Positions 1-64,000 of a stretch of 64,000 nucleotides of DNA are shown piece by piece. This DNA is from Eutreptiella sp. 'Long Island Sound 2002' (lineage: Eukaryota > Euglenozoa > Euglenophyceae > Eutreptiales > Eutreptiaceae), in assembly GCA_964036045.1 (NCBI GenBank), contig OZ038378.1, forward strand, positions 54,929,995 to 54,993,994, given 5' to 3'. The notes under the pieces were generated by a model. The model searched no databases. It saw nothing but the letters and a program-made list of their open reading frames with translations, and was not told where the DNA came from. Numbering within the stretch: position 1 is the first letter of the stretch; every line of letters starts with the position of its first letter. A program made the translations under genes and the position numbers.

Positions 1-876
1 ATGGAAACACGCTGTCGGAAGAGGAACAAAGGCATGTTCCTTAATCCTTGTGACGTACATACTCTCCATTTCATTGAGTTCCTGTCTTTTTCTGCAATCT
101 AAGTGTTGGAGGTCGTGGTTCAAGCATTACCTGAAATATGCAAGCAGCTACCATGAGAGGTAAAAGAAATCAGTCGGCTGCTGCAGATCCCACAAAATCA
201 AGCATTTCACTGATTTTAATTGCAGCAGCGAGCATTTCACAGTGTCAGTGGCTGCCTACCAGCGGCTGTTAATAGATTTATAGCCGCGTTCAAATTTTGG
301 GGTTTGTTCTTGGCTGCCGCCGAGTTTTGGGGTCGGACTTGGACGCCGTGGCAGCTGCACTGATGGGGAATGGGATCCGAGGTGGGGGGAGAGAGGATTT
401 GCCAGGGGGCCCTAGATTTAGCTGCCTGAAGTAGACGCATTTTGCGGCTGCGTCAAATTTTCATTGTAAAAAACTTTACACTTTGTTCAAAAATTGAGAA
501 AATCTCTGCGCCGGCGCCGCCAATCGAGTGCGCCCGCACTGGGGATGGAACCAACGCCTGCTGGCTGCGATTCCAGCGCTCAGACCGCTGGAGCAGCACC
601 GCCGCTGGCTCTAGTGCTGGCGGTTTCGTTTATGGCTTTGTATTAGTTTTTTCGAAATTTTTTAAAAAACAAGGCCGGGCGGGCGCCCTGGCTCGAGAAC
701 CTTACCAATTATCAATCAGTGTGCCCTGGGGCATCAACGGGCACATGCACGCATCAAAGATTGGGCTGGAAAGCCCACATAGGCGGCATTATACCACCAA
801 CTTACCTAAAACTCACCAAGTGCACACGTGCATACAAAGTCACATGCGTCCACTGCCCAAAAATCATAACTTGGTT
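1..876. other. Unassigned flanking DNA left of element A
   Basis: No convincing gene is visible. The open frames here are short and of mixed composition. Around 535-690 the sequence loosely resembles the tRNA-like region near 22440-22610: both have an AGACCGCTG block and, further right, a GAAATTTTTTAAAAAA run leading into a GC-rich stretch. This could be a dispersed repeat of tRNA origin, but the match is weak. Confidence 0.4.
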
Positions 877-880
877 CCAC
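877..880. repeat. Possible 4-bp target-site duplication, left of element A
   Basis: CCAC sits directly before the LTR terminus TGACGCG at 881. The same CCAC follows the other LTR terminus at 18138-18141. Ty3/Gypsy integrases usually make 4-6 bp duplications. Four bases is weak evidence alone, but it agrees with the TG...CA ends of the LTRs. Confidence 0.5.
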
Positions 881-3107
881 TGACGCGTTCCCGTGGGGGG
901 CCGGCCACGGGACGCTGCGGTGACACGCACAGGTGAGCAGGCAGGCAAAGCACTACGCTCACAAGGGCATCAATACGCTCGTGTCATGTGACAAAGCGTT
1001 TCAGGATCCTTGCCACTCTGCAACAAGGGAACGAAAGTATGTACAGCAACACATCAGGATATGTACACATGGGGTTAAGACTCGACTGGGGTAAGGGCAT
1101 CACAGGACAATAGACACTCTAACCTAACTTCTATCCCAATCCCAGGTCCGACCCTCTCAGTGGCTGGTGGGGGCGGGGGCTCAAACACAACCCATGCCCT
1201 GCTCAGTCCGGACCCTGAAACCCTGCCAATGGGGGAGGTGTCCCGCCCAGCCACAGGCGAGTTCCTGGGAACCAAGCAGCTGCAAGGCCAACCGACAGTC
1301 GCGTCCCATGCTCCCTTAACAGCAGGTTCCAGCTCTGCTCTGAGGCAGAGATATGGCTCCGCCATTATCCCCTAGGAGTTGGTAGCTGAAAATGGGCTGT
1401 TTCAGCCCAAACTGATATTAGCTCCAAAATCTCCAAAATTGACCCCTCGTCCGGACCCGCCAGAGGTAGGGACGAGGCAACTGACCCTATGCCCTTTGAG
1501 TACGCACTCTCTGGAGCCCTCACCCAACTTGGTTCCCTCTGAGGTCCCTGCATCAGGGCACCACGTGTTCGTCAAGTGGGGTCATGATGCCAAAATCACC
1601 AAAATTGGCGTCATTCCCACGCGCGGCTCGCCCGGCCAGGGCAACGCCAATGGCTCACAGGTTAGGAGGCAGGACCTAGGACTTCTATCTGAGTGTACAA
1701 CTTGAAATTAGGTCCGGGCTCCATTTGGGCAAAGAGGAATGGGGCCGCCAATTGACCACACGGAGGGGTGAAATTGGGGTCCCAAAATGGGGTCATTTTG
1801 GCTGCTGGACATGAGCCAAAATTCGGGGTACGCCCAATAGCATATCTCCACGCCGGCTTGGAGATCGGATCCGCCATTCCATACGAAGTCCACGGGGAGT
1901 CAAACAGAGACTCCCATGCCCTTGGCTCTCAAAAATCTCCATGCCACTTGGCGTGGTGACGATCCCAATTGGGTCCACAAATGCCAAAATGGCAAAATTG
2001 CCCACACTCACCTTGGGCTAGCACCTTAACGAAGGATGCTCCGCTTCGCCCACGTGGTGTGTGAACCATGGGGACCAATATACATATCACCCATGTCATA
2101 TATGGTCCATTGGTCCATGCGTCCGGCATGCACGGGTGGGCTCAACATAGTGCACGGCGGGCAGCAAAAGTGGAAAATTGCTCAAAATGGCCAAAAATGC
2201 GCACACTCATGGTTGAGGCAAATGAGGCACATGTCCGACTTGGACCGGAGTGTGCCATAGGATTGGTATCAAGTCATGTGTGTCCAACATATCTTTTGGG
2301 CGTCGCCCAACTCCTCCGGTTTTGGGAATGGCAGGGTCGCCAAGTGAGCCCATGATTTGGGATAGTCCCAAATGGCCAACATGGCGGCCACGGTGTGCCA
2401 AGCCCAAGAGGAGTTATTCGCCGGGTCCAAGATATGTTGGGCACCGAAGTATGTACCCTCATATCATACTTGAGTCATGATGTCAATTGAGCGCAACGTT
2501 GAAATATATGGTCGCCACTTGACATCATGACGGGCCAAAAACGGCAAAATTGGCACAAAGATACACAAAAGTGCCTTGAAAGGTGCACAATTATATTATA
2601 ATATCTTTGGCTTGGATCGTGCAATCAACTAATCCTTCCAAACATAATGACTTGACACCAATGACCTTCGATTCCACATATGTGCTCCACTTGGGGCGCT
2701 TTGAAAGGTCACGAGCGCTACTTCCCAAGTGGGCACATGAAATTATGGAAAATTGCAAAACACACACCTTGCTCCCAACGTATCGCTTCGGGATCTCCAA
2801 ACAAGCTTCCCTTCACGAAGGTTAGACTTGCAATTGATTGTAGGGAGTATGGAGAAGGGGCTTGCACAATATGAGGTCCATTGGCGGGTTTGGCTTGGAG
2901 CGATGGACCCGCCAAATGGGCACGCAACACAACACAAGGCACATACTCCATATTGCCCAAAAACGTAGCTCCCCCCACGATATGTCATGCCCCCCCAAGG
3001 GCATAACTTTGTGTCAATCGTTCATAGGAACTCAAGGAGAGTTCCTATGCAACACCAACACTCGCGCGCTACACTCGAAGGTTATCTTAACGCACGCAAT
3101 ATCATGG

Positions 3108-3752
3108 TCAAAGAGTTATAACGCAAACTCTACCCTCTTGACCATGATCCATTACACTAGCGCGCACGTGTGGAGACGCAAGGCATATGAAGCTTCCTAA
3201 ATTACGTCGGGAGTATTGTGAATACATCCCACGTTTCCTTATTGTCATTCCTCGCAAGCGGCACGAGATATGACCCTCACATATGGCCTCACGAATCAAC
3301 TTTGTTTTGCCCATATCTTTAAGACAAATGGAGGGCAAGATAAAAGGAAAGTTGATTCGTGCATAGGGAAGCACGTAGGTCCACTCGAAGGAGGTCAAAT
3401 CAAGTGCGGGGATGTCGAAGTCGAAAATCCGATTTCGACATCCTGAAAAATTCGGATTAAGGTTGCGAGTGTAGAATGTGAAAATTGCGGATGCATCAAT
3501 GCAGTTCCTGAAGACTTTAGAGCCTTCGTCACGGATAGCGTTAAAATTTCCATTAATAACAGTTAAACTGGCGGTTACGCTAAAGTCGCGAGCTAACCGC
3601 CAGCTGCCAAAACAGTGAGTATCAGAACGGAAGCGTAAAAATTGACGGAAACAATATGAAAATAAAACCCTGTTGATTCCTGATGTTCTGATATATAAAT
3701 CTCCGCTGGCGGTGCATTGGTTGCCGATGCGGGGCTTTACGGCACGGAACAC
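3108..3752 (-). CDS. LTR-internal ORF, unknown (3' LTR copy)
   Basis: A 214-codon frame in the sense orientation of element A. It has no recognised domain. A recognisably related peptide is read in the sense strand of family-2 LTRs at 35436-35855 (B), 41679-42230 (D 5' LTR) and 63255-63494 (D 3' LTR). Shared pieces include RIFDFDI, LTVI, RIN(F/L)PF and TKLIRE. The frame overlaps the putative core promoter, and its length varies between copies; in element C it is cut early by a TAA. Conservation may therefore reflect a regulatory DNA or RNA element rather than a protein. Confidence 0.3.
   Translation of the reverse strand: MFRAVKPRIGNQCTASGDLYIRTSGINRVLFSYCFRQFLRFRSDTHCFGSWRLARDFSVTASLTVINGNFNAIRDEGSKVFRNCIDASAIFTFYTRNLNPNFSGCRNRIFDFDIPALDLTSFEWTYVLPYARINFPFILPSICLKDMGKTKLIREAICEGHISCRLRGMTIRKRGMYSQYSRRNLGSFICLASPHVRASVMDHGQEGRVCVITL
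3290..3361. repeat. 14-bp inverted repeat in family-1 LTR
   Basis: CACGAATCAACTTT at 3290-3303 is exactly complementary to AAAGTTGATTCGTG at 3348-3361, with 44 bases between. The other LTR carries the same arms at 17522-17535 and 17580-17593. Family-2 LTRs keep shorter versions of the same arms, for example the CACGAATCA and TGATTCGTG arms near 41925-41992. It could be an RNA hairpin in the LTR transcript or a protein-binding palindrome. Confidence 0.75.
3411..3442. repeat. 9-bp inverted repeat next to the 14-bp one
   Basis: GATGTCGAA (3411-3419) and TTCGACATC (3434-3442) are perfect complements separated by 14 bases. A related arrangement appears in element C's LTR near 23885-23916. In element B the right arm has decayed. 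Confidence 0.6.
3690..3703 (-). promoter_or_regulatory. Candidate LTR core promoter (TATA-like)
   Basis: A TATATAAAT/ATTTATATA sequence lies in a block conserved between family-1 and family-2 LTRs (compare 35949-35958, 41578-41586 and 63152-63160). The flanking bases are nearly unchanged while surrounding LTR DNA is diverged. The active copy for element A would be the equivalent in its 5' LTR near 17922-17935. The start site is not determined. Confidence 0.4.
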
Positions 3753-3788
3753 GCTCCCGCCGGGCTCGCACCGGGCGTCAACGGGCGC

Positions 3789-3873
3789 CTTCCGTACATG
3801 GGGTTAGTGGACCGGAGACCGGTCTTCCCTTCCGTACATGGGGTTAGTTGACCGGAGACCGGTTGTATGCCCT
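3789..3873. repeat. Tandem duplication of a 40-bp unit in family-1 LTR
   Basis: Two copies begin at 3789 and 3829 with CTTCCGTACATGGGGTTAGT. Each contains the imperfect palindrome ACCGGAGACCGGT. The same pair is in the other LTR near 18021-18105. In element sense it lies at the start of U3, where enhancer-like repeats are common. Confidence 0.8.
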
Positions 3874-3905
3874 AACCTAGCCATGGGGTTCTGGGTACCG
3901 CTTCA

Positions 3906-3917
3906 CCCCCCTCCTTA
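3906..3917 (-). other. Polypurine tract of element A
   Basis: On the minus strand AAGGAGGGGGG directly abuts the 3' LTR terminus TGAAGCGG. This is the expected position and composition for the plus-strand DNA primer of an LTR retrotransposon, and it fixes the element's orientation. Confidence 0.8.
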
Positions 3918-5372
3918 GAGCAAACCCTGGGGGGGGCTCGATAACACCCATGCATGGCAGCGGGTACCCAGGACCATCCCCTGAAGGGGGGGGTGTCACA
4001 CCCTCACTTCAGGCTGACTCAGGTGAGGCTGCCCAAATCCCACAGTAAGATAGGTATGATGCCGTAAAAACTCGTAGCACATGTATAGTATCAAGTATCA
4101 AGTCCCGGGTCCTGGCGGCGATTGTTTGGCATCCAAAGGACCCGTTAACCCATACCAGGCGCACCGGGTGCCGGCTGCTACGGTCACCACCACAGTGGCA
4201 GTGGCATACACGGCCAACATAGGCGACACACGACCACCGAGGTGGTCCCACAGGTCGAGAGCGACCACAAAGATCCATCAGGCTACCCCAAGCTTCCCAA
4301 GGCCCCCCGACTGGGGAGAGTCCCCACGGGTCCTTCCTCGGGCGCACCATGTCCATATCCATACGACGCGAGTCCAGAGTGTTACAGCCGAACGAGCTCC
4401 TCCTTAAGGGATCGGGCATCAAGGCCGTCTTTTCCCTCGCCCTATTACCACGAAGGCCATACATGAGGGAGTCCTCATGCAGTGTGGGCGGAGGCATCGA
4501 CTCCTCAAACCACCAGTTTCCCAGGCAGACTGACCGAGGTCAGGAGCACCGGAGGCCGCCATCCGACTGCAAGTGCGTCTGCGAATCGGTAGGCTCACAC
4601 TGGGACTGACAGTGGCGGACCGCTGGGAGTGTAGTCAGGCAACTGGGCTTCCCGCCTGGCGCCATCAGGATCTCCACATCACAACGAATAGGGCACACGG
4701 TATCACGGGCACTCAAACAGTAGAATCTGTACTTTTGTACTGGTCCAGGCTGGACCAGGCTGTAAGAACATGTACACGGCGACTCAAGGCGCCTTTGTAT
4801 ACGATTCGCATCCCGTTGGGGGGGAAAAACAGTCCACACTTCAGTGATGGGCTGACATACAGGTGCACATATCCTGGGGAACAGAAAAGCAAAACAAGCG
4901 GGGTAAATAGGCGTGTAAACACACTCTGGACAGAGTGCCAAACCACGCCACGGTCAGGATAAGGCAAATGCAGGAGGGTGGACAGGAAAACGCCTGAGTT
5001 CAGGCCATATATAGTCTGCAGACACACGTCGACTGGCCTGGATCCCGCAAATGCCATGGGACCAGACCACACACCAAAAATCGCAATGCCGATGACAGCG
5101 GCATCCGTTGCGCAACGTCGTATGGGCTTCAAGGCCCCAAGAGCTCAGAAACATGAAGGTCAGTCGCCCTACCTGGTTTCCCAAGGATTCAGCACGGGGG
5201 GAGTGACGAATAGAAGAGGAGAGGGGCCATCCTTCTCTGGATTCAGCAGGGGGGGGTATATGGCCACTCTGATGGCAGGTCACCGGAAGATGGAAGAGAG
5301 CAAGCAAGTAAGGGACGATCCGTCGGCCTCACAAGAGCTCAAAACGCATCAAGGGAGAGCTCGGGGCGCTGA
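3918..5372 (-). other. Post-pol region of element A
   Basis: About 1.45 kb between the pol stop and the polypurine tract. It has several minus-strand open frames but none I recognise. The most structured is 4713-5132 (139 codons). It opens with a basic, signal-peptide-like start and has hydrophobic stretches around its middle. Its position after pol is where envelope-like genes sit in some plant gypsy elements, but nothing in the residues identifies it as one, and overlapping frames of similar length argue for chance. Confidence 0.3.
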
Positions 5373-8300
5373 TCAGGCACCCCTGGCTGCTATCGCCCGG
5401 GTGAGTGCTGCCAAGTCCGAAACGTGGATCTTGGTCTTGTGCTTGCGGATGTACTCCATGAAGGGAGTATTGACCCGCGGCACGAACGAGGAGACGGGTT
5501 CCCAGGTGTCGTGGGACGGCCCATAGCCTCGCCAACGAACCTTGAACTCCAGACCTCCGGGTGCCGAGGCTTTCGGACGCTGAGCCAGGATCTTCTCGAC
5601 AGTATAGTCGTCCTGCTCAGCATAGTCATCATCCGAATCAGCCTCATGTGCGGCATAGCTCAGGGACACATGTTGGCCACGGAGGTCGGGCTCCCGCACA
5701 CGGAGTTGACTCTCGTGGCGCTCCCGGAACTGTCCGTGACCTACCTTGATGTGGTAGGTGTCCTCACCAATCCTGCGAACCACCTCTCCAGGTGTGAACC
5801 AGGTTTTGGTGCGGTGGGTGCCCATAGGGCGGGGTCTGATCACCCACACCGGGTCTCCCACCCTGAACTTCTGCGCTGTCGAGCTCGGGGCGGACTTCTG
5901 ACGCTCAGCATGCTCCTTCTCGAGCTGCTGGCGGATGTCCCGCGCCGTTTGCTCTTGCCGCGCGAAGAACTCCTTGGCATCCATAGCCATGCCATCACCA
6001 GACAATGGAAGTCCCCTGCCCAGGGGGTCCCTGCCGAACAGAATCTGGTGAGGGGACAAACCGCCCGGAGTGGGGGTGTCATGATGGGCCTTCAGAGCAG
6101 GCCACATCTCCTCAAACCAGTTCCGACGTGGATTGGTGATGTGGATCTTGCGCAGCTTCTCGAACAGCTGCCGTCCAGCCACTTCAGCTCGGCCGTTAGA
6201 CCGGCTGAGATAGGCGACGCTCTTGGCGTGACGTATTCCCATGAGGGAACACATAGCCTTGAACCAGCTACCAGTAAACTGGGGCCCTCGGTCACTGCAA
6301 ATGGTGCGGGGGATGTCAAAGACGGTCAGCCAATGACGAATCATCATGACTGCCACTTCCTTGGCAAGCAACTCCTTTTTGCGTGCCGGAACGGCTACTA
6401 CGTAGCCACTGTGGCGATCCACGCAAAGAACCACACAGTCAAAGGTCTCCTTGCCAATGTGCACTTCGGGCATGGAGAAGACGTCCATGGCCACGCTCTC
6501 CATGGGCTGGTCAGGAACCGGGGTCCATTGGGCTTCCCCCTTGACGTTCCGGTTGTCGGGATTGCAGGCCTGACAGACCGAGCAACCCTTCCTGACCTTC
6601 TTGGTGGCGGTGTAGAGAACGATATGTTCGATCTCGAACCGACGCTGCATGTCAAGAGCTTGCTTCTTGACTCCTGGCTGCAGCATGTGGTGGTGCCAAG
6701 CTTCACAAAGCTCGAGCACCCGGGACTCCGGTACTAGCAGCTTACCATTCCGGTAGAGCTTGCCATCTTCCTCGGTCAGCCCCTTTGGCCACTTCTGCCC
6801 GTCGTCAGGGTCGGTCACAGCCCTATACTCGGCCGCAAAGGCCTCAGACTTGGCGTAATCGTCGGTCCAGTCGTCCTGGAGGCAAGACTCCGGGAAGAGG
6901 TGCTTGTCGAACTCAGGTCCCTCAGGGGCGAGTACTCTGACCGCTCTGCTCACCCTCGACGCGAGGGGGGCATCCGCAGCCATGACGACGAAGCACTTAG
7001 CACCCTCCTCCTCCATCAGGCGCTCCATTTCGATGATCCTCTTGGCTTCAGCGGTCTCAGCCTCATCGCCATGGGCAGAGATATCTGTCATGCCCTTGCT
7101 GGCGGGATAGGCCCACCTACTGAGACAGTCCGCCACGGTGTTATCCTTTCCAGGAATATACACAACCGTGAGGTCGAACTTAGCCAAGGTCTCATGCCAT
7201 CTTGCCCGTCGGGAGGCGGGACCTGAGGGGGTGTCCACGTGCTCCTTGTGCCACGACTGCAGACTCTGATGGTCGGTGCAGACGGTGACGGGATGGAGGG
7301 CTATGTACCCAGCCCATTTCCTGAGAGCCATGACGATGGCATACGCCTCCTTTTCACGGGGCGTCCACGTCCGTGTCTGGCCTTCCGCCAGGACTCGGCT
7401 CCAGAAGGCCACGGGCACGTGCCTCCCGTCGTCAAGCACTTGCTCCAACACAGCGCCAATGGCGTAGTCGGAAGCGTCGGTGCGCAGGACGAACCCTCGG
7501 TCGGGATCCACGAGGTGCAGACCCACTGCGGATAGCAGCGCCTGCTTCATCCCCTCAAAGGCACGGTCGGACTCAGCTGTCCAGACCAGAGCCTTCTTGG
7601 ACCCCTTCTTGGTCTCCTCTCGGTTGCCCTTGAGCATAATCGTCATGGGGGCTGCATACTCGGCATACATTTTGATATACCCCGAGTAGTAGTTGCAGAA
7701 CCCCAGATACGCCCGTAGCTCAGAGACCGTCTTGGGCTTTTCCCAGTGCTCAATCGCAGCCACCTTGCCAGGTATGGGCTTTCGCTGCCCGTTCCCGACT
7801 ACCTGGCCAGCGAAGACCACCTCGCTTACCGCAATGGTGGCCTTGTCACTGCTGCCCGTGAGTTTGTGCCGAACCAGAAGGTCCAGCACTAGGGTGACGT
7901 CCCTCTCATGTGCCTCCAGGAGCTCCTGGTAGCTCATACTGGGGTCCCTGGACGCGATGATCACGTCGTCCACGAAGGGGTCCGCACAGTCGCGCACCGG
8001 CTCAAGCAGGTTCTCCAGCATCCGCTGAAAAGCCGCATTGCCGTTGGTAACGCCCATGGGCATCACCTTCCACTGGAGAGGTCCAAGTGGAGTGCTCATG
8101 GCTGTGCAGGCAGGGGACTCCTCGGCGAGAGGCATCTGATGATAACCATGTTTCAGGTCAATCACCGTGAAGATCCTCCGCCGGTGTTGTTTTTGCAGCA
8201 TGTCCTCAATGAGGGGCAGCGTATAGCTGTCGTGCTGCGTTTGGGCGTTTAGGCCGCGGTAGTCGACCACGAGCCGCCATTCACCGGCCACCTTCTTGGG

Positions 8301-8543
8301 GACGACGAAGCACGCAGAGGCCCATTCGGAGTGGCACGGCTCGAGCCAGCCTCTCTGGATGAAGTCACGGAGGATCTTCTCCATGGCCTTCTTCCTCTCG
8401 CCCCTCAGGGCAAACTCCCGGTGACGATACACACGGGGGTCCTGCTTCAGTCGTATCTTGGCCTCGCCATACGGTCCACGTACCGGTGGGGGAAACACAG
8501 GCTTTCCGCTGAAGAAGGTATCCCCATACTTCTGCTTCAGCAC
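5373..8543 (-). CDS. pol: Element A pol: RT, RNase H, integrase, chromodomain
   Basis: An open frame of 1056 codons. The reverse transcriptase has VDYRGLN, DLKHGYHQMPL and the catalytic FVDD (near 7965-7976). RNase H has RTDASDYAIGAVLEQ and CTDHQSLQSW. A tether ends in ADCLSRWAYPA. The integrase has an HHCC finger (HH...CSVCQAC) and the DDE core with CSDRGPQF and NGRAEVAGRQ. A C-terminal chromodomain (about 5440-5590) contains KVRWRGYGPSHDTWEP. Chromodomains tether such integrases to chromatin. The listed start is an internal Met. True Pol comes from a longer Gag-Pol, and a frameshift near 8545 separates this frame from the upstream linker frame at 8365-8892. Confidence 0.92.
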   Translation of the reverse strand: MLKQKYGDTFFSGKPVFPPPVRGPYGEAKIRLKQDPRVYRHREFALRGERKKAMEKILRDFIQRGWLEPCHSEWASACFVVPKKVAGEWRLVVDYRGLNAQTQHDSYTLPLIEDMLQKQHRRRIFTVIDLKHGYHQMPLAEESPACTAMSTPLGPLQWKVMPMGVTNGNAAFQRMLENLLEPVRDCADPFVDDVIIASRDPSMSYQELLEAHERDVTLVLDLLVRHKLTGSSDKATIAVSEVVFAGQVVGNGQRKPIPGKVAAIEHWEKPKTVSELRAYLGFCNYYSGYIKMYAEYAAPMTIMLKGNREETKKGSKKALVWTAESDRAFEGMKQALLSAVGLHLVDPDRGFVLRTDASDYAIGAVLEQVLDDGRHVPVAFWSRVLAEGQTRTWTPREKEAYAIVMALRKWAGYIALHPVTVCTDHQSLQSWHKEHVDTPSGPASRRARWHETLAKFDLTVVYIPGKDNTVADCLSRWAYPASKGMTDISAHGDEAETAEAKRIIEMERLMEEEGAKCFVVMAADAPLASRVSRAVRVLAPEGPEFDKHLFPESCLQDDWTDDYAKSEAFAAEYRAVTDPDDGQKWPKGLTEEDGKLYRNGKLLVPESRVLELCEAWHHHMLQPGVKKQALDMQRRFEIEHIVLYTATKKVRKGCSVCQACNPDNRNVKGEAQWTPVPDQPMESVAMDVFSMPEVHIGKETFDCVVLCVDRHSGYVVAVPARKKELLAKEVAVMMIRHWLTVFDIPRTICSDRGPQFTGSWFKAMCSLMGIRHAKSVAYLSRSNGRAEVAGRQLFEKLRKIHITNPRRNWFEEMWPALKAHHDTPTPGGLSPHQILFGRDPLGRGLPLSGDGMAMDAKEFFARQEQTARDIRQQLEKEHAERQKSAPSSTAQKFRVGDPVWVIRPRPMGTHRTKTWFTPGEVVRRIGEDTYHIKVGHGQFRERHESQLRVREPDLRGQHVSLSYAAHEADSDDDYAEQDDYTVEKILAQRPKASAPGGLEFKVRWRGYGPSHDTWEPVSSFVPRVNTPFMEYIRKHKTKIHVSDLAALTRAIAARGA

Positions 8544-8892
8544 TGGCCCTCAATGCCTGAATCTTGGGGCAATCGTCGGACTCCGCCTTGGCTTTTCCGG
8601 GCACTTGAACCACGGAGCTTACTTGAGGGGTAGCTACTCCGCTCGTCTTCGGCTCAGGCGGTCTTCCCAGGTGGCCCAAAGGGCCATCTCTGGTCTTGCC
8701 TCGGAATAGATCGCCGTAGGTGGGTGGGTTATCCCCGATTGGCTCGTCCTGGCTGGACAGGTGGTCCATTACCCTCCTTACGAAGGTATCTCCATCGTAG
8801 GAACCAGAGACGATCGAGTCCACTTCCCACCAGGCTTTGTCCTGGCCCTTGCCCTCACGCTGGTTTCCCCAGTCGTGAAAGGGCTGATCCAT
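8365..8892 (-). pseudogene. Element A: linker between MT-like domain and RT (frameshifted)
   Basis: The frame follows an in-frame TAA at 8950. It contains a motif like VMDHLSSQDEP, homologous to VMDHIADQYDGP in the intact linker of element D (near 59070-59110). Homology passes into the RT frame near 8545, where the frame changes by one base. It is acidic and apparently unstructured. It is part of pol rather than a separate gene. Confidence 0.7.
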
Positions 8893-8949
8893 ATACCCCT
8901 GAACCAGATCCCACTCCTCGTCAGTGAGGGGGTCTTCCGATTCCGATTC

Positions 8950-10357
8950 TTAGATGTCAACAGGGGGAACCGCAAAGCATTGCCGCCATGGCTCCGCTAT
9001 GATGCGGTTGACACACACGAAGTCCCTGGCGTCGGCCTGATCAAGGCCCCGATCCACATAGTGGAATTCCGTTGGCCATCTCTGGGGTGGCATGGGCTGT
9101 CCCTTAGCGTCCTGATAGACACTCTCTCCAGCCGGTAGGACGACCTTGTTTAAGGTCATGTTGGTCAATGTGGCTACCCAATGTCGGGTACTTTCCTCCT
9201 CGGTGCATCCCATAGGAACAACCAGCACTGCCTTGGAGCGGTCCTTGCGAATCTTCGCTATCGCTCTTGGAATGTCTCATCGAGGGCAATGGATCCACAT
9301 CAAGCCCTGATGCGGACCCCAGTGCTTCTTCCACGCGGAGTCCTGTGCGCTCCAGTACTTCTCACATACCCGAAGATGGGCGGAGGTTCCTGAAGAGAAC
9401 GCATCCAGGGCCAAATCCGACGCTCCCAGGTCCGCGACCACTCGGTTCGCCACTTCCGGCATTACGCCGTACTCCTGGTTTGCTGGCCCAGTGGGCTCAG
9501 TGTCCAGCGCGGCCACTTCGAGCTGATTGCGTTTGGGGTGGATCCATTGGCATTCCACATGGTGCTCAGGTGACGAAAGCCACGAGAGCTGGTCGTCCTG
9601 GTACAGGGTCATTGAGGCCTGGGCCGGGAGAACGCCGGAGTCCGTCTCCATCATGAAGTCGTATCCAACGATCATGTCCCAGTCCATCTCGGCCTCGTAG
9701 AGGCGACCGTGCAGGAGGATTTCCTTGCCGAGGTCTGGGCGGCTCAGCTCACCATGGTTCACGAACTGCAGCCCGATGGCCGCTTCCTTCGTGCCTCCCA
9801 CCATGTACTGGCCGTTCGCCACCTTCAGCCTGACAGGTTTCCGACTGTCGGTCAGACACTCTGGCGGAAGTAGGCCAGCCTTGACCAAGCTGACCTGAGC
9901 GCCCGTGTCGACCAACACGTCCAAAACCTTTTCCACTTCCCCGCATAGGGCACGGACCTTAAGGTGCAACTGCCGCTCGCGCCCAACTCGGCGCACGGCG
10001 TGCAAGCTCAGGATCTCCGGCCGTTCCAGAAGCTCAACAAGCGACTGGTGCAGGTCGTGGACAATGGGCTCAGGCTGCCCATCTGCAGCATCCAGCTGCG
10101 GTCCGGGCTGATCCTCCGATACTCTCGGATAGATCTTGAAGTACATCAAACACATTCTTGGTCGCGAAGGACGGACGGGTGCAAGGGTTCGTGCCTTCAC
10201 TTGCCCTCACCCCGCCTCCGCGACTGGGCGCCGGACCGGGCCTTCCGCCCGCGGCAGTCCCTTTGTGCTTATCGACTCCCGACTGTGATGGTTCGGCGCT
10301 TCCCACGTCACCATCCTGCGACCGCCCTAGCTGGGGCCCTTGGCTGCAGGGGCTCCG
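8950..10357 (-). pseudogene. Element A: protease and methyltransferase-like domain (broken)
   Basis: Reading on from the gag UAG, the gag frame stays open to a stop at 10070-10072. Homology then continues one frame over, implying a 1-base indel near 10120. The aspartic protease has the canonical triad in LVDTGAQVSL (9901-9909). A domain with DAFSS, a W-rich stretch and KAVLVVPMG follows. It is collinear with the Dam-like domain of element E, but WIHCPR replaces the catalytic NPPF. In-frame stops are TGA just after HCPR (9277-9279) and TAA at 8950-8952. These look like decay. Confidence 0.75.
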
Positions 10358-10360
10358 CTA
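10316..10360 (-). promoter_or_regulatory. Gag-pro UAG readthrough site, family 1
   Basis: Gag ends GCC CCC UAG (10358-10360), followed by CGG AGC CCC. The same frame then runs open for 95 further codons with plausible protein sequence. A weak CCCT/AGGG hairpin begins about seven bases after the stop. The UAG-NGG-AGC-C context is shared with elements C, D and E. Readthrough is inferred, not shown. Confidence 0.5.
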
Positions 10361-13300
10361 GGGGGCGTCGGTTGTGGAAGTAGGGGTGTTCTCCTTCGCA
10401 TCAACCTCGTTGACGCCCTTCTTCCTCCTCTCGCTACGAGTAGGCTTCTTGTCCTTGTCCTTGTTCTGGTCGTTCTGGTTGTTCTCCTTGTTATTGTTGT
10501 CCGACCTGGGGACCCAGTTCCTCTTGATCTCCTGGATCTCCTTGGCCAACTCGGTCCCCTGCGACACCAGCTTGGAGAGCTCATCCTTGTCCACCTCCAC
10601 TTTGGCCTCCCGGATACCTGCAGGTGCACGCTTCTTCGACCCGTGCGCCTTCTTGTAGGCCTCCGTGTCGGCCTGGTGGATGGGGCATGTTCGATGGTCA
10701 TGGTTGAAGCCTTTCTTCCTCCCATAACATACGAAACAGCCCTGAGGGTGAGCTCGTATGAACTCCCCAAAGGACAGCGGAGGGTCGCCAATGCGGCGAG
10801 GGTCCCTCTTCTCCTGCTTCCTCCAACCCTGCTGCAGGGGCTTCCAGTTTCCCGGTTTGCTCCCTGCGCTCAGGTTTTTGGCCACGAAGGCACAAACGGC
10901 CACTTCGGCGGGCTCATCGTCGTCGTCATCGTCGACGAGAGTCTCATCGCCGCCGGTTCCCGCTGGGTCCATGGCAGCTTCCCCGCCAAGTCCCTCGCCA
11001 ACGTAGTTGACGTCGCGGTCGCCGGGCCTCAACCCGCGGGTGTGGTGGAGGTTTCGGTACTCCTTGAGTACTTCCTCGCCAACCCACTCCAGGATCTCGT
11101 CGCAGCTCATCCGCGCCGGGATAGCCTGCAGACGGATGGTCTGGCCGCTCAACTCACACTCGTCAAGGCGCCACATCGCAGTCTTCTCGCGATCGCCCGA
11201 GACGGTGATGAGGAGAGCGTTCCGCAGGGAGTGCTGTTTGACATCCCGGGCCACGTTCTTCCTCGTCCAAGCCACCACGTTCGTATGGTACTCCTTGGGG
11301 AGCATCATCTTGACCGTGTGGTTGGACTTGGCCCGCTTGGATTCCTCCTTGGTGACCCTCTTGATCCATGCCTCCGGCAGCATGGAGAGCAGGCGAGCCT
11401 GCTCGTCACCCTTGTTCCAATCCTCCACGTTGCGGCGGAAGAGGGTGTATTTCCCTCGGAAGTCTCGCCAGTCTCGTAGGCGGATCTCCCGTCCATCATG
11501 CTCAAGTTTGATGGACTTCCAGCGCTTGGCCGCCACCTGCGGAGCGTCCACCCGCTCCTGCTCGTTGAGCCACTTCTTGGCTTCCTTGAGGGTCTTGATT
11601 CTCCCCTCCTTGGTCGCCACGAAGTATAGCTCTCCGAGCACTTCCGGCAGGCGGTACCTGAACCGTCTGAAGACATGCTTCTCCGCATCAGCGGGAGGCA
11701 GGACTTCGGTGACGGTCAGCCCCCAATCGTCCAGCTTCTCCAAGAAGCGGTGGAGGTTGAGGGGGTTGCCGTCGTACATGGGGGGCTTGATGTCCTTCAA
11801 GTCTTCCCACACGGCGGCATCCGCGGCCTTAGAGACCATGAACGCCGGCCGCGAGGTCGACCGAGGTTCCCATCGGCCTCTCCCACGGACTCCCACGGCC
11901 GCCACATCCATCTCCTCCATGGAATCCCTGTGGCTACGCCGCGGTTCCTCCATGTACGCTGAACCCAGATGTTCACGCCGTACTCCTTCCATGTATGCCT
12001 CCTCATCACGGCGCCGGCGGCTGCGTTCAGCGGCCTCCCGTCGTACACCACGCGGCGGGCTGATGTCGAACTCCTCCAGGTCCAGATCCAGGTCCTGACC
12101 TTCACCGACATCCCACTCCACGTCTCCTCTGGGGACCTCATCCCTGAGTCCACCATAACGTCCACCAGCCATTGGGATTGGCTCCAGGGCTGGTGCGGGG
12201 CGCCGGGGGCGTACCGGTGTCCGCGGTGGAGCACGGCGGTTGCGGTGCTCCGCGCTGAGCCACTCATCACGCCAATCCTCACTGCCACTGCCGGGCGGCA
12301 CGCGCTCGTTGCGGCGGCCCGCGCTGTGGTGAGAGGGGGCGGTGAGAGAGGGGGCACTGGCGCCGGGGCGACTCCTGGGGGCTCCACCGGGGGCGTGGGG
12401 TCTGCCTGGACCTGGTCCGGGTCCCCAGCCGTCGTCCAACGAGCCAGACTCCAGGGGTGGGTGGTCGCTGCCGACGCTCCCACGGGCCTCCAGCGCGTCC
12501 AGCCTCTGCTGCAGGCCGCTGATGACCGTGTTCAGCTGCCTGGTCTCGGCCCTGGCGATCTCCAGCTCTCTCTGCGCGCGCGCGGCGACCTCGGAGATGC
12601 GAGTCATCTCGCCCTTGCCCGTGTCTACCTCGCGCTCGAGGAACTGGACCCTCCTGCGGAGGTAGACAATCCACCGCCAGGTGGTATCCGGGTCGCCGTT
12701 CCCTGGTGGGTCGTCGGGGTACCCAGGGGGTCCTCCAGGAGGGCCTCCGCCGGGTCCGCCCGGTCCAGGGGGTCCTCCCCCGCCCGGTGGTCCGCCTCCA
12801 GGGGGTCCACTTGGTGGGCGTCCTCCAGGGGGTCCTGATGGTCCTCCGCCAGGGGGTCCCGGTGGGTCTCCGCCGGGTCGCCTCGGTGGGTCCGAGGATG
12901 GGCGCTTCTTCGTGATGCCGAAGTCCATGTCGTCATCCTCGTCCATGTCGCCCCACCTGGGCGTCTCGGTCTCGGAAGACTCCGAGCTCCGGTAGGGAGG
13001 AGGGAGATCCTCATCCTCACCTTCCGGCTCCATGGGGACGTCTCCGCCTCCTCCGCCTGTCCAAGCCACCACTTGGCGATGTTGGCAGCCTCGTTCATCC
13101 CCTGTCGCTGGACCGTCGCTGGCGGTGAAGAAGGGGTCACTGTCGTGGGGGTGTCCGCCCGCTGGCCTCCGTGGCCTCTCGGGGGTCTTTCCTTTGACCT
13201 TCCTCCGTCGATGGGCAGTGGGGCCACTGCTCCCACTGCTGCCCGTGTCCGCCTCATCCAGCGTCATCTTGGAGGAGGCGTCCCCTTCGAAAAGTTTTCG

Positions 13301-14731
13301 AAGGGTCTCCACTCGTGATCCTCCCGGGGGAGTCTCGCGGCGGAGTTTGGCCTCTGCCTCCTCCATTGCGGCGGCGGTGGCTGCGGCAGCTCGCCTTTCG
13401 GCCTCCTCCCAGGCACGAGCCGCCTCGGCTTCCCGGGTCTGCTGCAGCCGCGCCTTCTCCGCTTCCAACGCCGCCAGCTCCGCCTCCGTCTTGGCCCTGT
13501 CCTCAGCGACCTTCCGTCGCGCGGCCTCGATGGCGTCCTTCTTGGCGGCGTCCGCCTGGGCCTTAGCCGTCGCTTCGGCGTGGGCCCTTTCCTCCGCCTC
13601 CTTCTTTGCCCTCTCTTGGGCAAGCGCCTCTTCCAGCGCCCTCACCTCGGCCTCCTTGCAGGCAATGGCCTCCTGCGTCAGGCGGGCTTCCTCGTCGGCT
13701 GCCGCCAACTCACCGTTGACCTGGGCAGTCGCTGCCACATGGGCGGCTACGGCCGTGAGTCCGGCCGCAATGGCCGCCACGGTCTGGGCGTGGATGGCCA
13801 TGCCATGCGCCCACTCCGCAGCCTCCTCCTGGGCGATGCCGACGGCGCCCTCCACGGCAGCGCTGTGCTGCCTGGCCCGTTGCCGGGCAACCCGAAGGTT
13901 GCAGGGCACCCCACAGGCGCGCTCACAGGCGCGCGCCACGTCCCTGTCGGGAGCGACGCTGCTGCTGGAGCTGGCCTGGTCGGCCGGCATCCTCCCGCGG
14001 TGGGCCGACTCCACGTCGCTGCTGGGACCTGCTGGGGCCTGCTGGGGCCTCAGGAGCAGCGGACGGGGCTTGGCCTTGGTCTGCTTGGCGACTTGGATGA
14101 AGTCGCCAAGGGTGGTGGAGCCGGGCTGGTGACCGCCATTGGCCCGTTGGGGACTGGGGGCTGGGGTTCCGCCCTTGGCGCCCTGGGCGGCTTCGGCGGC
14201 CAGGGATTCCTGGTACTCCCGCCACTTCCGGTCCCGCTTCCTGTCCCCGGCGGACCGCTTCTCCTTCCCCGGAGATGCGCTGCTGCTGCCCTGCAGCCTG
14301 CGCTCGCTCCCCGGTTCCGGGAAGTTCTTTTCGATCATGTCCCACATGGAGACATTGATCGTGGCGCCCGACGAGTACGCGTTGGAGTCCTCGTCCTCCT
14401 CAATCCCGTCGGGGCGCAGCCCTTCGCCGGGCCTGTCCGGCCGGGTCCAGGTCCTCCAGCGCCTCTGCGGGAAGCGGAAGGCAAACCCTTCCGCCCGCAG
14501 CCAGTCCTCCACGGCCTGCAGGCGGTCGGGGGCCATGTCCGTGCGGAGCTCGAAGCTCCGGGGCATGCCGCCCTCGCACTGGGGGTGGCTGTGGCGGTAG
14601 TGCTGGTCCCAAACCAACCCACGCAGTAGGTGCGCTGCATGGGGGTGGGGCCGCGGCCACGTCTTACCCGCTTCTTGCCAGTTTACCATGGCAGCGGGGG
14701 CGTAGTTGGTCTTGAGGTCCTTGGTGTGCAC
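10358..14731 (-). CDS. gag: Element A Gag (1457 aa)
   Basis: A very large, intact Gag. In order: a variable N-terminus; an Ala/Glu/Lys/Arg-rich coiled-coil of about 130 residues (about 337-467); an acidic-basic linker; a collagen-like Pro-Gly run (about 610-680); a second short heptad region; a capsid-like domain from about residue 977 (KPPMYDGNPLNLHRF) to about 1217; and a zinc knuckle CFVCYGRKK...HDHRTC (about 1329-1347). The tail is basic, ending TSTTDAP before a UAG. The capsid-to-knuckle part is collinear with family-2 Gag (YDGNP, WL..EERVDAP, ERxRxW). The start is the first Met, 382 bases inside the 5' LTR, unlike families 2 and 3. Gag forms the cytoplasmic particle that packages the RNA. 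Confidence 0.88.
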   Translation of the reverse strand: MHTKDLKTNYAPAAMVNWQEAGKTWPRPHPHAAHLLRGLVWDQHYRHSHPQCEGGMPRSFELRTDMAPDRLQAVEDWLRAEGFAFRFPQRRWRTWTRPDRPGEGLRPDGIEEDEDSNAYSSGATINVSMWDMIEKNFPEPGSERRLQGSSSASPGKEKRSAGDRKRDRKWREYQESLAAEAAQGAKGGTPAPSPQRANGGHQPGSTTLGDFIQVAKQTKAKPRPLLLRPQQAPAGPSSDVESAHRGRMPADQASSSSSVAPDRDVARACERACGVPCNLRVARQRARQHSAAVEGAVGIAQEEAAEWAHGMAIHAQTVAAIAAGLTAVAAHVAATAQVNGELAAADEEARLTQEAIACKEAEVRALEEALAQERAKKEAEERAHAEATAKAQADAAKKDAIEAARRKVAEDRAKTEAELAALEAEKARLQQTREAEAARAWEEAERRAAAATAAAMEEAEAKLRRETPPGGSRVETLRKLFEGDASSKMTLDEADTGSSGSSGPTAHRRRKVKGKTPERPRRPAGGHPHDSDPFFTASDGPATGDERGCQHRQVVAWTGGGGGDVPMEPEGEDEDLPPPYRSSESSETETPRWGDMDEDDDMDFGITKKRPSSDPPRRPGGDPPGPPGGGPSGPPGGRPPSGPPGGGPPGGGGPPGPGGPGGGPPGGPPGYPDDPPGNGDPDTTWRWIVYLRRRVQFLEREVDTGKGEMTRISEVAARAQRELEIARAETRQLNTVISGLQQRLDALEARGSVGSDHPPLESGSLDDGWGPGPGPGRPHAPGGAPRSRPGASAPSLTAPSHHSAGRRNERVPPGSGSEDWRDEWLSAEHRNRRAPPRTPVRPRRPAPALEPIPMAGGRYGGLRDEVPRGDVEWDVGEGQDLDLDLEEFDISPPRGVRREAAERSRRRRDEEAYMEGVRREHLGSAYMEEPRRSHRDSMEEMDVAAVGVRGRGRWEPRSTSRPAFMVSKAADAAVWEDLKDIKPPMYDGNPLNLHRFLEKLDDWGLTVTEVLPPADAEKHVFRRFRYRLPEVLGELYFVATKEGRIKTLKEAKKWLNEQERVDAPQVAAKRWKSIKLEHDGREIRLRDWRDFRGKYTLFRRNVEDWNKGDEQARLLSMLPEAWIKRVTKEESKRAKSNHTVKMMLPKEYHTNVVAWTRKNVARDVKQHSLRNALLITVSGDREKTAMWRLDECELSGQTIRLQAIPARMSCDEILEWVGEEVLKEYRNLHHTRGLRPGDRDVNYVGEGLGGEAAMDPAGTGGDETLVDDDDDDEPAEVAVCAFVAKNLSAGSKPGNWKPLQQGWRKQEKRDPRRIGDPPLSFGEFIRAHPQGCFVCYGRKKGFNHDHRTCPIHQADTEAYKKAHGSKKRAPAGIREAKVEVDKDELSKLVSQGTELAKEIQEIKRNWVPRSDNNNKENNQNDQNKDKDKKPTRSERRKKGVNEVDAKENTPTSTTDAP

Positions 14732-15112
14732 TCGTTCCAGTCAACGAACTGGTGGTGGTTGTTGAGGCGGGTGCTGCAGCACTGGGCAGGGGGGTGCGGC
14801 TGGTGCTGGTCAGCTGGTGGTTGTGGAGGTGGTTGACGCGGCCTTGCTGGTCGGCCGATGGGACCCGCTGATGCAGGAGTCCTGGTCAGTCCACTTCCTT
14901 CACGGTCGCGGCGCGGTCAGGGCGATGCTCTGGACGGCGCTGCTGGCTCCGTGACGAACTCAGCGCTGTCGCTGGATGGCGCTGCGAGCCGCTGCGCTGC
15001 GCTGCGAGACGCTGCGCTGCGCTGCGAGCTGCGAGCTGCGCCGCGCTGCTCGGGGTTGGTGGCCCCGAGTGGCACGCGAGGGCTGGGTAACCCCGCGGCG
15101 GTGAAACGCTTT
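14732..15112 (-). other. Element A leader between 5' LTR and gag
   Basis: Non-coding leader. At 14975-15050 it holds a run built from CTGCG and CTGCGAG units, repeated many times. The bases next to the LTR (minus strand AAAGCGTTTCACC) lack the TGG expected of a tRNA primer site and do not match the TGGTAGCAGAGG site of families 2 and 3. The primer is unknown. Confidence 0.6.
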
Positions 15113-18100
15113 TGACGCGTTCCCGTGGGGGGCCGGCCACGGGACGCTGCGGTGACACGCACAGGTGAGCAGGCAGGCAAAGCACTACGCTCACAAGGGC
15201 ATCAATACGCTCGTGTCATGTGACAAAGCGTTTCAGGATCCTTGCCACTCTGCAACAAGGGAACGAAAGTATGTACAGCAACACATCAGGATATGTACAC
15301 ATGGGGTTAAGACTGGACTGGGGTAAGGGCATCACAGGACAATAGACACTCTATCCTAACTTGTATCCCAATCCCAGGTCCGACCCTCTCAGTGGCTGGT
15401 GGGGGCGGGGGCTCAAACACAACCCATGCCCTGCTCAGTCCGGACCCTGAAACCCTGCCAATGGGGGAGGTGTCCCGCCCAGCCACAGGCCAGTTCCTGG
15501 GAACCAAGCAGCTGCAAGGCCAACCGACAGTCGCGTCCCATGCTCCCTGAACAGCAGGTTCCAACTCTGCTCTGAGGCAGAGATATGGCTCCGCCATTAT
15601 CCCCTAGGAGTTGGTAGCTGAAAATGGGCTGTTTCAGCCCAAACTGATATTAGCTCCAAAATCTCCAAAATTGACCCCTCGTCTGGAGCCGCCAGAGGTA
15701 GGGACGAGGCAACTGACCCTATGCCCTTTGAGTACGAACTCCCTGGAGCCCTCACCCAACTTGGTTCCCTCTGAGGTCCCTGCATCAGGGCACCACGTGT
15801 TCGTCAAGTGGGGTCATGATGCCAAAATCACCAAAATTGGCGTCATTCCCACGCGCGGCTCGCCCGGCCAGGGCAAGGCCAATGTCTCACAGGTTAGGAG
15901 GCAGGACCTAGGACTCTCATCTGAGTGTACAACCTGAAATTAGGTCCGGGCTCACTGTGGGCATAGAGAAATGGGGCCGTCAATTGACCACACGGAGGGG
16001 TGAAATTGGCGTCCCAAAATGGGGTCATTTTGGCTGCTCGAAATGAGCCAAAATTCGGGGTACTCCCAATAGCATATCTCCACCCCCGCTGGGAGATCGG
16101 ATCCGCCATTCCATACGCGATCCACAGGGAGTCCAACAGAGACTCCCATGCCCTTGGCTCTCAAAAATCTCCATGCCACTTGGCGTGGTGACGATCCCAA
16201 TCGGGTCCACAAATGCCAAAATGGCAAAATTGCCCACACTCACCTTGGGCTAGCACCTTAACGAAGGATGCTCCTCTTCGCCCACGTGGTGTGTGAACCA
16301 TGGGGACCAATATACATATCACCCTCGTCATATATGGTCCATTGGTCCATGCGTCCGGCGTGCACGGGTGGGCTCAACATAGTGCACGGCGGGCAGCAAA
16401 AGTGGAAAATTGCTCAAATTGCCCAAAAATGCGCACACTCATGGTTAGGGCAAATGAGGCACATGTCCGACTTGGACCGGAGTGTGCCATAGGATTGGTA
16501 TCAAGTCATGTGTGTCCAACATATCCTTTGGGCGTCGCCCAACTCCTCCGGTTTTGGGAATGGCAGGGTCGCCAAGTGAGCCCATGATTTGGGATAGTCC
16601 CAAATCGCCAACATGGCGGCCACGGTGTGCCAAGCCCAAGAGGAGTTATTCGCCGGGTCCAAGATATGTTGGGCACCGAAGTATGTACCCTCATATCATA
16701 CTTGGGTCATGATGTCAATTGAGCGCAACGTTGAAATATACGGTCGCCACTTGACATCATGACGGGCCAAAAACGGCAAAATTGGCACAAAGATACACAA
16801 AAGTGCCTTGAAAGGTGCACAATTATATTATAATATCTTCGGCTTGGATCGTGCAATCAACTAATCCTTCTAAACATAATGACTTGACACCAATGACCTT
16901 CGATTCCACATATGTGCTCCACTTGGGGCGCTTTGAAAGGTCACGAGCGCTACTTCCCAAGTGGGCACATGAAATTATGGAAAATTGCAAAACATACACC
17001 TTGCTCCCAACGTATCGCTTCGGGATCGCCACACAAGCTTCCCTTCACGAAGGTTAGGCTCGCAATTGATCGTAGGGAGTGTGGAGAAGGGGCTTGCACA
17101 ATATGAGGTCCATTGGCGGGTTTGGCTTGGAGCGATGGACCCGCCAAATGGGCACGCAACACAACACAAGGCACATACTCCATATTGCCCAAAAACGTAG
17201 CTCCCCCCACGATATGTCATGCCCCTCCAAGGGCATAACTTTGTGTCAATCGTTCGTAGGAACTCAAGGAGAGTTCCTATGCAACACCAACACTCGCGCG
17301 CTACACTCGAAGGTTATCTTAACGCACGCAATATCATGGTCAAAGAGTTATAACGCAAACTCTACCCTCTTGACCATGATCCATTACACTAGCGCGCACG
17401 TGTGGAGACGCAAGGCATATGAAGCTTCCTAAATTACGTCGGGAGTATTGTGAATACATCCCACGTTTTCTTATTGTCATTCCTTGCAAGCGGCACGAGA
17501 TATGACCCTCACAAGTGGCCTCACGAATCAACTTTGTTTTGCCCATATCTTTAAGACAAATGGAGGGCAAGATAAAAGGAAAGTTGATTCGTGCATAGGG
17601 AAGCACGTAGGTCCACTCGAAGGAGGTCAAATCAAGTGCGGGGATGTCGAAGTCGAAAATCCGATTTCGACATCCTGAAAAATTCGGATTAAGGTTGCGA
17701 GTGTAGAATGTGAAAATTGCGGATGCATCAATGCAGTTCCTGAAGACTTTAGAGCCTTCGTCACGGATAGCGTTAAAATTTCCATTAATAACAGTTAAAC
17801 TGGCGGTTACGCTAAAGTCGCGAGCTAACCGCCAGCTGCCAAAACAGTGAGTATCAGAACGGAAGCGTAAAAATTGACAGAAACAATATGAAAATAAAAC
17901 CCTGTTGATTCCTGATGTTCTGATATATAAATCTCCGCTGGCGGTGCATCGGTTGCTGATGCGGGGCTTTACGGCACGGAACACGCTCCCGCCGGGCTCG
18001 CACTGGGCGTCAACGGGCGCCTTCCGTACATGGGGTTAGTGGACCGGAGACCGGTCTTCCCTTCCGTACATGGGGTTAGTTGACCGGAGACCGGTTGTAT

Positions 18101-18137
18101 GCCCTAACCTAGCCATGGGGTTCTGGGTACCGCTTCA
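15113..18137 (-). repeat. Element A 5' LTR (3025 bp)
   Basis: Direct repeat of 881-3905. As the upstream LTR on the minus strand it would supply the promoter, with a TATA-like site near 17923. It carries the same internal features: the 40-bp tandem pair near 18021-18105, the 14-bp inverted repeat at 17522-17593 and the LTR ORF at 17340-17984. Substitutions relative to the other copy are scattered. Confidence 0.93.
17340..17984 (-). CDS. LTR-internal ORF, unknown (5' LTR copy)
   Basis: Second copy of the 214-codon LTR frame. It differs from the 3' LTR copy at a handful of residues but is equally open, so both copies have kept the frame despite LTR divergence. No known domain. The caveats given for 3108-3752 apply. 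Confidence 0.3.
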   Translation of the reverse strand: MFRAVKPRISNRCTASGDLYIRTSGINRVLFSYCFCQFLRFRSDTHCFGSWRLARDFSVTASLTVINGNFNAIRDEGSKVFRNCIDASAIFTFYTRNLNPNFSGCRNRIFDFDIPALDLTSFEWTYVLPYARINFPFILPSICLKDMGKTKLIREATCEGHISCRLQGMTIRKRGMYSQYSRRNLGSFICLASPHVRASVMDHGQEGRVCVITL

Positions 18138-18141
18138 CCAC
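18138..18141. repeat. Possible 4-bp target-site duplication, right of element A
   Basis: CCAC, matching 877-880. Confidence 0.5.
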
Positions 18142-18199
18142 CGTGGCCGTTTTACAGACCATTTTTTTTGTTTGAAAGCACTTTTTGTGTACAATGCAT

Positions 18200-18557
18200 C
18201 GATGTATTTTAATGTCCGAATGTCCCGGGGGGGGGGGGTAACTTGGCGCCACCGGTGCATTTTGTGGCGCCTTTCTTTTGAGAATGTAGCTTGAAACATG
18301 TAGTAAAAGGATATGCTTGGCCGTGCCAGGCTGTACCTTGCTCACTTTGAGCTATTTTGGTCGGGGGGTGGGGCTCTCCAGGTTTGACCGCAACGGTGGC
18401 ACGCAGTATTTTTGGGGTCGCAACGAAAGTCCCGGGGGGGGTAACTTGGCGCCACCGTTGAGTTTTGTGGCGCTTTCTTTTGAGACTGTAGCTTGAAACA
18501 TGTAGTAAAAGCATATATTTGGCCGTGACAGGCCGTCTCTTGCTCACTTTGAGCTAT
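18200..18557 (+). repeat. ~200-bp repeat array 1 (about 1.7 units)
   Basis: A run of G followed by GGTAACTTGGCGCCACCG begins at 18237 and again at 18440, about 203 bases apart. The two units also share TTTTGTGGCGC, TGTAGCTTGAAACATGTAGTAAAA and CTTGCTCACTTTGAGCTATTT. The core is the same as in arrays 2 and 3, although the rest of the unit is strongly diverged. Confidence 0.8.
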
Positions 18558-18693
18558 TTGGGGGGGAAGGTAGGGGTTGAAGGGGTTTCGTGGGTCCGCA
18601 TGTGACTGTCCTCACACAGACCCCACAAACATACCACCAATCTTGCAAGTAATGAATCAAATGGATGTATTGAAGAACACATCCTTAAAGGCA

Positions 18694-20480
18694 TTAGGTC
18701 GTCGCCGTCGCAATGCCGGTGTCCGGCAAGCACAAGCCGCCCAAGCTGGCCAATGCATACGCAAGCACATTGGAGTCGGTATTGGAGATGGACACAGGGA
18801 TACACAACATGGAGCTTGTCAAGCGTGTGGTTTGTGTTGTGGGGTCCACAACCTCTTCTCTGTTGTCCGTTCCAAACATGGTTTGAACCATGTCTTGCAC
18901 ATTTAACTTAGATGCATGAAGATCAACTTTGGCACATGCTTTATCCCGTGCCTGTTCCTTCTCCACAAGCTCCCAGTATACCTTACGGCTAAAAGGGACC
19001 ACACCAATGGAATGCCATGCCCTATGATTATTGGCAATTGAAAAGCCCTCTTGCCACAGAGCACACAGGCAATTGCAAAAGTTGTCAAAGCCCATACGGT
19101 ACCTTCCCTTCGCGATCAACTCTGCCAACTTCTTATGCCGTGCCACCCTCCAACCTCCCTTTACTAATTTGAAATCACGACGATCCTCACCCTGCAAGGC
19201 GGCGGTCATGTAACGGGGCCGCAACACCAACACAACACCCAGTTCGCGACAAAAAATGAGAAACTCATATGTCATGTGGGAGCCGTGCCCATCACAAATC
19301 AAAACAATGGGGTTGGAGGGGGAATTGGCGTGGGATCCTTGAAACAAAGGAAGGATGTTCCACTTAACGTATCGGATGGCACCATCATCATGGTAGTTGG
19401 AAAGGGGTGCACCCTCAGTCCAAGTGGCTTGAATGCTCTCCGCGGCAAAGATAATGTGTGCCGGGGTGGCAAAGCCATTGGCAAGACTACCTCCTACGAC
19501 AGTGGCGGAGCCACCCGCCTTAACCGCATGAGTTTTCCCCTTGTCCGACAACTCTTTGGCAATGGTTGTCCGTGTGTTTTTGTCCTCGTCCGTCATGTCT
19601 AATTGGAATCGGGATTCATCGAATGAAACAATTCGACCCAAAGCCCAAGGATGGAACTTGATGGACTCACTAAGAGGCTCATCTGCTGAGTAACTAGGGT
19701 TCTTGACAGCAAAGCCCAAACCAACAAATGTTTGTTCTAAGATTTGGTAGCGTTTGCCAACATTCTTTGAAGTGGTCCAACGTTCGCGATCCACCTCCAA
19801 AGGCTTTGCTGCTGCGGTACCGAGCCTCTCATGGCACCTACGCAGCCAGTTGTAATACCAACTGTCGCGAACTTCACCGTGCTTGAACAAGGAAACCAAC
19901 TTAGTTCCTTGAATCAAGGTATTACAATAGCCTATGAATTCTTCCTTAAATATTGGAAAGTTGAAACACCGCAATGCCATACAAAAGTCGACAAGTTTGG
20001 ACTCGACATCGGGGGGCACAAAAGTAGCCTTCCCTCTCTTCTTGGGGGGGGGCACCCTCATCTTCGGCGGCCTTGGCACAAGTAGTGTGTGACAAATTTA
20101 TGCCAAATCGAAGGTACACCTCAGAAGCAGCTTTACGAGAACTTAGTTTCCCTTTACTTACTTCTTGACCCGCCCGTTGGTAGGCTTGGACATAGAGGTC
20201 CCAAGGATCAACCTTAACATCTTCTCGACGTCGAGGAGTTGACTCTTCAGGTTGGGGGGCATTCACCTACATTTCAATGCAAAGTCCTTCTTCCGTCAGC
20301 TTCTTCAAGTAGTAGGCAATATTGTTCTTCGGGATAACCCACTTCTCTCCGGCTTGTGTGGGACCTTTGAGAACTCCATCCAGGCACGATCTTTCTGCGA
20401 GAGATTTGCAATCAACTTCTCATGGTCGGTGACCACAGAGCATTTGCGAGAAGATCTCCTCATAATGCTGAGAAATTATG
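18694..20480 (-). pseudogene. Decayed pogo/Tigger-like DDE transposase
   Basis: The main frame 18694-20079 (461 codons) resembles the DDE_1 transposase domain of pogo-type elements. The first acidic residue is in VSFDESRFQLD, the second in LICDGHGSHMTYEF, and a third lies in the ALQGEDRRDFK position that matches the usual LQPLD. The upstream frame 19946-20266 encodes a helix-turn-helix-like N-terminus (KLSSRKAASEVYLRFG). The two frames meet at a run of nine G near 20044-20052, which looks like a one-base slip. Further upstream an in-frame TAG, just before the 20266 frame, cuts off another stretch containing GEKWVIPKNNIAYYLKK (about 20270-20345), itself frameshifted from a segment near 20345-20460. 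It is therefore dead unless the G-run is a sequencing error. No terminal inverted repeats were found. Confidence 0.75.
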
Positions 20481-21487
20481 ACAGGAAAGGCAAAAAAACG
20501 GTTGTTCAAATATTGGACTTTAAAGAGGCACTTTGGCTCCAATGGACCTAGGCGAGCATCCATTCAATGCGGATTGTAATACCAATGTAGCAGAAAAGCT
20601 CGGAATCAAAAAACATGGCATTGGCATGAAGAAATGTCCAAAAATTGAACGGCAATTTTGGGATTTTGCCAGATATGGGCCAAATTGCCACAACCCCCCA
20701 GGGCAGAAATTCTGGTACAGTGCATTGTGACAGAGATTCTGATGCTCCCAGGTATAAAACAGCTCTCAAGCTACAGATCTGTCAAAAAAATCCACATTTG
20801 GTGGTTTCCTGCTGAAGATATTCCCAAAATTTGAACGAACCGGCCAAAAAGCGCCGCGCGTAAGCATTATTACAGCCGCTGGTAGTTGCGGCGCCAGATG
20901 CTCAGCGCGCGGCTCGTATCTGACCGATCTGCTCAGCCGATCTGACCGATCTGCTTAAGAGGTCATATCTGCTTAACCATCCCCGCTTATCCAGAGGAAA
21001 TTGGCGCGGAGGCGCCACGCTAGGGGCCCGTTTTGACATAAACGTCAAAGTTGAGTACCCAAAAAACAAAAGAATTGTATTTTTGCCAAGCGCAATTTTG
21101 GTGCAATTTTGGTTTTCATTGGTGTTTGAGAATCTACATTTTTTTACCCTTTCCACCGGTGATGGGTTGAGGACACTATGAAGACACATTTTTCTACCTC
21201 CCCTCATTGCTGTTTTAAAGGTTCAACACCACCCAGCACCATGGCAATCCCATCCCAACAGCATCCCAGCAGCACTAGCAACATTGGGCCTCAACATTGG
21301 GACAAGTGAATGCAACTTTGGTGTAAATAACCTCAACTTTGGTGCAACATTGGCAACCTTGAGTGCAACTGTGGCTCAAAAATGCTGAGCATTGCAACTT
21401 TGATGCAACATTGGCTCAACTTTGGTTTTCTGCAAAGGAGCACACGATAGGTTTATAATTAAGTTTATAATTGGAAAATAACAACCT
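20481..21487. other. Intergenic with short degenerate repeats
   Basis: No gene seen. At 20918-20958 a 22-bp unit ATCTGACCGATCTGCTCAGCCG is followed by a second partial copy. At about 21260-21430 phrases built on CAACTTTGG and GCAACATTGG recur imperfectly many times. Confidence 0.5.
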
Positions 21488-22208
21488 TCACTCCAACGGA
21501 GATTCAAAGGCAACGGACCTCTCTCTGCGGAGTGGGGAGGGGGGTGAGTCTTCCTGGGTTGGTGTTGAGGCACACCATTGGCAATCCCACCCAAGCCATT
21601 CCTCCCTCACCGCGGTAAGGGAAGTGTAGAGTGCACACACCGTACGATCAATTTCGAGCTTACATGCCTCCCAAGATCCCTCCCATTCGGAGGGTGTGTC
21701 AATCCATACTTTTTTCCCCTTCTCTCCGGTCACCACGCCAACCACCGGTTGTACACACCCGGGCCCCGCGCGTCCCCATTCGTCGCTCCCGTCCGCACCG
21801 CACTCCAAGCTTGTCTTCCACAAGACCCATCGGACTTTGCTTTTGGGTGGCCATCCGTGAGTCTCTCTTGCGAGCCCCCTTTCGATGTCGCCCATTACAC
21901 GCCGTTCTGGCACCGTCGTCTTCCGGCGGCCAGCTACCTAAGGACATGTGGCAATGTGTTAAAACAACAAAAAAAAAGACCGTTCGCAAAGGCGAAACAC
22001 AAATCACATTGAAATATTTACATGTGCGAGTCGTTCGGTGTCCCACAACCACTCACACATGGTGTACCTCCCGCCCATCTTCTATTTGAACTATCTCATC
22101 CAACGGCTCTTCGTTACCATTGTCCGCCGGTGCCTTTTGCGGGGGCACTTCTTGTTGGGTGGGGTCGCCCTGTGGAGAGGAGAGTGAGGTGATGAGAGTG
22201 CCGGCCAT
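21488..22208 (-). CDS. Possible two-exon gene, unknown product (199 aa)
   Basis: Exon 1 is 22208-22059: exactly 50 codons starting ATGGCCGGC, acidic and Pro/Gln-rich, ending GREVHH. The intron is 22058-21938 (121 bp). It opens GTGTGAG, has a T-rich tract and closes CCTTAG. Exon 2 is 21937-21488: 149 codons and a stop, Trp-rich, starting VAGRRKTT. Both exons are in phase 0, so splicing gives one continuous frame. An alternative donor two bases further on (GTGAGT) would shift the frame. I recognise no domain. It may be a small host gene or the 5' part of a transposon gene. Confidence 0.4.
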
Positions 22209-22442
22209 GTTGCATCGATGTTGAGTCGAAGTTGAGGCATGTGGATGTGACATGCATCGTATACAATGCAAATTCATCAAAATTGAAGGAACGTTGCACC
22301 ACCGTCGTACCGTTGCCCATACCTTCTTGCTTTTCTCCTTGTGTGCGGTGCGTTCCTCCTTCTCCTCCTTCTGCAGAACAGCTGCAGAACAGCCGCCAGA
22401 GTCAAAAACGTGTGATTTTCCTAAGTGCGCTGGCGCTGGCGG

Positions 22443-22526
22443 CTGGCGCAAAACAGACCGGCGGGTATCGAACCGCCGTCGGCCATTTGGGAGACCGCTG
22501 CATTGCCACTCAGCTGCTGCGGCGCT
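22443..22526 (-). tRNA. tRNA-like sequence with Pol III A and B boxes (probably pseudo)
   Basis: The minus strand has CAGCTGAGTGG (22516-22506), one mismatch from the A-box consensus, and GGTTCGATACC (22474-22464), a perfect B box, 31 bases apart. An anticodon-like stem CGGTC/GGCCG forms, but its loop and the T loop are one base too long and the acceptor arms do not pair. It is more likely a tRNA-derived repeat head or a pseudogene than a working tRNA. Confidence 0.35.
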
Positions 22527-22765
22527 AATATCTCCCCGAAAATTATTTGATACCGATTTGTCTGAAGAAAAGTGAAATTTTTTAAAAAAGGAAAGGCCCC
22601 GGGCCAAGCCCGGGGCCACACTGATCACAAACTGACAAAGGGGCTTGCACACAACATTGCACGACACATGTCCACACCTGCAATGCCTTACAATCAGGTT
22701 TGGGGGTGTGGGACAAGGTGGAAGTGCCCTTTTATTGGACCCAAGAGTGTTTTTGACAAACCATG
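22527..22765. other. Intergenic, nothing recognised
   Basis: Holds a palindromic GC-rich segment (GGCCCCGGGCCAAGCCCGGGGCC near 22595-22617) that could form a strong hairpin. No gene is visible. Confidence 0.4.
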
Positions 22766-23290
22766 GTGCAAAGGTGTTAGGGGGGTAACCTGGCGCCACC
22801 GTGGAATTTTTGCAATCCGTTTGGACCGTTAGAAAGCCCAAAATGTTTACTTCCGGAATATTTTAGCTCTAACAGAACGTATCATACAAGCTCGGAGCGG
22901 TCAAAATGTCATTGGTCGGCGGTTGGTCAAAAAAATGACAAAAATCATTTTTTCAGAACCGGGTTGCCAGAAGTCTCGGGGGGGTAACTTGGCGCCACCG
23001 TGGAGTTTTTCTAATTCGTCTGGACCATTGCAAAGCCCACAGTGTATACTTTGCAAATATGCATGGCACCCCAGGCTGTCTTGAACCGGCTCGGAGCAGT
23101 CGGACCGTCATTGGTTGGATGTTGGTCAAAAAAATGACAAAAATGGTTTTTTCAAAACCGGGTTGCCAGAAGTACCGGGGGGGGTAACTTGGCGCCACCG
23201 TGGAGTTTTTCCAATCCGTTTGGACCATTGAAAAGCCTAAGGGGTCTCATTCTCAAATGTGCATCGCCCTGCTAGGCCGTCTCATCCGGG
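22766..23290 (+). repeat. ~200-bp repeat array 2 (about 2.5 units)
   Basis: GGTAAC(C/T)TGGCGCCACCGTGGA begins at 22784, 22983 and 23183, giving periods of 199 and 200. Between cores the units share TTTGGACC, a TAGGC(T/C)GT box, CGGTCNNAATG..ATTGGT, GGTCAAAAAAATGACAAAAAT and AACCGGGTTGCCAGAAGT. Confidence 0.85.
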
Positions 23291-23437
23291 GTGGACAAGG
23301 CTTGTTAGGAAAGTCGAAACACCTACTTGGGGGGGGGAGGGGGGGTTGTTTGGACACATATGGATGTAGTAAACACACTTCAATGGTTTTTTTTCCGTGG
23401 CCCGCCCTTGGACGTGTCGTTTCCAGCCTACACCCGG
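23291..23437. other. G-rich spacer before element C
   Basis: Contains GGGGGGGGAGGGGGGG at about 23330-23346 and no gene. Element C begins at 23438. Confidence 0.4.
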
Positions 23438-25810
23438 TGAAGCCGGTTCGGACCCCCCTGGCCATCTTGGGGTCACTTGGGGTGTGTATCTATGTGCCGG
23501 CAAGGCGCCATTGGCTGATATCATACTTTCCCATCCACCTGAGCTAACCCGATGTGATAGTGTGATAGGTTTGGCCATTCCGGCTATGAGCGGCCATATT
23601 CAGTACCGAGGCGCCGCCAGCGGAGATCTATGTATCAGAATATCAGGAATCAACAGGGTTTTATTATCATAATGTTTCCGTAATTTTTCAGCCTTTCGTT
23701 CTGATGGTCAATGTATCGGCGACTGTCAGTTGGCTCGCGATCTTGCGTTAACCGATTGGTTAACTGTTATTTCCAGATATTTTGGCGGAAATCCCGATGA
23801 AGGGTCAGATTTCATCAGTAAAGGGTTCGTTGCTTCCGCAATTTTCTAAATATGCACTCGAAATTTTATTCTGAATTTTTCGCGATGTCGAAATTGGATT
23901 TTCGACTTCGACATCGCCGCACTTGATTTGGTCTTCTTCGAGTGGTCATACTCTTTTCCCTATGCCCGAATCAGGTTTCCCTTATACTTGCCACCCATTT
24001 GACTTGGAGATATAAGGGAAACAAAAGTGAATCGTGGGACCACTTTGAAGGGTCATATCTACGCGCGAGTGTGAGGAAAGAGAATAAGGAAGGTTGGGTT
24101 GCAAGCGCCTCAGTCTCAACTTAATTTAGGAAGCATCAAACGCCTTTGGTGTGTACACATGCCCGGTGTAGCAAGGGATAATGGTCGAGAGGGTATAAAG
24201 TGATATATAACTCTTGGGCCGTGCAACCGAATATTTTAATGCGACTTTCGAGTGTACCGCATGAGTGTTGGGGTTGCATAGATACTTTCCTTGGGTTCCT
24301 ACGCATTTTTAACGTGAACTTATGTCCATGGAGGGACATGGCATATCATGGTGGGAGCCACTTTTGAGGGTATGTTTTATATGCATGGTATATGTCTTGA
24401 TATGCTCACGCCCATGTTATATATCTTTGTGTGGCCGAAGAGATGGGGAGCCATACGTGACAAGGGTTTTGCCCATGTCTCAATTGTGGAATTCAAAGCG
24501 CTAGACCAAGTCTACCGCATATGTGTTGCTCATGGTATGTTTGGCAAAGAGATCCATGGGTGCACTCCCATTTTCATGGGGCATGTAGATATGGGTGGCA
24601 GAGGTATCTCCATGCGCCCGATTGGGGATCAGAGTGGGGGAATTATTCACAAATGGTTCCAATCATTTGTGTATTGAACCATGAGCGGATATCATGGGTG
24701 AGCATAGAGATATACTATCATGACAACTTTGTATTTGGTCATATTTTCATGTTTTTGACCTCAATTTTTGCTCATTTTTGTATTTTGTGTGCTCAACTGG
24801 TCGGCGAACAGCAAGAAGCCTATGGAGAGTCGAACCAGGGTATGTTGTTCATATGTTGGCATATGCTTTGGAGCTGAACACCACCATATGCCGGATCGCG
24901 TACTCCATTTGGCTTGGCACACGAAGGATGGCAAGAATTGGTCTCAAGATCATGGGCTGACTGGGGCAGTGCGTGGCGCCCATATCCGAAGGGGTTTCGA
25001 GGGTAAAGTGGGGATGTACATGGGCATTGATCTTCGGTCTTCATCCTCCATGAATACTAGACTTCGATTCCATGCATGCTTTGAGCCTTCGGATAGGTAG
25101 TAACTTCAATTTTGAGCATATATTTGATATATGGCTAACATGGTGTGAATTGGCAGTTTTTTGGCATGTTATGAGTTCAAACTCATGGGGCATATCTCCA
25201 AGCCCAATCGACTCCAAGTCCAACCAAGGTTATGTCAGGGTAGGGCATGGTCCTGAGTGCCACTCTAGGCCATGACACGCCACCTCCCCTATTGGGCTAG
25301 GATTTAGAGGCTTGGGAGTGAACACATTTTTGGGGTTTGTGTAGTGACTTGTGACACATGGCATTCAGCCATCTCATTTGACCTGGTTCAGGGCAATATG
25401 TTGGTGAGTCAAGGGAAGGTCTTGAGTCCAGGGAATGAGGGGTTTATGGCTGTGAATGTGTATGTTTACCTCTTTCCCCAACTTTGCTTGATATGTGTTT
25501 ATATGCCATTTTCAGGGCTTTCTTCCTTGGTGCAATTCTTGTACATGCCCGCCACCGTGAGAAGACCGGTGTGCTGAACGGAAGCCTGTATCGTGGATTG
25601 GATTGTGAATCGGGTTATTGCTGCATTTGTGGGATCTGATTGCTGTTCAGGGTTGAAGGAGGATTGTATTTTCGATTTTCTATATTTTTGGATTTTGGAC
25701 CTTGGACTTTGAGGATTTTGAGAAATGCAATCGTTGATCCGGAGTAAATCAGCAGGGGTAACAGGCGGAAGGGGCACAGCGGGGGCCGGTCCTGGTAGGG
25801 ACCTTCTTTA
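23438..25810 (+). repeat. Element C 5' LTR (2373 bp)
   Basis: Starts TGAAGCCGGTTCGG, as does D's 3' LTR at 62963, and ends CTTCTTTA directly before the primer site TGGTAGCAGAGG. Lengths agree across family 2 (2334 in B, 2367 in D after removing E). The last 86 bases are the start of the gag reading frame. Confidence 0.88.
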
Positions 25811-28800
25811 TGGTAGCAGAGGCGTACCTGCTGCCCCTACCAACCGCCGACCCGGGGACTTGGGCCCTTATGAGCCCTGCCCAAGTACGCCCCGGGTGCG
25901 TATTCTGGACTCGGTGGAGACCACGCCGGAGATTGGAGCCATAGAAGAACCGAGACGTTCAAGAGCATGGCGAACTCCGGAAGTTGAAGCCCGAAGAGAA
26001 GTACGACATTCGGGAGGAGGAGGACGTGACATGGAGGACCTGGTCTCCATGTGTGAGCGTCGCTGCCGAAAGGCATGCAACCTCCGCTCCGCCGCGGAGG
26101 ACTCTGATGAGGCCTGCCATTCGGGCAGCAGTGGAGGACGGGCCCGGCGCTACCGGAAGCGCGGGTCACCCAAGTCCGCGGCAAGGGACGCCGGGGCTAT
26201 GGACACGGACCCCAGCCCGGTCAGGCTGTGGGAATCCGAGGGGCACTCCGAGGGCTATCGGACAGCCTACGAGCCACCTTTGGAGTCGGAGATGTCCGCG
26301 CTGATCGCCAGGGCGCACACGGCCCCCGAGCCCGCCCTGAAGCACGACGCCGAGGGCTTGGAGAGGCCAGCCCGGGCCCGGACAGCGCCTGTGCCCCGGC
26401 ACACGGGACCAGAGACGGACGCCATAGGCGATACGCCCATGGGCGATGAGTCTGAGGCGCCGGGAACCGCGGGATGCGCTGAATCCGGCAGAAAGCACGC
26501 TGCGTGCCACTGCGAGCACGTGTCCTTCCTCATGGGCAAGTACCCGAAGATGGGGATGGACGCCATCGTGCATCGCCTTGACCGCCTGGACAACGCCAAG
26601 GACGGTCTAGAGGAGGACGTCGCGGGGATTCTGGATGACCAGTCGGCCGCGGAGAAAGACATGGAGGAGCTGCGAGCGGAACGGGACCGGTACCGGGAAA
26701 ATCTGGAGCTGGCCCTGGAGAAGCAGCAGCGAGTGGTGGACAGCCCCCTCCACCTGGTGGAGGACATGTCGGGACGCCTGAAAAGGCTAGAGGAGCTACA
26801 GCCCCTCGCCTCGGGTCAGGAGCTCCCGGCAAAGCCGGCAGCGGCAGAGCTGGTGGAGCGGGTTAAGACCCTCAGGAGCGCCATGGATAAACCCATGGGC
26901 GGCCCTGCAGAGGCACCATACGCGCCTCCGCGTGTTGACCCGGGTGCGCTGCCGTTTGTTCCCATGTTCAGCGAATCCACAATGCTCGGGGAACACACGG
27001 CACCGGCTGGGTCCATGCGGGAAGGGCACGTAACCACGGACCCGAGGAGCCTGACGGTACAGATGTCCCATGCCGCCCAGAATCTACCGATCACGACGAA
27101 TATGGTAGTTTATGCGGAAGAGAAGATCGAGAGCCAGACCATGCAGGGGCGAACCATGGGAAGCGCCGACGGACATGGTCGAGGTCATCCAGGCGGAAAC
27201 CTGTGGGCGAAGGACCCCAATACGGGGATATGGACGGCCGATGGAGCAAATCCTTCCCGCATTCCAAACCCCATGGGTTCAGGCCCAACTGGACCGCACT
27301 CCATGGAGGAGAGGGATGTACGGGGAGTGTACTCACACCCCCCGGCCACAGGTGGTATCCGTCTCGGTGGAGTGGTGGCTGGAGACGTCGGAGACGCCAT
27401 CAGGATTGACGACCTCAGGGGAATCAAAATCCCCTACTACGATGGCAACCCCTCCAACCTGGATGACTTCATCCTGGATTGGGAGGACTTTGCCGAGGAG
27501 GTCGTCGGCGAGATGCGGGGAGCGCCGCGGGATAAGTGGGTATGCCGGACATTCCCACACCGGCTGGCGCAGGACCTGAAGGAGGAGCTGCGGGATCAGA
27601 TCCGGGAAGGACTGATCCGTACGGAGCAGGCCTGCCTCCAGTGGTTGGAGGATGAGGAGCGGGTGGACGCTCCGAATCAGAAGCTGGAGGACCTGTGGTC
27701 CATCCCACTGCCGCTGGACCGCGGTGAGTTGCGGGTCCGGGAGTGGAACCGGTATCTGCGGAAGTACCGCAGATGCCTCAAGCTGGTGGAGGACTGGAAC
27801 GAGGCCAGCAAGATCCGCCACCTCCTGAAGGACGTCCTCCCCGGCAACTGGAAGAGGCGAGTGGAGGACGAGGAGAAGAAGCGCGCCAAGAAGCGGGTGG
27901 CGGTGAGGATCGTGGCGGCGGAGGATACCCATGCGGGTATCATGGAGTTCTTCAGGAGGAACCTGGGCGAGCCCAACCGGATGTTTGGACTGAAGAACGC
28001 CGTGTATGTGGAGGTGTTTGGAGACTCCATGGGGCAAAGGTTGCTGCGCCTCAACAACGTGGAGTGGAGGCGCGGGGAGCCGCTGAGGATGCAAGTCATC
28101 TTCGCCCCCATGAGGCTTGACGAGATCGTGAAGTACATCACGGTGGAGTTGAAGCTCAATGCGAAGAACGAGGCCCACGTGCAGGATCGACATGGTCATG
28201 GACAACGAGGCCACCGAGAAGACCGCCATCATCGGGAGATCCAGGAGGACACGGCAAACTCCGCGGAGGATGGTAGTGGAAGTGGCCAAGACCACTGGAC
28301 CGGGTCCCAGGAGCATCATGAGGAGGCCCACTTCTTCGCGTTTGTGGCGCACAACGTGAAGAACCATGGGCAGGATCGTTCCAGATGGAGCCAGGTGGGA
28401 CTCAAGAAGGGCAAAGAGCAAAGGAGGATCGGGAACCCACCGCTCTCGTTCCGGGAGTACAGGTCTCAGCAGGACGGGTGCTGGGTCTGTTATGGCAAGG
28501 CAAACAACCATGCACACGACCACCGTCAGTGCAAGGTGTATGAGGCGGACAAGAAGGCCTACTTCGCCGCCCACCCCGAGAAGAAGCCCAAGGAGCAGCG
28601 GATTTCCGATTGGAAGGCGAAGGGCGGAGATGGGGGAAAAGGCCAAGGCAAAGGCCAAGGGAAAGGCGGAGGAAGAGGCTATGGTGGCGGACCTGGCCAA
28701 GACCGACGAGTGAGGTCGTGCGAGGAGGTTGCTGAGGACATGTTGAGGGCGTTGGAGGAACTCAAAGCCCAGCAACGTGGTGGACAACGTCCTGGCGGAT

Positions 28801-28835
28801 CGCAGCCGGAAGGGGCTGCGGGAAGCCAAGTTTAG
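25725..28835 (+). CDS. gag: Element C Gag (1036 aa), starting inside the LTR
   Basis: Intact. Residues 1-28 (MQSLIRSKSAG...) are encoded by the LTR. The next codons GGT AGC AGA GGC are the tRNA primer site. A basic/acidic low-complexity region follows, with a Cys cluster near residues 108-117 (CERRCRKAC) that element A's Gag also has. Then come a coiled-coil (about 285-345), a capsid-like domain from about residue 560 (IKIPYYDGNPSNL), a zinc knuckle starting at residue 919 (CWVCYGK...HDHRQC) and a Gly-Lys-Gln/Arg-Gly tail. It ends with UAG. D has the same N-terminus and B's 3' LTR a recognisable relative, supporting this start over later Mets such as MEDLVS near 26031. Confidence 0.85.
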   Translation: MQSLIRSKSAGVTGGRGTAGAGPGRDLLYGSRGVPAAPTNRRPGDLGPYEPCPSTPRVRILDSVETTPEIGAIEEPRRSRAWRTPEVEARREVRHSGGGGRDMEDLVSMCERRCRKACNLRSAAEDSDEACHSGSSGGRARRYRKRGSPKSAARDAGAMDTDPSPVRLWESEGHSEGYRTAYEPPLESEMSALIARAHTAPEPALKHDAEGLERPARARTAPVPRHTGPETDAIGDTPMGDESEAPGTAGCAESGRKHAACHCEHVSFLMGKYPKMGMDAIVHRLDRLDNAKDGLEEDVAGILDDQSAAEKDMEELRAERDRYRENLELALEKQQRVVDSPLHLVEDMSGRLKRLEELQPLASGQELPAKPAAAELVERVKTLRSAMDKPMGGPAEAPYAPPRVDPGALPFVPMFSESTMLGEHTAPAGSMREGHVTTDPRSLTVQMSHAAQNLPITTNMVVYAEEKIESQTMQGRTMGSADGHGRGHPGGNLWAKDPNTGIWTADGANPSRIPNPMGSGPTGPHSMEERDVRGVYSHPPATGGIRLGGVVAGDVGDAIRIDDLRGIKIPYYDGNPSNLDDFILDWEDFAEEVVGEMRGAPRDKWVCRTFPHRLAQDLKEELRDQIREGLIRTEQACLQWLEDEERVDAPNQKLEDLWSIPLPLDRGELRVREWNRYLRKYRRCLKLVEDWNEASKIRHLLKDVLPGNWKRRVEDEEKKRAKKRVAVRIVAAEDTHAGIMEFFRRNLGEPNRMFGLKNAVYVEVFGDSMGQRLLRLNNVEWRRGEPLRMQVIFAPMRLDEIVKYITVELKLNAKNEAHVQDRHGHGQRGHREDRHHREIQEDTANSAEDGSGSGQDHWTGSQEHHEEAHFFAFVAHNVKNHGQDRSRWSQVGLKKGKEQRRIGNPPLSFREYRSQQDGCWVCYGKANNHAHDHRQCKVYEADKKAYFAAHPEKKPKEQRISDWKAKGGDGGKGQGKGQGKGGGRGYGGGPGQDRRVRSCEEVAEDMLRALEELKAQQRGGQRPGGSQPEGAAGSQV
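25811..25822 (+). other. Primer-binding site, element C
   Basis: TGGTAGCAGAGG matches the complement of the 3' end of eukaryotic initiator tRNA-Met (CCUCUGCUACCA). It directly follows the LTR end and lies inside the gag reading frame. Confidence 0.8.
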
Positions 28836-28868
28836 AGGAGCCCCCACGGGAGTGGGACCTCAGAGGTC
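28833..28868 (+). promoter_or_regulatory. Gag-pro UAG readthrough cassette, element C
   Basis: CAA GTT UAG AGG AGC CCC. Seven bases after the stop a hairpin CCCAC-GGGA-GTGGG (28843-28856) can form, stacked on a second one GACCT-CAG-AGGTC (28856-28868). The frame stays open into protease with no other start needed. Spacing and layout resemble gammaretroviral UAG suppression signals. Function is inferred. Confidence 0.55.
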
Positions 28869-29445
28869 TCTCCTCCGAAAATCAGTGGAATCCCAGAGAA
28901 AGCGAAGGCACATCGGGTGCCGAAGAAGGCTCCAGAAGAGCCAAAACCACTGAGCTTCGCCACTCCCAACCCCTGGAGCGCCCTGCCAAGGGAAGTACAT
29001 GTGGGTACGGGACATGGCAAGAAGGAAGGAGCGACCACGGAGAGCCCCGTGGACGGGCAGGACCAACCCAAGATCTACACCATCCGTGACCATACCCTTG
29101 AAGTCCTGATGCACCCGGACGTGCTAGAGTTGCATGCCGTGAGAGTTGTCCATACACCTCATGGCGACGAGCGGCAGTTGCACTTGAAAGTGCGAGTACG
29201 GTGCGGACGAGAGGAGAAGGTGGTGGATGTGTTACTGGATACGGGTGCCCAGGTGAGCCTGGTTCGGAGAGGGTTGTTCAAGGAGGAACTCCTGCAGCCC
29301 AGCCGGAGACCGGTCCGCCTGAAGGTCGCCAACGGAGAGATTATGGGTGGCGGCACCCATGAGGCCACCATTAGTATGGAATTCTGGGAGCATGAGCGCT
29401 TGAAGCGCCCTGATCAGGCGAAGAGAAGCACTCTATCCGGGAACT
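28836..29445 (+). pseudogene. Element C protease, truncated
   Basis: In frame with gag after the UAG. It contains PKKAPEEPKP, then the aspartic protease triad in LLDTGAQVSLV (29238-29246). The frame then loses homology at SGN, where element D continues FYVAGITDWDMIMGYDF. The chimeric frame runs a further 40 codons into LTR DNA and is not meaningful protein. Confidence 0.8.
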
Positions 29446-30482
29446 CAATTTTTGCTCATTTTTGTATTTTGTGTGCTCAACTGGTCGGCAAACAGCAAGA
29501 AGCCTATGGAGAGTCGAACCAGGGTATGTTGTTCATAGGTTGGCATATGCTTTGGAGTTGAACACCACCATAAGCCGGATCGCGTACTCCATTTGGCTTG
29601 GCACACGAAGGATGGCAAGAATTGGTCTCAAGATCATGGGCTGACTTGGGCAGTGCGTGGCGCCCATATCCGAAGGGGTTTCGAGGGTAAAGTGGGGATG
29701 TACATGGGCATTGACCTTTGGTCTCTATCCTCCATGAATACTAGACTTCGATTCCATGCATGCTTTGAGCCTTCGGATAAGTAGTAACTTCAATTTTGAG
29801 CATATATTTGATATATGGCTAACATGGTGTGAATTGGCAGTTTTTTGGCATGTTATGAGTTCAAACTCATGGGGCATATCTCCAAGCCCAATCGACTGCA
29901 AGTCCAACCAAGGTTATGTCAGGGTAGGGCATGGTCCTGAGTGCCACTCTAGGCCATGACACGCCACTTCCCCTATTGGGCTAGGATTTAAAGGCTTGGG
30001 AGTGAACACATTTTTGGGGTTTGTGTAGTGACTTGTGACACATGGCATTCAGCCATCTCATTTGACCTGGTTCAGGGCAATATGTTGGTGAGTCAAGGGA
30101 AGGTCTTGAGCCCAGGGAATGAGGGGTTTATGGCTGTGAATGTGTACGTTTACCTCTTTCCCCAACTTTGCTTGATATGTGTTCATATGCCATTTTCAGG
30201 GCTTTCTTCCTTGGTGCAATTCTTGTACATGCCCGCCACCGTGAGAAGACCGGTGTGCTGAACGGAAGCCCGTATCGTGGATTGGATTGTGAATCGGGTT
30301 ATTGCTGCATTTGTGGGATCTGATTGCTGTTCAGGGTTGAAGGAGGATTGTATTTTCGATTTTCTATATTTTTTGATTTTGGACCTTGGACTTTGAGGAT
30401 TTTGAGAAATGCAATCGTTGATCCGGAGTAAATCAGCAGGGGTAACAGGCGGAAGGGGCACAGCGGGGGCCGGTCCTGGTAG
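29446..30482 (+). repeat. Element C 3' LTR remnant
   Basis: Closely matches 24766-25798 with scattered substitutions, running from CTCAATTTTTGCTC to GGTCCTGGTAG. It therefore carries a second copy of the gag AUG and its first 25 codons (at 30409), now running into unrelated DNA. Confidence 0.88.
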
Positions 30483-30648
30483 TTCTCAGCCAGCCCTGTC
30501 TGCCACTGCTAGGGTTAGGATTGGGGCAAGGCCACACAATAGCACTACACAAAGGCAAGCAATAAGTCATTGGAGCAGCTTCACCATTCAAAATGTTAAG
30601 CAACACAATGTTGGATTTTCCTAAGCTGGTCCGTATGGGCACAAAGCA

Positions 30649-31080
30649 TCAATCAAGGAGCCGGCGCGGGATGGCGCGGGCCCGACCCGAGCAACTGGGC
30701 TGAGCAGACATGTTCACGATAGCCTGTGCTTCAGGAGCAACCACCCTACGCCTTTTTAACCTTGAGCGCGTCCTAGTTGCAAGTTGTTGACAATGACCTT
30801 CAAAAGTCTTCTTCTCAAACTTCTCTTGCTTGATTGTCCCCAAGAATGCCTTGGCCCTAGCCTTGCAATCACCAATGTAGCACCATTGTGGTGTCTTACC
30901 ATATCTCGAATGAGGAGGGGGTGGCTTCAATGGTAGCTCGGCCGGCAGCGAACGCCATTGGGTCGAAACTACCATGTCGCCATGGACCCAACACCACTTC
31001 CTTGCCATTAGTAGTGCTGCAACAGGATCCAAAGATTTGAAGCATGGAATCGTCATAGAATTAATAGTTTTATCATCCAA
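30649..31080 (-). CDS. Unknown ORF (143 aa), possible exon
   Basis: Not recognised. It is Lys/Arg-rich in its second half (RTRSRLKRRRVV) with Cys/Trp pairs (WCWVHGD, WCYIGDCKARAK). It sits between element C and repeat array 3, on the same strand as the MULE fragment at 31912-33036, so it could be a downstream part of that transposon. The start is the first Met and the true gene model is unknown. Confidence 0.3.
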   Translation of the reverse strand: MDDKTINSMTIPCFKSLDPVAALLMARKWCWVHGDMVVSTQWRSLPAELPLKPPPPHSRYGKTPQWCYIGDCKARAKAFLGTIKQEKFEKKTFEGHCQQLATRTRSRLKRRRVVAPEAQAIVNMSAQPSCSGRARAIPRRLLD

Positions 31081-31345
31081 TAAAAAAAAATCTTGGATCC
31101 TGATGCGGCACTATGATTTTACATTCGATTTTGCACTAAAACTGCCCCTTCCGCAGGAGCCGGCGGCCATCGCCAGCTGTCCCGTACCTGTCCATGGCTA
31201 TTAGGTAGGAATCCACCCCTAATCAGCATTCCTACCTGTAAAAAACCCTCCAAAAAGGGGGTTTCACCAAGGTGGGAGGCGGCCCCGGGCCTAAGCGCAC
31301 CGGCGCAATCTGCCGCAAGGTCCTCACAGCCGTTGTCCACCCCTA
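31081..31345. other. Intergenic
   Basis: No gene recognised. An A run (TAAAAAAAAATC) is at 31080-31092. Confidence 0.4.
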
Positions 31346-31795
31346 GTCTCATACCGGCTTGGAGCGGTTGGACCGTCATTGGTCGGAGGTTGGTCCAAAA
31401 AATGACAAAGATTTTTTTCAGAACCGGGTTGCCAGAAGTCCCGGGGGGGTAACTTGGCGCCACCGTGGAGCTTTTCCAATCCGTTTGGACCATTCGAAAG
31501 CCTAAGGTGTCTACTTATCAAATATGCATAGCTGTGCTAGGCTGTTCCACATCGGCTTGGAGCGGTTGGACCGTCATTGGTCGGAGGTCGGTCAAAAAAG
31601 TGACAAATTTATTTTTGAAAACCGGGTTGCCAGAAGTCCTGGGGGGGTAACTTGGCGCCACGGTGAATTTTTTCCAATCCGTTTGGCCCGTTGTGAAGCC
31701 TCGAGTGTCTACTTTTCAAATATGCATGGCTGTGCTAGGCTGTTCCACACCGGCTTGGAGCGGTTGGACCGTCATTGGTCGCAGGTTGGGGGGGG
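31346..31795 (+). repeat. ~200-bp repeat array 3 (about 2.2 units)
   Basis: The core GGTAACTTGGCGCCAC begins at 31448 and 31646, 198 bases apart. A third unit ends in CGGTTGGACCGTCATTGGTCGCAGGTTGG near 31760-31790. Units are closer to array 2 than to array 1, including CCGTTTGG, ATATGCAT(A/G)GCTGTGCTAGGCTGTTCC and CGGCTTGGAGCGG. Confidence 0.85.
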
Positions 31796-31911
31796 TTGCA
31801 CCATAGTAAGTCTTTAGGGGCTAGGGTTGTGCGAAGGGAATCAGTAGATCGAGAAGCAGTCTGTGTGTAGATGTACACAAGCAAACTGGATAGCACTTGA
31901 GATGGAAGGTA

Positions 31912-33036
31912 TCACCCCAAAAGGTGTGGCTGCATTTGCATCTGCAACGCCAAGGGCATAGTAGTGGGTGCCAAGGGCATAGCAGTCGGTTGCCACAGTG
32001 GTTGCGTATATGACTGCGACAGCATTCCCTGAGGCAAACCCAATGACATGTTGCCCGACATTGCCACAAGGGTGGTATCGAACATTTGAGGAATCAACGG
32101 TGCCAAGGGCAACTGCGACATGTCGGGGAAGGGAAGTGCCACATTGCCCACTGCTGTGGGCAACGGAGTGGGAGTTGTGCTCACAACAGGTCCAGGATAA
32201 GGCGTCGGAGGAGTAGGGGCCTCGGTTCGAGGCGCCGGCTTCGCAACAGGTTCCTTCCTTTGCCTTTTGGCCTGTGGGGACCGTTTGGCACTAGGGTACC
32301 GCTTAGCACGGGGGGGAGGATTGGCATGCTGCAAAGGCGGAGGTGCGGTGATGGACACAGCAAGTGCATGCAAACCAGCCTCTACTTGCTTACACTTCTC
32401 CGGACCCGCCTCAACGGCACCCGTGATGATGCGCTTTGCGATGGCCATAAGGTTGTTGAACAACCGACCCCGGTTGGCCTCCATTGCAGCGGCCGTTGTG
32501 TCTACATCGATGGTAGCTGGCATTTCGACTGCGGGAACGTCACCCGTGGGTGTCGGCATTGAGCGGTGGATAGTGCTTTCCACTACAGCCAAGTGTGGTT
32601 GCGAGGGTTGCACCATTTCCACCTGTTGAACATACGGTTGTTGCTCCGCAAACCACTGTTCGTGGAACAACCCCATGTGGAAGAACACGGGAATGCTCCC
32701 ACGATGAAGCACAGCGACGTAGTGACGACAAGGTTGGCCAAACCGAGCATGACGGCAAGAGCAGACAAATTGTGTGTAGCCAATGATGTTGTCGTCGGCA
32801 TCAACCATGGGGTCCAAGAACGCTAGATGCTGAGGCATACCTGCATAGCCCGTAGCGGGTAGGACACGGACTGTAGCTGTTTGCATCCCTTTGTCTTGCA
32901 CTTCTGCAGGAGGGATGAACCCATCCAACGTACGGGAGGGAGAGCCATCATATACAGCGTGGTCAACCCCATTCGGCGGGATGGGTTCCACCGTCTGGGG
33001 GTTGTAGGTGGACACGTCGTACATGGTAGTGCCCAT
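31912..33036 (-). CDS. Mutator-like (MULE) transposase fragment with SWIM zinc finger
   Basis: A frame of 374 codons. Near residues 88-103 it has FVCSCRHARFGQPCRHYVAVL, a CxC...CxH SWIM finger of the kind that follows the DDE core in Mutator/FAR1-type transposases. A typical PVFFHMGLFHEQWF segment comes next. The C-terminal two thirds is Pro/Ala/Thr/Met-rich with a basic cluster (AKRSPQAKRQRKEP) that could be a nuclear signal. No DDE core lies in this frame. Upstream on the minus strand CTAAC, a T-rich tract and CCTGTACAAGTAG (about 33041-33061) look like a branch point and 3' splice site, so this may be a last exon. No upstream exon was found. Confidence 0.55.
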   Translation of the reverse strand: MGTTMYDVSTYNPQTVEPIPPNGVDHAVYDGSPSRTLDGFIPPAEVQDKGMQTATVRVLPATGYAGMPQHLAFLDPMVDADDNIIGYTQFVCSCRHARFGQPCRHYVAVLHRGSIPVFFHMGLFHEQWFAEQQPYVQQVEMVQPSQPHLAVVESTIHRSMPTPTGDVPAVEMPATIDVDTTAAAMEANRGRLFNNLMAIAKRIITGAVEAGPEKCKQVEAGLHALAVSITAPPPLQHANPPPRAKRYPSAKRSPQAKRQRKEPVAKPAPRTEAPTPPTPYPGPVVSTTPTPLPTAVGNVALPFPDMSQLPLAPLIPQMFDTTLVAMSGNMSLGLPQGMLSQSYTQPLWQPTAMPLAPTTMPLALQMQMQPHLLG

Positions 33037-33456
33037 GTCTACTTGTACAGGAAAACGTTAGAAACCGTAGCTGGTCAAGCTCGCCCCTGCGTGCGCGCAA
33101 TGGTGCATTTTTTCCATAGTGCGCGCAAATTTTTAAAAATATGACCTTTATAGCGCGCCTATTGCGCGCGCTCTACCGCGCTATATTGTCCCGTTTTTCA
33201 AATTTTCAAAACCGGAAAATGTTTCAAAACCATGCTTTTCCTAGTGTCGTGCGTTTCTCGAAAACTCCTTGCTTTTCAAAAACATTCCCTGTTGCTCATC
33301 CAACCCAAGACACATGCAAAAACACTGTCTGAAAGGTCTGAAAAGTGTGCAACAGTACAGGTCCTCACGGGCACAGACAGTGTAGCACGCGCAACATATT
33401 TACAGCGCGCGCTATGAGCCTTACGGCGCGCGCTATACCAGGTACGGCGCGCGCTG
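33037..33456. other. Intergenic with GCGCGC motifs
   Basis: No gene is seen. GCGCGC recurs near 33093-33185 (GCGTGCGCGC, AGCGCGCCTATTGCGCGCGC) and again in the tandem array at 33401-33463. AT-rich sequence lies between. Confidence 0.5.
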
Positions 33457-33463
33457 TCATTCA
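33401..33463. repeat. Three tandem 21-bp units containing GCGCGCGCT
   Basis: Units start at 33401, 33422 and 33443, each TAC(A/G)GCGCGCGCT(A/G)T followed by a variable tail. Alternating purine-pyrimidine runs of this kind can adopt Z-DNA. The third unit overlaps the stop codon of the acidic frame on the minus strand. Confidence 0.75.
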
Positions 33464-33792
33464 GTGATCTCCTTAATGGTTTGGACCATCACTTCGGCCT
33501 CCCACTCCTTCTCCCATTCGGGTCTGTGGTCTTCTGCCCCAGTGGCAGCTGGGGCTGCATCCCCTTCTTCTTGTGGGCTTGGGTCGCCTTCTGGGGTTGC
33601 TCCTTCTGGTGCCTCTTCTTCTTTCGGGGCTGCTCCTTCTCCTTCTTGTGGCGCGGCCGCTGGTGCCTCTTCTTCTTGTGGTGGGGCTGGTGCGTCATCT
33701 TCTTGTGCTGCTGCTGCTGCTGGGGCTGGTGCCTCTTCTTCTTGTGCAGCTGCTGCTGGTGATTCTGCTGGTGCTGCAGCTTCGGCAGGTCC
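33457..33792 (-). CDS. Acidic Ala/Pro/Glu-rich reading frame (C-terminal fragment)
   Basis: An open frame of 111 codons without a Met start, bounded upstream by TAG at 33793-33795. It is built from repeats such as QEEEAPAP and ends RPEWEKEWEAEV...IKEITE. The DNA is a degenerate CTT/GCT microsatellite, so other frames are also open, but this one alone gives a balanced acidic protein with a non-repetitive end. Element B's LTR ends about 20 bases upstream, which may have cut the gene. Confidence 0.3.
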   Translation of the reverse strand, partial: GPAEAAAPAESPAAAAQEEEAPAPAAAAAQEDDAPAPPQEEEAPAAAPQEGEGAAPKEEEAPEGATPEGDPSPQEEGDAAPAATGAEDHRPEWEKEWEAEVMVQTIKEITE

Positions 33793-33813
33793 CTAGTCTT
33801 CTTGTGGGGGGGC

Positions 33814-36147
33814 TGTAAAGAAGTTCCCTACCAGGATCGGCCCCTGCTATACCCCTTCAACCATTTCCCGTCACTCCCATGGTCCTGCTTCTCACCAGGC
33901 TCTGCATCACAAAAAAATAGTAAAAATCGCTCCTTCACACAGATCCCTAGCAGCACCAAGCACAATCCAAATCCAAATCTAAACTGCGGGCTTCCGTTCA
34001 ACACACTGGTTGTCTCACGGTGGCGGGCATGTACAAGAATTGCACCAAAGAGGAAAGCCCTGAAATTGGCATATCAACACATATCAAGCAAAGTTGGGGA
34101 AAGATGGAAACCTACACAATCACAGCCATAAACCCCTCATTCCCCGGACTCAAGACCTTCCCTTGACTCGCCAAAATGATGCCCTGAACCCAGTCAAATG
34201 AGATGGCTAAATGCCGTGTGTCAAAAGTCACTACACAAACCCCAAAAGTGTGTTCCCTCCCAAGCCTCTATATCCTAGCGCAATAGGGGAGGTGGTGTGT
34301 CATGGCCTAGAGTGGCACTCAGGACCATGCCCTACCCTGACATAACCTTGGTTGGACTTGGAGTGGAATGGGCTTGGAGAACTGCCCCATGAAGATGACC
34401 TGACAACATGGCAAAATCAGGCAAAACACACCATAGTGCCCAATATTCAATTATATACTCAAAAATGCATACGGCAAATACCCAAATGCTCCATGCGTGT
34501 GTCAACCCGGAAAGTAATATACAAGGGTGATATAGACCAAAGGTCCATGCCCAAGAATATCCCATCATTGGCTCCGAAACCCCTCCGGTTATGTACATGA
34601 CATGCTTCACAAGTCAGCTCATGAGTTTGAGACCTAATGTTGTGAGGCCTCGTGTGCCAAGCCAAAGTGACCACGTGATCCGGCATATGGTGAGGTGCAA
34701 CACCGAAGCATATGCCAACATATAAGCAACATACCATAGTTCACAGATCTCTAGGCACTTTACTGTTAGCCGACCAGTTGAGCACATAAAACACAAAAAT
34801 GAGCATAAAATGAGGTCAAAAACATGCAAATAATGCCAAATTCAAGATAATTACAATAGTATATAACTTCGCTCACCCATGACATCAACATATGATTCAA
34901 AACGCAATTGCTTGGGACCATTTGCAAACAATCCTCCCACTTGGATCCCCACATGGACGCATAGGGACACCTTCGAACCTCCTCCCAACACGCACCATGA
35001 AAATGGGAAAATTGATAGTGGCGCTTGTGGGTCGCTCCGTAAGCCCTCCCACATGCACTATATGAGTGGTAGACTTAGTCTAGCGCTATGGAGCTCACCA
35101 TTGGGACATGGGCGAAGCCCTTGCCACGTATGACTCCATATATGTTCCTACAAACGGAGATATATAACATGGGCGTGAGCATATCGAAGCACATACCGAG
35201 CATACAACACATACCCTCAAAAGGTGGCTCCCACCATGATATGCCCTGCCCCTCCATGGACATAACTTCACGTTAAAAATACGTAGGAACCCAAAGAAAG
35301 TTTCTATGCAACACCAACACTCATGCGGTACACTCGAAAGTCGCATTAAAATATTCGGTTGCACGGTCCAAGAGTTATATATCACTTTCTACCCTCTTAA
35401 CCATTATCCCTTGCTACAACGGGCATGAATACACATCAAAGGCGTTTGATGCTTTTCAAATTAAGTTGAGACCAAGGCGGTTTCAACCCAATTCTCGAAA
35501 CTGGTACTCCTCGCTGTGAGCCGGAGATATGACCTTTCAAAGTGGCCTCACGAATCAATTTTGTTTCGCCTATATCTCCAAGAAAAGCGAAGGGCATAAC
35601 AAAAGGAAGGTTGATTCGTGATCGGGGAAAAATGTAGGACCACTCGAGATTCATCATATCAAGTGCGGCGATGTCGAAGTCGAAAATCCGATTCTGAAAG
35701 TCTGAAAAAATCGGATTAATTTTGCGAGTGTATAACATGAAAAATGCGGAAGCAACGAACCCTTTACTGATGAAATCTGACCCTTCATGGGGGTTTCCGC
35801 CAAAATATCTGCAAATAACAGTTAACCAATCGGTTACCGCAAAATCGCGAGCCAACTGACAGTCGCCGATACATTGAAAATCAGAACGGAAGGCCGAAAA
35901 ATCACGGAAACATTATGATAATAAAACCCTGTTGATTCCTGATATTCCGATATATAAATCTCAGCTGGCGGCGCCTCGGTATTGAATATGGCCGCTCATA
36001 GCTGGAATGGCCAAACCTATCACACTATCACATCAGGTTAGGTCAGGTGGATGGGAGAGTATGATATCAGCCAATGGCGGCTTGCCGGCACATAGATACA
36101 CACCCCAAGTGACCCAAAGATGGCCACGGGGGTCCGAACCGGCTTCA
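33814..36147 (-). repeat. Element B 3' LTR (2334 bp)
   Basis: In element sense it starts TGAAGCCGGTTCGGACC at 36147 and ends CTTCTTTACA at 33814. The end may lie two bases earlier. It includes the LTR-borne gag start: an ATG CAG AGC CTG counterpart near 33905, read as MQSLVRS, with an in-frame TGA soon after. Being a 3' LTR, it shows that this start region belongs to the LTR and not to the internal domain. Confidence 0.87.
35436..35855 (-). CDS. LTR-internal ORF, family-2 version (element B)
   Basis: A frame of 139 codons in sense orientation. It is related to the 214-codon frame of family-1 LTRs and to 41679-42230 in D. No domain recognised. The same doubts about coding apply. Confidence 0.25.
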   Translation of the reverse strand: MARDFAVTDWLTVICRYFGGNPHEGSDFISKGFVASAFFMLYTRKINPIFSDFQNRIFDFDIAALDMMNLEWSYIFPRSRINLPFVMPFAFLGDIGETKLIREATLKGHISGSQRGVPVSRIGLKPPWSQLNLKSIKRL

Positions 36148-36542
36148 CCCCCCTTCTCAGAGCGTTGTATCCGCTCGGAAGTCATTGAAGAGAGGACGGG
36201 AGGACCCCAATGGGCTCCACAACCCCCCCCCCCATGTCCCAAGGACACATGGAGGCCCCACACACGTCGTAGGCGTCCCCCATGCCCCAAGGGAGGGGTG
36301 AGGACACTCATAATCGGTGCCCTACGCCATATCCGGTCTCCTCTTGATCTACAACATGGACCAAGGGGATCAAAGATAGAAAAACGTCGTCGGTCGACCT
36401 AAATAAGTATACCACAATGAAATATATATATGGAGATCGAGTGAAGGGGGTATCTGGCCAATCAAGGCCCAAAGATCCCCGGATGAACGCCCTCACCCGT
36501 CTCCCAAGCACAAAAACAAACAAAAATGCCAAGGGGGATCCA
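36148..36542 (-). other. Element B polypurine tract and 3' untranslated region
   Basis: The tract AGAAGGGGGG (36148-36157) abuts the LTR. The remaining bases up to the pol stop are non-coding and collinear with 62520-62962 in D. Confidence 0.75.
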
Positions 36543-39432
36543 TTACGGTGCTACTGCAGCCACCAAATGGACCAACACATCCTTGATATCCAAAGAAATG
36601 TTCTTTTTCTTTAGATAGTCCATCCAGACCGTGGTGTACCTCGGCACAAAGCTGCTCGGAGGCTCCCACGAATCCCTGGATGCGGCGAATCCCTTCCAAC
36701 GGACTTTATAAAGCCTCCCCCCAGGCGTCCCCGAGTCTGGCTTGTCCGTCAGGATCCTCTCAGCGGTGAAGTCGTCGTCCTCACCCTCGTCGTCCGAGTC
36801 CACATCGCCCGCCGTGAACTCGAAGGTGACGGGACGTCCGCTGGGGTCTGGTGCTCGGGGACGAAGCTGGGTATGGTCGCGGTCCAGGATCTTGTTATCC
36901 CCCACACGAACCGCATACACATCCTGCCCGACCTTCCGCACGATTACCCCCGGCAGATACCAGGACGCCTGTCGATGCCTGGACAGGACATCCTTGTGGT
37001 GCCGCTCCACCCATACGGTGTCTTGTAGAGCATATTTCTGGACCTTTCCCTGCTTGAAGTACTTGGCCCTCTTCTCATGCTCGTCCTGAAGTGCTTTGCA
37101 CACCTTGGCCGCCGTGTCGTCCGCCTCAGCCATCATAGCGTTCGCATCCTGGGCCACTTTGCCATGGTTCAACCACGGGAGAGTGCGTAACACTCGATCC
37201 CGTAGGAACAGGACACGATGGGGCGACAGTCCAGTGGGCCCCGGAAGGTCATGGTACGCCTGGAGTACTCTCCACAGCGAATTGTACCAATTCCGGCCCG
37301 GTTCGTCAATGTGCAGCTGGCGGAACGTTTCGAACATCTGCCGCCTGGCCACCTCAGCACGGCCATTCAACCGGCTGTGGTACGCCACGGCCTTGGCATG
37401 CCGAATCCCCATGTGCTTGCACATCGTCTTGAACCACGTCCCCAGGAATTGACTGCCCCGATCGCTGCAGATGACAGCTGGGACATCAAAAATCGTCAGC
37501 CAATGCCTGATCATGGCGTTGGATGGTCTTGGCCTGCAGACCCACTCCATGCTTGTCCTTCTTGTCCTTCTTCTTGGATTTCTTGATTGGGACTGCCATG
37601 ATATACCCGCTGTGCCTATCCACCGACAGGATGACACAGTCGTAGGTCTCTCCTTCTACAGTGACCTCAGGCATGGCAAACACATCCATGGCCACGGACC
37701 GCATAGGGACTTCCCGTATAGCCGTGTACACCGGGTTGCCCACTGTGGAATGGTTGGGGCTCTTCGTGGCCCGACACACGGCGCAGTCGCTGCAGTACTT
37801 GTCCAGGAGGGCGTAGTACCCCGGTGGGAACTTGAAGCGCCACTCCAGGTCCTGCTGCATCTTGTCTCGACCAGGATGCATGAGCTGGGCGTTATGCCAG
37901 TGGTCAATGAGCTCCTCCATTCGGTTCTCAGGGACCAATAGCTTGTCCTTGAGGAATAGTTTATCCCCATCCTCGGTCAAGCCCTCGGGCCATTCGTCGT
38001 CCGACGGGGCGCTCACGGCATTCCAGTACTTGCTCCAGTGCTCGGATGCCGCGTAGTCATCCGACCAGTCCTCTGTGAGCACCGACCTGACTAGCTCTAA
38101 AGGGGCCACCATCCATTGCTCGAGGGTTTCCTCTCGAATAGCCTGGACTCGGGCGCCCCGGAACTTGGGAAGGTCCGTACGGTTTGCCATCACCACAAAG
38201 CACTTGACCCCCTCTTGCTCCATGGCCTTCTCCATCTCGATGATGCGCTTGGCCTCCTCGGTCTCCTCGGCGTCCCGATGGCTGGATATGTCCATTCAAG
38301 CCTTGCCCGCGGGGTAGGCCCATCGACTGAGGCAATCTGCCACAGTGTTGTCCTTCCCCGGGACGTATATGACGCTGAGGTCAAACTTGGCGAACGTCTC
38401 ATGCCATCGGGCCCTCCTTGCCGCCGGTCCCGAGGGGGTGTCGACGTGCTCCTTGTGCCAGCTCTGCAAGGACTGATGGTCCGTACAGACAACCACCGGT
38501 TGCAATCCGATGTGGCCAGACCACTTCCTGAGCGCACAGACAATGGCGTATCTCTCCTTCTCCCTCGCGGTCCAGGTTCGACATTCGCCCTCGGCCAGGA
38601 TCCGACTCCAGAACGCCACGGGTACGTGCGACCCATCGTCCCGGATCTGCTCGAGGACTGCCCCTACAGCATAGTCCGAGGCGTCCGTCCGTAGCACGAA
38701 TCCCTTGTCCGGGTCCACCAGGAATAGTGCCAGCTGCCCCAGGAGCCGCTCCTTCAGGCGGCTGAACGCATCTTCGGCCTCAGGGGTCCAGGCAAGCTTC
38801 TTCTTGCTCCCCTTCCGGCAATCGAACTTGCCCACCTGCAGCATCTTGTGCAGCGGCCCCGACAGTTTTGCATACATCCGGACATAGCCCGAATAGTAAT
38901 TACAGAACCCCATGAAGGATCGGAGTTCGCTGATGGTCTGGGGCTTTTCCCAGTGATGCAGGGACGCCAGCTTCCCAGGCATGGGACGGCGTTGCCCCTG
39001 ACCAACCACGTGACCCGCGAACTCCACTTCCTTCACGAAGAGTGAGGCTTTGGTGGGCTTGCACACCATGTTGTGCTTGTCCAGCTCGCTGAGCACTCGG
39101 CGCAGATTCTTCTCATGCGCTTTGATGAGCTCGTCCTCAGTCATGTTTTCCGTGCCGGACCCGATGATGATGTCATCCACAAAGGGGTCGGCACAGTCCC
39201 GGACAGGACCAAGTAGGTCCTCCATCATGCGCTGGAAAGCGGCGTTGCCATTCTTGGCGCCCATAGGCACAACTTTCCATTGCATGGGCCCCAGCGGCGT
39301 CGACATCGCTGTGCAGGGCCTGGAGTCCGGGTGTAGCGGCATCTGGTGATAGCCGTGTTTCAGGTCTAACACCGTAAAGATCCGCTTTTTCTGTTGCTTT
39401 TGGAGGATGGTATCGATCAGAGGAAGTGTAAG
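36543..39432 (-). pseudogene. pol: Element B pol fragment: RT, RNase H, integrase, chromodomain
   Basis: The first segment (to 38296) has DLKHGYHQMPL, FVDD, RTDASDYAVGAVLEQ and CTDHQSLQSW. Its stop TGA at 38296-38298 replaces a Trp codon position after YPAGKA; D reads TGG there. The second segment (38295-37486) has the integrase zinc finger (H...H, CSDCAVC). Its frame is lost near 37515 by a deletion relative to D (KTIQRH against KTVANAMIRH). The third segment (to 36543) has CSDRGSQF, NGRAEVARRQ and a chromodomain with YKVRWKGFAASRDSWEPPSSFV. It is dead as read. Confidence 0.88.
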
Positions 39433-39733
39433 GTGTACATGCGCCCATAACCCACAGAAGCAGGTTGCGAGGTATAATGCCGCAGAATATAGGTCGCGCG
39501 TGAGTGCGTAAATGATAATGGGAGATTCAACAATTGGTGTGTTATTTGGAAACACAGTTTATGTTTACATGTTTGTAGATATGACATGAACCCGTGTGGA
39601 ATATCCTGAACGTTTGTCTCGACAAGGTCTGTGCTTGGACTTCTTGGTGTTCGCCGTGCCAGGGATAGCAAGAGGCCTTACAAAACTTTCAGATCCCACG
39701 GGGATTTGAACTCGTCGTTTCCGTGTCGCTCCT
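39433..39733. other. Junction region between element B and an unknown ORF
   Basis: No gene is recognised. A minus-strand GAGTTCAAATCCCCGTGGGA near 39690-39710 is B-box-like, but no A box or cloverleaf accompanies it. Confidence 0.4.
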
Positions 39734-40243
39734 GTGATGTTCTGCAACGTTGCGTCTGTGGGGAACTATGAGAACTACTCCAAAACAAAACTGCTGAACA
39801 TGATCCAACACCAGCGAGTCGTGGATGTCAAGATCAACAGGCTGGCAGTTCGAGAATACTGCCGCAAAACTGGAGACTACAGCTTGGGTGAGCTGGACTA
39901 CTTGCTGACGGCGAAGGAGCGACAGGAGTGTTTTGACAGCCACGAGAAAGGCTGCCAGTCCTGGTATGAAAGTGACTCTCAAAGCCTACGGCAAGTGCGG
40001 GCTGAAACTGAAGAGTACCACCGACACGTAGACCGCGCTGTTGAACAGCTACAAGCAGCGGAGTCCTTTTGGGGCTCCTTTGAAACCACTGTGGAGGCTT
40101 TGGATTCTGAGGTTAAGGTGATGAGCGCCTGGGCTGAAGATCGCGCTCTGACGAGCGTTCTGAATGGGATGTCCAAACAGCCGCGCAAGAGAGGAACGCG
40201 TGGCAAGGGGCGCTCCTTTAAAAGCGGTACCACTACTCATTAA
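39734..40243 (+). CDS. Unknown ORF (169 aa), helical with basic tail
   Basis: Not recognised. It is charged, probably largely helical (heptad-like EEYHRHVDRAVEQLQAAESFW) with several Cys, and has a basic C-terminus (KQPRKRGTRGKGRSFKS) that could bind nucleic acid or act as a nuclear signal. It sits in the only stretch between B and D that looks like non-retroelement DNA. It may be the last exon of a host gene or part of another mobile element. The start is the first Met; a splice acceptor upstream cannot be excluded. Confidence 0.4.
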   Translation: MMFCNVASVGNYENYSKTKLLNMIQHQRVVDVKINRLAVREYCRKTGDYSLGELDYLLTAKERQECFDSHEKGCQSWYESDSQSLRQVRAETEEYHRHVDRAVEQLQAAESFWGSFETTVEALDSEVKVMSAWAEDRALTSVLNGMSKQPRKRGTRGKGRSFKSGTTTH

Positions 40244-41386
40244 GTGCAGGTTGTAGGAACAGTAGCAATCCGACCCGTGTGTTGTGTCTTTTGCACGAGT
40301 AGCGTTGCGCTCTGTGTGTCTTTTTTGCTCCGTGGCCGTTTTTGTGTAGCACCTTGCTCCTTTCACGTGCCGCGAGTAGCATTTAGTCGGCCGTGGGTGC
40401 GTTCCTGGCTGTGTTCCCTACGTCTGCCTTGGTTCACTTTTTTTTTCTTGTTGATAGACTTCAAGTGAGCTGTTCTCAAGACAGCTGTTTCCCAGATTTA
40501 CGGTGCAAACGCGAGAGAAGCCGCACATGCCAGTAGCTCTGGTATGTGTTTGCGTGCTTCGCTGTTTCGTTTTCTTTTGTTGCTGCTTTTGTTTGTACTG
40601 TTTTCATTCGTATGTCAGTGAGAAGTTAGTGATTCAGTCACAAGGAGAAGTGGGCGCCGAAGAGTGGACAAGTTTTTTTTGGGTGTGTCTGCTTCATGGT
40701 GCACTTGCGTAGTCGTGCGTTCGTAGTCTTCGTGCGCGCGTCGTGCGATTGGTTTCAGCTTCGTGCATGCATGCTTGCTGTGGTGTGTTAAGCCGTGTAG
40801 GCCTGTGCTTTGCGAACGCTGTTAAGCTTGTTTGTACGTGCGCCTTTGCGCTGTTAGGCTAGCTTGTACGTGCGGTCGTGGTGTATGATGCTGAGATCTG
40901 ATTTGATGATGCGTGCATGTCAAAATGAGTTCTGTGTTGGTGCTCAGTTTTCCTTCAGCGCCATTGTCGTTTGATTGGTATGTACACACTGACATACGCT
41001 CTTGCTTTTGTTTTTGCTCCTGATTCCTTCTCAGGCATCCTTTGAGACATCGTAGCTTCGGGTGTCCGACCTTGTCTCTTCGTTTCTTCGCTAGTTTGCT
41101 GGTTCGTGCTTTTTCTTTTCGTTTTGTGTATTGTCTCACAGGCAATGGCGAGAGCTGGAGTCCTGAAGTAAGTTAACGATGGGTTTTGAAGACGTCCTCG
41201 CTGTATATACTAAGGAATGTTTTTTTCAGTGACTTGAGGACATTTACGGGAACAATTTTGAGGCTCCACTTTGTTGCTCTGCCTTTGTTTGTCTTTTTTT
41301 TTTCAGCATGGACAGGGTTTTGCAGAAGGTTCACTGCCTTTTGTGTGGCGTTGTTGTGTTTTTGGCAAGCCTGTTATTTAGTGCTC
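40244..41386. other. T/G-rich region between unknown ORF and element D
   Basis: Long T-rich tracts with TTTG and CGTGC phrases; no coherent coding. It could be the 3' untranslated part or introns of the preceding gene. It is interrupted by element D at 41387. Confidence 0.4.
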
Positions 41387-42926
41387 TGGAGCCGGTTCGG
41401 ACCCCCGTGGCCATCTTTGGGTCACTTGGGGTGTGTATCTATGTGCCGGCAAGCTGCCATTGGCTGATATCATACTCTCCCATCCACCTGGCCTAACCCG
41501 ATGTGATAGTGTGATAGGTTTGGCCATTCCGGCTATGAGCGGCCATATTCAGTACCGAGGCGCCGCCCGCTGAGATTTATATATCGGAATATCAGGAATC
41601 AACAGGGTTTTTATATCATACAGTTTCCGTAATTTTTCCGCCTTTCGTTCTGATTGTCAATGTATCGGCGACTGTCAGTTGGCTCGCGATTTTGCGGTAA
41701 CCGATTGGTTAACTGTTATTTACAGATATTTTGGCGCAAACCCCGATGAAGGGTCAGATTTCATCAGTAAAGGGTTCGTTACTTCCGCATTTTTCATATT
41801 ATACACTCGCGAAATTAATCCGATTTTTTCAGACTTTCAGAATCGGATTTTCGACTTCGACATCGCCGCACTTGATATGACGAATCTCGAGTGGTCCGAC
41901 ATTTTTCCCCGATCACGAATCAACCTTCCTTTTGTTATATCCCTCATCTTTCTTGGAGATATAGTCGAAACAAAAGTGATTCGTGAGACCACTTTGAAAG
42001 GTCATATCTCCGGCTCACGGCGAGGAAAATCAATTTCGAGAATTGGGTTGGAACTGCCTGGGTATCAACTTCATTCAGGAAGCATCAAACGCCTTTGGTG
42101 TGTACACATGCCCGGTATAGCAAGGGATAATGGTCAAGAGGGTAGAAAGGGATATATAACTCTTGGACCGTGCAACCGAATATTTTATTGCGACTTTCGA
42201 GTGTACCGCATGAGTGTTGGGGTTGCATAGCAACTTTCCTTGGGTTCCTACGTATTTCTAACGTGAAGTTATGTCCATGGAGGGGCATGGCATACCATGG
42301 TGGGAGCCACCTTTTGAGGGTATGTGTTATATGCATGGTATGTGCTTCGATATGCTCACGCCCATGTTATATATCTCCGTTTGTAGGAAGATATATGGAG
42401 TCATACGTGGCAAGGGCTTTGCCCATGTCCCAATGGTGAACTCCATAGCGCTAGACTAAGTCTACCGCTCATATAGTGCATGTGGGAGGGCTTACAGAGC
42501 GACCCACAAGCGCCACTATCAATTTTCCCATTTTCATGGTGCGTGTGGGGAGGAGGTTCGAAGGTGTCCCTATGCGTCCATGTGGGGATCCAAGTGGGGG
42601 GATTGTTTGCATGTGGTCCCAAGCAATTGTGTTTTGAATCATACGTTGATACCATGGGTGAGCGAAGTTATATACTATTGTAATTATCTTGAATTTGGCA
42701 TTATTTGCATGTTTTTGACCTCATTTTATGCTCATTTTTGTGTTTTATGTGCTCAACTGGTCGGCTAACAGTAAAGTGCCTAGAGATCCGTGAACTATGG
42801 TATGTTGCTTATATGTTGGCATATGCTTCGGTGTTGCACCTCACCATATGCCGGATCACGTGGTCACTTTGGCTCGGCACACGAGGCCTCACCACATTAG
42901 GTCTCATACCCATTAGCTGACTTGTG
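41387..42926 (+). repeat. Element D 5' LTR, first part
   Basis: Begins TGGAGCCGGTTCGG, one change from TGAAGCC in the 3' LTR. It runs to GCTGACTTGTG, where element E is inserted. It contains an LTR-internal frame at 41679-42230 (183 codons), the longest family-2 version. Confidence 0.88.
42922..42926. repeat. Target-site duplication of element E, left
   Basis: TTGTG, repeated at 53693-53697. The uninterrupted target is seen in element B's LTR as GCTGACTTGTGAAGCATG (minus strand near 34600), with a single TTGTG. Confidence 0.92.
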
Positions 42927-43458
42927 TGAAAGTGCTGCCCTGGGTCGTTGTGGGTGCCGGAGGGCTCGGGGCCGGCAAGACCAGTGGGGCAGGCACGCGA
43001 GGAGTCTCCCTGGATGTTGTTATTGGGGTTGGAACCGGATACACGAACACCAACGGAGGCGAGAGCAGCGACAACAGAGGCAAGGTCCATGCTGATTGTG
43101 GTCCGGCAGAAAATCCCAGTCTATGAAGAAAATTGAGGGGAATTATTCTAAATACATCTGAGTGTCCAAAACTGTCCGAATGAATTTAAATAATCCATTT
43201 ATGTAAAATTGTATGGCCGATCAGGCCCGCGAGCGCGCGCCAGCGGCAAATGGCGATTCCAGCTAAAATAGCGGAATGCGGCGGATTTACGGGAAATGGA
43301 CCGCGGAATCAAATCCGGCATATCAGAAATATATAGGAAATATCCTGTGACTGAGCTGCGAGGCGGCAATTTCGCCGAAGCAAAGAAAATGACCAAAATG
43401 TAGCCAATCTGGGCAGAATGTCTGAAAATCTGAGCAGATGGGGCTAGCCGCACTTACA
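42927..43458 (-). repeat. Element E 3' LTR (532 bp)
   Basis: Starts TGAAAGTGCTG and ends CTTACA in plus orientation. It is a direct repeat of 53161-53692 at offset 10234. It carries a second copy of the gag AUG and 54 codons (ATG at 43090), which then read into element D's LTR. Confidence 0.96.
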
Positions 43459-43468
43459 CTCCCCCTCC
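43459..43468 (-). other. Polypurine tract of element E
   Basis: GGAGGGGGAG on the minus strand, immediately before the 3' LTR terminus TGTAAGTG. Confidence 0.85.
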
Positions 43469-45103
43469 AAAAACACACTGGGGTGTGTCGCTACGTCAAC
43501 GAAGAACGTAGTGCGGGTAAGTCCCAGAAAAACATAGAAATGTAGCCTTGATGGGGCGAAATCTGCTTGATCTGACCTGATTTGGGCTGAATTGGCACTG
43601 AATCAGGCTGGATGAACCTGAAATGAGACAGAATGAGAAGTGACGAACAGTCCTCCGTGCAGTAAAACATTAGGTCACGGGCTAGAAAGCATGTAAACGT
43701 ATCGAGAATCGATACCAAACCATGCATTGGTTGAGAATGAGGTAGATTATTGGTGGATTGAGTGGGGGGATCAAGAATTGGAGTGACATCTCAGCGCTCT
43801 GGCACAGTTTCGCTGTCGCGGGCACACTACGGTATCCTCGCCGAACTCTACATCGTGTTATCCCGCTTTTCTCGTTCTGAAAAGTACAGCATGTGGCTCA
43901 GATTTGGCGCATCTGGTGGATGATCACAAGATTCAGCAAAAATGAGAATGAATTTGAGCAGAGATTGAGGGGATTAAGCAATCACAGAGAGGTTAAACAA
44001 ATACACATGTAGTCTACAGACCCTAAGTGAACCACCGAAGGTAGAGATGTGTTTCCGTTCACTTAGATCTAAACAGATCTTCGAGGAATGATGGGAGATG
44101 ACAAGGAAATCAATCTAAATTGTCCTAACATGAGTACATTCCCTGAGATGAAGGTGAAATGAAGCGGAATGTGTACAACTGAAACTACCAACACCTTCGT
44201 TTAGACTAAAGTTAATATATATTGTCGTTTATTCAACTCAATTGTGCTTTCCGGCACGTTGGTTCGCGAGCATCTAACAGATTCTATCAAAATGTGGATC
44301 ATGTGATGATGCATCATGATGGGACATGCTGGCCCTGGATCCTTGGCATGTAACGCGCCGAAGGTTCACTGAAGGCACTTTACTGACAGTATATAACTGA
44401 GAGACACCGAATGTACAGTGGCGGTGGTGTCAATCGACTTGGACAAGGCCAATCTTTCGATGAAGTCCCACAAGACACTTGGATTCACCATTCTCGACAG
44501 TTTCTGGTCGGATTGAGCTCACATTGGCGTGTGCCAAAAATACAACGAAGCTTACGGACTTCAGAGGTTGCTGTTAGAAGTCCCTAGAGCTCCTAGATGA
44601 AGGTTGTCTGAACAATTGACGTCTGGGTTTCGTACAACAGTGGCAGAATGATGGACAAACCTGAGAAATTCACGGTAAATTTGAGGATCCTGGATCTGAA
44701 TCTGGACTTTGGCGTCAGCATCACAGCAAATGAAGGTGAGATCTGAGTTCCTGGCGTCGCCTCTAGGGCAGCCAGTACTACAGGGGATACCTGTAGGGGT
44801 GAATGTCGCTGGCCAGCGTTTTGATTATGTACATTTGCTTCCATCTGCACGAGTAGCCAAATTCCAAAGATGCACAGACTAACAGAGACAAGATTACCCC
44901 GAATCTGCCTGAATTAAGCCTGAGTTTGGTTTTTTCTGTACACGGCAGCACACTCCGTCAGCGTATCTACGCCTTGTCTGCCGAACGGAGACCAAAGAAA
45001 AGTTGATTGACGTCAAATTATCAAACATTCGCAGTTCTCCACATCATGACATAAACAGAAAGAATGAACAGTGGATTAAGCAGAATGTGGTAGGATGGCT
45101 TCC
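43469..45103 (-). other. Element E post-pol non-coding region
   Basis: 1.6 kb between the pol stop and the polypurine tract. Only short open frames (about 80 codons) occur, with no recognisable product. It is less GC-rich than the coding part. It may hold packaging or RNA-processing signals that I cannot identify. Confidence 0.5.
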
Positions 45104-45982
45104 TCAATTCGGCCAAGCACGAATGCATGTGACCACCAACCTGTCTGGCCTGGCCCTCGTACGGCTTGGGCGCTGCAGATCAGCGGCCGAACTTGAAGCT
45201 TGGTCCTCATTTGGCTCCTGGGCTGGCCTGACCGCAGGAGGGGGGATCGACGGATCAGCCCTGGAATGTGGCTGCTGAGGGCCGTAAAAGGCTGGATCTC
45301 GATTTACCACAGGTCGTTTTCCGTCGCTCTCCACTTGTCTGTCTGGTTTCGACAAACAATCTGTCAGGAGTACACCAATTTCGGGGTGCTTCTTGAGGAA
45401 GTCGATGAACCCCTTGGTGTATCCATGGACAAAAGATTGGGCTGGTTCCCAGTTGTTGTGACTGGAATCAAAGCCCCTCCACTCACACAGAAATTCCCAT
45501 TCGCCCTTGGCGTCACGTCTTGCTTCAACAATCCTCTTGAGTTCGTACTTTCCCCCTTCGATTACCCGATCGGACAAGTGTTTTGCAGTCCAAAAAAGGG
45601 GTTTAACTCGATCCTTGGGGGAGGGGATCTCTCTCTTGAGGCGATCGCCCGAAACGTCAATTTCCCTGCTGACATCCACACGAATCCTCCACCTGTTCTC
45701 ACCAAGACGCGCTGTAACAGCAAATGGCCCCTCCCACAAGGGAAGAAGCTTGTCATCTCCGTCCAGGGTGGTTTCGGATTTTCGAAGCCAAACTCGATCA
45801 TCGACTTCAAAATTGTGGGGGTTTTTTCGACCTTGATTTTGAACCCAAAGCCAGTCAGCTTGATGCTTCTCGATTAATTTCGACACAGATTTATCTGCTC
45901 GTTGGACTTCGTCCAAAAACAGCGAAGCATCCTTACAGGGGCGAGGATTATTCAACGGCATGTTCCACCAACACTTCTTTCG
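45104..45982 (-). CDS. Element E integrase C-terminus and chromodomain
   Basis: The continuation of the integrase frame after an in-frame TGA at 45983-45985. It contains the integrase C-terminal fold (DDRVWLRKSE, LLPLWEGPFAVTARLG), then a chromodomain (about 45400-45570) with YELKRIVEAR and FLCEWRGFDSSHNNWEP. A Pro/Ser-rich tail with TRARPDRLVVT ends it. The first in-frame Met is at 45961, but the protein would normally be part of the polyprotein. The TGA replaces the Gly expected in the PNEIVFGRK motif (GGA to TGA). Confidence 0.85.
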   Translation of the reverse strand, partial: RKKCWWNMPLNNPRPCKDASLFLDEVQRADKSVSKLIEKHQADWLWVQNQGRKNPHNFEVDDRVWLRKSETTLDGDDKLLPLWEGPFAVTARLGENRWRIRVDVSREIDVSGDRLKREIPSPKDRVKPLFWTAKHLSDRVIEGGKYELKRIVEARRDAKGEWEFLCEWRGFDSSHNNWEPAQSFVHGYTKGFIDFLKKHPEIGVLLTDCLSKPDRQVESDGKRPVVNRDPAFYGPQQPHSRADPSIPPPAVRPAQEPNEDQASSSAADLQRPSRTRARPDRLVVTCIRAWPN

Positions 45983-47092
45983 TCAAAAGACAATTTCATT
46001 TGGAGAAAGGCCATGATACAAAGGCGTGTTGTGGTAACGGCGAAGCAATGCGAAGAGAACTTCAAGCCAGTGGAAATCCTTCTCACTCGCGAGCTCCTTA
46101 CGAAGCATATTTATAACAGAGCGGCCGGCTCTTTCGCCAGGCAGCGCTCGATGCGAGTGGATTTCACACCTGAGGTGGTGGATTCCAAGGCGAGCACACA
46201 ATTCTCTCCACCATTCGGAGGTGTACTCTTTGCCTGAGTCCGTGACCACCTCGGATGGGACGTCCCAGCCTCCCATCCAGGTCTGCGCGCACCATTTGGC
46301 GGCAGCCTTGCCAGTCATCGACTCAATGTTGCAAGGCAACACTTGAATGTAGCCGGAATGACGGCACTGAATAAGGAGCACACCATTGACTTTTTTGTTA
46401 GTCCAATGGCACTCTTCATCATCGAGTTCACCGAGATAGAAGAAATCACTGGTGACTCTGTTAAAGAGGCGCTCCGGAATTGGGTGAGGCCTCAGATGAC
46501 CGTGCTTCTTCGCGCTGGGAGGCGTCGAGACAGCACATTGGGCACATCCGGCTGCTACTTTCATGCAATGAGTGTAGAGCCTCGATCCAAACAACCTATG
46601 CTTAATCATCGACCACAGTCGACGGCCATGTGCGTGGGGGGACTCCCATTTATGCCACCAGTTTAACACTCGGGGGGCTAGGGCGTCTGGCACACACAAT
46701 TTACCCTCCATCCACAGTTTCCCCCCATCCAACGAGTACTCTGCAAAAATCCCATCCCTGTGAGCATCTTTGGATTGGAGATTTCCAAAGACCTCTTTAA
46801 ACATGGGATCCTGCAGGTAATCGGACGTCCAGTCACGGATGATCAGGGAATCCTTAGGCAGGGGTGGAGTTTTGGCCGGATCTCGACGCTTAATGCCCTC
46901 GATCAACCGAAATCGACTTACTTGTCGGGTATAGTCAAACCGTTTCACACTCCCTGAGGAGAGATCGGTGACTTTTTCCACGACTTTCAGCATTTTTGGT
47001 GCAGAGCTCGTGAGCATGCGCCGGATCTGTGATGGCCGTGATGTCGTGACACGGCAATGCGTGCTGTTTAACAGCGCACTGCATGCATGCAC
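45983..47092 (-). CDS. Element E integrase core
   Basis: The integrase zinc finger (HKWESPH...CAQCAV) precedes the catalytic core: SDFF, VVTDSGKEYTSEWW and GERAGRSVINML supply the Asp-Asp-Glu residues. The frame ends GLSPNEIVF at a TGA. It is shifted relative to the RT frame and overlaps it at 46935-47092. The crossover that best preserves homology is at GGAAAAAGTC near 46974-46983, where one A too many, or a +1 programmed shift, would join the frames. Confidence 0.88.
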   Translation of the reverse strand: MHACSALLNSTHCRVTTSRPSQIRRMLTSSAPKMLKVVEKVTDLSSGSVKRFDYTRQVSRFRLIEGIKRRDPAKTPPLPKDSLIIRDWTSDYLQDPMFKEVFGNLQSKDAHRDGIFAEYSLDGGKLWMEGKLCVPDALAPRVLNWWHKWESPHAHGRRLWSMIKHRLFGSRLYTHCMKVAAGCAQCAVSTPPSAKKHGHLRPHPIPERLFNRVTSDFFYLGELDDEECHWTNKKVNGVLLIQCRHSGYIQVLPCNIESMTGKAAAKWCAQTWMGGWDVPSEVVTDSGKEYTSEWWRELCARLGIHHLRCEIHSHRALPGERAGRSVINMLRKELASEKDFHWLEVLFALLRRYHNTPLYHGLSPNEIVF

Positions 47093-50000
47093 GTCGAATG
47101 AGTTTCTTTTCTTCCTGATCCCATTCGATGATTACATGGCGGTCCTGCTCCGTACCATGGATGTTGGTACTTTGCAGCCCCTCTGAGGCGGGGTAAGCCC
47201 ATCGGCTCAGAGCATCCGCTACCGTGTTATGTTTACCAGGCAAATACGACACATGGAGGTCAAACAGAGAGAGAAATTCGTGCCATCTGGCCCGTCGGCC
47301 AGCTGGGCTCGCGACAGTATCAATGTGTTCAGTGGCCCAATACTCCAGAGATCGATGATCCGTCAGGACCTCGACTCGATTGGTGCCAACCCACGATTGG
47401 TACTTTTTTAAAGCACAGATGATGGCGTAAGTCTCTTGCTCACGCGGCGACCATTGCATTTGGCGTGGGGCTAGCTTCCGTGACCAAAATGCAAGAGGGT
47501 AATGATCGCCGGTGGCTTCATCAACCTGTTCAAGGACAGCTCCGATCGCGTACCTAGAAGCGTCGGTTCTAATGTAGAAGGGTCGGTCAAATTGGGGCAC
47601 ATGCAACGTGGCAACTTCGCAGAGGGCTGCCTTCAAGTGATGGAAGGCCTCCTCGCACTCGTCAGTCCACTTGACACGAACCTTTGAACCTGCCTTGCCC
47701 GCATCTCTCCCTACCTTCAATAATTCAGTGAGGGGGGCAGCAAATTTGGCATAATTCGGCACAAAAGTGTGGTAAAAATTGCAACAACCCAGGAATCCTC
47801 TCAACTCCGTGATCGTCTCAGGGCGCTTCCACTTCTGAATAGCGACGAGCTTCCCTGGACTGGGTCGTCGAGTGCCATTCTCTAGGAGAGAACCACAAAA
47901 TTCGACTGATTTTAAAAATAATTTTCCCTTCTTTGGCCCACAAATCAGCTGATTGGCGTCAAGAATATCCAAAACTTGGTTCAGCTGCTTCTCATGTAGG
48001 GCCACCAGCTCGGCTTCGGTCAGTCCCTCCCCCTCCGTCGCGATGATTATGTCATCTATGTACACACTCACGAAAGCACGAAGCTCAGGATGGGTTGTGA
48101 ACAGCACATCCTCCATCATTCTTTGAAAAAATGAGGGGGCGTTCTTCAATCCCATGGGCATGACGGTCCATTGGACTGGGCCACATGGCGTGCACATACA
48201 GGTGAGAGGTCTGCTGTCCTTCCTCAACGGCATTTGGTGAAAGCCGTGACGGAGATCCAGCACAGAGAACAAACGACCTCTTGCCCTCTTGGCGATTTCC
48301 TCCTCAATGAGGGGCAGGGGGTGTGAATCCGCCTTTGTTTCGGCGTTGAGATTGCGAAAATCAACCACCATTCGCCAACCATCAATGGTGTTCTGGTCTG
48401 CAGGCGGTGGCTTCGGGACTGTGAAGGGTGAACAACACCATTCGCTGGTCATACAACCCTCAAGCCAACCAAATTCCCTGAGATTTCTCTCGATGATTTT
48501 TCTGAGAATCTCATGTTTGTGTCCATGATTTTCATAAGGGCGCTGTTTTTTTGCCTTGTACCCTTCACGAAGCTCGATGAAGGCTTCACCGAACTGTCCA
48601 CGGACAGGGGGGTCTTTGATCAACTTCCCTGAAAGGGTTGTGTCCTTCCGTTCCTCAAAAATCTTTTCTCTTGACTTGGAACACAATTCAGTGTCCACCT
48701 GATCGCCAGGAATTACTGTGGAAAAAACTTTGGCGACTTCTTCGGCTTTGGCAGGAAGAATCATCTTACGGATATCCCTAAAGAGGTCCGTATCCACTGC
48801 CTCTTGAAGATAGGTGGGTCTTGTGTCGAAATCCCAGAGATTTTCTTCGCGATCCAGCTCCTCGAAAGGATCCATGAAAGCTTCCACAGGGGGTTTTTCA
48901 TAAAAAACTCTGAATTTGCGGCGCGATTGGAGATTTTTCATCGCCCGTGCACTGAAGATTCTTTTCGATGTCGACCGTATTGGGGAAGAGGGAGACGAGG
49001 CGGATCCATTGGACGTTGAATCACCTTGGGTATCTGACGGACAAAAATCAGAAAAAATAGATTCATCATCAGTACCACGCTCAACCTCAGATTCAGACCC
49101 AACACAGGAATCTGTACTAGAATCAGCAGAATTAGAGTCAGAAAGCTTTCCATCCACCAGGAATGCAAGCGAACTCCAGGACCGCTGTGGCAGGGGACCT
49201 GTGTCGTCCCTGGCATACAGCTTAATCTTCCTGGGAAGTTCGATGTAATCTACACAAATGTCCTGTAATTCCTGAAACCAAGGCTTGTCGTCCCACAAGG
49301 GCACAACCAAAATTGCCTGGGTTTTATCTTGCTTGATTTTGTGGATGACCTGCTGGATTAAGTGAAACGGAGGATTAATCCACAACTTCTTGTCCCATTT
49401 GTGGGTCCAAGCGTCGCTGAAGTGCTTATCAAAGCGCTTGTTCATACGGTTAGCAAAGGCATCATACTGTGGCCAAAAGGAGTGATGTTCATGAAAGTAT
49501 TCACAAATTGCATCGCGCCATTTGTCGACAACTCTGTAGGATGAAGAGTGCCAGCGCGAAGGGCGTCGTGGCTGGGAGTCCCTACGAAGACATTCTAACT
49601 CTTGGGAGTAATCGGCACTCCCATTCACCTCTGCAATGGTGACATCTTCACCAAATTTTGGTGTCACTTTTTGCTTCAAAAATTCTTCTGCACTTTTAAA
49701 CCCTGCGTGCAAAAAACGAAATTCAGGACGCTCCAAAGGACCTGACTCCAGCAAAAAACAACGACGATGACCTACGGGCGCTACCCTGTTCTTGCGAAGC
49801 CAAGGATGGCCCAAATAAAGGTCATATTTTATGTCAGCACGGTAGAAGTAGTCATCCTTAAGGACAACTTCTTCCACATTTTGCTCTTCCCAAAGGTCTT
49901 GAGCGACCAAATGGGTGGATATATAACAACCGCGTTGCCCACCTGCGAGAGAATGTCCAGAAACTCCCTCGAGGGTAACAGGATGAGGCGATTCAAACAC

Positions 50001-50288
50001 GCAGTCGTCGGGTAAGAAGGAATTGGATTGGAGATTTACCTCTGATCCATTATCACACAAACAAGTGGCGAGGTGGAAATTTCCCTTGCAATCAGAGACC
50101 CACAGCTTTGTGACAAACTGACGAGCCCTGTGCTTGGACTGTACACCAACCTCGTCCACTACAACAGAAGGATCCGCTGCCGGATCCAGGGGAGAGGAGA
50201 CAAGCGACCCTACATCAAGTAATGGTCGATCAGGAATTTGGGGATCATGCCTGAAATCGCCTGGGGAGGGGCGATTTTCGTGGCTCCC
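46935..50288 (-). CDS. pol: Element E Pol: protease, methyltransferase-like, RT, RNase H
   Basis: Continues in the gag frame after the UAG; the first conserved stretch begins about 43 codons on. Numbering from the Val at 50159: protease with active-site CDNGSEVNL (36-38 are D-N-G, not D-T/S-G) and the later DLYLGHPWL strand; a Dam-like methyltransferase domain (about 209-310) with DAFA, NPPF at 262-265 (49365-49376) and AILVVPLW; an acidic Ser-rich linker; RT with VDFRNLN, LDLRHGFHQMPL and YIDD (48051-48062); RNase H with RTDASRYAIGAVLEQ, LTDHRSLEYW and HNTVADALSRW. It acts within the cytoplasmic particle to make cDNA. Confidence 0.93.
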   Translation of the reverse strand, partial: GSHENRPSPGDFRHDPQIPDRPLLDVGSLVSSPLDPAADPSVVVDEVGVQSKHRARQFVTKLWVSDCKGNFHLATCLCDNGSEVNLQSNSFLPDDCVFESPHPVTLEGVSGHSLAGGQRGCYISTHLVAQDLWEEQNVEEVVLKDDYFYRADIKYDLYLGHPWLRKNRVAPVGHRRCFLLESGPLERPEFRFLHAGFKSAEEFLKQKVTPKFGEDVTIAEVNGSADYSQELECLRRDSQPRRPSRWHSSSYRVVDKWRDAICEYFHEHHSFWPQYDAFANRMNKRFDKHFSDAWTHKWDKKLWINPPFHLIQQVIHKIKQDKTQAILVVPLWDDKPWFQELQDICVDYIELPRKIKLYARDDTGPLPQRSWSSLAFLVDGKLSDSNSADSSTDSCVGSESEVERGTDDESIFSDFCPSDTQGDSTSNGSASSPSSPIRSTSKRIFSARAMKNLQSRRKFRVFYEKPPVEAFMDPFEELDREENLWDFDTRPTYLQEAVDTDLFRDIRKMILPAKAEEVAKVFSTVIPGDQVDTELCSKSREKIFEERKDTTLSGKLIKDPPVRGQFGEAFIELREGYKAKKQRPYENHGHKHEILRKIIERNLREFGWLEGCMTSEWCCSPFTVPKPPPADQNTIDGWRMVVDFRNLNAETKADSHPLPLIEEEIAKRARGRLFSVLDLRHGFHQMPLRKDSRPLTCMCTPCGPVQWTVMPMGLKNAPSFFQRMMEDVLFTTHPELRAFVSVYIDDIIIATEGEGLTEAELVALHEKQLNQVLDILDANQLICGPKKGKLFLKSVEFCGSLLENGTRRPSPGKLVAIQKWKRPETITELRGFLGCCNFYHTFVPNYAKFAAPLTELLKVGRDAGKAGSKVRVKWTDECEEAFHHLKAALCEVATLHVPQFDRPFYIRTDASRYAIGAVLEQVDEATGDHYPLAFWSRKLAPRQMQWSPREQETYAIICALKKYQSWVGTNRVEVLTDHRSLEYWATEHIDTVASPAGRRARWHEFLSLFDLHVSYLPGKHNTVADALSRWAYPASEGLQSTNIHGTEQDRHVIIEWDQEEKKLIRRACMQCAVKQHALPCHDITAITDPAHAHELCTKNAESRGKSHRSLLRECETV

Positions 50289-50291
50289 CTA
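50254..50291 (-). promoter_or_regulatory. Gag-pol UAG readthrough cassette, element E
   Basis: AAC GCC UAG GGG AGC CAC. Eleven bases after the stop there is a perfect 8-bp hairpin AAATCGCC/GGCGATTT (50277-50270 with 50261-50254). Its loop, CCTCCCCA, is complementary to GGGGAG at the stop itself, allowing an alternative pseudoknot-like fold. Gag and pol are in the same frame with only this stop between them, in a young element, which favours a functional leaky stop. Confidence 0.6.
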
Positions 50292-53200
50292 GGCGTTCTG
50301 ACCTCCAGCGGCTGCGTTAACGTTGTGAACACAGCCTGTTTCGTCGATCCATTCATCTTGGAACGGATCATCCGCTGGATTCAGAGCATTTTCGACGTAA
50401 TCTCGATCCGCATCAGACACCTGGTCTGCACCTGAGACCTGATCCACACGATGGTTGCCCTTTCCTCGTCCACGGCCACGGCCGCCGGATGATGGGCCAC
50501 CACCGTCGCCACGCCCTCTGCCCTTACCAGAGAAGGGGGTTCCTGAAGGATTTCCCTTACCCTTACCCTGTGATCCTGGAGCATTTCCTTTATTTGTACC
50601 GGATTGAGGGGTTTGGCCTGGATTTCGATTTCCGCCTCCGGCGTTGACATTGGGACCTGTCTGGCCATTTGGCTGCCCACCGGAACCGGATGGAGTCCGA
50701 TTTCCTTTGCCTTGGGACCCGCCAGGGCCTCCAGTATTTTTGTTCCCACCGGAGGGAGTCGAATTACCCTTTCCCCCCTTGGCACCATGCACCTGTCTGT
50801 CATTCCTGTCTGAATTCTGAGGATTACTGACATTTTCACCAATCACCTTGTGATCGTAAGCAGACCATCGGTGATTAGCAGTGGAATGCGTCTTAGCTCG
50901 GTTCGTAGAACCTAGAAGAAGACAGATGCTACAATGATCCTGAACATTCCGGGTGTCATTCACCTTTTTGTTGCCCTTTTGGGCCCCATTTTGGGTGTTT
51001 TGCTGGGTATTCCTGTTTCCCCCAAGACCCTCATGGAAATTTTGATTGGCGGCGTCAGCGAGCCTCTCAACCTCTTCCCACAGTTCCTGCGGAGTAAACG
51101 AAAACACCCAGTTCCTGGCTTTCAGGCGATTGCCATGGAAACTTACTCCCCTGTTGAGGACTTGGACAAACAAGTCCCGATCCTCGTGTTCATTGAACTT
51201 GATTTTCCACGTGTTTTCAGTGAATTTCACCTTGGTAAACGACGTGGGGGAGCACTTTTGAAGTGCCTCCCTGACGGTAAACCGGTTGGCCGAGGCGTCA
51301 AAGCCATCGATCTCCGCCCACCAGGTCTTGACCTTTTCTTCGGACTGTCGATTCCGAAGGGTGGCGGCGGTTTCTGAGGGGATCTTGTCAAAAATCAGAT
51401 TTTTCAGCTCGGCACTGGAAAATTTTTCGCCTGAATGTTCAGATTCTTCTACGAGATTCCAGAAGCGCTGTCTCTTGTCCTGCACCTCGTGCAAGATTAA
51501 TCGAGAGAACGAAGGAAAATTCTTCAACATCTGGTGGTAATGGTCCTCTGGCAGTCGAGATCCACGTACCTCCAACTGTTCCCACACCTCATCAAAGGTA
51601 AGGGGGGAACTTGAATCTTCACGATCACTCCAGGTTCTGAGCCAAGTGTTGGCCGGCGCTCCCTCAAGGCAGTCCAAGAGCGCCATCAGGAACTGATCAT
51701 CCTGGAGTTTTTGAGTCTTAACCCACAGTTTAAATTCCCGTTGGAACTGAGGCCAACGTCTGGGGTTCCCATTGTACTTCGGTTGCTTGGCAACCTGACG
51801 GAGTCGCAATGAAGTGGGATTTAGGAGTGAATCCAGCCCAACACCGGCCGTAATGGCAGACACCTTGGCGGCATCATTAGCCACACCAGCTCCGGCGAGG
51901 GTCTGGGCGAGCAACATCTGGGCAATTGCATTGGAATCAACAGCAGGAAGGGTAGTACGGGAGGCAGTTCTTTTGGCATTCTGAACCTCAGTCCTAGCCT
52001 TTGCCGATCTACTCTGTGATCGAGAGATTGTAACCCTTTCATTTAGCTTAGTCCTGCTGATCCGTGCATCGGTGGTCTTAGAGTCCACCGAAGGAGCAAT
52101 CGAAAAAATTTCTGTCGCCTCCTCCGACGGTTCTGTTGTCTGATCCACCGATGATGCGCCCTCAGACCTCATGTGGGTCTTGAAAAGATCTTTAATTCCC
52201 AGCGTCTGAATGATGAGTTGCATTTGATCTTTGAGCAATTGGAGCTCAGAGTCTCGCTGAGATCTGCAAGAGCAGTCGGCAGGACAGTACATACCGTGTC
52301 CTGAAGGGCCTGAGCAGGCTGTCGGACCGCTAATCTCAGTGGTTCGCAGCCAGGAGTCCACTTGGGGAGCTCCTTCAGTCCTAATTTCCAGGCTTGCCTG
52401 CCTAGCTGCCTCTAAGATTCCTTCCTCAACCGCGGCGGCTAGATCGTCGCGGATGGAAACAGAGGGATGGGGGACGGAGGGCCCGGCAACCTGTGCCTTG
52501 GTCTTCTCCTTCGGGAAGGGGCTTGCCTCCCAGATCTGCAAGAAAATGGCAAAAGATTCATCCTCTTGAGAACACCACCACATCCTGGTCTTAATTTCTT
52601 CTTGAAGGAGGAAAAAATATTCAAATAAAAAATCAGAGGCGATTCTTTCTTGTCCTATCAGCTTAGACGTGGCTAATAGACACAGGGCCTCAAGACTCTG
52701 AAGGTTACGGGTCACTTCTGAAGACAAATGGTTGTCCCATTGTGCCCAATTGTCTGGTCGATTATAGGTTGGTACCTCACCTGGACCACCCATCTCAATG
52801 TCGTCAATGTCGGCATCGATGGTCTCGAAATGTGGACATTGGTAGGGAGTATTAGTACCTGCCAGGTCCGTAAGCTCCACCGGAGCGTTGCCATTAGCGT
52901 AAGCTGGGAGATTCCAGCTGCTTGATGGCCAATTTCGACTGGGATCTTGATTGTAATCTGGGCCTCCACAGCTGCTGATTTGTGTCCTTCTTGGGCAATT
53001 TGGGCTTGCGCAAGGCATTCCTCTCAAGGCTTCGTTTGCACAGCACCACGGGAGCGTGATCGTTACGTCTCCGGAGGTGGCGGGGTCTACGGGGCCGTAC
53101 TGAGGGGCTAGCTGTGGTTGGGACACCAAAGGAACAACATTCAGGTAGCCTCTGCTACCATGAAAGTGCTGCCCTGGGTCGTTGTGGGTGCCGGAGGGCT

Positions 53201-53324
53201 CGGGGCCGGCAAGACCAGTGGGGCAGGCACGCGAGGAGTCTCCCTGGATGTTGTTATTGGGGTTGGAACCGGATACACGAACACCAACGGAGGCGAGAGC
53301 AGCGACAACAGAGGCAAGGTCCAT
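50289..53324 (-). CDS. gag: Element E Gag (1011 aa), starting inside the LTR
   Basis: Intact. The ATG at 53324 lies in the 5' LTR, and the first 54 codons (MDLASVVAALASV...) are LTR sequence. Codons GGT AGC AGA GGC then read the primer site. Further on are a Ser/Glu-rich region, a capsid-like domain (about residues 515-760) with QPKYNGNPRRWPQF, a possible nucleic-acid-binding segment (TWKIKFNEHEDRDLFVQVL), an atypical zinc motif CSICLLLG...H...H, and a long Gly/Asn/Lys-rich tail. It ends AAAGGQNA before UAG. There is no downstream rival start that keeps the conserved length. Confidence 0.9.
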   Translation of the reverse strand: MDLASVVAALASVGVRVSGSNPNNNIQGDSSRACPTGLAGPEPSGTHNDPGQHFHGSRGYLNVVPLVSQPQLAPQYGPVDPATSGDVTITLPWCCANEALRGMPCASPNCPRRTQISSCGGPDYNQDPSRNWPSSSWNLPAYANGNAPVELTDLAGTNTPYQCPHFETIDADIDDIEMGGPGEVPTYNRPDNWAQWDNHLSSEVTRNLQSLEALCLLATSKLIGQERIASDFLFEYFFLLQEEIKTRMWWCSQEDESFAIFLQIWEASPFPKEKTKAQVAGPSVPHPSVSIRDDLAAAVEEGILEAARQASLEIRTEGAPQVDSWLRTTEISGPTACSGPSGHGMYCPADCSCRSQRDSELQLLKDQMQLIIQTLGIKDLFKTHMRSEGASSVDQTTEPSEEATEIFSIAPSVDSKTTDARISRTKLNERVTISRSQSRSAKARTEVQNAKRTASRTTLPAVDSNAIAQMLLAQTLAGAGVANDAAKVSAITAGVGLDSLLNPTSLRLRQVAKQPKYNGNPRRWPQFQREFKLWVKTQKLQDDQFLMALLDCLEGAPANTWLRTWSDREDSSSPLTFDEVWEQLEVRGSRLPEDHYHQMLKNFPSFSRLILHEVQDKRQRFWNLVEESEHSGEKFSSAELKNLIFDKIPSETAATLRNRQSEEKVKTWWAEIDGFDASANRFTVREALQKCSPTSFTKVKFTENTWKIKFNEHEDRDLFVQVLNRGVSFHGNRLKARNWVFSFTPQELWEEVERLADAANQNFHEGLGGNRNTQQNTQNGAQKGNKKVNDTRNVQDHCSICLLLGSTNRAKTHSTANHRWSAYDHKVIGENVSNPQNSDRNDRQVHGAKGGKGNSTPSGGNKNTGGPGGSQGKGNRTPSGSGGQPNGQTGPNVNAGGGNRNPGQTPQSGTNKGNAPGSQGKGKGNPSGTPFSGKGRGRGDGGGPSSGGRGRGRGKGNHRVDQVSGADQVSDADRDYVENALNPADDPFQDEWIDETGCVHNVNAAAGGQNA
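53149..53160 (-). other. Primer-binding site, element E
   Basis: TGGTAGCAGAGG on the minus strand, with no spacer after the 5' LTR. It matches the 3' end of initiator tRNA-Met and is identical to the site in element C. It lies inside the gag coding sequence. Confidence 0.9.
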
Positions 53325-53692
53325 GCTGATTGTGGTCCGGCAGAAAATCCCAGTCTATGAAGAAAATTGAGGGGAATTATTCTAAATACATCTGAGTGTC
53401 CAAAACTGTCCGAATGAATTTAAATAATCCATTTATGTAAAATTGTATGGCCGATCAGGCCCGCGAGCGCGCGCCAGCGGCAAATGGCGATTCCAGCTAA
53501 AATAGCGGAATGCGGCGGATTTACGGGAAATGGACCGCGGAATCAAATCCGGCATATCAGAAATATATAGGAAATATCCTGTGACTGAGCTGCGAGGCGG
53601 CAATTTCGCCGAAGCAAAGAAAATGACCAAAATGTAGCCAATCTGGGCAGAATGTCTGAAAATCTGAGCAGATGGGGCTAGCCGCACTTACA
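53161..53692 (-). repeat. Element E 5' LTR (532 bp)
   Basis: Contains a TATA-like box on the minus strand (53561-53570), a leader of about 200 bases and the gag start codon at 53324-53322. Confidence 0.96.
53561..53570 (-). promoter_or_regulatory. TATA box of element E
   Basis: CTATATATTT on the minus strand, about 240 bases upstream of the gag AUG within the 5' LTR. Transcription would begin roughly 25-35 bases further on. The same sequence is in the 3' LTR near 43327-43336. Confidence 0.55.
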
Positions 53693-53697
53693 TTGTG
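53693..53697. repeat. Target-site duplication of element E, right
   Basis: TTGTG, matching 42922-42926. Confidence 0.92.
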
Positions 53698-54524
53698 AAG
53701 CATGTCATGTACATAACCGGAGGGGTTTCGGAGCCAATGATGGGATATTCTTGGGCATGGACCTTTGGTCTATATCACCCTTGTATATTACTTTCCAGTT
53801 TGACACATGCATGGAGCATTTCAACATTTGCCATATGCATTTTTGAGTATATAAGTGATTTTGGGCATAATGGTGTGATTTGCCTGATTTTGCCATGTTG
53901 TGAGGTCATCTTCATGGGGCAGTTCTCCAAGCCCAATCGACTCCAAGCCCAACCAAGGTTATGTCAGGGTAGGGCATGGTCCTGAGTGCCACTCTAGGCC
54001 ATGACACGCCACCTCCCCTATTGGGCTAGGATTTAGAGGCTTGGGAGTGAACACATTTCCCGGGTTTGTGTAGTGACTTTTGATACATGCCATTCAGCCA
54101 TCTTATTGGACTAGGTTCAGGGCATCATGTTGGTGAGTCAAGGGAAGGTCTTGAGTCCAGGGAATGAGGGGTCTATGGCTGTGAGTGTGTGTGTTTCCAT
54201 CTTTCCCCAACTTTGCTTTATTTGTGTTCATATGCCAATTTCAGGGCTTTCCTCTTTGGTGCAATTCTTGTACATGCCCGCCACCGTGGGACGACCGGTG
54301 TGCTGAACGGAAGCCCGCAGTGTGGATTGGATTGTGGGTTCGGTTATTGCTGTATTTGTGGGATCTGGTTGCTGTTCAGGGTTGAAGGAGGATTGTATTT
54401 TCTATATTTTTGGATTTTGGACCCTGGATTTTGAGGAATGCAATCGTTGATCAGGAGCAAGTCAGCAGGGGTGACAGGCGGAAGAGGCACAGCAGCAGCC
54501 CGTCCTGGTAGGGACCTTCTTGAT
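53693..54524 (+). repeat. Element D 5' LTR, second part
   Basis: Continues from 42926 (TTGTGAAGCATGTC...) to the LTR end before a degenerate primer site TGTAGCAGAGG (54525-54535; one G lost). It includes the gag start at 54438. Confidence 0.88.
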
Positions 54525-57504
54525 TGTAGCAGAGGCGTACCTGCTGCCCCTACCTACCGCCGACCCGGGGACTTGGGCCCCTATGAGCCCTGCCCAAGTA
54601 CGCCCCGGGTGCGTATTGTGGACTCGGTGGAGACCACGCCGGAAGTGGAAGCGCGAAGAGAAGTACGACGTTCGGGAAGAGGAGGACTTGACATGGAGGA
54701 CCTGGTCTCCATGTGTGAGCGTCGCTGCCGAAAGGCATGCAACCTCCGCTCCGCCGCGGAGGACTCTGAGGAGACCTGCCATTCAGGCAGCAGTGGAGGA
54801 CGGGCCCGGCGCTACCGGAAGCGCGGGTCACCCAAGCCCGCGGCAGGGGACGCCGGGGCTATGGATACGGACCCCAGCCCGGTTAGGCTGTGGGACTCCG
54901 AGGGGCACTCCGAGGGCTATCGGACAGCCTATGAGCAACCTTCGGAGTCGGAGGAGACGGCCAGACCGCCCACAAGGGCGAACACGGCCCCAGAAACCAG
55001 CCTAGAGCATGACGTCGGGGCGTTGGAGAGGCCCGCCAGAGCCAGAACGGCGCCTGTGGCCCGGCACACGGAGCCAACGCGGGATAGCATGGGCGACACA
55101 CCCATGGCGGAGGAGTCCAAGGCGCCGGGAACCGCGGGATGCGCCGGATGAGGTGGAAAGCACGCTGAGTGCCACTCCGAGCACGTGTCCTTCCTCATGG
55201 GCAAGTACCCAAAGATGGGGATGGACGCCATCGTGCATCGCCTCAACAGCCTGGACAACGCGAAGGACGGCCTAGAGGAGGACATCGCCGGCATCCTGGA
55301 TGACCAGTCGGCGGCGGAGAGAGACATGGCGGAGCTGTGAGCGGAACGGGACCGGTACTAGGAGAATCTGGAGCTGGCCCTGCAGAAGCAGCAGCGAGTG
55401 GTGGACAGCCTCCTCGACTTAGTGGAGGACATGTCGGGACGCCTGAAAAGGCTAGAGGAGCGACAGCCCCTCACCTCGGGTCCGGAGCTCCCGGCAAAGC
55501 CAGCAGCGGCAGAGCTGGTGGAGCGGGTTAAGACCCTCCGGAGCGCCATGGATAAACCCATGGGTGGCCCGGCAGGGGCACCCTACGCGCCTCCGCGTGT
55601 TGACCCGGGTGCGCTGCCGTTTGTTCCCATGTTCAGCGAATCCACAATGCTCGGGGAACACACGGCACCGGCTGGGTCCATGCGGGAAGGGCACGTAACC
55701 ACGGACCCGAGGAGCATGACAGTACAGATGTCCCATGCCGCCCAGGATCTACCAATCACTACGACTGCCCATGCAGTTTATGCGGAAGAGGAGATCCAGA
55801 GCCACACCATGCAGGGGCGAACCATGGGAAGCGCCGACGGACATGGTCGAGGTCATCCAGGCGGAAACCTGTGGGCGAAGGACCCCAATACGGGGATATG
55901 GACGGCCGATGGAGCAAGTACTTCCCGCATTCCAAACCCCATGGGTTCAGGCCCAACTGGACCGCACTCCATGGAGGAGAGGGATGTACGGGGAGTGTAC
56001 TCACACCCCCCGGCCACAGGTGGTATCCGTCTCGGTTGAGTGGTGGCTGGGGACGTCGGAGACGCCATCAGGATTGACGACCTCAGGGGGATTCAAAATC
56101 CCCTACTACGATGGCAACCCCTCCAACCTGGATGACTTCATCCTGGATTGGGAGGACTTTGCCGAGGAGGTCGTCGGTGAGATGCGGGGAGCGGCGCGGG
56201 ACTAGTGGGTATGCCGCACATTCCCACACCGGCTGGCGCAGGACCTGAAGGAGGAGCTGCGGGATCAGATCCGGGAAGGACTGATCCGTACGGAGCAGGC
56301 CTGCCTCCAGTGGTTGGAGGATGAGGGGCGGGTGGACGCTCCGAACCAGAAGCTGGAGGACTTGTGGTCCATCCCGCTGCCGCTGGACCGCGGTGAGTTG
56401 CGGGTCCGGGAGTGGAACCGGTATCTGCGGAAGTACCGACGGAGCCTCAAGCTGGTTGAGGACTGGAACGAGTCCAGCGAGATCCGTCACCTGCTGAAGG
56501 ACGTCCTGCCCGGCCACTGGAAGAAGAAGGTGGAGGACGAGGAAAAGAAGCGAGCCAAGAAGCGGGTGGCGGTGAGGATCATGGCGCCGGAGGATACCCA
56601 TGCGGTTATCATGGAGTTCTTCAGGAGGAACCTTGGCGAGCCCAACCGGATGTTGGGACTGAAGAACGCCGTGTACGTGGAGGTATTTGGAGACACCATG
56701 GGGCAAAGTTTGCTGCGCCTCAACAACGCGGAGTGGAGGCGCGGAGAGCCCCTGAGGATGCAGGTCATCTTCGCGCGCATGAGCCTGGATGAGATCGTGA
56801 AGTACATCACGGTGGAGTTGAAGCTCAATGCGAAGAATGAGGCCCACGTGCAGGATCGACATGGTCATGGACAACGAGGCCACCGAGAAGACCGCCATCA
56901 TCGGGAGATCCAGGAGGACACGGCCAACTCCGCGGAGGATGGTAGTGGAAGTGGCCAAGACCACTGGACCAGGTCCCGGGAGGATCACGAGGAGGCCCAT
57001 TTCTTCGCGTTTGTGGCGCAGAACGTGAGGGACCATCGGCAGGATCGGTCCAGATGGAACCGGGTGGGACCCAAGAAGGGCACAGAGCCAAGGAGGATCG
57101 GGAACCCACCGCTCTCGTTCCAGGAGTACAGGTCTCAGCACGACGGGTGCTGGATCTGTTATGGCAAGGGAAACAACCATACACACGACCACCGTCAGTG
57201 CAAGGTGTATGAGGCGGACAAGAAGGCCTACTTCGCCGCCCACCCCGAGAGGAAGCCCAAGGAGCAGCGGATTGCCGATTGGAATGCGAAGGGCGGAGAC
57301 GGGGGAAAAGGCCAAGGCAAAGGCCAAGGGAAAGGCGGAGGAAGAGGCTATGGTGGCGGACCTGGCCAAGACCGACGAGTGAGGTCGATCGAGGAGGTTG
57401 CTGAGGACATGTTGAGGACGTTGGAGGAACTCAAAGCCCAGAAACGTGGTGGACAAAGTCCTGGCAGATCGCAGCCGGAAGGGGCTGCGGGAAGTCAAGT
57501 CTAG
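54438..57504 (+). pseudogene. gag: Element D gag, decayed
   Basis: Collinear with element C Gag from MQSLIRS through the GSRG-equivalent (CSRG), Cys cluster, coiled-coil, capsid-like domain, zinc knuckle (CWICYGKGNN...HDHRQC) and Gly-rich tail. Premature stops include TGA at 55149-55151, TGA at 55338-55340, TGA at 56038-56040 and TAG at 56203-56205. A segment is also frameshifted near 56085. The last part (56314-57504) is open and ends at the conserved UAG. Confidence 0.88.
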
Positions 57505-57537
57505 AGGAGCCCCCACGGGAGTGGGACCTCGGAGGTC
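57502..57537 (+). promoter_or_regulatory. Gag-pro UAG readthrough cassette, element D
   Basis: CAA GTC UAG AGG AGC CCC, followed by the same two hairpins as element C. The only change within the hairpins is CAG to CGG, in the second loop, so both stems are preserved although gag itself has decayed. Confidence 0.5.
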
Positions 57538-58509
57538 TCTCGTCCGAAATTCAGTGGAATCCCAGAGAAAGCGAAGGCACATCGGGTGCCGAAGAAGGCT
57601 CCAGAAGAGCCAAAACCACTGAGTTTTGCCACTCCCAACCCCTGGAGCGCCCTGCCAAGGGAAGTGTATGTGGGCAAGGGACGTGGCAAGAAGGAAGGAG
57701 CGACCACGGAGAGCCCCGTGGACGGGCAAGACCAGCCCAAGATCTGCACCATCCGTAACCATACCCTCGAAGTCCTGATGCACCCGAATGTGCTAGAGTT
57801 GCATGCCGTGAGAGTCGTCCATACACCACATGGTGACGAGCGGCAGTTGCACTTGAAGGTGCGTGTACGGTGCGGACAAGAGGAGTTGGTGGTGGATGTT
57901 TTGGTGGATACGGGTGCCCAGGTGAGCCTGGTCCGGAGAGGGTTGTTCAAGGAGGAATCTCTGCAGCCCAGCCGTAGACCGGTACGCCTGAAGGTGGCCA
58001 ATGGGGAGATTATGGGTGGTGGCACCCATGAGGCCAATATCAGTATGGAATTCTGGGAGCATGAGCGCTTGAACCGCCCTGATTTGGCGAAGAGAAGCAC
58101 TCTATCCGGGAACTTCTATGTGGCCGGCATTACAGATTGGGATATGATCATGGGGTATGACTTCATGGTGGGAAACGCCATTGGAGCCCTTCCCCATCGT
58201 GCAACGCTGGTCCGGGAGGATGATGAATGCCTCACATGGCTGTCCACGGACTATGCATGCGGATCATCCCAATGGAATGCTGAGGAAGAGGATCGGATCG
58301 TCCAGGCGGTGCAAGCTGTGGGTGCCAAGTCCAGAGGGGACCGCGGAGTTCAGCTCACGGAGTATGGAATGGCGCCGCAGGTGTACGACAGGATGATCCA
58401 AACGCTGGGAGCCGAAGCGCCCGAGACGGACGTCTTCGCTTCCCGGGATGCCCCACTTTTGAGGAAGTGTAGGAGGCATTGGCATCGAGGAGACTCAGCC
58501 TGGCACTAG
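57505..58509 (+). pseudogene. Element D protease and start of methyltransferase-like domain
   Basis: In frame after the UAG. The aspartic protease has LVDTGAQVSLV (57907-57915) and the later DWDMIMGYDFMV strand. The next domain begins TDVFASRD. A TAG at 58507-58509 falls where element A reads Lys in DSAWKKHWG, so I read it as a nonsense mutation (AAG to TAG), not a second recoding site. Confidence 0.82.
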
Positions 58510-61500
58510 CATTGGGGTTTGAAGGAGTGGGAGCCCATGTATTGGCATGGCTCCCTGGACAATACCAGACGTACGGTGGAGAAGATCGTCGCGGATGGGG
58601 CGAAGGGGATCCTGGTCATAACCGGCATAGGATCCACCCAATGTCCGCTTGAAGGTCTCAAGTCGACGCTGGACTCCATCACCCTGAACGAGATGTCATT
58701 CGGGCCAGAGGAGGAGCTGTTCATCGACGCCAAGGGTGTATCAATGCCCTCCCCGGGTCAAGCGTGGGGTACCAAGGCTTTCCTGGTGGATGGGGCGCAA
58801 GCCCAGCCCACGGGTGATGAAGCATTCATCCGTAGGCCGGAGGCGGTGCCCATGAAGGTCATGTTCCAGCCCAAGGAGGGGACGGATCAGCCTTTTGATG
58901 GCATTGACGTCCTGTCCCACGCCGAGATCGACGACGTCGTCAACTACATGCGGATGGGGATGCATGATCGTGTGGCAGCCAGGAAGAGGCGGGCCATGGT
59001 CACATCTCCGCATTGGTGGGATGACAAGATGTTGGTAACCGGCACGTACGAGAAGGATGAGTTCGTGGCGAGGGTCATGGATCACATCGCGGACCAATAT
59101 GATGGTCCGGTTAGGTCGGACCCGCCGACGTGGGATTTTCCAAGAATAGGGGCCGAGAGCGACAAGAACCAGCCCGATGCCGCAAATTTTCGAAGATTAT
59201 CGGTGGGAAGCGCGCCCCATGACGATGAAGACGGCATATCGGACGAGGAGAAGTCGGACTCGGACCCAGAAGAGGCCTATACCGCAGTGCGGTCGGCTGT
59301 ATCGATACCGAAGCAAGCGGCTGAAGAGGCCCAGGAGAACCCGAAGGTCGCCGAGCTGAAGGAGAGGCTGATCAATGCCTATCCGCGGCTATTCAGTGGC
59401 GTCGCGAACAAGAACCCTCCAGATCGTGGGAGGTTTGGCACAGCGAGGATCAAGCTGAAGCCAAACCCCAAGATCTATCGTCATGGGGAGTACCAACTTC
59501 AGGGCGATCGGGCCGAGGCCATGAAGAAGTTGTTGGCCGAGTTCATTGAGCGAGGATGGATCGAACCCTCCGACAGTGAGTGGGCCAGCCCAGCCTTTAT
59601 CGTGCCCAAGAAGGAGAAGGGCGAGTGGAGGTGGGTGATAGATTACAGGGGTTTGAACGAGCGGAACGAGCACGACTCGTACTCGCTTCCCCTGATCAAC
59701 TCCATCCTCCAAAAACAACAGAAAAAGCGGATTTTAACGGTGTTAGACCTGAAACACGGCTATCACCAGATGCCGCTACACCAGGACTCCAGGTTCTGCA
59801 CAGCGATTTCGACACCGCTGGGGCCCATGCAGTGGAAAGTGGTGCCTATGGGCGCCCAGAATGACAATGCCGCTTTCCAGCGCATGATGGAGGACCTACT
59901 CGGTCCTGTCCGGGACTGTGCCGATCCCTTTGTGGATGACATCATCATCGGATCCGGCACGGAAGACATGACTGAGGACGAGCTCATCGAAGCGCATGAG
60001 AAGGATCTGCGCCGAGTGCTCAGCGAGTTGGACAAGCACAACATGTTGTGCAAGCCCACCAAAGCCTCACTCTTCGTGAAGGAAGTGGAGTTCGCGGGTC
60101 ACGTGGTTGGTCACGGGCAACGCCGTCCCATGCCTGGGAAGCTGGCGTCCCTGCACCACTGGGAGAAGCCCCAGACCATCAGCGAACTCCGATCCTTCAT
60201 GGGGTTATGCAATTACTATTCGGGCTATGTCCGAATGTATGCAAAACTGTAGGGGCCGCTGCACAAGATGCTGCAAGTGGGTAAGTTCGATGGCCGGAAG
60301 GGGAGCAAGAAGAAGCTTGCTTGGACCCCTGAGGCCAAAGATGCGTTCAGCCGCCTGAAGGAGCGACTCCTGGGGCAGCTGGGACTATCCTGGTTGACCC
60401 GGACAAGGGATTTGTGCTACGGACGGACGCCTCGGACTATGCCGTAGGGGCAGTCCTCAAGCAGATCCGGGACGACGGGTCACATGTACCCGTAGTGTTC
60501 TGGAGTTGGATCCTGGCCGAGGGCCAACCTCGAACCTGGGGCGCGAGGGAGAAGGAGACGTACGCCATTGTTTGTGCGCTAAGGAAGTGGTCAGGCCACA
60601 TCGGATTGCAACCGGTGGTGGTTTGTACGGACCATCAGTCCTTGCAGAGCTGGCACAAGGAGCACATAGACACCCCCTCGGGACCGGCGGCAAGGAGGGC
60701 CCGATGGCATGAGACGTTCGCCAAGTTCGACCTCAGCGTCGTATACGTCCCGGGGAAGGACAACACTGTGGCAGATTGCCTCAGTCGATGAGCCTACCCC
60801 GCGGGCAAGGCTTGGATGGACATATCCAGCCATGGAGACGCCGAGGAGACTGAGGAGGCCAAACGCATCATCGAGATGGAGAAGGACATAGAGCAAGAGG
60901 GGGTCAAGTGCTTTGTGGTGATGGCAAACCGTACGGACCTGGCCAAGTTCCGGGGCGCCCGCGTCCAAGCTATTCGAGAGGAAACCCTCGAGCAATGGAT
61001 GGTGGCCCCTGTAGAGCTAGTCAGGTCGGTGCTCACAGAGGACTGGTCGGATGACTATGCGGCATCCGAGCACTGGAGCAAGTACTGGAATGCCGTGAGC
61101 GCCCCGTCGGACGACGAATGGCCCGAGGGCTTGACCGAGGATGGGGACAAACTGTTCCTCAAGGACAAGCTATTGGTCCCAGAGAATCGCATGGAGGAGC
61201 TCATTGACCACTGGCATAACGCCCAGCTCATGCATCCTGGTCGGGACAAGATGCAGCAGGACCTGGAGTGGCGCTTCAAGTTCCCACCAGGGTACTACGC
61301 CCTCCTGGACAAGTACTGCAGCGACTGTGCCGTGTGTCGGGCCACGAAGAGCCCCAACCATTCCACAGCGGGCAACCCGGTGTACACGGCTATACGGGAA
61401 GTCCCTATGCGGTCCGTGGCCATGGATGTATTCGCCATGCCTGAGGTCACTGTGGAAGGAGAGACCTATGACTGTGTCATCCTGGCGGTGGATAGGCACA

Positions 61501-62519
61501 GCGGGTATATCGTGGCGGTCCCTGGCAAGAAGTCCAAGAAGAAGGACAAGAAGGACAAGCATGGAGTGGGTCTGCAGGCCAAGACCGTCGCTAATGCCAT
61601 GATCAGGCATGGGCTGACGATTTTTGATGTCCCAGCTGTCATCTGCAGCGATCGGGGCAGTCAATTTGTGGGGACGTGGTTCAAGACGATGTGCAAGCAC
61701 ATGGGGATTCGGCATGCCAAGACCGTGGCGTACCACAGCCGGTCGAATGGCCGGGCTGAGGTGGCCGGGCGGCAGATGTTCGAAACGTTCCGCCAGCTGC
61801 ACATTGACGAACCGGGCCGGAATTGGTACAATTCGCTGTGGAGAGTACTCCAGGCGTACCATGACCTTCCGGGACCCACGGGACTGTCGCCCCATGGTAT
61901 CCTGTTCCTACGGGATCGAGTGTCACGCACTCTCCCGTGGTTGAACCATGGCAAAGTAGCCGGGGATGCGAACGCTATGATGGCTGAGGCGGACGATACG
62001 GCGGCCAAGGTGTGCAAGGCACTTCCGGACGAGCAAGAGAAGAGGGCCAAGTACTTCAAGCAGGGAAAGGTCCAGAAATATGCTTCCCAAGACACTGTGT
62101 GGGTGGAGCGGCACCACAAGGATGTCCTGTCCAGGCATCGGCAGGCGTCTTGGTATGTGCCGGGGGTAATCGTGCGGAAGGTCGGGCAGGATGTGTATGC
62201 GGTTCGTGTGGGGGATAACAAGATCCTGGACCGCGACCATACCCAGCTTCGTCCCCGAGTACCAGACCCCAGCGGACGTCCCGTCACCTTCGAGTTCACG
62301 GCCGGCGATGTGGACTCGGACGACGAGGGTGAGGACGACGACTTCACCGCCGAGAGGATCCTGGCGGACAAGCCGGACCCGGGGACGCCTGGGGGGAGGC
62401 TTTATAAAGTCGGTTGCAAGGGATTCGCCGCATCCAGGGATTCGTGGGAGCCTCCGAGCAGCTTTGTGCCGAGGTACACCACGGTCTGGATGGACGATCT
62501 GAAGAAGAAGAACATTTAG
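58510..62519 (+). pseudogene. pol: Element D pol: MT-like, RT, RNase H, integrase, chromodomain
   Basis: Continues in the protease frame. The second half of the methyltransferase-like domain has YWHGSL in place of NPPF, then KGILVITGI. An acidic linker and RT follow with VIDYRGLN, DLKHGYHQMPL and FVDD (59926-59940). Breaks: TAG at 60250-60252 (Ser codon TCG in B), a one-base deletion near 60385, TGA at 60789-60791 (Trp in other copies) and TAG at 62517-62519 (Ser in B). RNase H (RTDASDYAVGAVLKQ), the integrase finger and core (CSDRGSQF, NGRAEVAGRQ) and the chromodomain (about 62335-62480) are otherwise well preserved. Confidence 0.88.
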
Positions 62520-62962
62520 TTGGATGTCAAGGACGTGTTGGTCCATTTGGTGGCTGCAGTAGCACCGTAATGGATCCCCCTTGGCATTTTTGTTTGTTTT
62601 TGTGCTTGGGAGACGGGTGAGGGCGTTCATCCGGGGATTTTTGGGCCTTGATTGGCCATATACCCCCTTCACTCGATCTCCACATATATATTGCAATGTG
62701 GTATACTTACTTAGGTCGACCGACGACGTTTTTCTATCTTTGATCCCCTTGATCCATGTTGTAGATCAAGAGGAGACCGGATATGGCGTAGGGCACCCAT
62801 TATGAGTGTCCTCACCCCTCCCTTGGGGCGTGGGGGGCGCCTACGACGTGTGTGGGGCCTCCATGTGTCCTTGGGACATGGAGGGGGGGTTGGAGCCCAT
62901 TGGGGTCCTCCCGTCCTCTCTTCAATGACTTCCGAGCGGTAAAAACGCTCTGAGAAGGGGGG
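62520..62962 (+). other. Element D 3' untranslated region and polypurine tract
   Basis: Non-coding. The polypurine tract AGAAGGGGGG is at 62953-62962, directly before the LTR. Confidence 0.8.
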
Positions 62963-64000
62963 TGAAGCCGGTTCGGACCCCCGTGGCCATCTTTGGGTCA
63001 CTTGGGGTGTGTATCTATGTGCCGGCAAGCCGCCATTGGCTGATATCATACTCTCCCATCCACCTGGCCTAACCCGATGTGATAGTGTGATAGGTTTGGC
63101 CATTCCGGCTATGAGCGGCCATATTCAGTACCGAGGCGCCGCCAGCTGAGATTTATATATCAGAATATCAGGAATCAACAGGGTTTTTTTATCATACAGT
63201 TTCCGTAATTTTTCCGCCTTTCGTTCTGATTGTCAATGTATCGGCGACTGTCAGTTGGCTCGCGATTTTGCGGTAACCGATTGGTTAACTGTTATTTACA
63301 GATATTTTGGCGGAAACCCCGATGAAGGGTCAGATTTCATCAGTAAAGGGTTCGTTGCTTCCGCAATTTTCATATTATACACTCGCAAAATTCATCCGAT
63401 TTTTTCAGACTTTCAGAATGAGATTTTCAACTTCGACATCGCCGCACTTGATATGACGAATCTCGAGTGGTCCTACATTTTTCCCCCATCATGAATCAAC
63501 CTTCCTTTTGTTATATCCCTCATTTTTCTTGGAGATATAGTCGAAACAAAAGTGATTCGTGAGACCACTTTGAAAGGTCATATCTCCGGCTCACGGCGAG
63601 GAATACCAATTTCAAGAATTGGGTTGGAACCGCCTTGGTCTCAACTTAATTTAGGAAGCATCAAACGCCTTTGATGTGTATACATGCCAGGTATAGCAAG
63701 GGATAATGGTCAAGAGGGTAGAAAGGGATATATAACTCTTGGACCGTGCAACCGAATATTTTATTGCGACTTTCGAGTGTACCGCATGAGTGTTGGGGTT
63801 GCATAGCAACTTTTCTTGGGTTCCTACGTATTTTTAACGTGAAGTTATGTCCATGGAGGGGCATGGCATACCATGGTGGGAGCCACCTTTTGAGGGTATG
63901 TGTTATATGCATGGTATGTGCTTCGATATGCTCACGCCCATGTTATATATCTCCGTTTGTAGGAAGATATATGGAGTCATACGCGGCAAGGGCTTCGCCC
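62963..64000 (+). repeat. Element D 3' LTR (cut by window end)
   Basis: Starts TGAAGCCGGTTCGG and follows the 5' LTR from 41387 with scattered substitutions. The first 1038 of about 2370 bases are inside the window. It includes a short version of the LTR frame at 63255-63494. Confidence 0.9.

Follow-up and report, generated by a model that had tools for sequence, protein, structure and literature searches.

In the genome of Eutreptiella sp. 'Long Island Sound 2002', gag in several families of chromodomain Ty3/gypsy retrotransposons ends in a stop codon that lies in frame with pol and is followed by a short run of shared bases. We estimate at roughly 84% the probability that this stop is a programmed leaky one, from which a low level of Gag-Pol would be made by readthrough, most likely of the type III or type II kind. 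The evidence comes from four elements (A, C, D and E) of the window, i.e., the whole stretch of 64,000 nucleotides that was analysed, as well as from related copies and families found elsewhere in the genome.

In all four window elements the gag stop is UAG, with NGGAGCC directly 3' of it (Table 1), as the preliminary description had reported. Its further observation that protease continues in the gag frame without another stop in C, D and E was also confirmed, the frame being open past the stop for 241, 334 and 1117 codons, respectively; the two other frames end within 31-254 bases in all four elements. In A the gag frame is open for 95 codons past the stop, up to the separate indel already described. 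An arbitrarily sampled A-type copy, L048, which displays 87.9% identity to A over the last 462 gag residues, carries the same junction as A, UAG-CGG-AGC-CCC, and is open for all 359 codons examined, beyond the DTG motif of the protease; since this copy is in phase through protease, the indel is private to the window copy of A. The motif scan also matched UAGCGGAGCC, at position 55001 of the window minus strand, inside the A element and away from its gag-pol border.

Table 1. Positions of gag-pol border features in the window elements (numbering from the first base of the window; aa, amino acids)
Element	Feature	Position	Strand	Remarks
A	gag stop UAG	10358..10360	-	next bases CGGAGCCCC
A	3' context CGGAGCC	10351..10357	-	
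A	gag open frame	10361..14740	-	1460 codons, stop to stop
A	protease frame	9277..10206	-	out of phase with gag in the window copy; in phase in A-type L048
C	gag stop UAG	28833..28835	+	next bases AGGAGCCCC
C	3' context AGGAGCC	28836..28842	+	
C	gag open frame	25722..28832	+	1037 aa
C	protease frame	28836..29561	+	in phase with gag
D	gag stop UAG	57502..57504	+	next bases AGGAGCCCC
D	3' context AGGAGCC	57505..57511	+	
D	protease frame	57505..58509	+	in phase with gag
E	gag stop UAG	50289..50291	-	in frame with pol; next bases GGGAGCCAC
E	conserved 3' context GGGAGCC	50282..50288	-	+1 to +7
E	gag open frame	50292..53354	-	1021 aa
E	pol open frame	46935..50288	-	protease motif at codon 79, RT, RNase H; broken further down
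E	predicted hairpin, 5' arm	50270..50277	-	+12 to +19
E	predicted hairpin, 3' arm	50254..50261	-	+28 to +35

Regarding the nature of these elements, the domain order protease-RT-RNase H-integrase of Ty3/gypsy elements was found, and Pfam searches recognized RT, RNase H, rve and chromo in order within the single frame of the A pol; Ty3/gypsy domains are likewise present in E and D, in broken frames. The chromodomain (PF00385) was detected in A pol (5.7e-09) and also in P0001, a database protein of the E family that includes RT, RNase H and rve; a search of IMG/VR with P0001 gave no match. The gag of A and that of C are 34% identical over 450 residues, and the protease of E shares 21-24% identity with those of A and C, compared with about 44-51% in the RT region; A, C and E are thus related but old families. 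In a tree constructed without the yeast elements Tj1, Tosmo1-3 and Tcry1, A-E formed one clade, hereafter clade I (support 100/99). Copy C (window 25722-29740) appears to be internally deleted, gag and protease running straight into the 3' LTR with RT and integrase gone. The window also holds an additional C/D-type pol (36543-39558, minus strand; 91% to D over 193 aa), with no such gag found adjoining, a 467-aa open frame (18697-20097, minus strand) with a weak DDE_1 transposase match below the cut-off (E 0.031), and paired tandem units of ~198 bases at 22885-23282 and 31350-31745, which are related between both places.

Five families of clade I were compared at the junction, which reads UAG-CGG-AGC-CCC in A (2 copies), UAG-AGG-AGC-CCC in C/D (5 copies), UAG-GGG-AGC-CAC in E, UAA-AGG-CGC-CAA in three windows and UAG-AGG-CGC-CAA in one window of the family termed E-sister, and UAG-GGA-AGC-CAA in four windows of a third E-like family. 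The expectation that UAG and NGGAGC are invariant had to be abandoned given the E-sister (UAA-AGG-CGC) and third E-like (UAG-GGA-AGC) junctions, and the pattern common to the five families is stop-NGR-MGC-C. Four of the seven bases after the stop are invariant in them (G at +2, G at +5, C at +6 and C at +7), compared with 2 of 69 other nearby columns (+23 and +24; 18 of the 69 lie before the stop and 51 further after it), a difference with a Fisher p of 3.8e-4 that ignores relatedness and is only indicative, as the columns were picked post hoc and the families are related. Furthermore, none of 200,000 draws of random coding 7-mers reached at least 4 invariant columns, in a test that also ignores relatedness and in which E coding sequence stands in for two of the families. 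The residues encoded after the stop differ (RSP, RSP, GSH, RRQ and GSQ), which favours a constraint on RNA rather than on protein, and the flanks differ too; part of the shared context is inheritance, given the relatedness of families within each clade. Among five D-type (C/D) copies, the 45-base bin that starts at the stop is the least divergent (0.018 per site), compared with 0.136 just before the stop and with a next lowest bin of 0.027, not far above it; between two A-type copies the divergence of the stop bin is 0, as it is in several other bins. UAG is the stop in A, C/D, E, the third E-like family and L032 (described below), and UAA in three of the four E-sister windows; the +1 base is G or A in C/D, E, E-sister, the third E-like family and L032, and C in A-type elements.

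Two further elements found in a 200 kb genomic sample, L045 (L045:3914-10000) and L032 (L032:4989-7970), are organized as two long frames split by one stop just before protease, with protease, RT and RNase H domains seen in both. Their junctions are UGA-CGG-GGA in L045 and UAG-GGG-GGC in L032, and these close relatives constitute, together with P0021, a clade (100/100) apart from A-E. This second, separate clade with UGA-CGG or UAG-GGG at the gag-pol border is new here. Counts of the exact 20-base L045 junction gave 3,827 copies with UGA-CGG and 548 with UGA-CAG, with 0 for reversed controls; of two more windows of the L045 family, one carries UGA-CAG and the other is a stopless copy with UGG-CAG. 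Another element, L034 (L034:7353-9998), groups with foreign chromoviruses and has its gag in a different frame. Its UGA-CUA, which sits between protease and RT, was left uncounted as likely decay, the alternative being a second leaky site.

Retention of the stop was assessed across the genome (2.28 Gb, 2205 contigs) with queries in three families consisting of junction-spanning pieces of ~200 aa, with X at the stop position so that the score does not favour stop-bearing copies. These searches score the best candidates only, stops being counted and not placed, and the reported frame length does not break at stops within the match (e.g., 432+1+334=767 in the D row). TAG was present inside the junction piece in 148 of the 150 best scored C/D copies (39,751 candidates), the exceptions being one copy without a stop and one with TGA only. 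The L045 family displayed TGA in 147 of its 150 best scored copies and no stop in three, and the L032 family TAG in 141 of 150, with eight stopless copies and one with TAA only. For the third E-like family, TAG was found in 61 of the 68 best scored copies (25,446 candidates) and no stop in four, using as query the 650-aa protein P0014, which itself has tryptophan at the stop position; the four DNA windows of this family all have the stop at the junction, and frames of 2,719-2,729 aa holding one TAG occur. In P0014 (G000:C3:149966216-149968165), with tryptophan in place of the stop of its relatives, the gag end and protease are fused in one frame. The C/D, third E-like, L032 and L045 searches all returned some frames longer than 2,300 aa in which that stop was the only one.

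In the case of E, the 30 copies fetched, the top matches for a query containing the junction, are all identical at the stop and the following 37 bases. A cluster search over a length range of 926-2947 aa, which admits fusions, yielded four E clusters (5,963 member sequences) with representatives of 1056-1684 aa, none of them fused as judged on these representatives. Among 120 listed C/D Gag clusters out of 378, 67 (1,469 members) terminate at the stop and 51 upstream of it, whereas two, outside the 67, align past it, namely P0148 and P0079, the latter by means of an upstream frame change. For E-sister, no open frame longer than 1,728 aa was present among the best 70 of 32,709 candidates, a fusion being expected at ~2,700. 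The preliminary description had named many sense-codon copies as evidence against its proposal, and only the few stopless copies enumerated above were found among those scored in the C/D, third E-like, L045 and L032 families. Since almost every scored copy retains the stop, the junction represents more than chance.

A hairpin downstream of the stop is supported, as a prediction, in one subclade formed by E and E-sister. The predicted E stem comprises a perfect 8 bp from +12 with a loop of 8, and that of E-sister a perfect 9 bp from +10 with a loop of 9; the two families align without gaps after the stop and both 3' arms start at +28, the stem sequences being unrelated. Folding of +9..+38 resulted in z values of -3.8 for E and of -4.0 and -4.8 for E-sister. 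The significance in E varies with the stretch that is folded (z -1.4 for +1..+40 and -1.7 for +9..+48), and longer E-sister stretches gave z -2.5 to -2.9. Stems of at least the respective length at that spot occur at 2.7% (E) and 1.4% (E-sister) of E-frame codon positions. In the third E-like family, 8-9 bp are possible if G-U pairs are included, around a large loop and at ordinary energy, and folding of the bases after the stop revealed no significant hairpin in A, C or this third family; for the D-type copy L044 the hairpin is borderline (p 0.025 in one of three stretches). An H-type pseudoknot between post-stop bases and the hairpin loop of E, matched by 2.7% of 150 background positions, was kept as an idea and no further, because its first arm would sit inside the ribosome. 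A pseudoknot of different pairing in D is equalled by 4.7% of background positions, none above background was obtained for A and C (37% and 27% of positions score equally), and an RNA family search of the window gave no match.

According to the mechanism proposed, most ribosomes would terminate at the stop and release Gag, and a smaller share would decode it as an amino acid and continue, producing a Gag-Pol fusion. One part of the signal would lie in the bases that directly follow the stop, the pattern being stop-NGR-MGC-C for clade I and either UGA-CGG or UAG-GGG for clade II, with a second part, at least in E and E-sister, in the predicted hairpin starting 9-11 bases past the stop; the formation of this hairpin and its action, as well as readthrough itself and its rate, we infer from sequence. 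A single stop in an otherwise unbroken frame, which is UAG, UAA or UGA depending on the family and has neighbours of the leaky type, is explained by programmed readthrough. The conserved readthrough signal of the preliminary description is supported by the conserved in-frame stop, the conserved 3' bases, the leaky-type context and the lack of an AUG before protease in E, L048, L032 and L045, readthrough itself being still putative. Some observations run counter to this reading: E-sister mostly has UAA, a stop described as rarely used for readthrough (PMC8310308); stopless copies occur among the best scored ones of C/D (1/150), the third E-like family (4/68), L045 (3/150) and L032 (8/150); the next codon is CAG in part of the L045 junctions (548 against 3,827 with CGG); and C and D carry an AUG, at codon 92, ahead of protease.

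The latter AUG, which precedes the protease motif at codon 135 in both elements, is what would be expected if Pol had an independent start after the gag stop, by re-initiation or internal entry. This is very improbable, given that the first AUG of the Pol frame comes after the protease motif in E (codon 282 vs 79), L045 (50 vs 28) and L032 (105 vs 27), and that L048 has no Met between the stop and the DTG motif; in these elements, a protease-bearing Pol needs a ribosome coming from Gag. Moreover, with an independent start nothing would require an open frame all the way back to the stop. A start codon would still be required by pol if it were translated from a spliced mRNA, as Pol is in foamy viruses, with UAG retained since its AG is the 3' splice site. 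YUAG is indeed present at all four window junctions, and Copia balances gag and pol by splicing (PMC2194720), but neither the UAA of three of the four E-sister windows nor the UGA of the L045 family ends in AG, so that the splice-site role fails in those families, and a pyrimidine tract precedes the stop in A, with no clear one in C, D or E; we consider splicing very improbable.

Near identity among copies of one family would fit a stop that arose as a decay mutation and was spread by the copying of dead master elements. Conversely, the stop is kept in many copies and in families just 21-34% identical in protease or gag, it occurs in two separate clades, the stop itself and the junction amino acids varying, and the remaining gag-pol has an open frame reaching ~2,700 codons, all of which makes decay highly improbable. 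Finally, a frame open past the stop could indicate that UAG (or UGA) is a sense codon in the host, a reading whose probability we regard as close to nil: frames of 1,021-1,460 codons in gag and pol (element frames alone) are free of all three stops, and UAA, UAG and UGA are all found at the gag-pol border, family by family. UAG is absent from these frames and therefore seems not to serve as a sense codon.

Programmed readthrough at the gag-pol border has precedents, and its occurrence in chromoviruses, which the preliminary description took to be new, was already known: Tj1, Tosmo1-3 and Tcry1, chromoviruses of the fission-yeast Tf1/sushi group, have a conserved UGA-CT gag stop, and Tj1 deprived of its stop shows virtually no transposition (PMC10085805, PMC4600332). 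The elements studied here resemble them in being chromodomain Ty3/gypsy elements with an in-frame gag-pol stop and conserved neighbouring bases, and resemble Tj1 in a Pol without AUG. The contexts differ, UAG/UAA-NGR-MGC-C with some predicted hairpins being found here instead of UGA-CT, for which the available text mentions no 3' structure, and instead of the UGA-CT with preceding GAA that characterizes Tj1 and Tosmo. Gag-Pol readthrough is established in gammaretroviruses (PMC8310308; PMC4178896), and murine leukaemia virus shares a UAG gag stop, followed by an 8-base spacer and a 3' RNA structure; that structure is a proven compact pseudoknot, whereas those of our chromodomain Ty3/gypsy elements are predicted hairpins. 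As to the leaky classes, type III is described as UAG with a 3' G or purine-rich octanucleotide and a 3' structure, UAG-GGR being a type III context, and type II includes UGA-CGG (PMC3542737); of the two type II contexts, UGA followed by CGG or by CUA, the L045 family has the former. Stop and next codon in E and L032 (UAG-GGG) are as in the UAG-GGR of Tombusviridae replicase, and those of L045 as in the UGA-CGG of alphavirus/tobravirus, all of these being RNA viruses, with a long-range structure in Tombusviridae. Tca2, a Ty1/copia element of Candida albicans, also has an in-frame gag stop with a possible 3' pseudoknot, its stop being UGA; the Tca2 junction alone drove no readthrough in S. cerevisiae (PMC2194720), a warning that such a junction may not suffice in a foreign host. 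A search of the literature outside subscription papers found no chromodomain Ty3/gypsy element described as having UAG for its gag stop. What is added here is a chromodomain clade whose UAG/UAA contexts have a 3' motif in common, together with a second clade, with UGA-CGG and UAG-GGG, in one genome.

In the literature surveyed, Gag-Pol readthrough in LTR retrotransposons has been reported for a few elements, and here a single very large genome holds seven families in two clades, most of them in many copies, with three different stops at the gag-pol border. Within clades, UAG-GGG occurs with UGA-CGG, and UAG-NGG-AGC with UAA-AGG-CGC. We tentatively propose, at somewhat less than even odds, that Ty3/gypsy elements in this host make Gag-Pol through leaky gag stops as their general strategy, in which the stop and its 3' bases would have changed together in each clade with the spot staying fixed. 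If so, these families would represent evolving natural signals of types II and III, their hairpins having been rebuilt through compensatory changes, and would point to unusually permissive translation termination in the host. The families constitute a natural series to address which post-stop bases and which RNA structure make a stop leaky, and how stop and context co-evolve, and they offer a direct test of a permissive termination machinery in the host.
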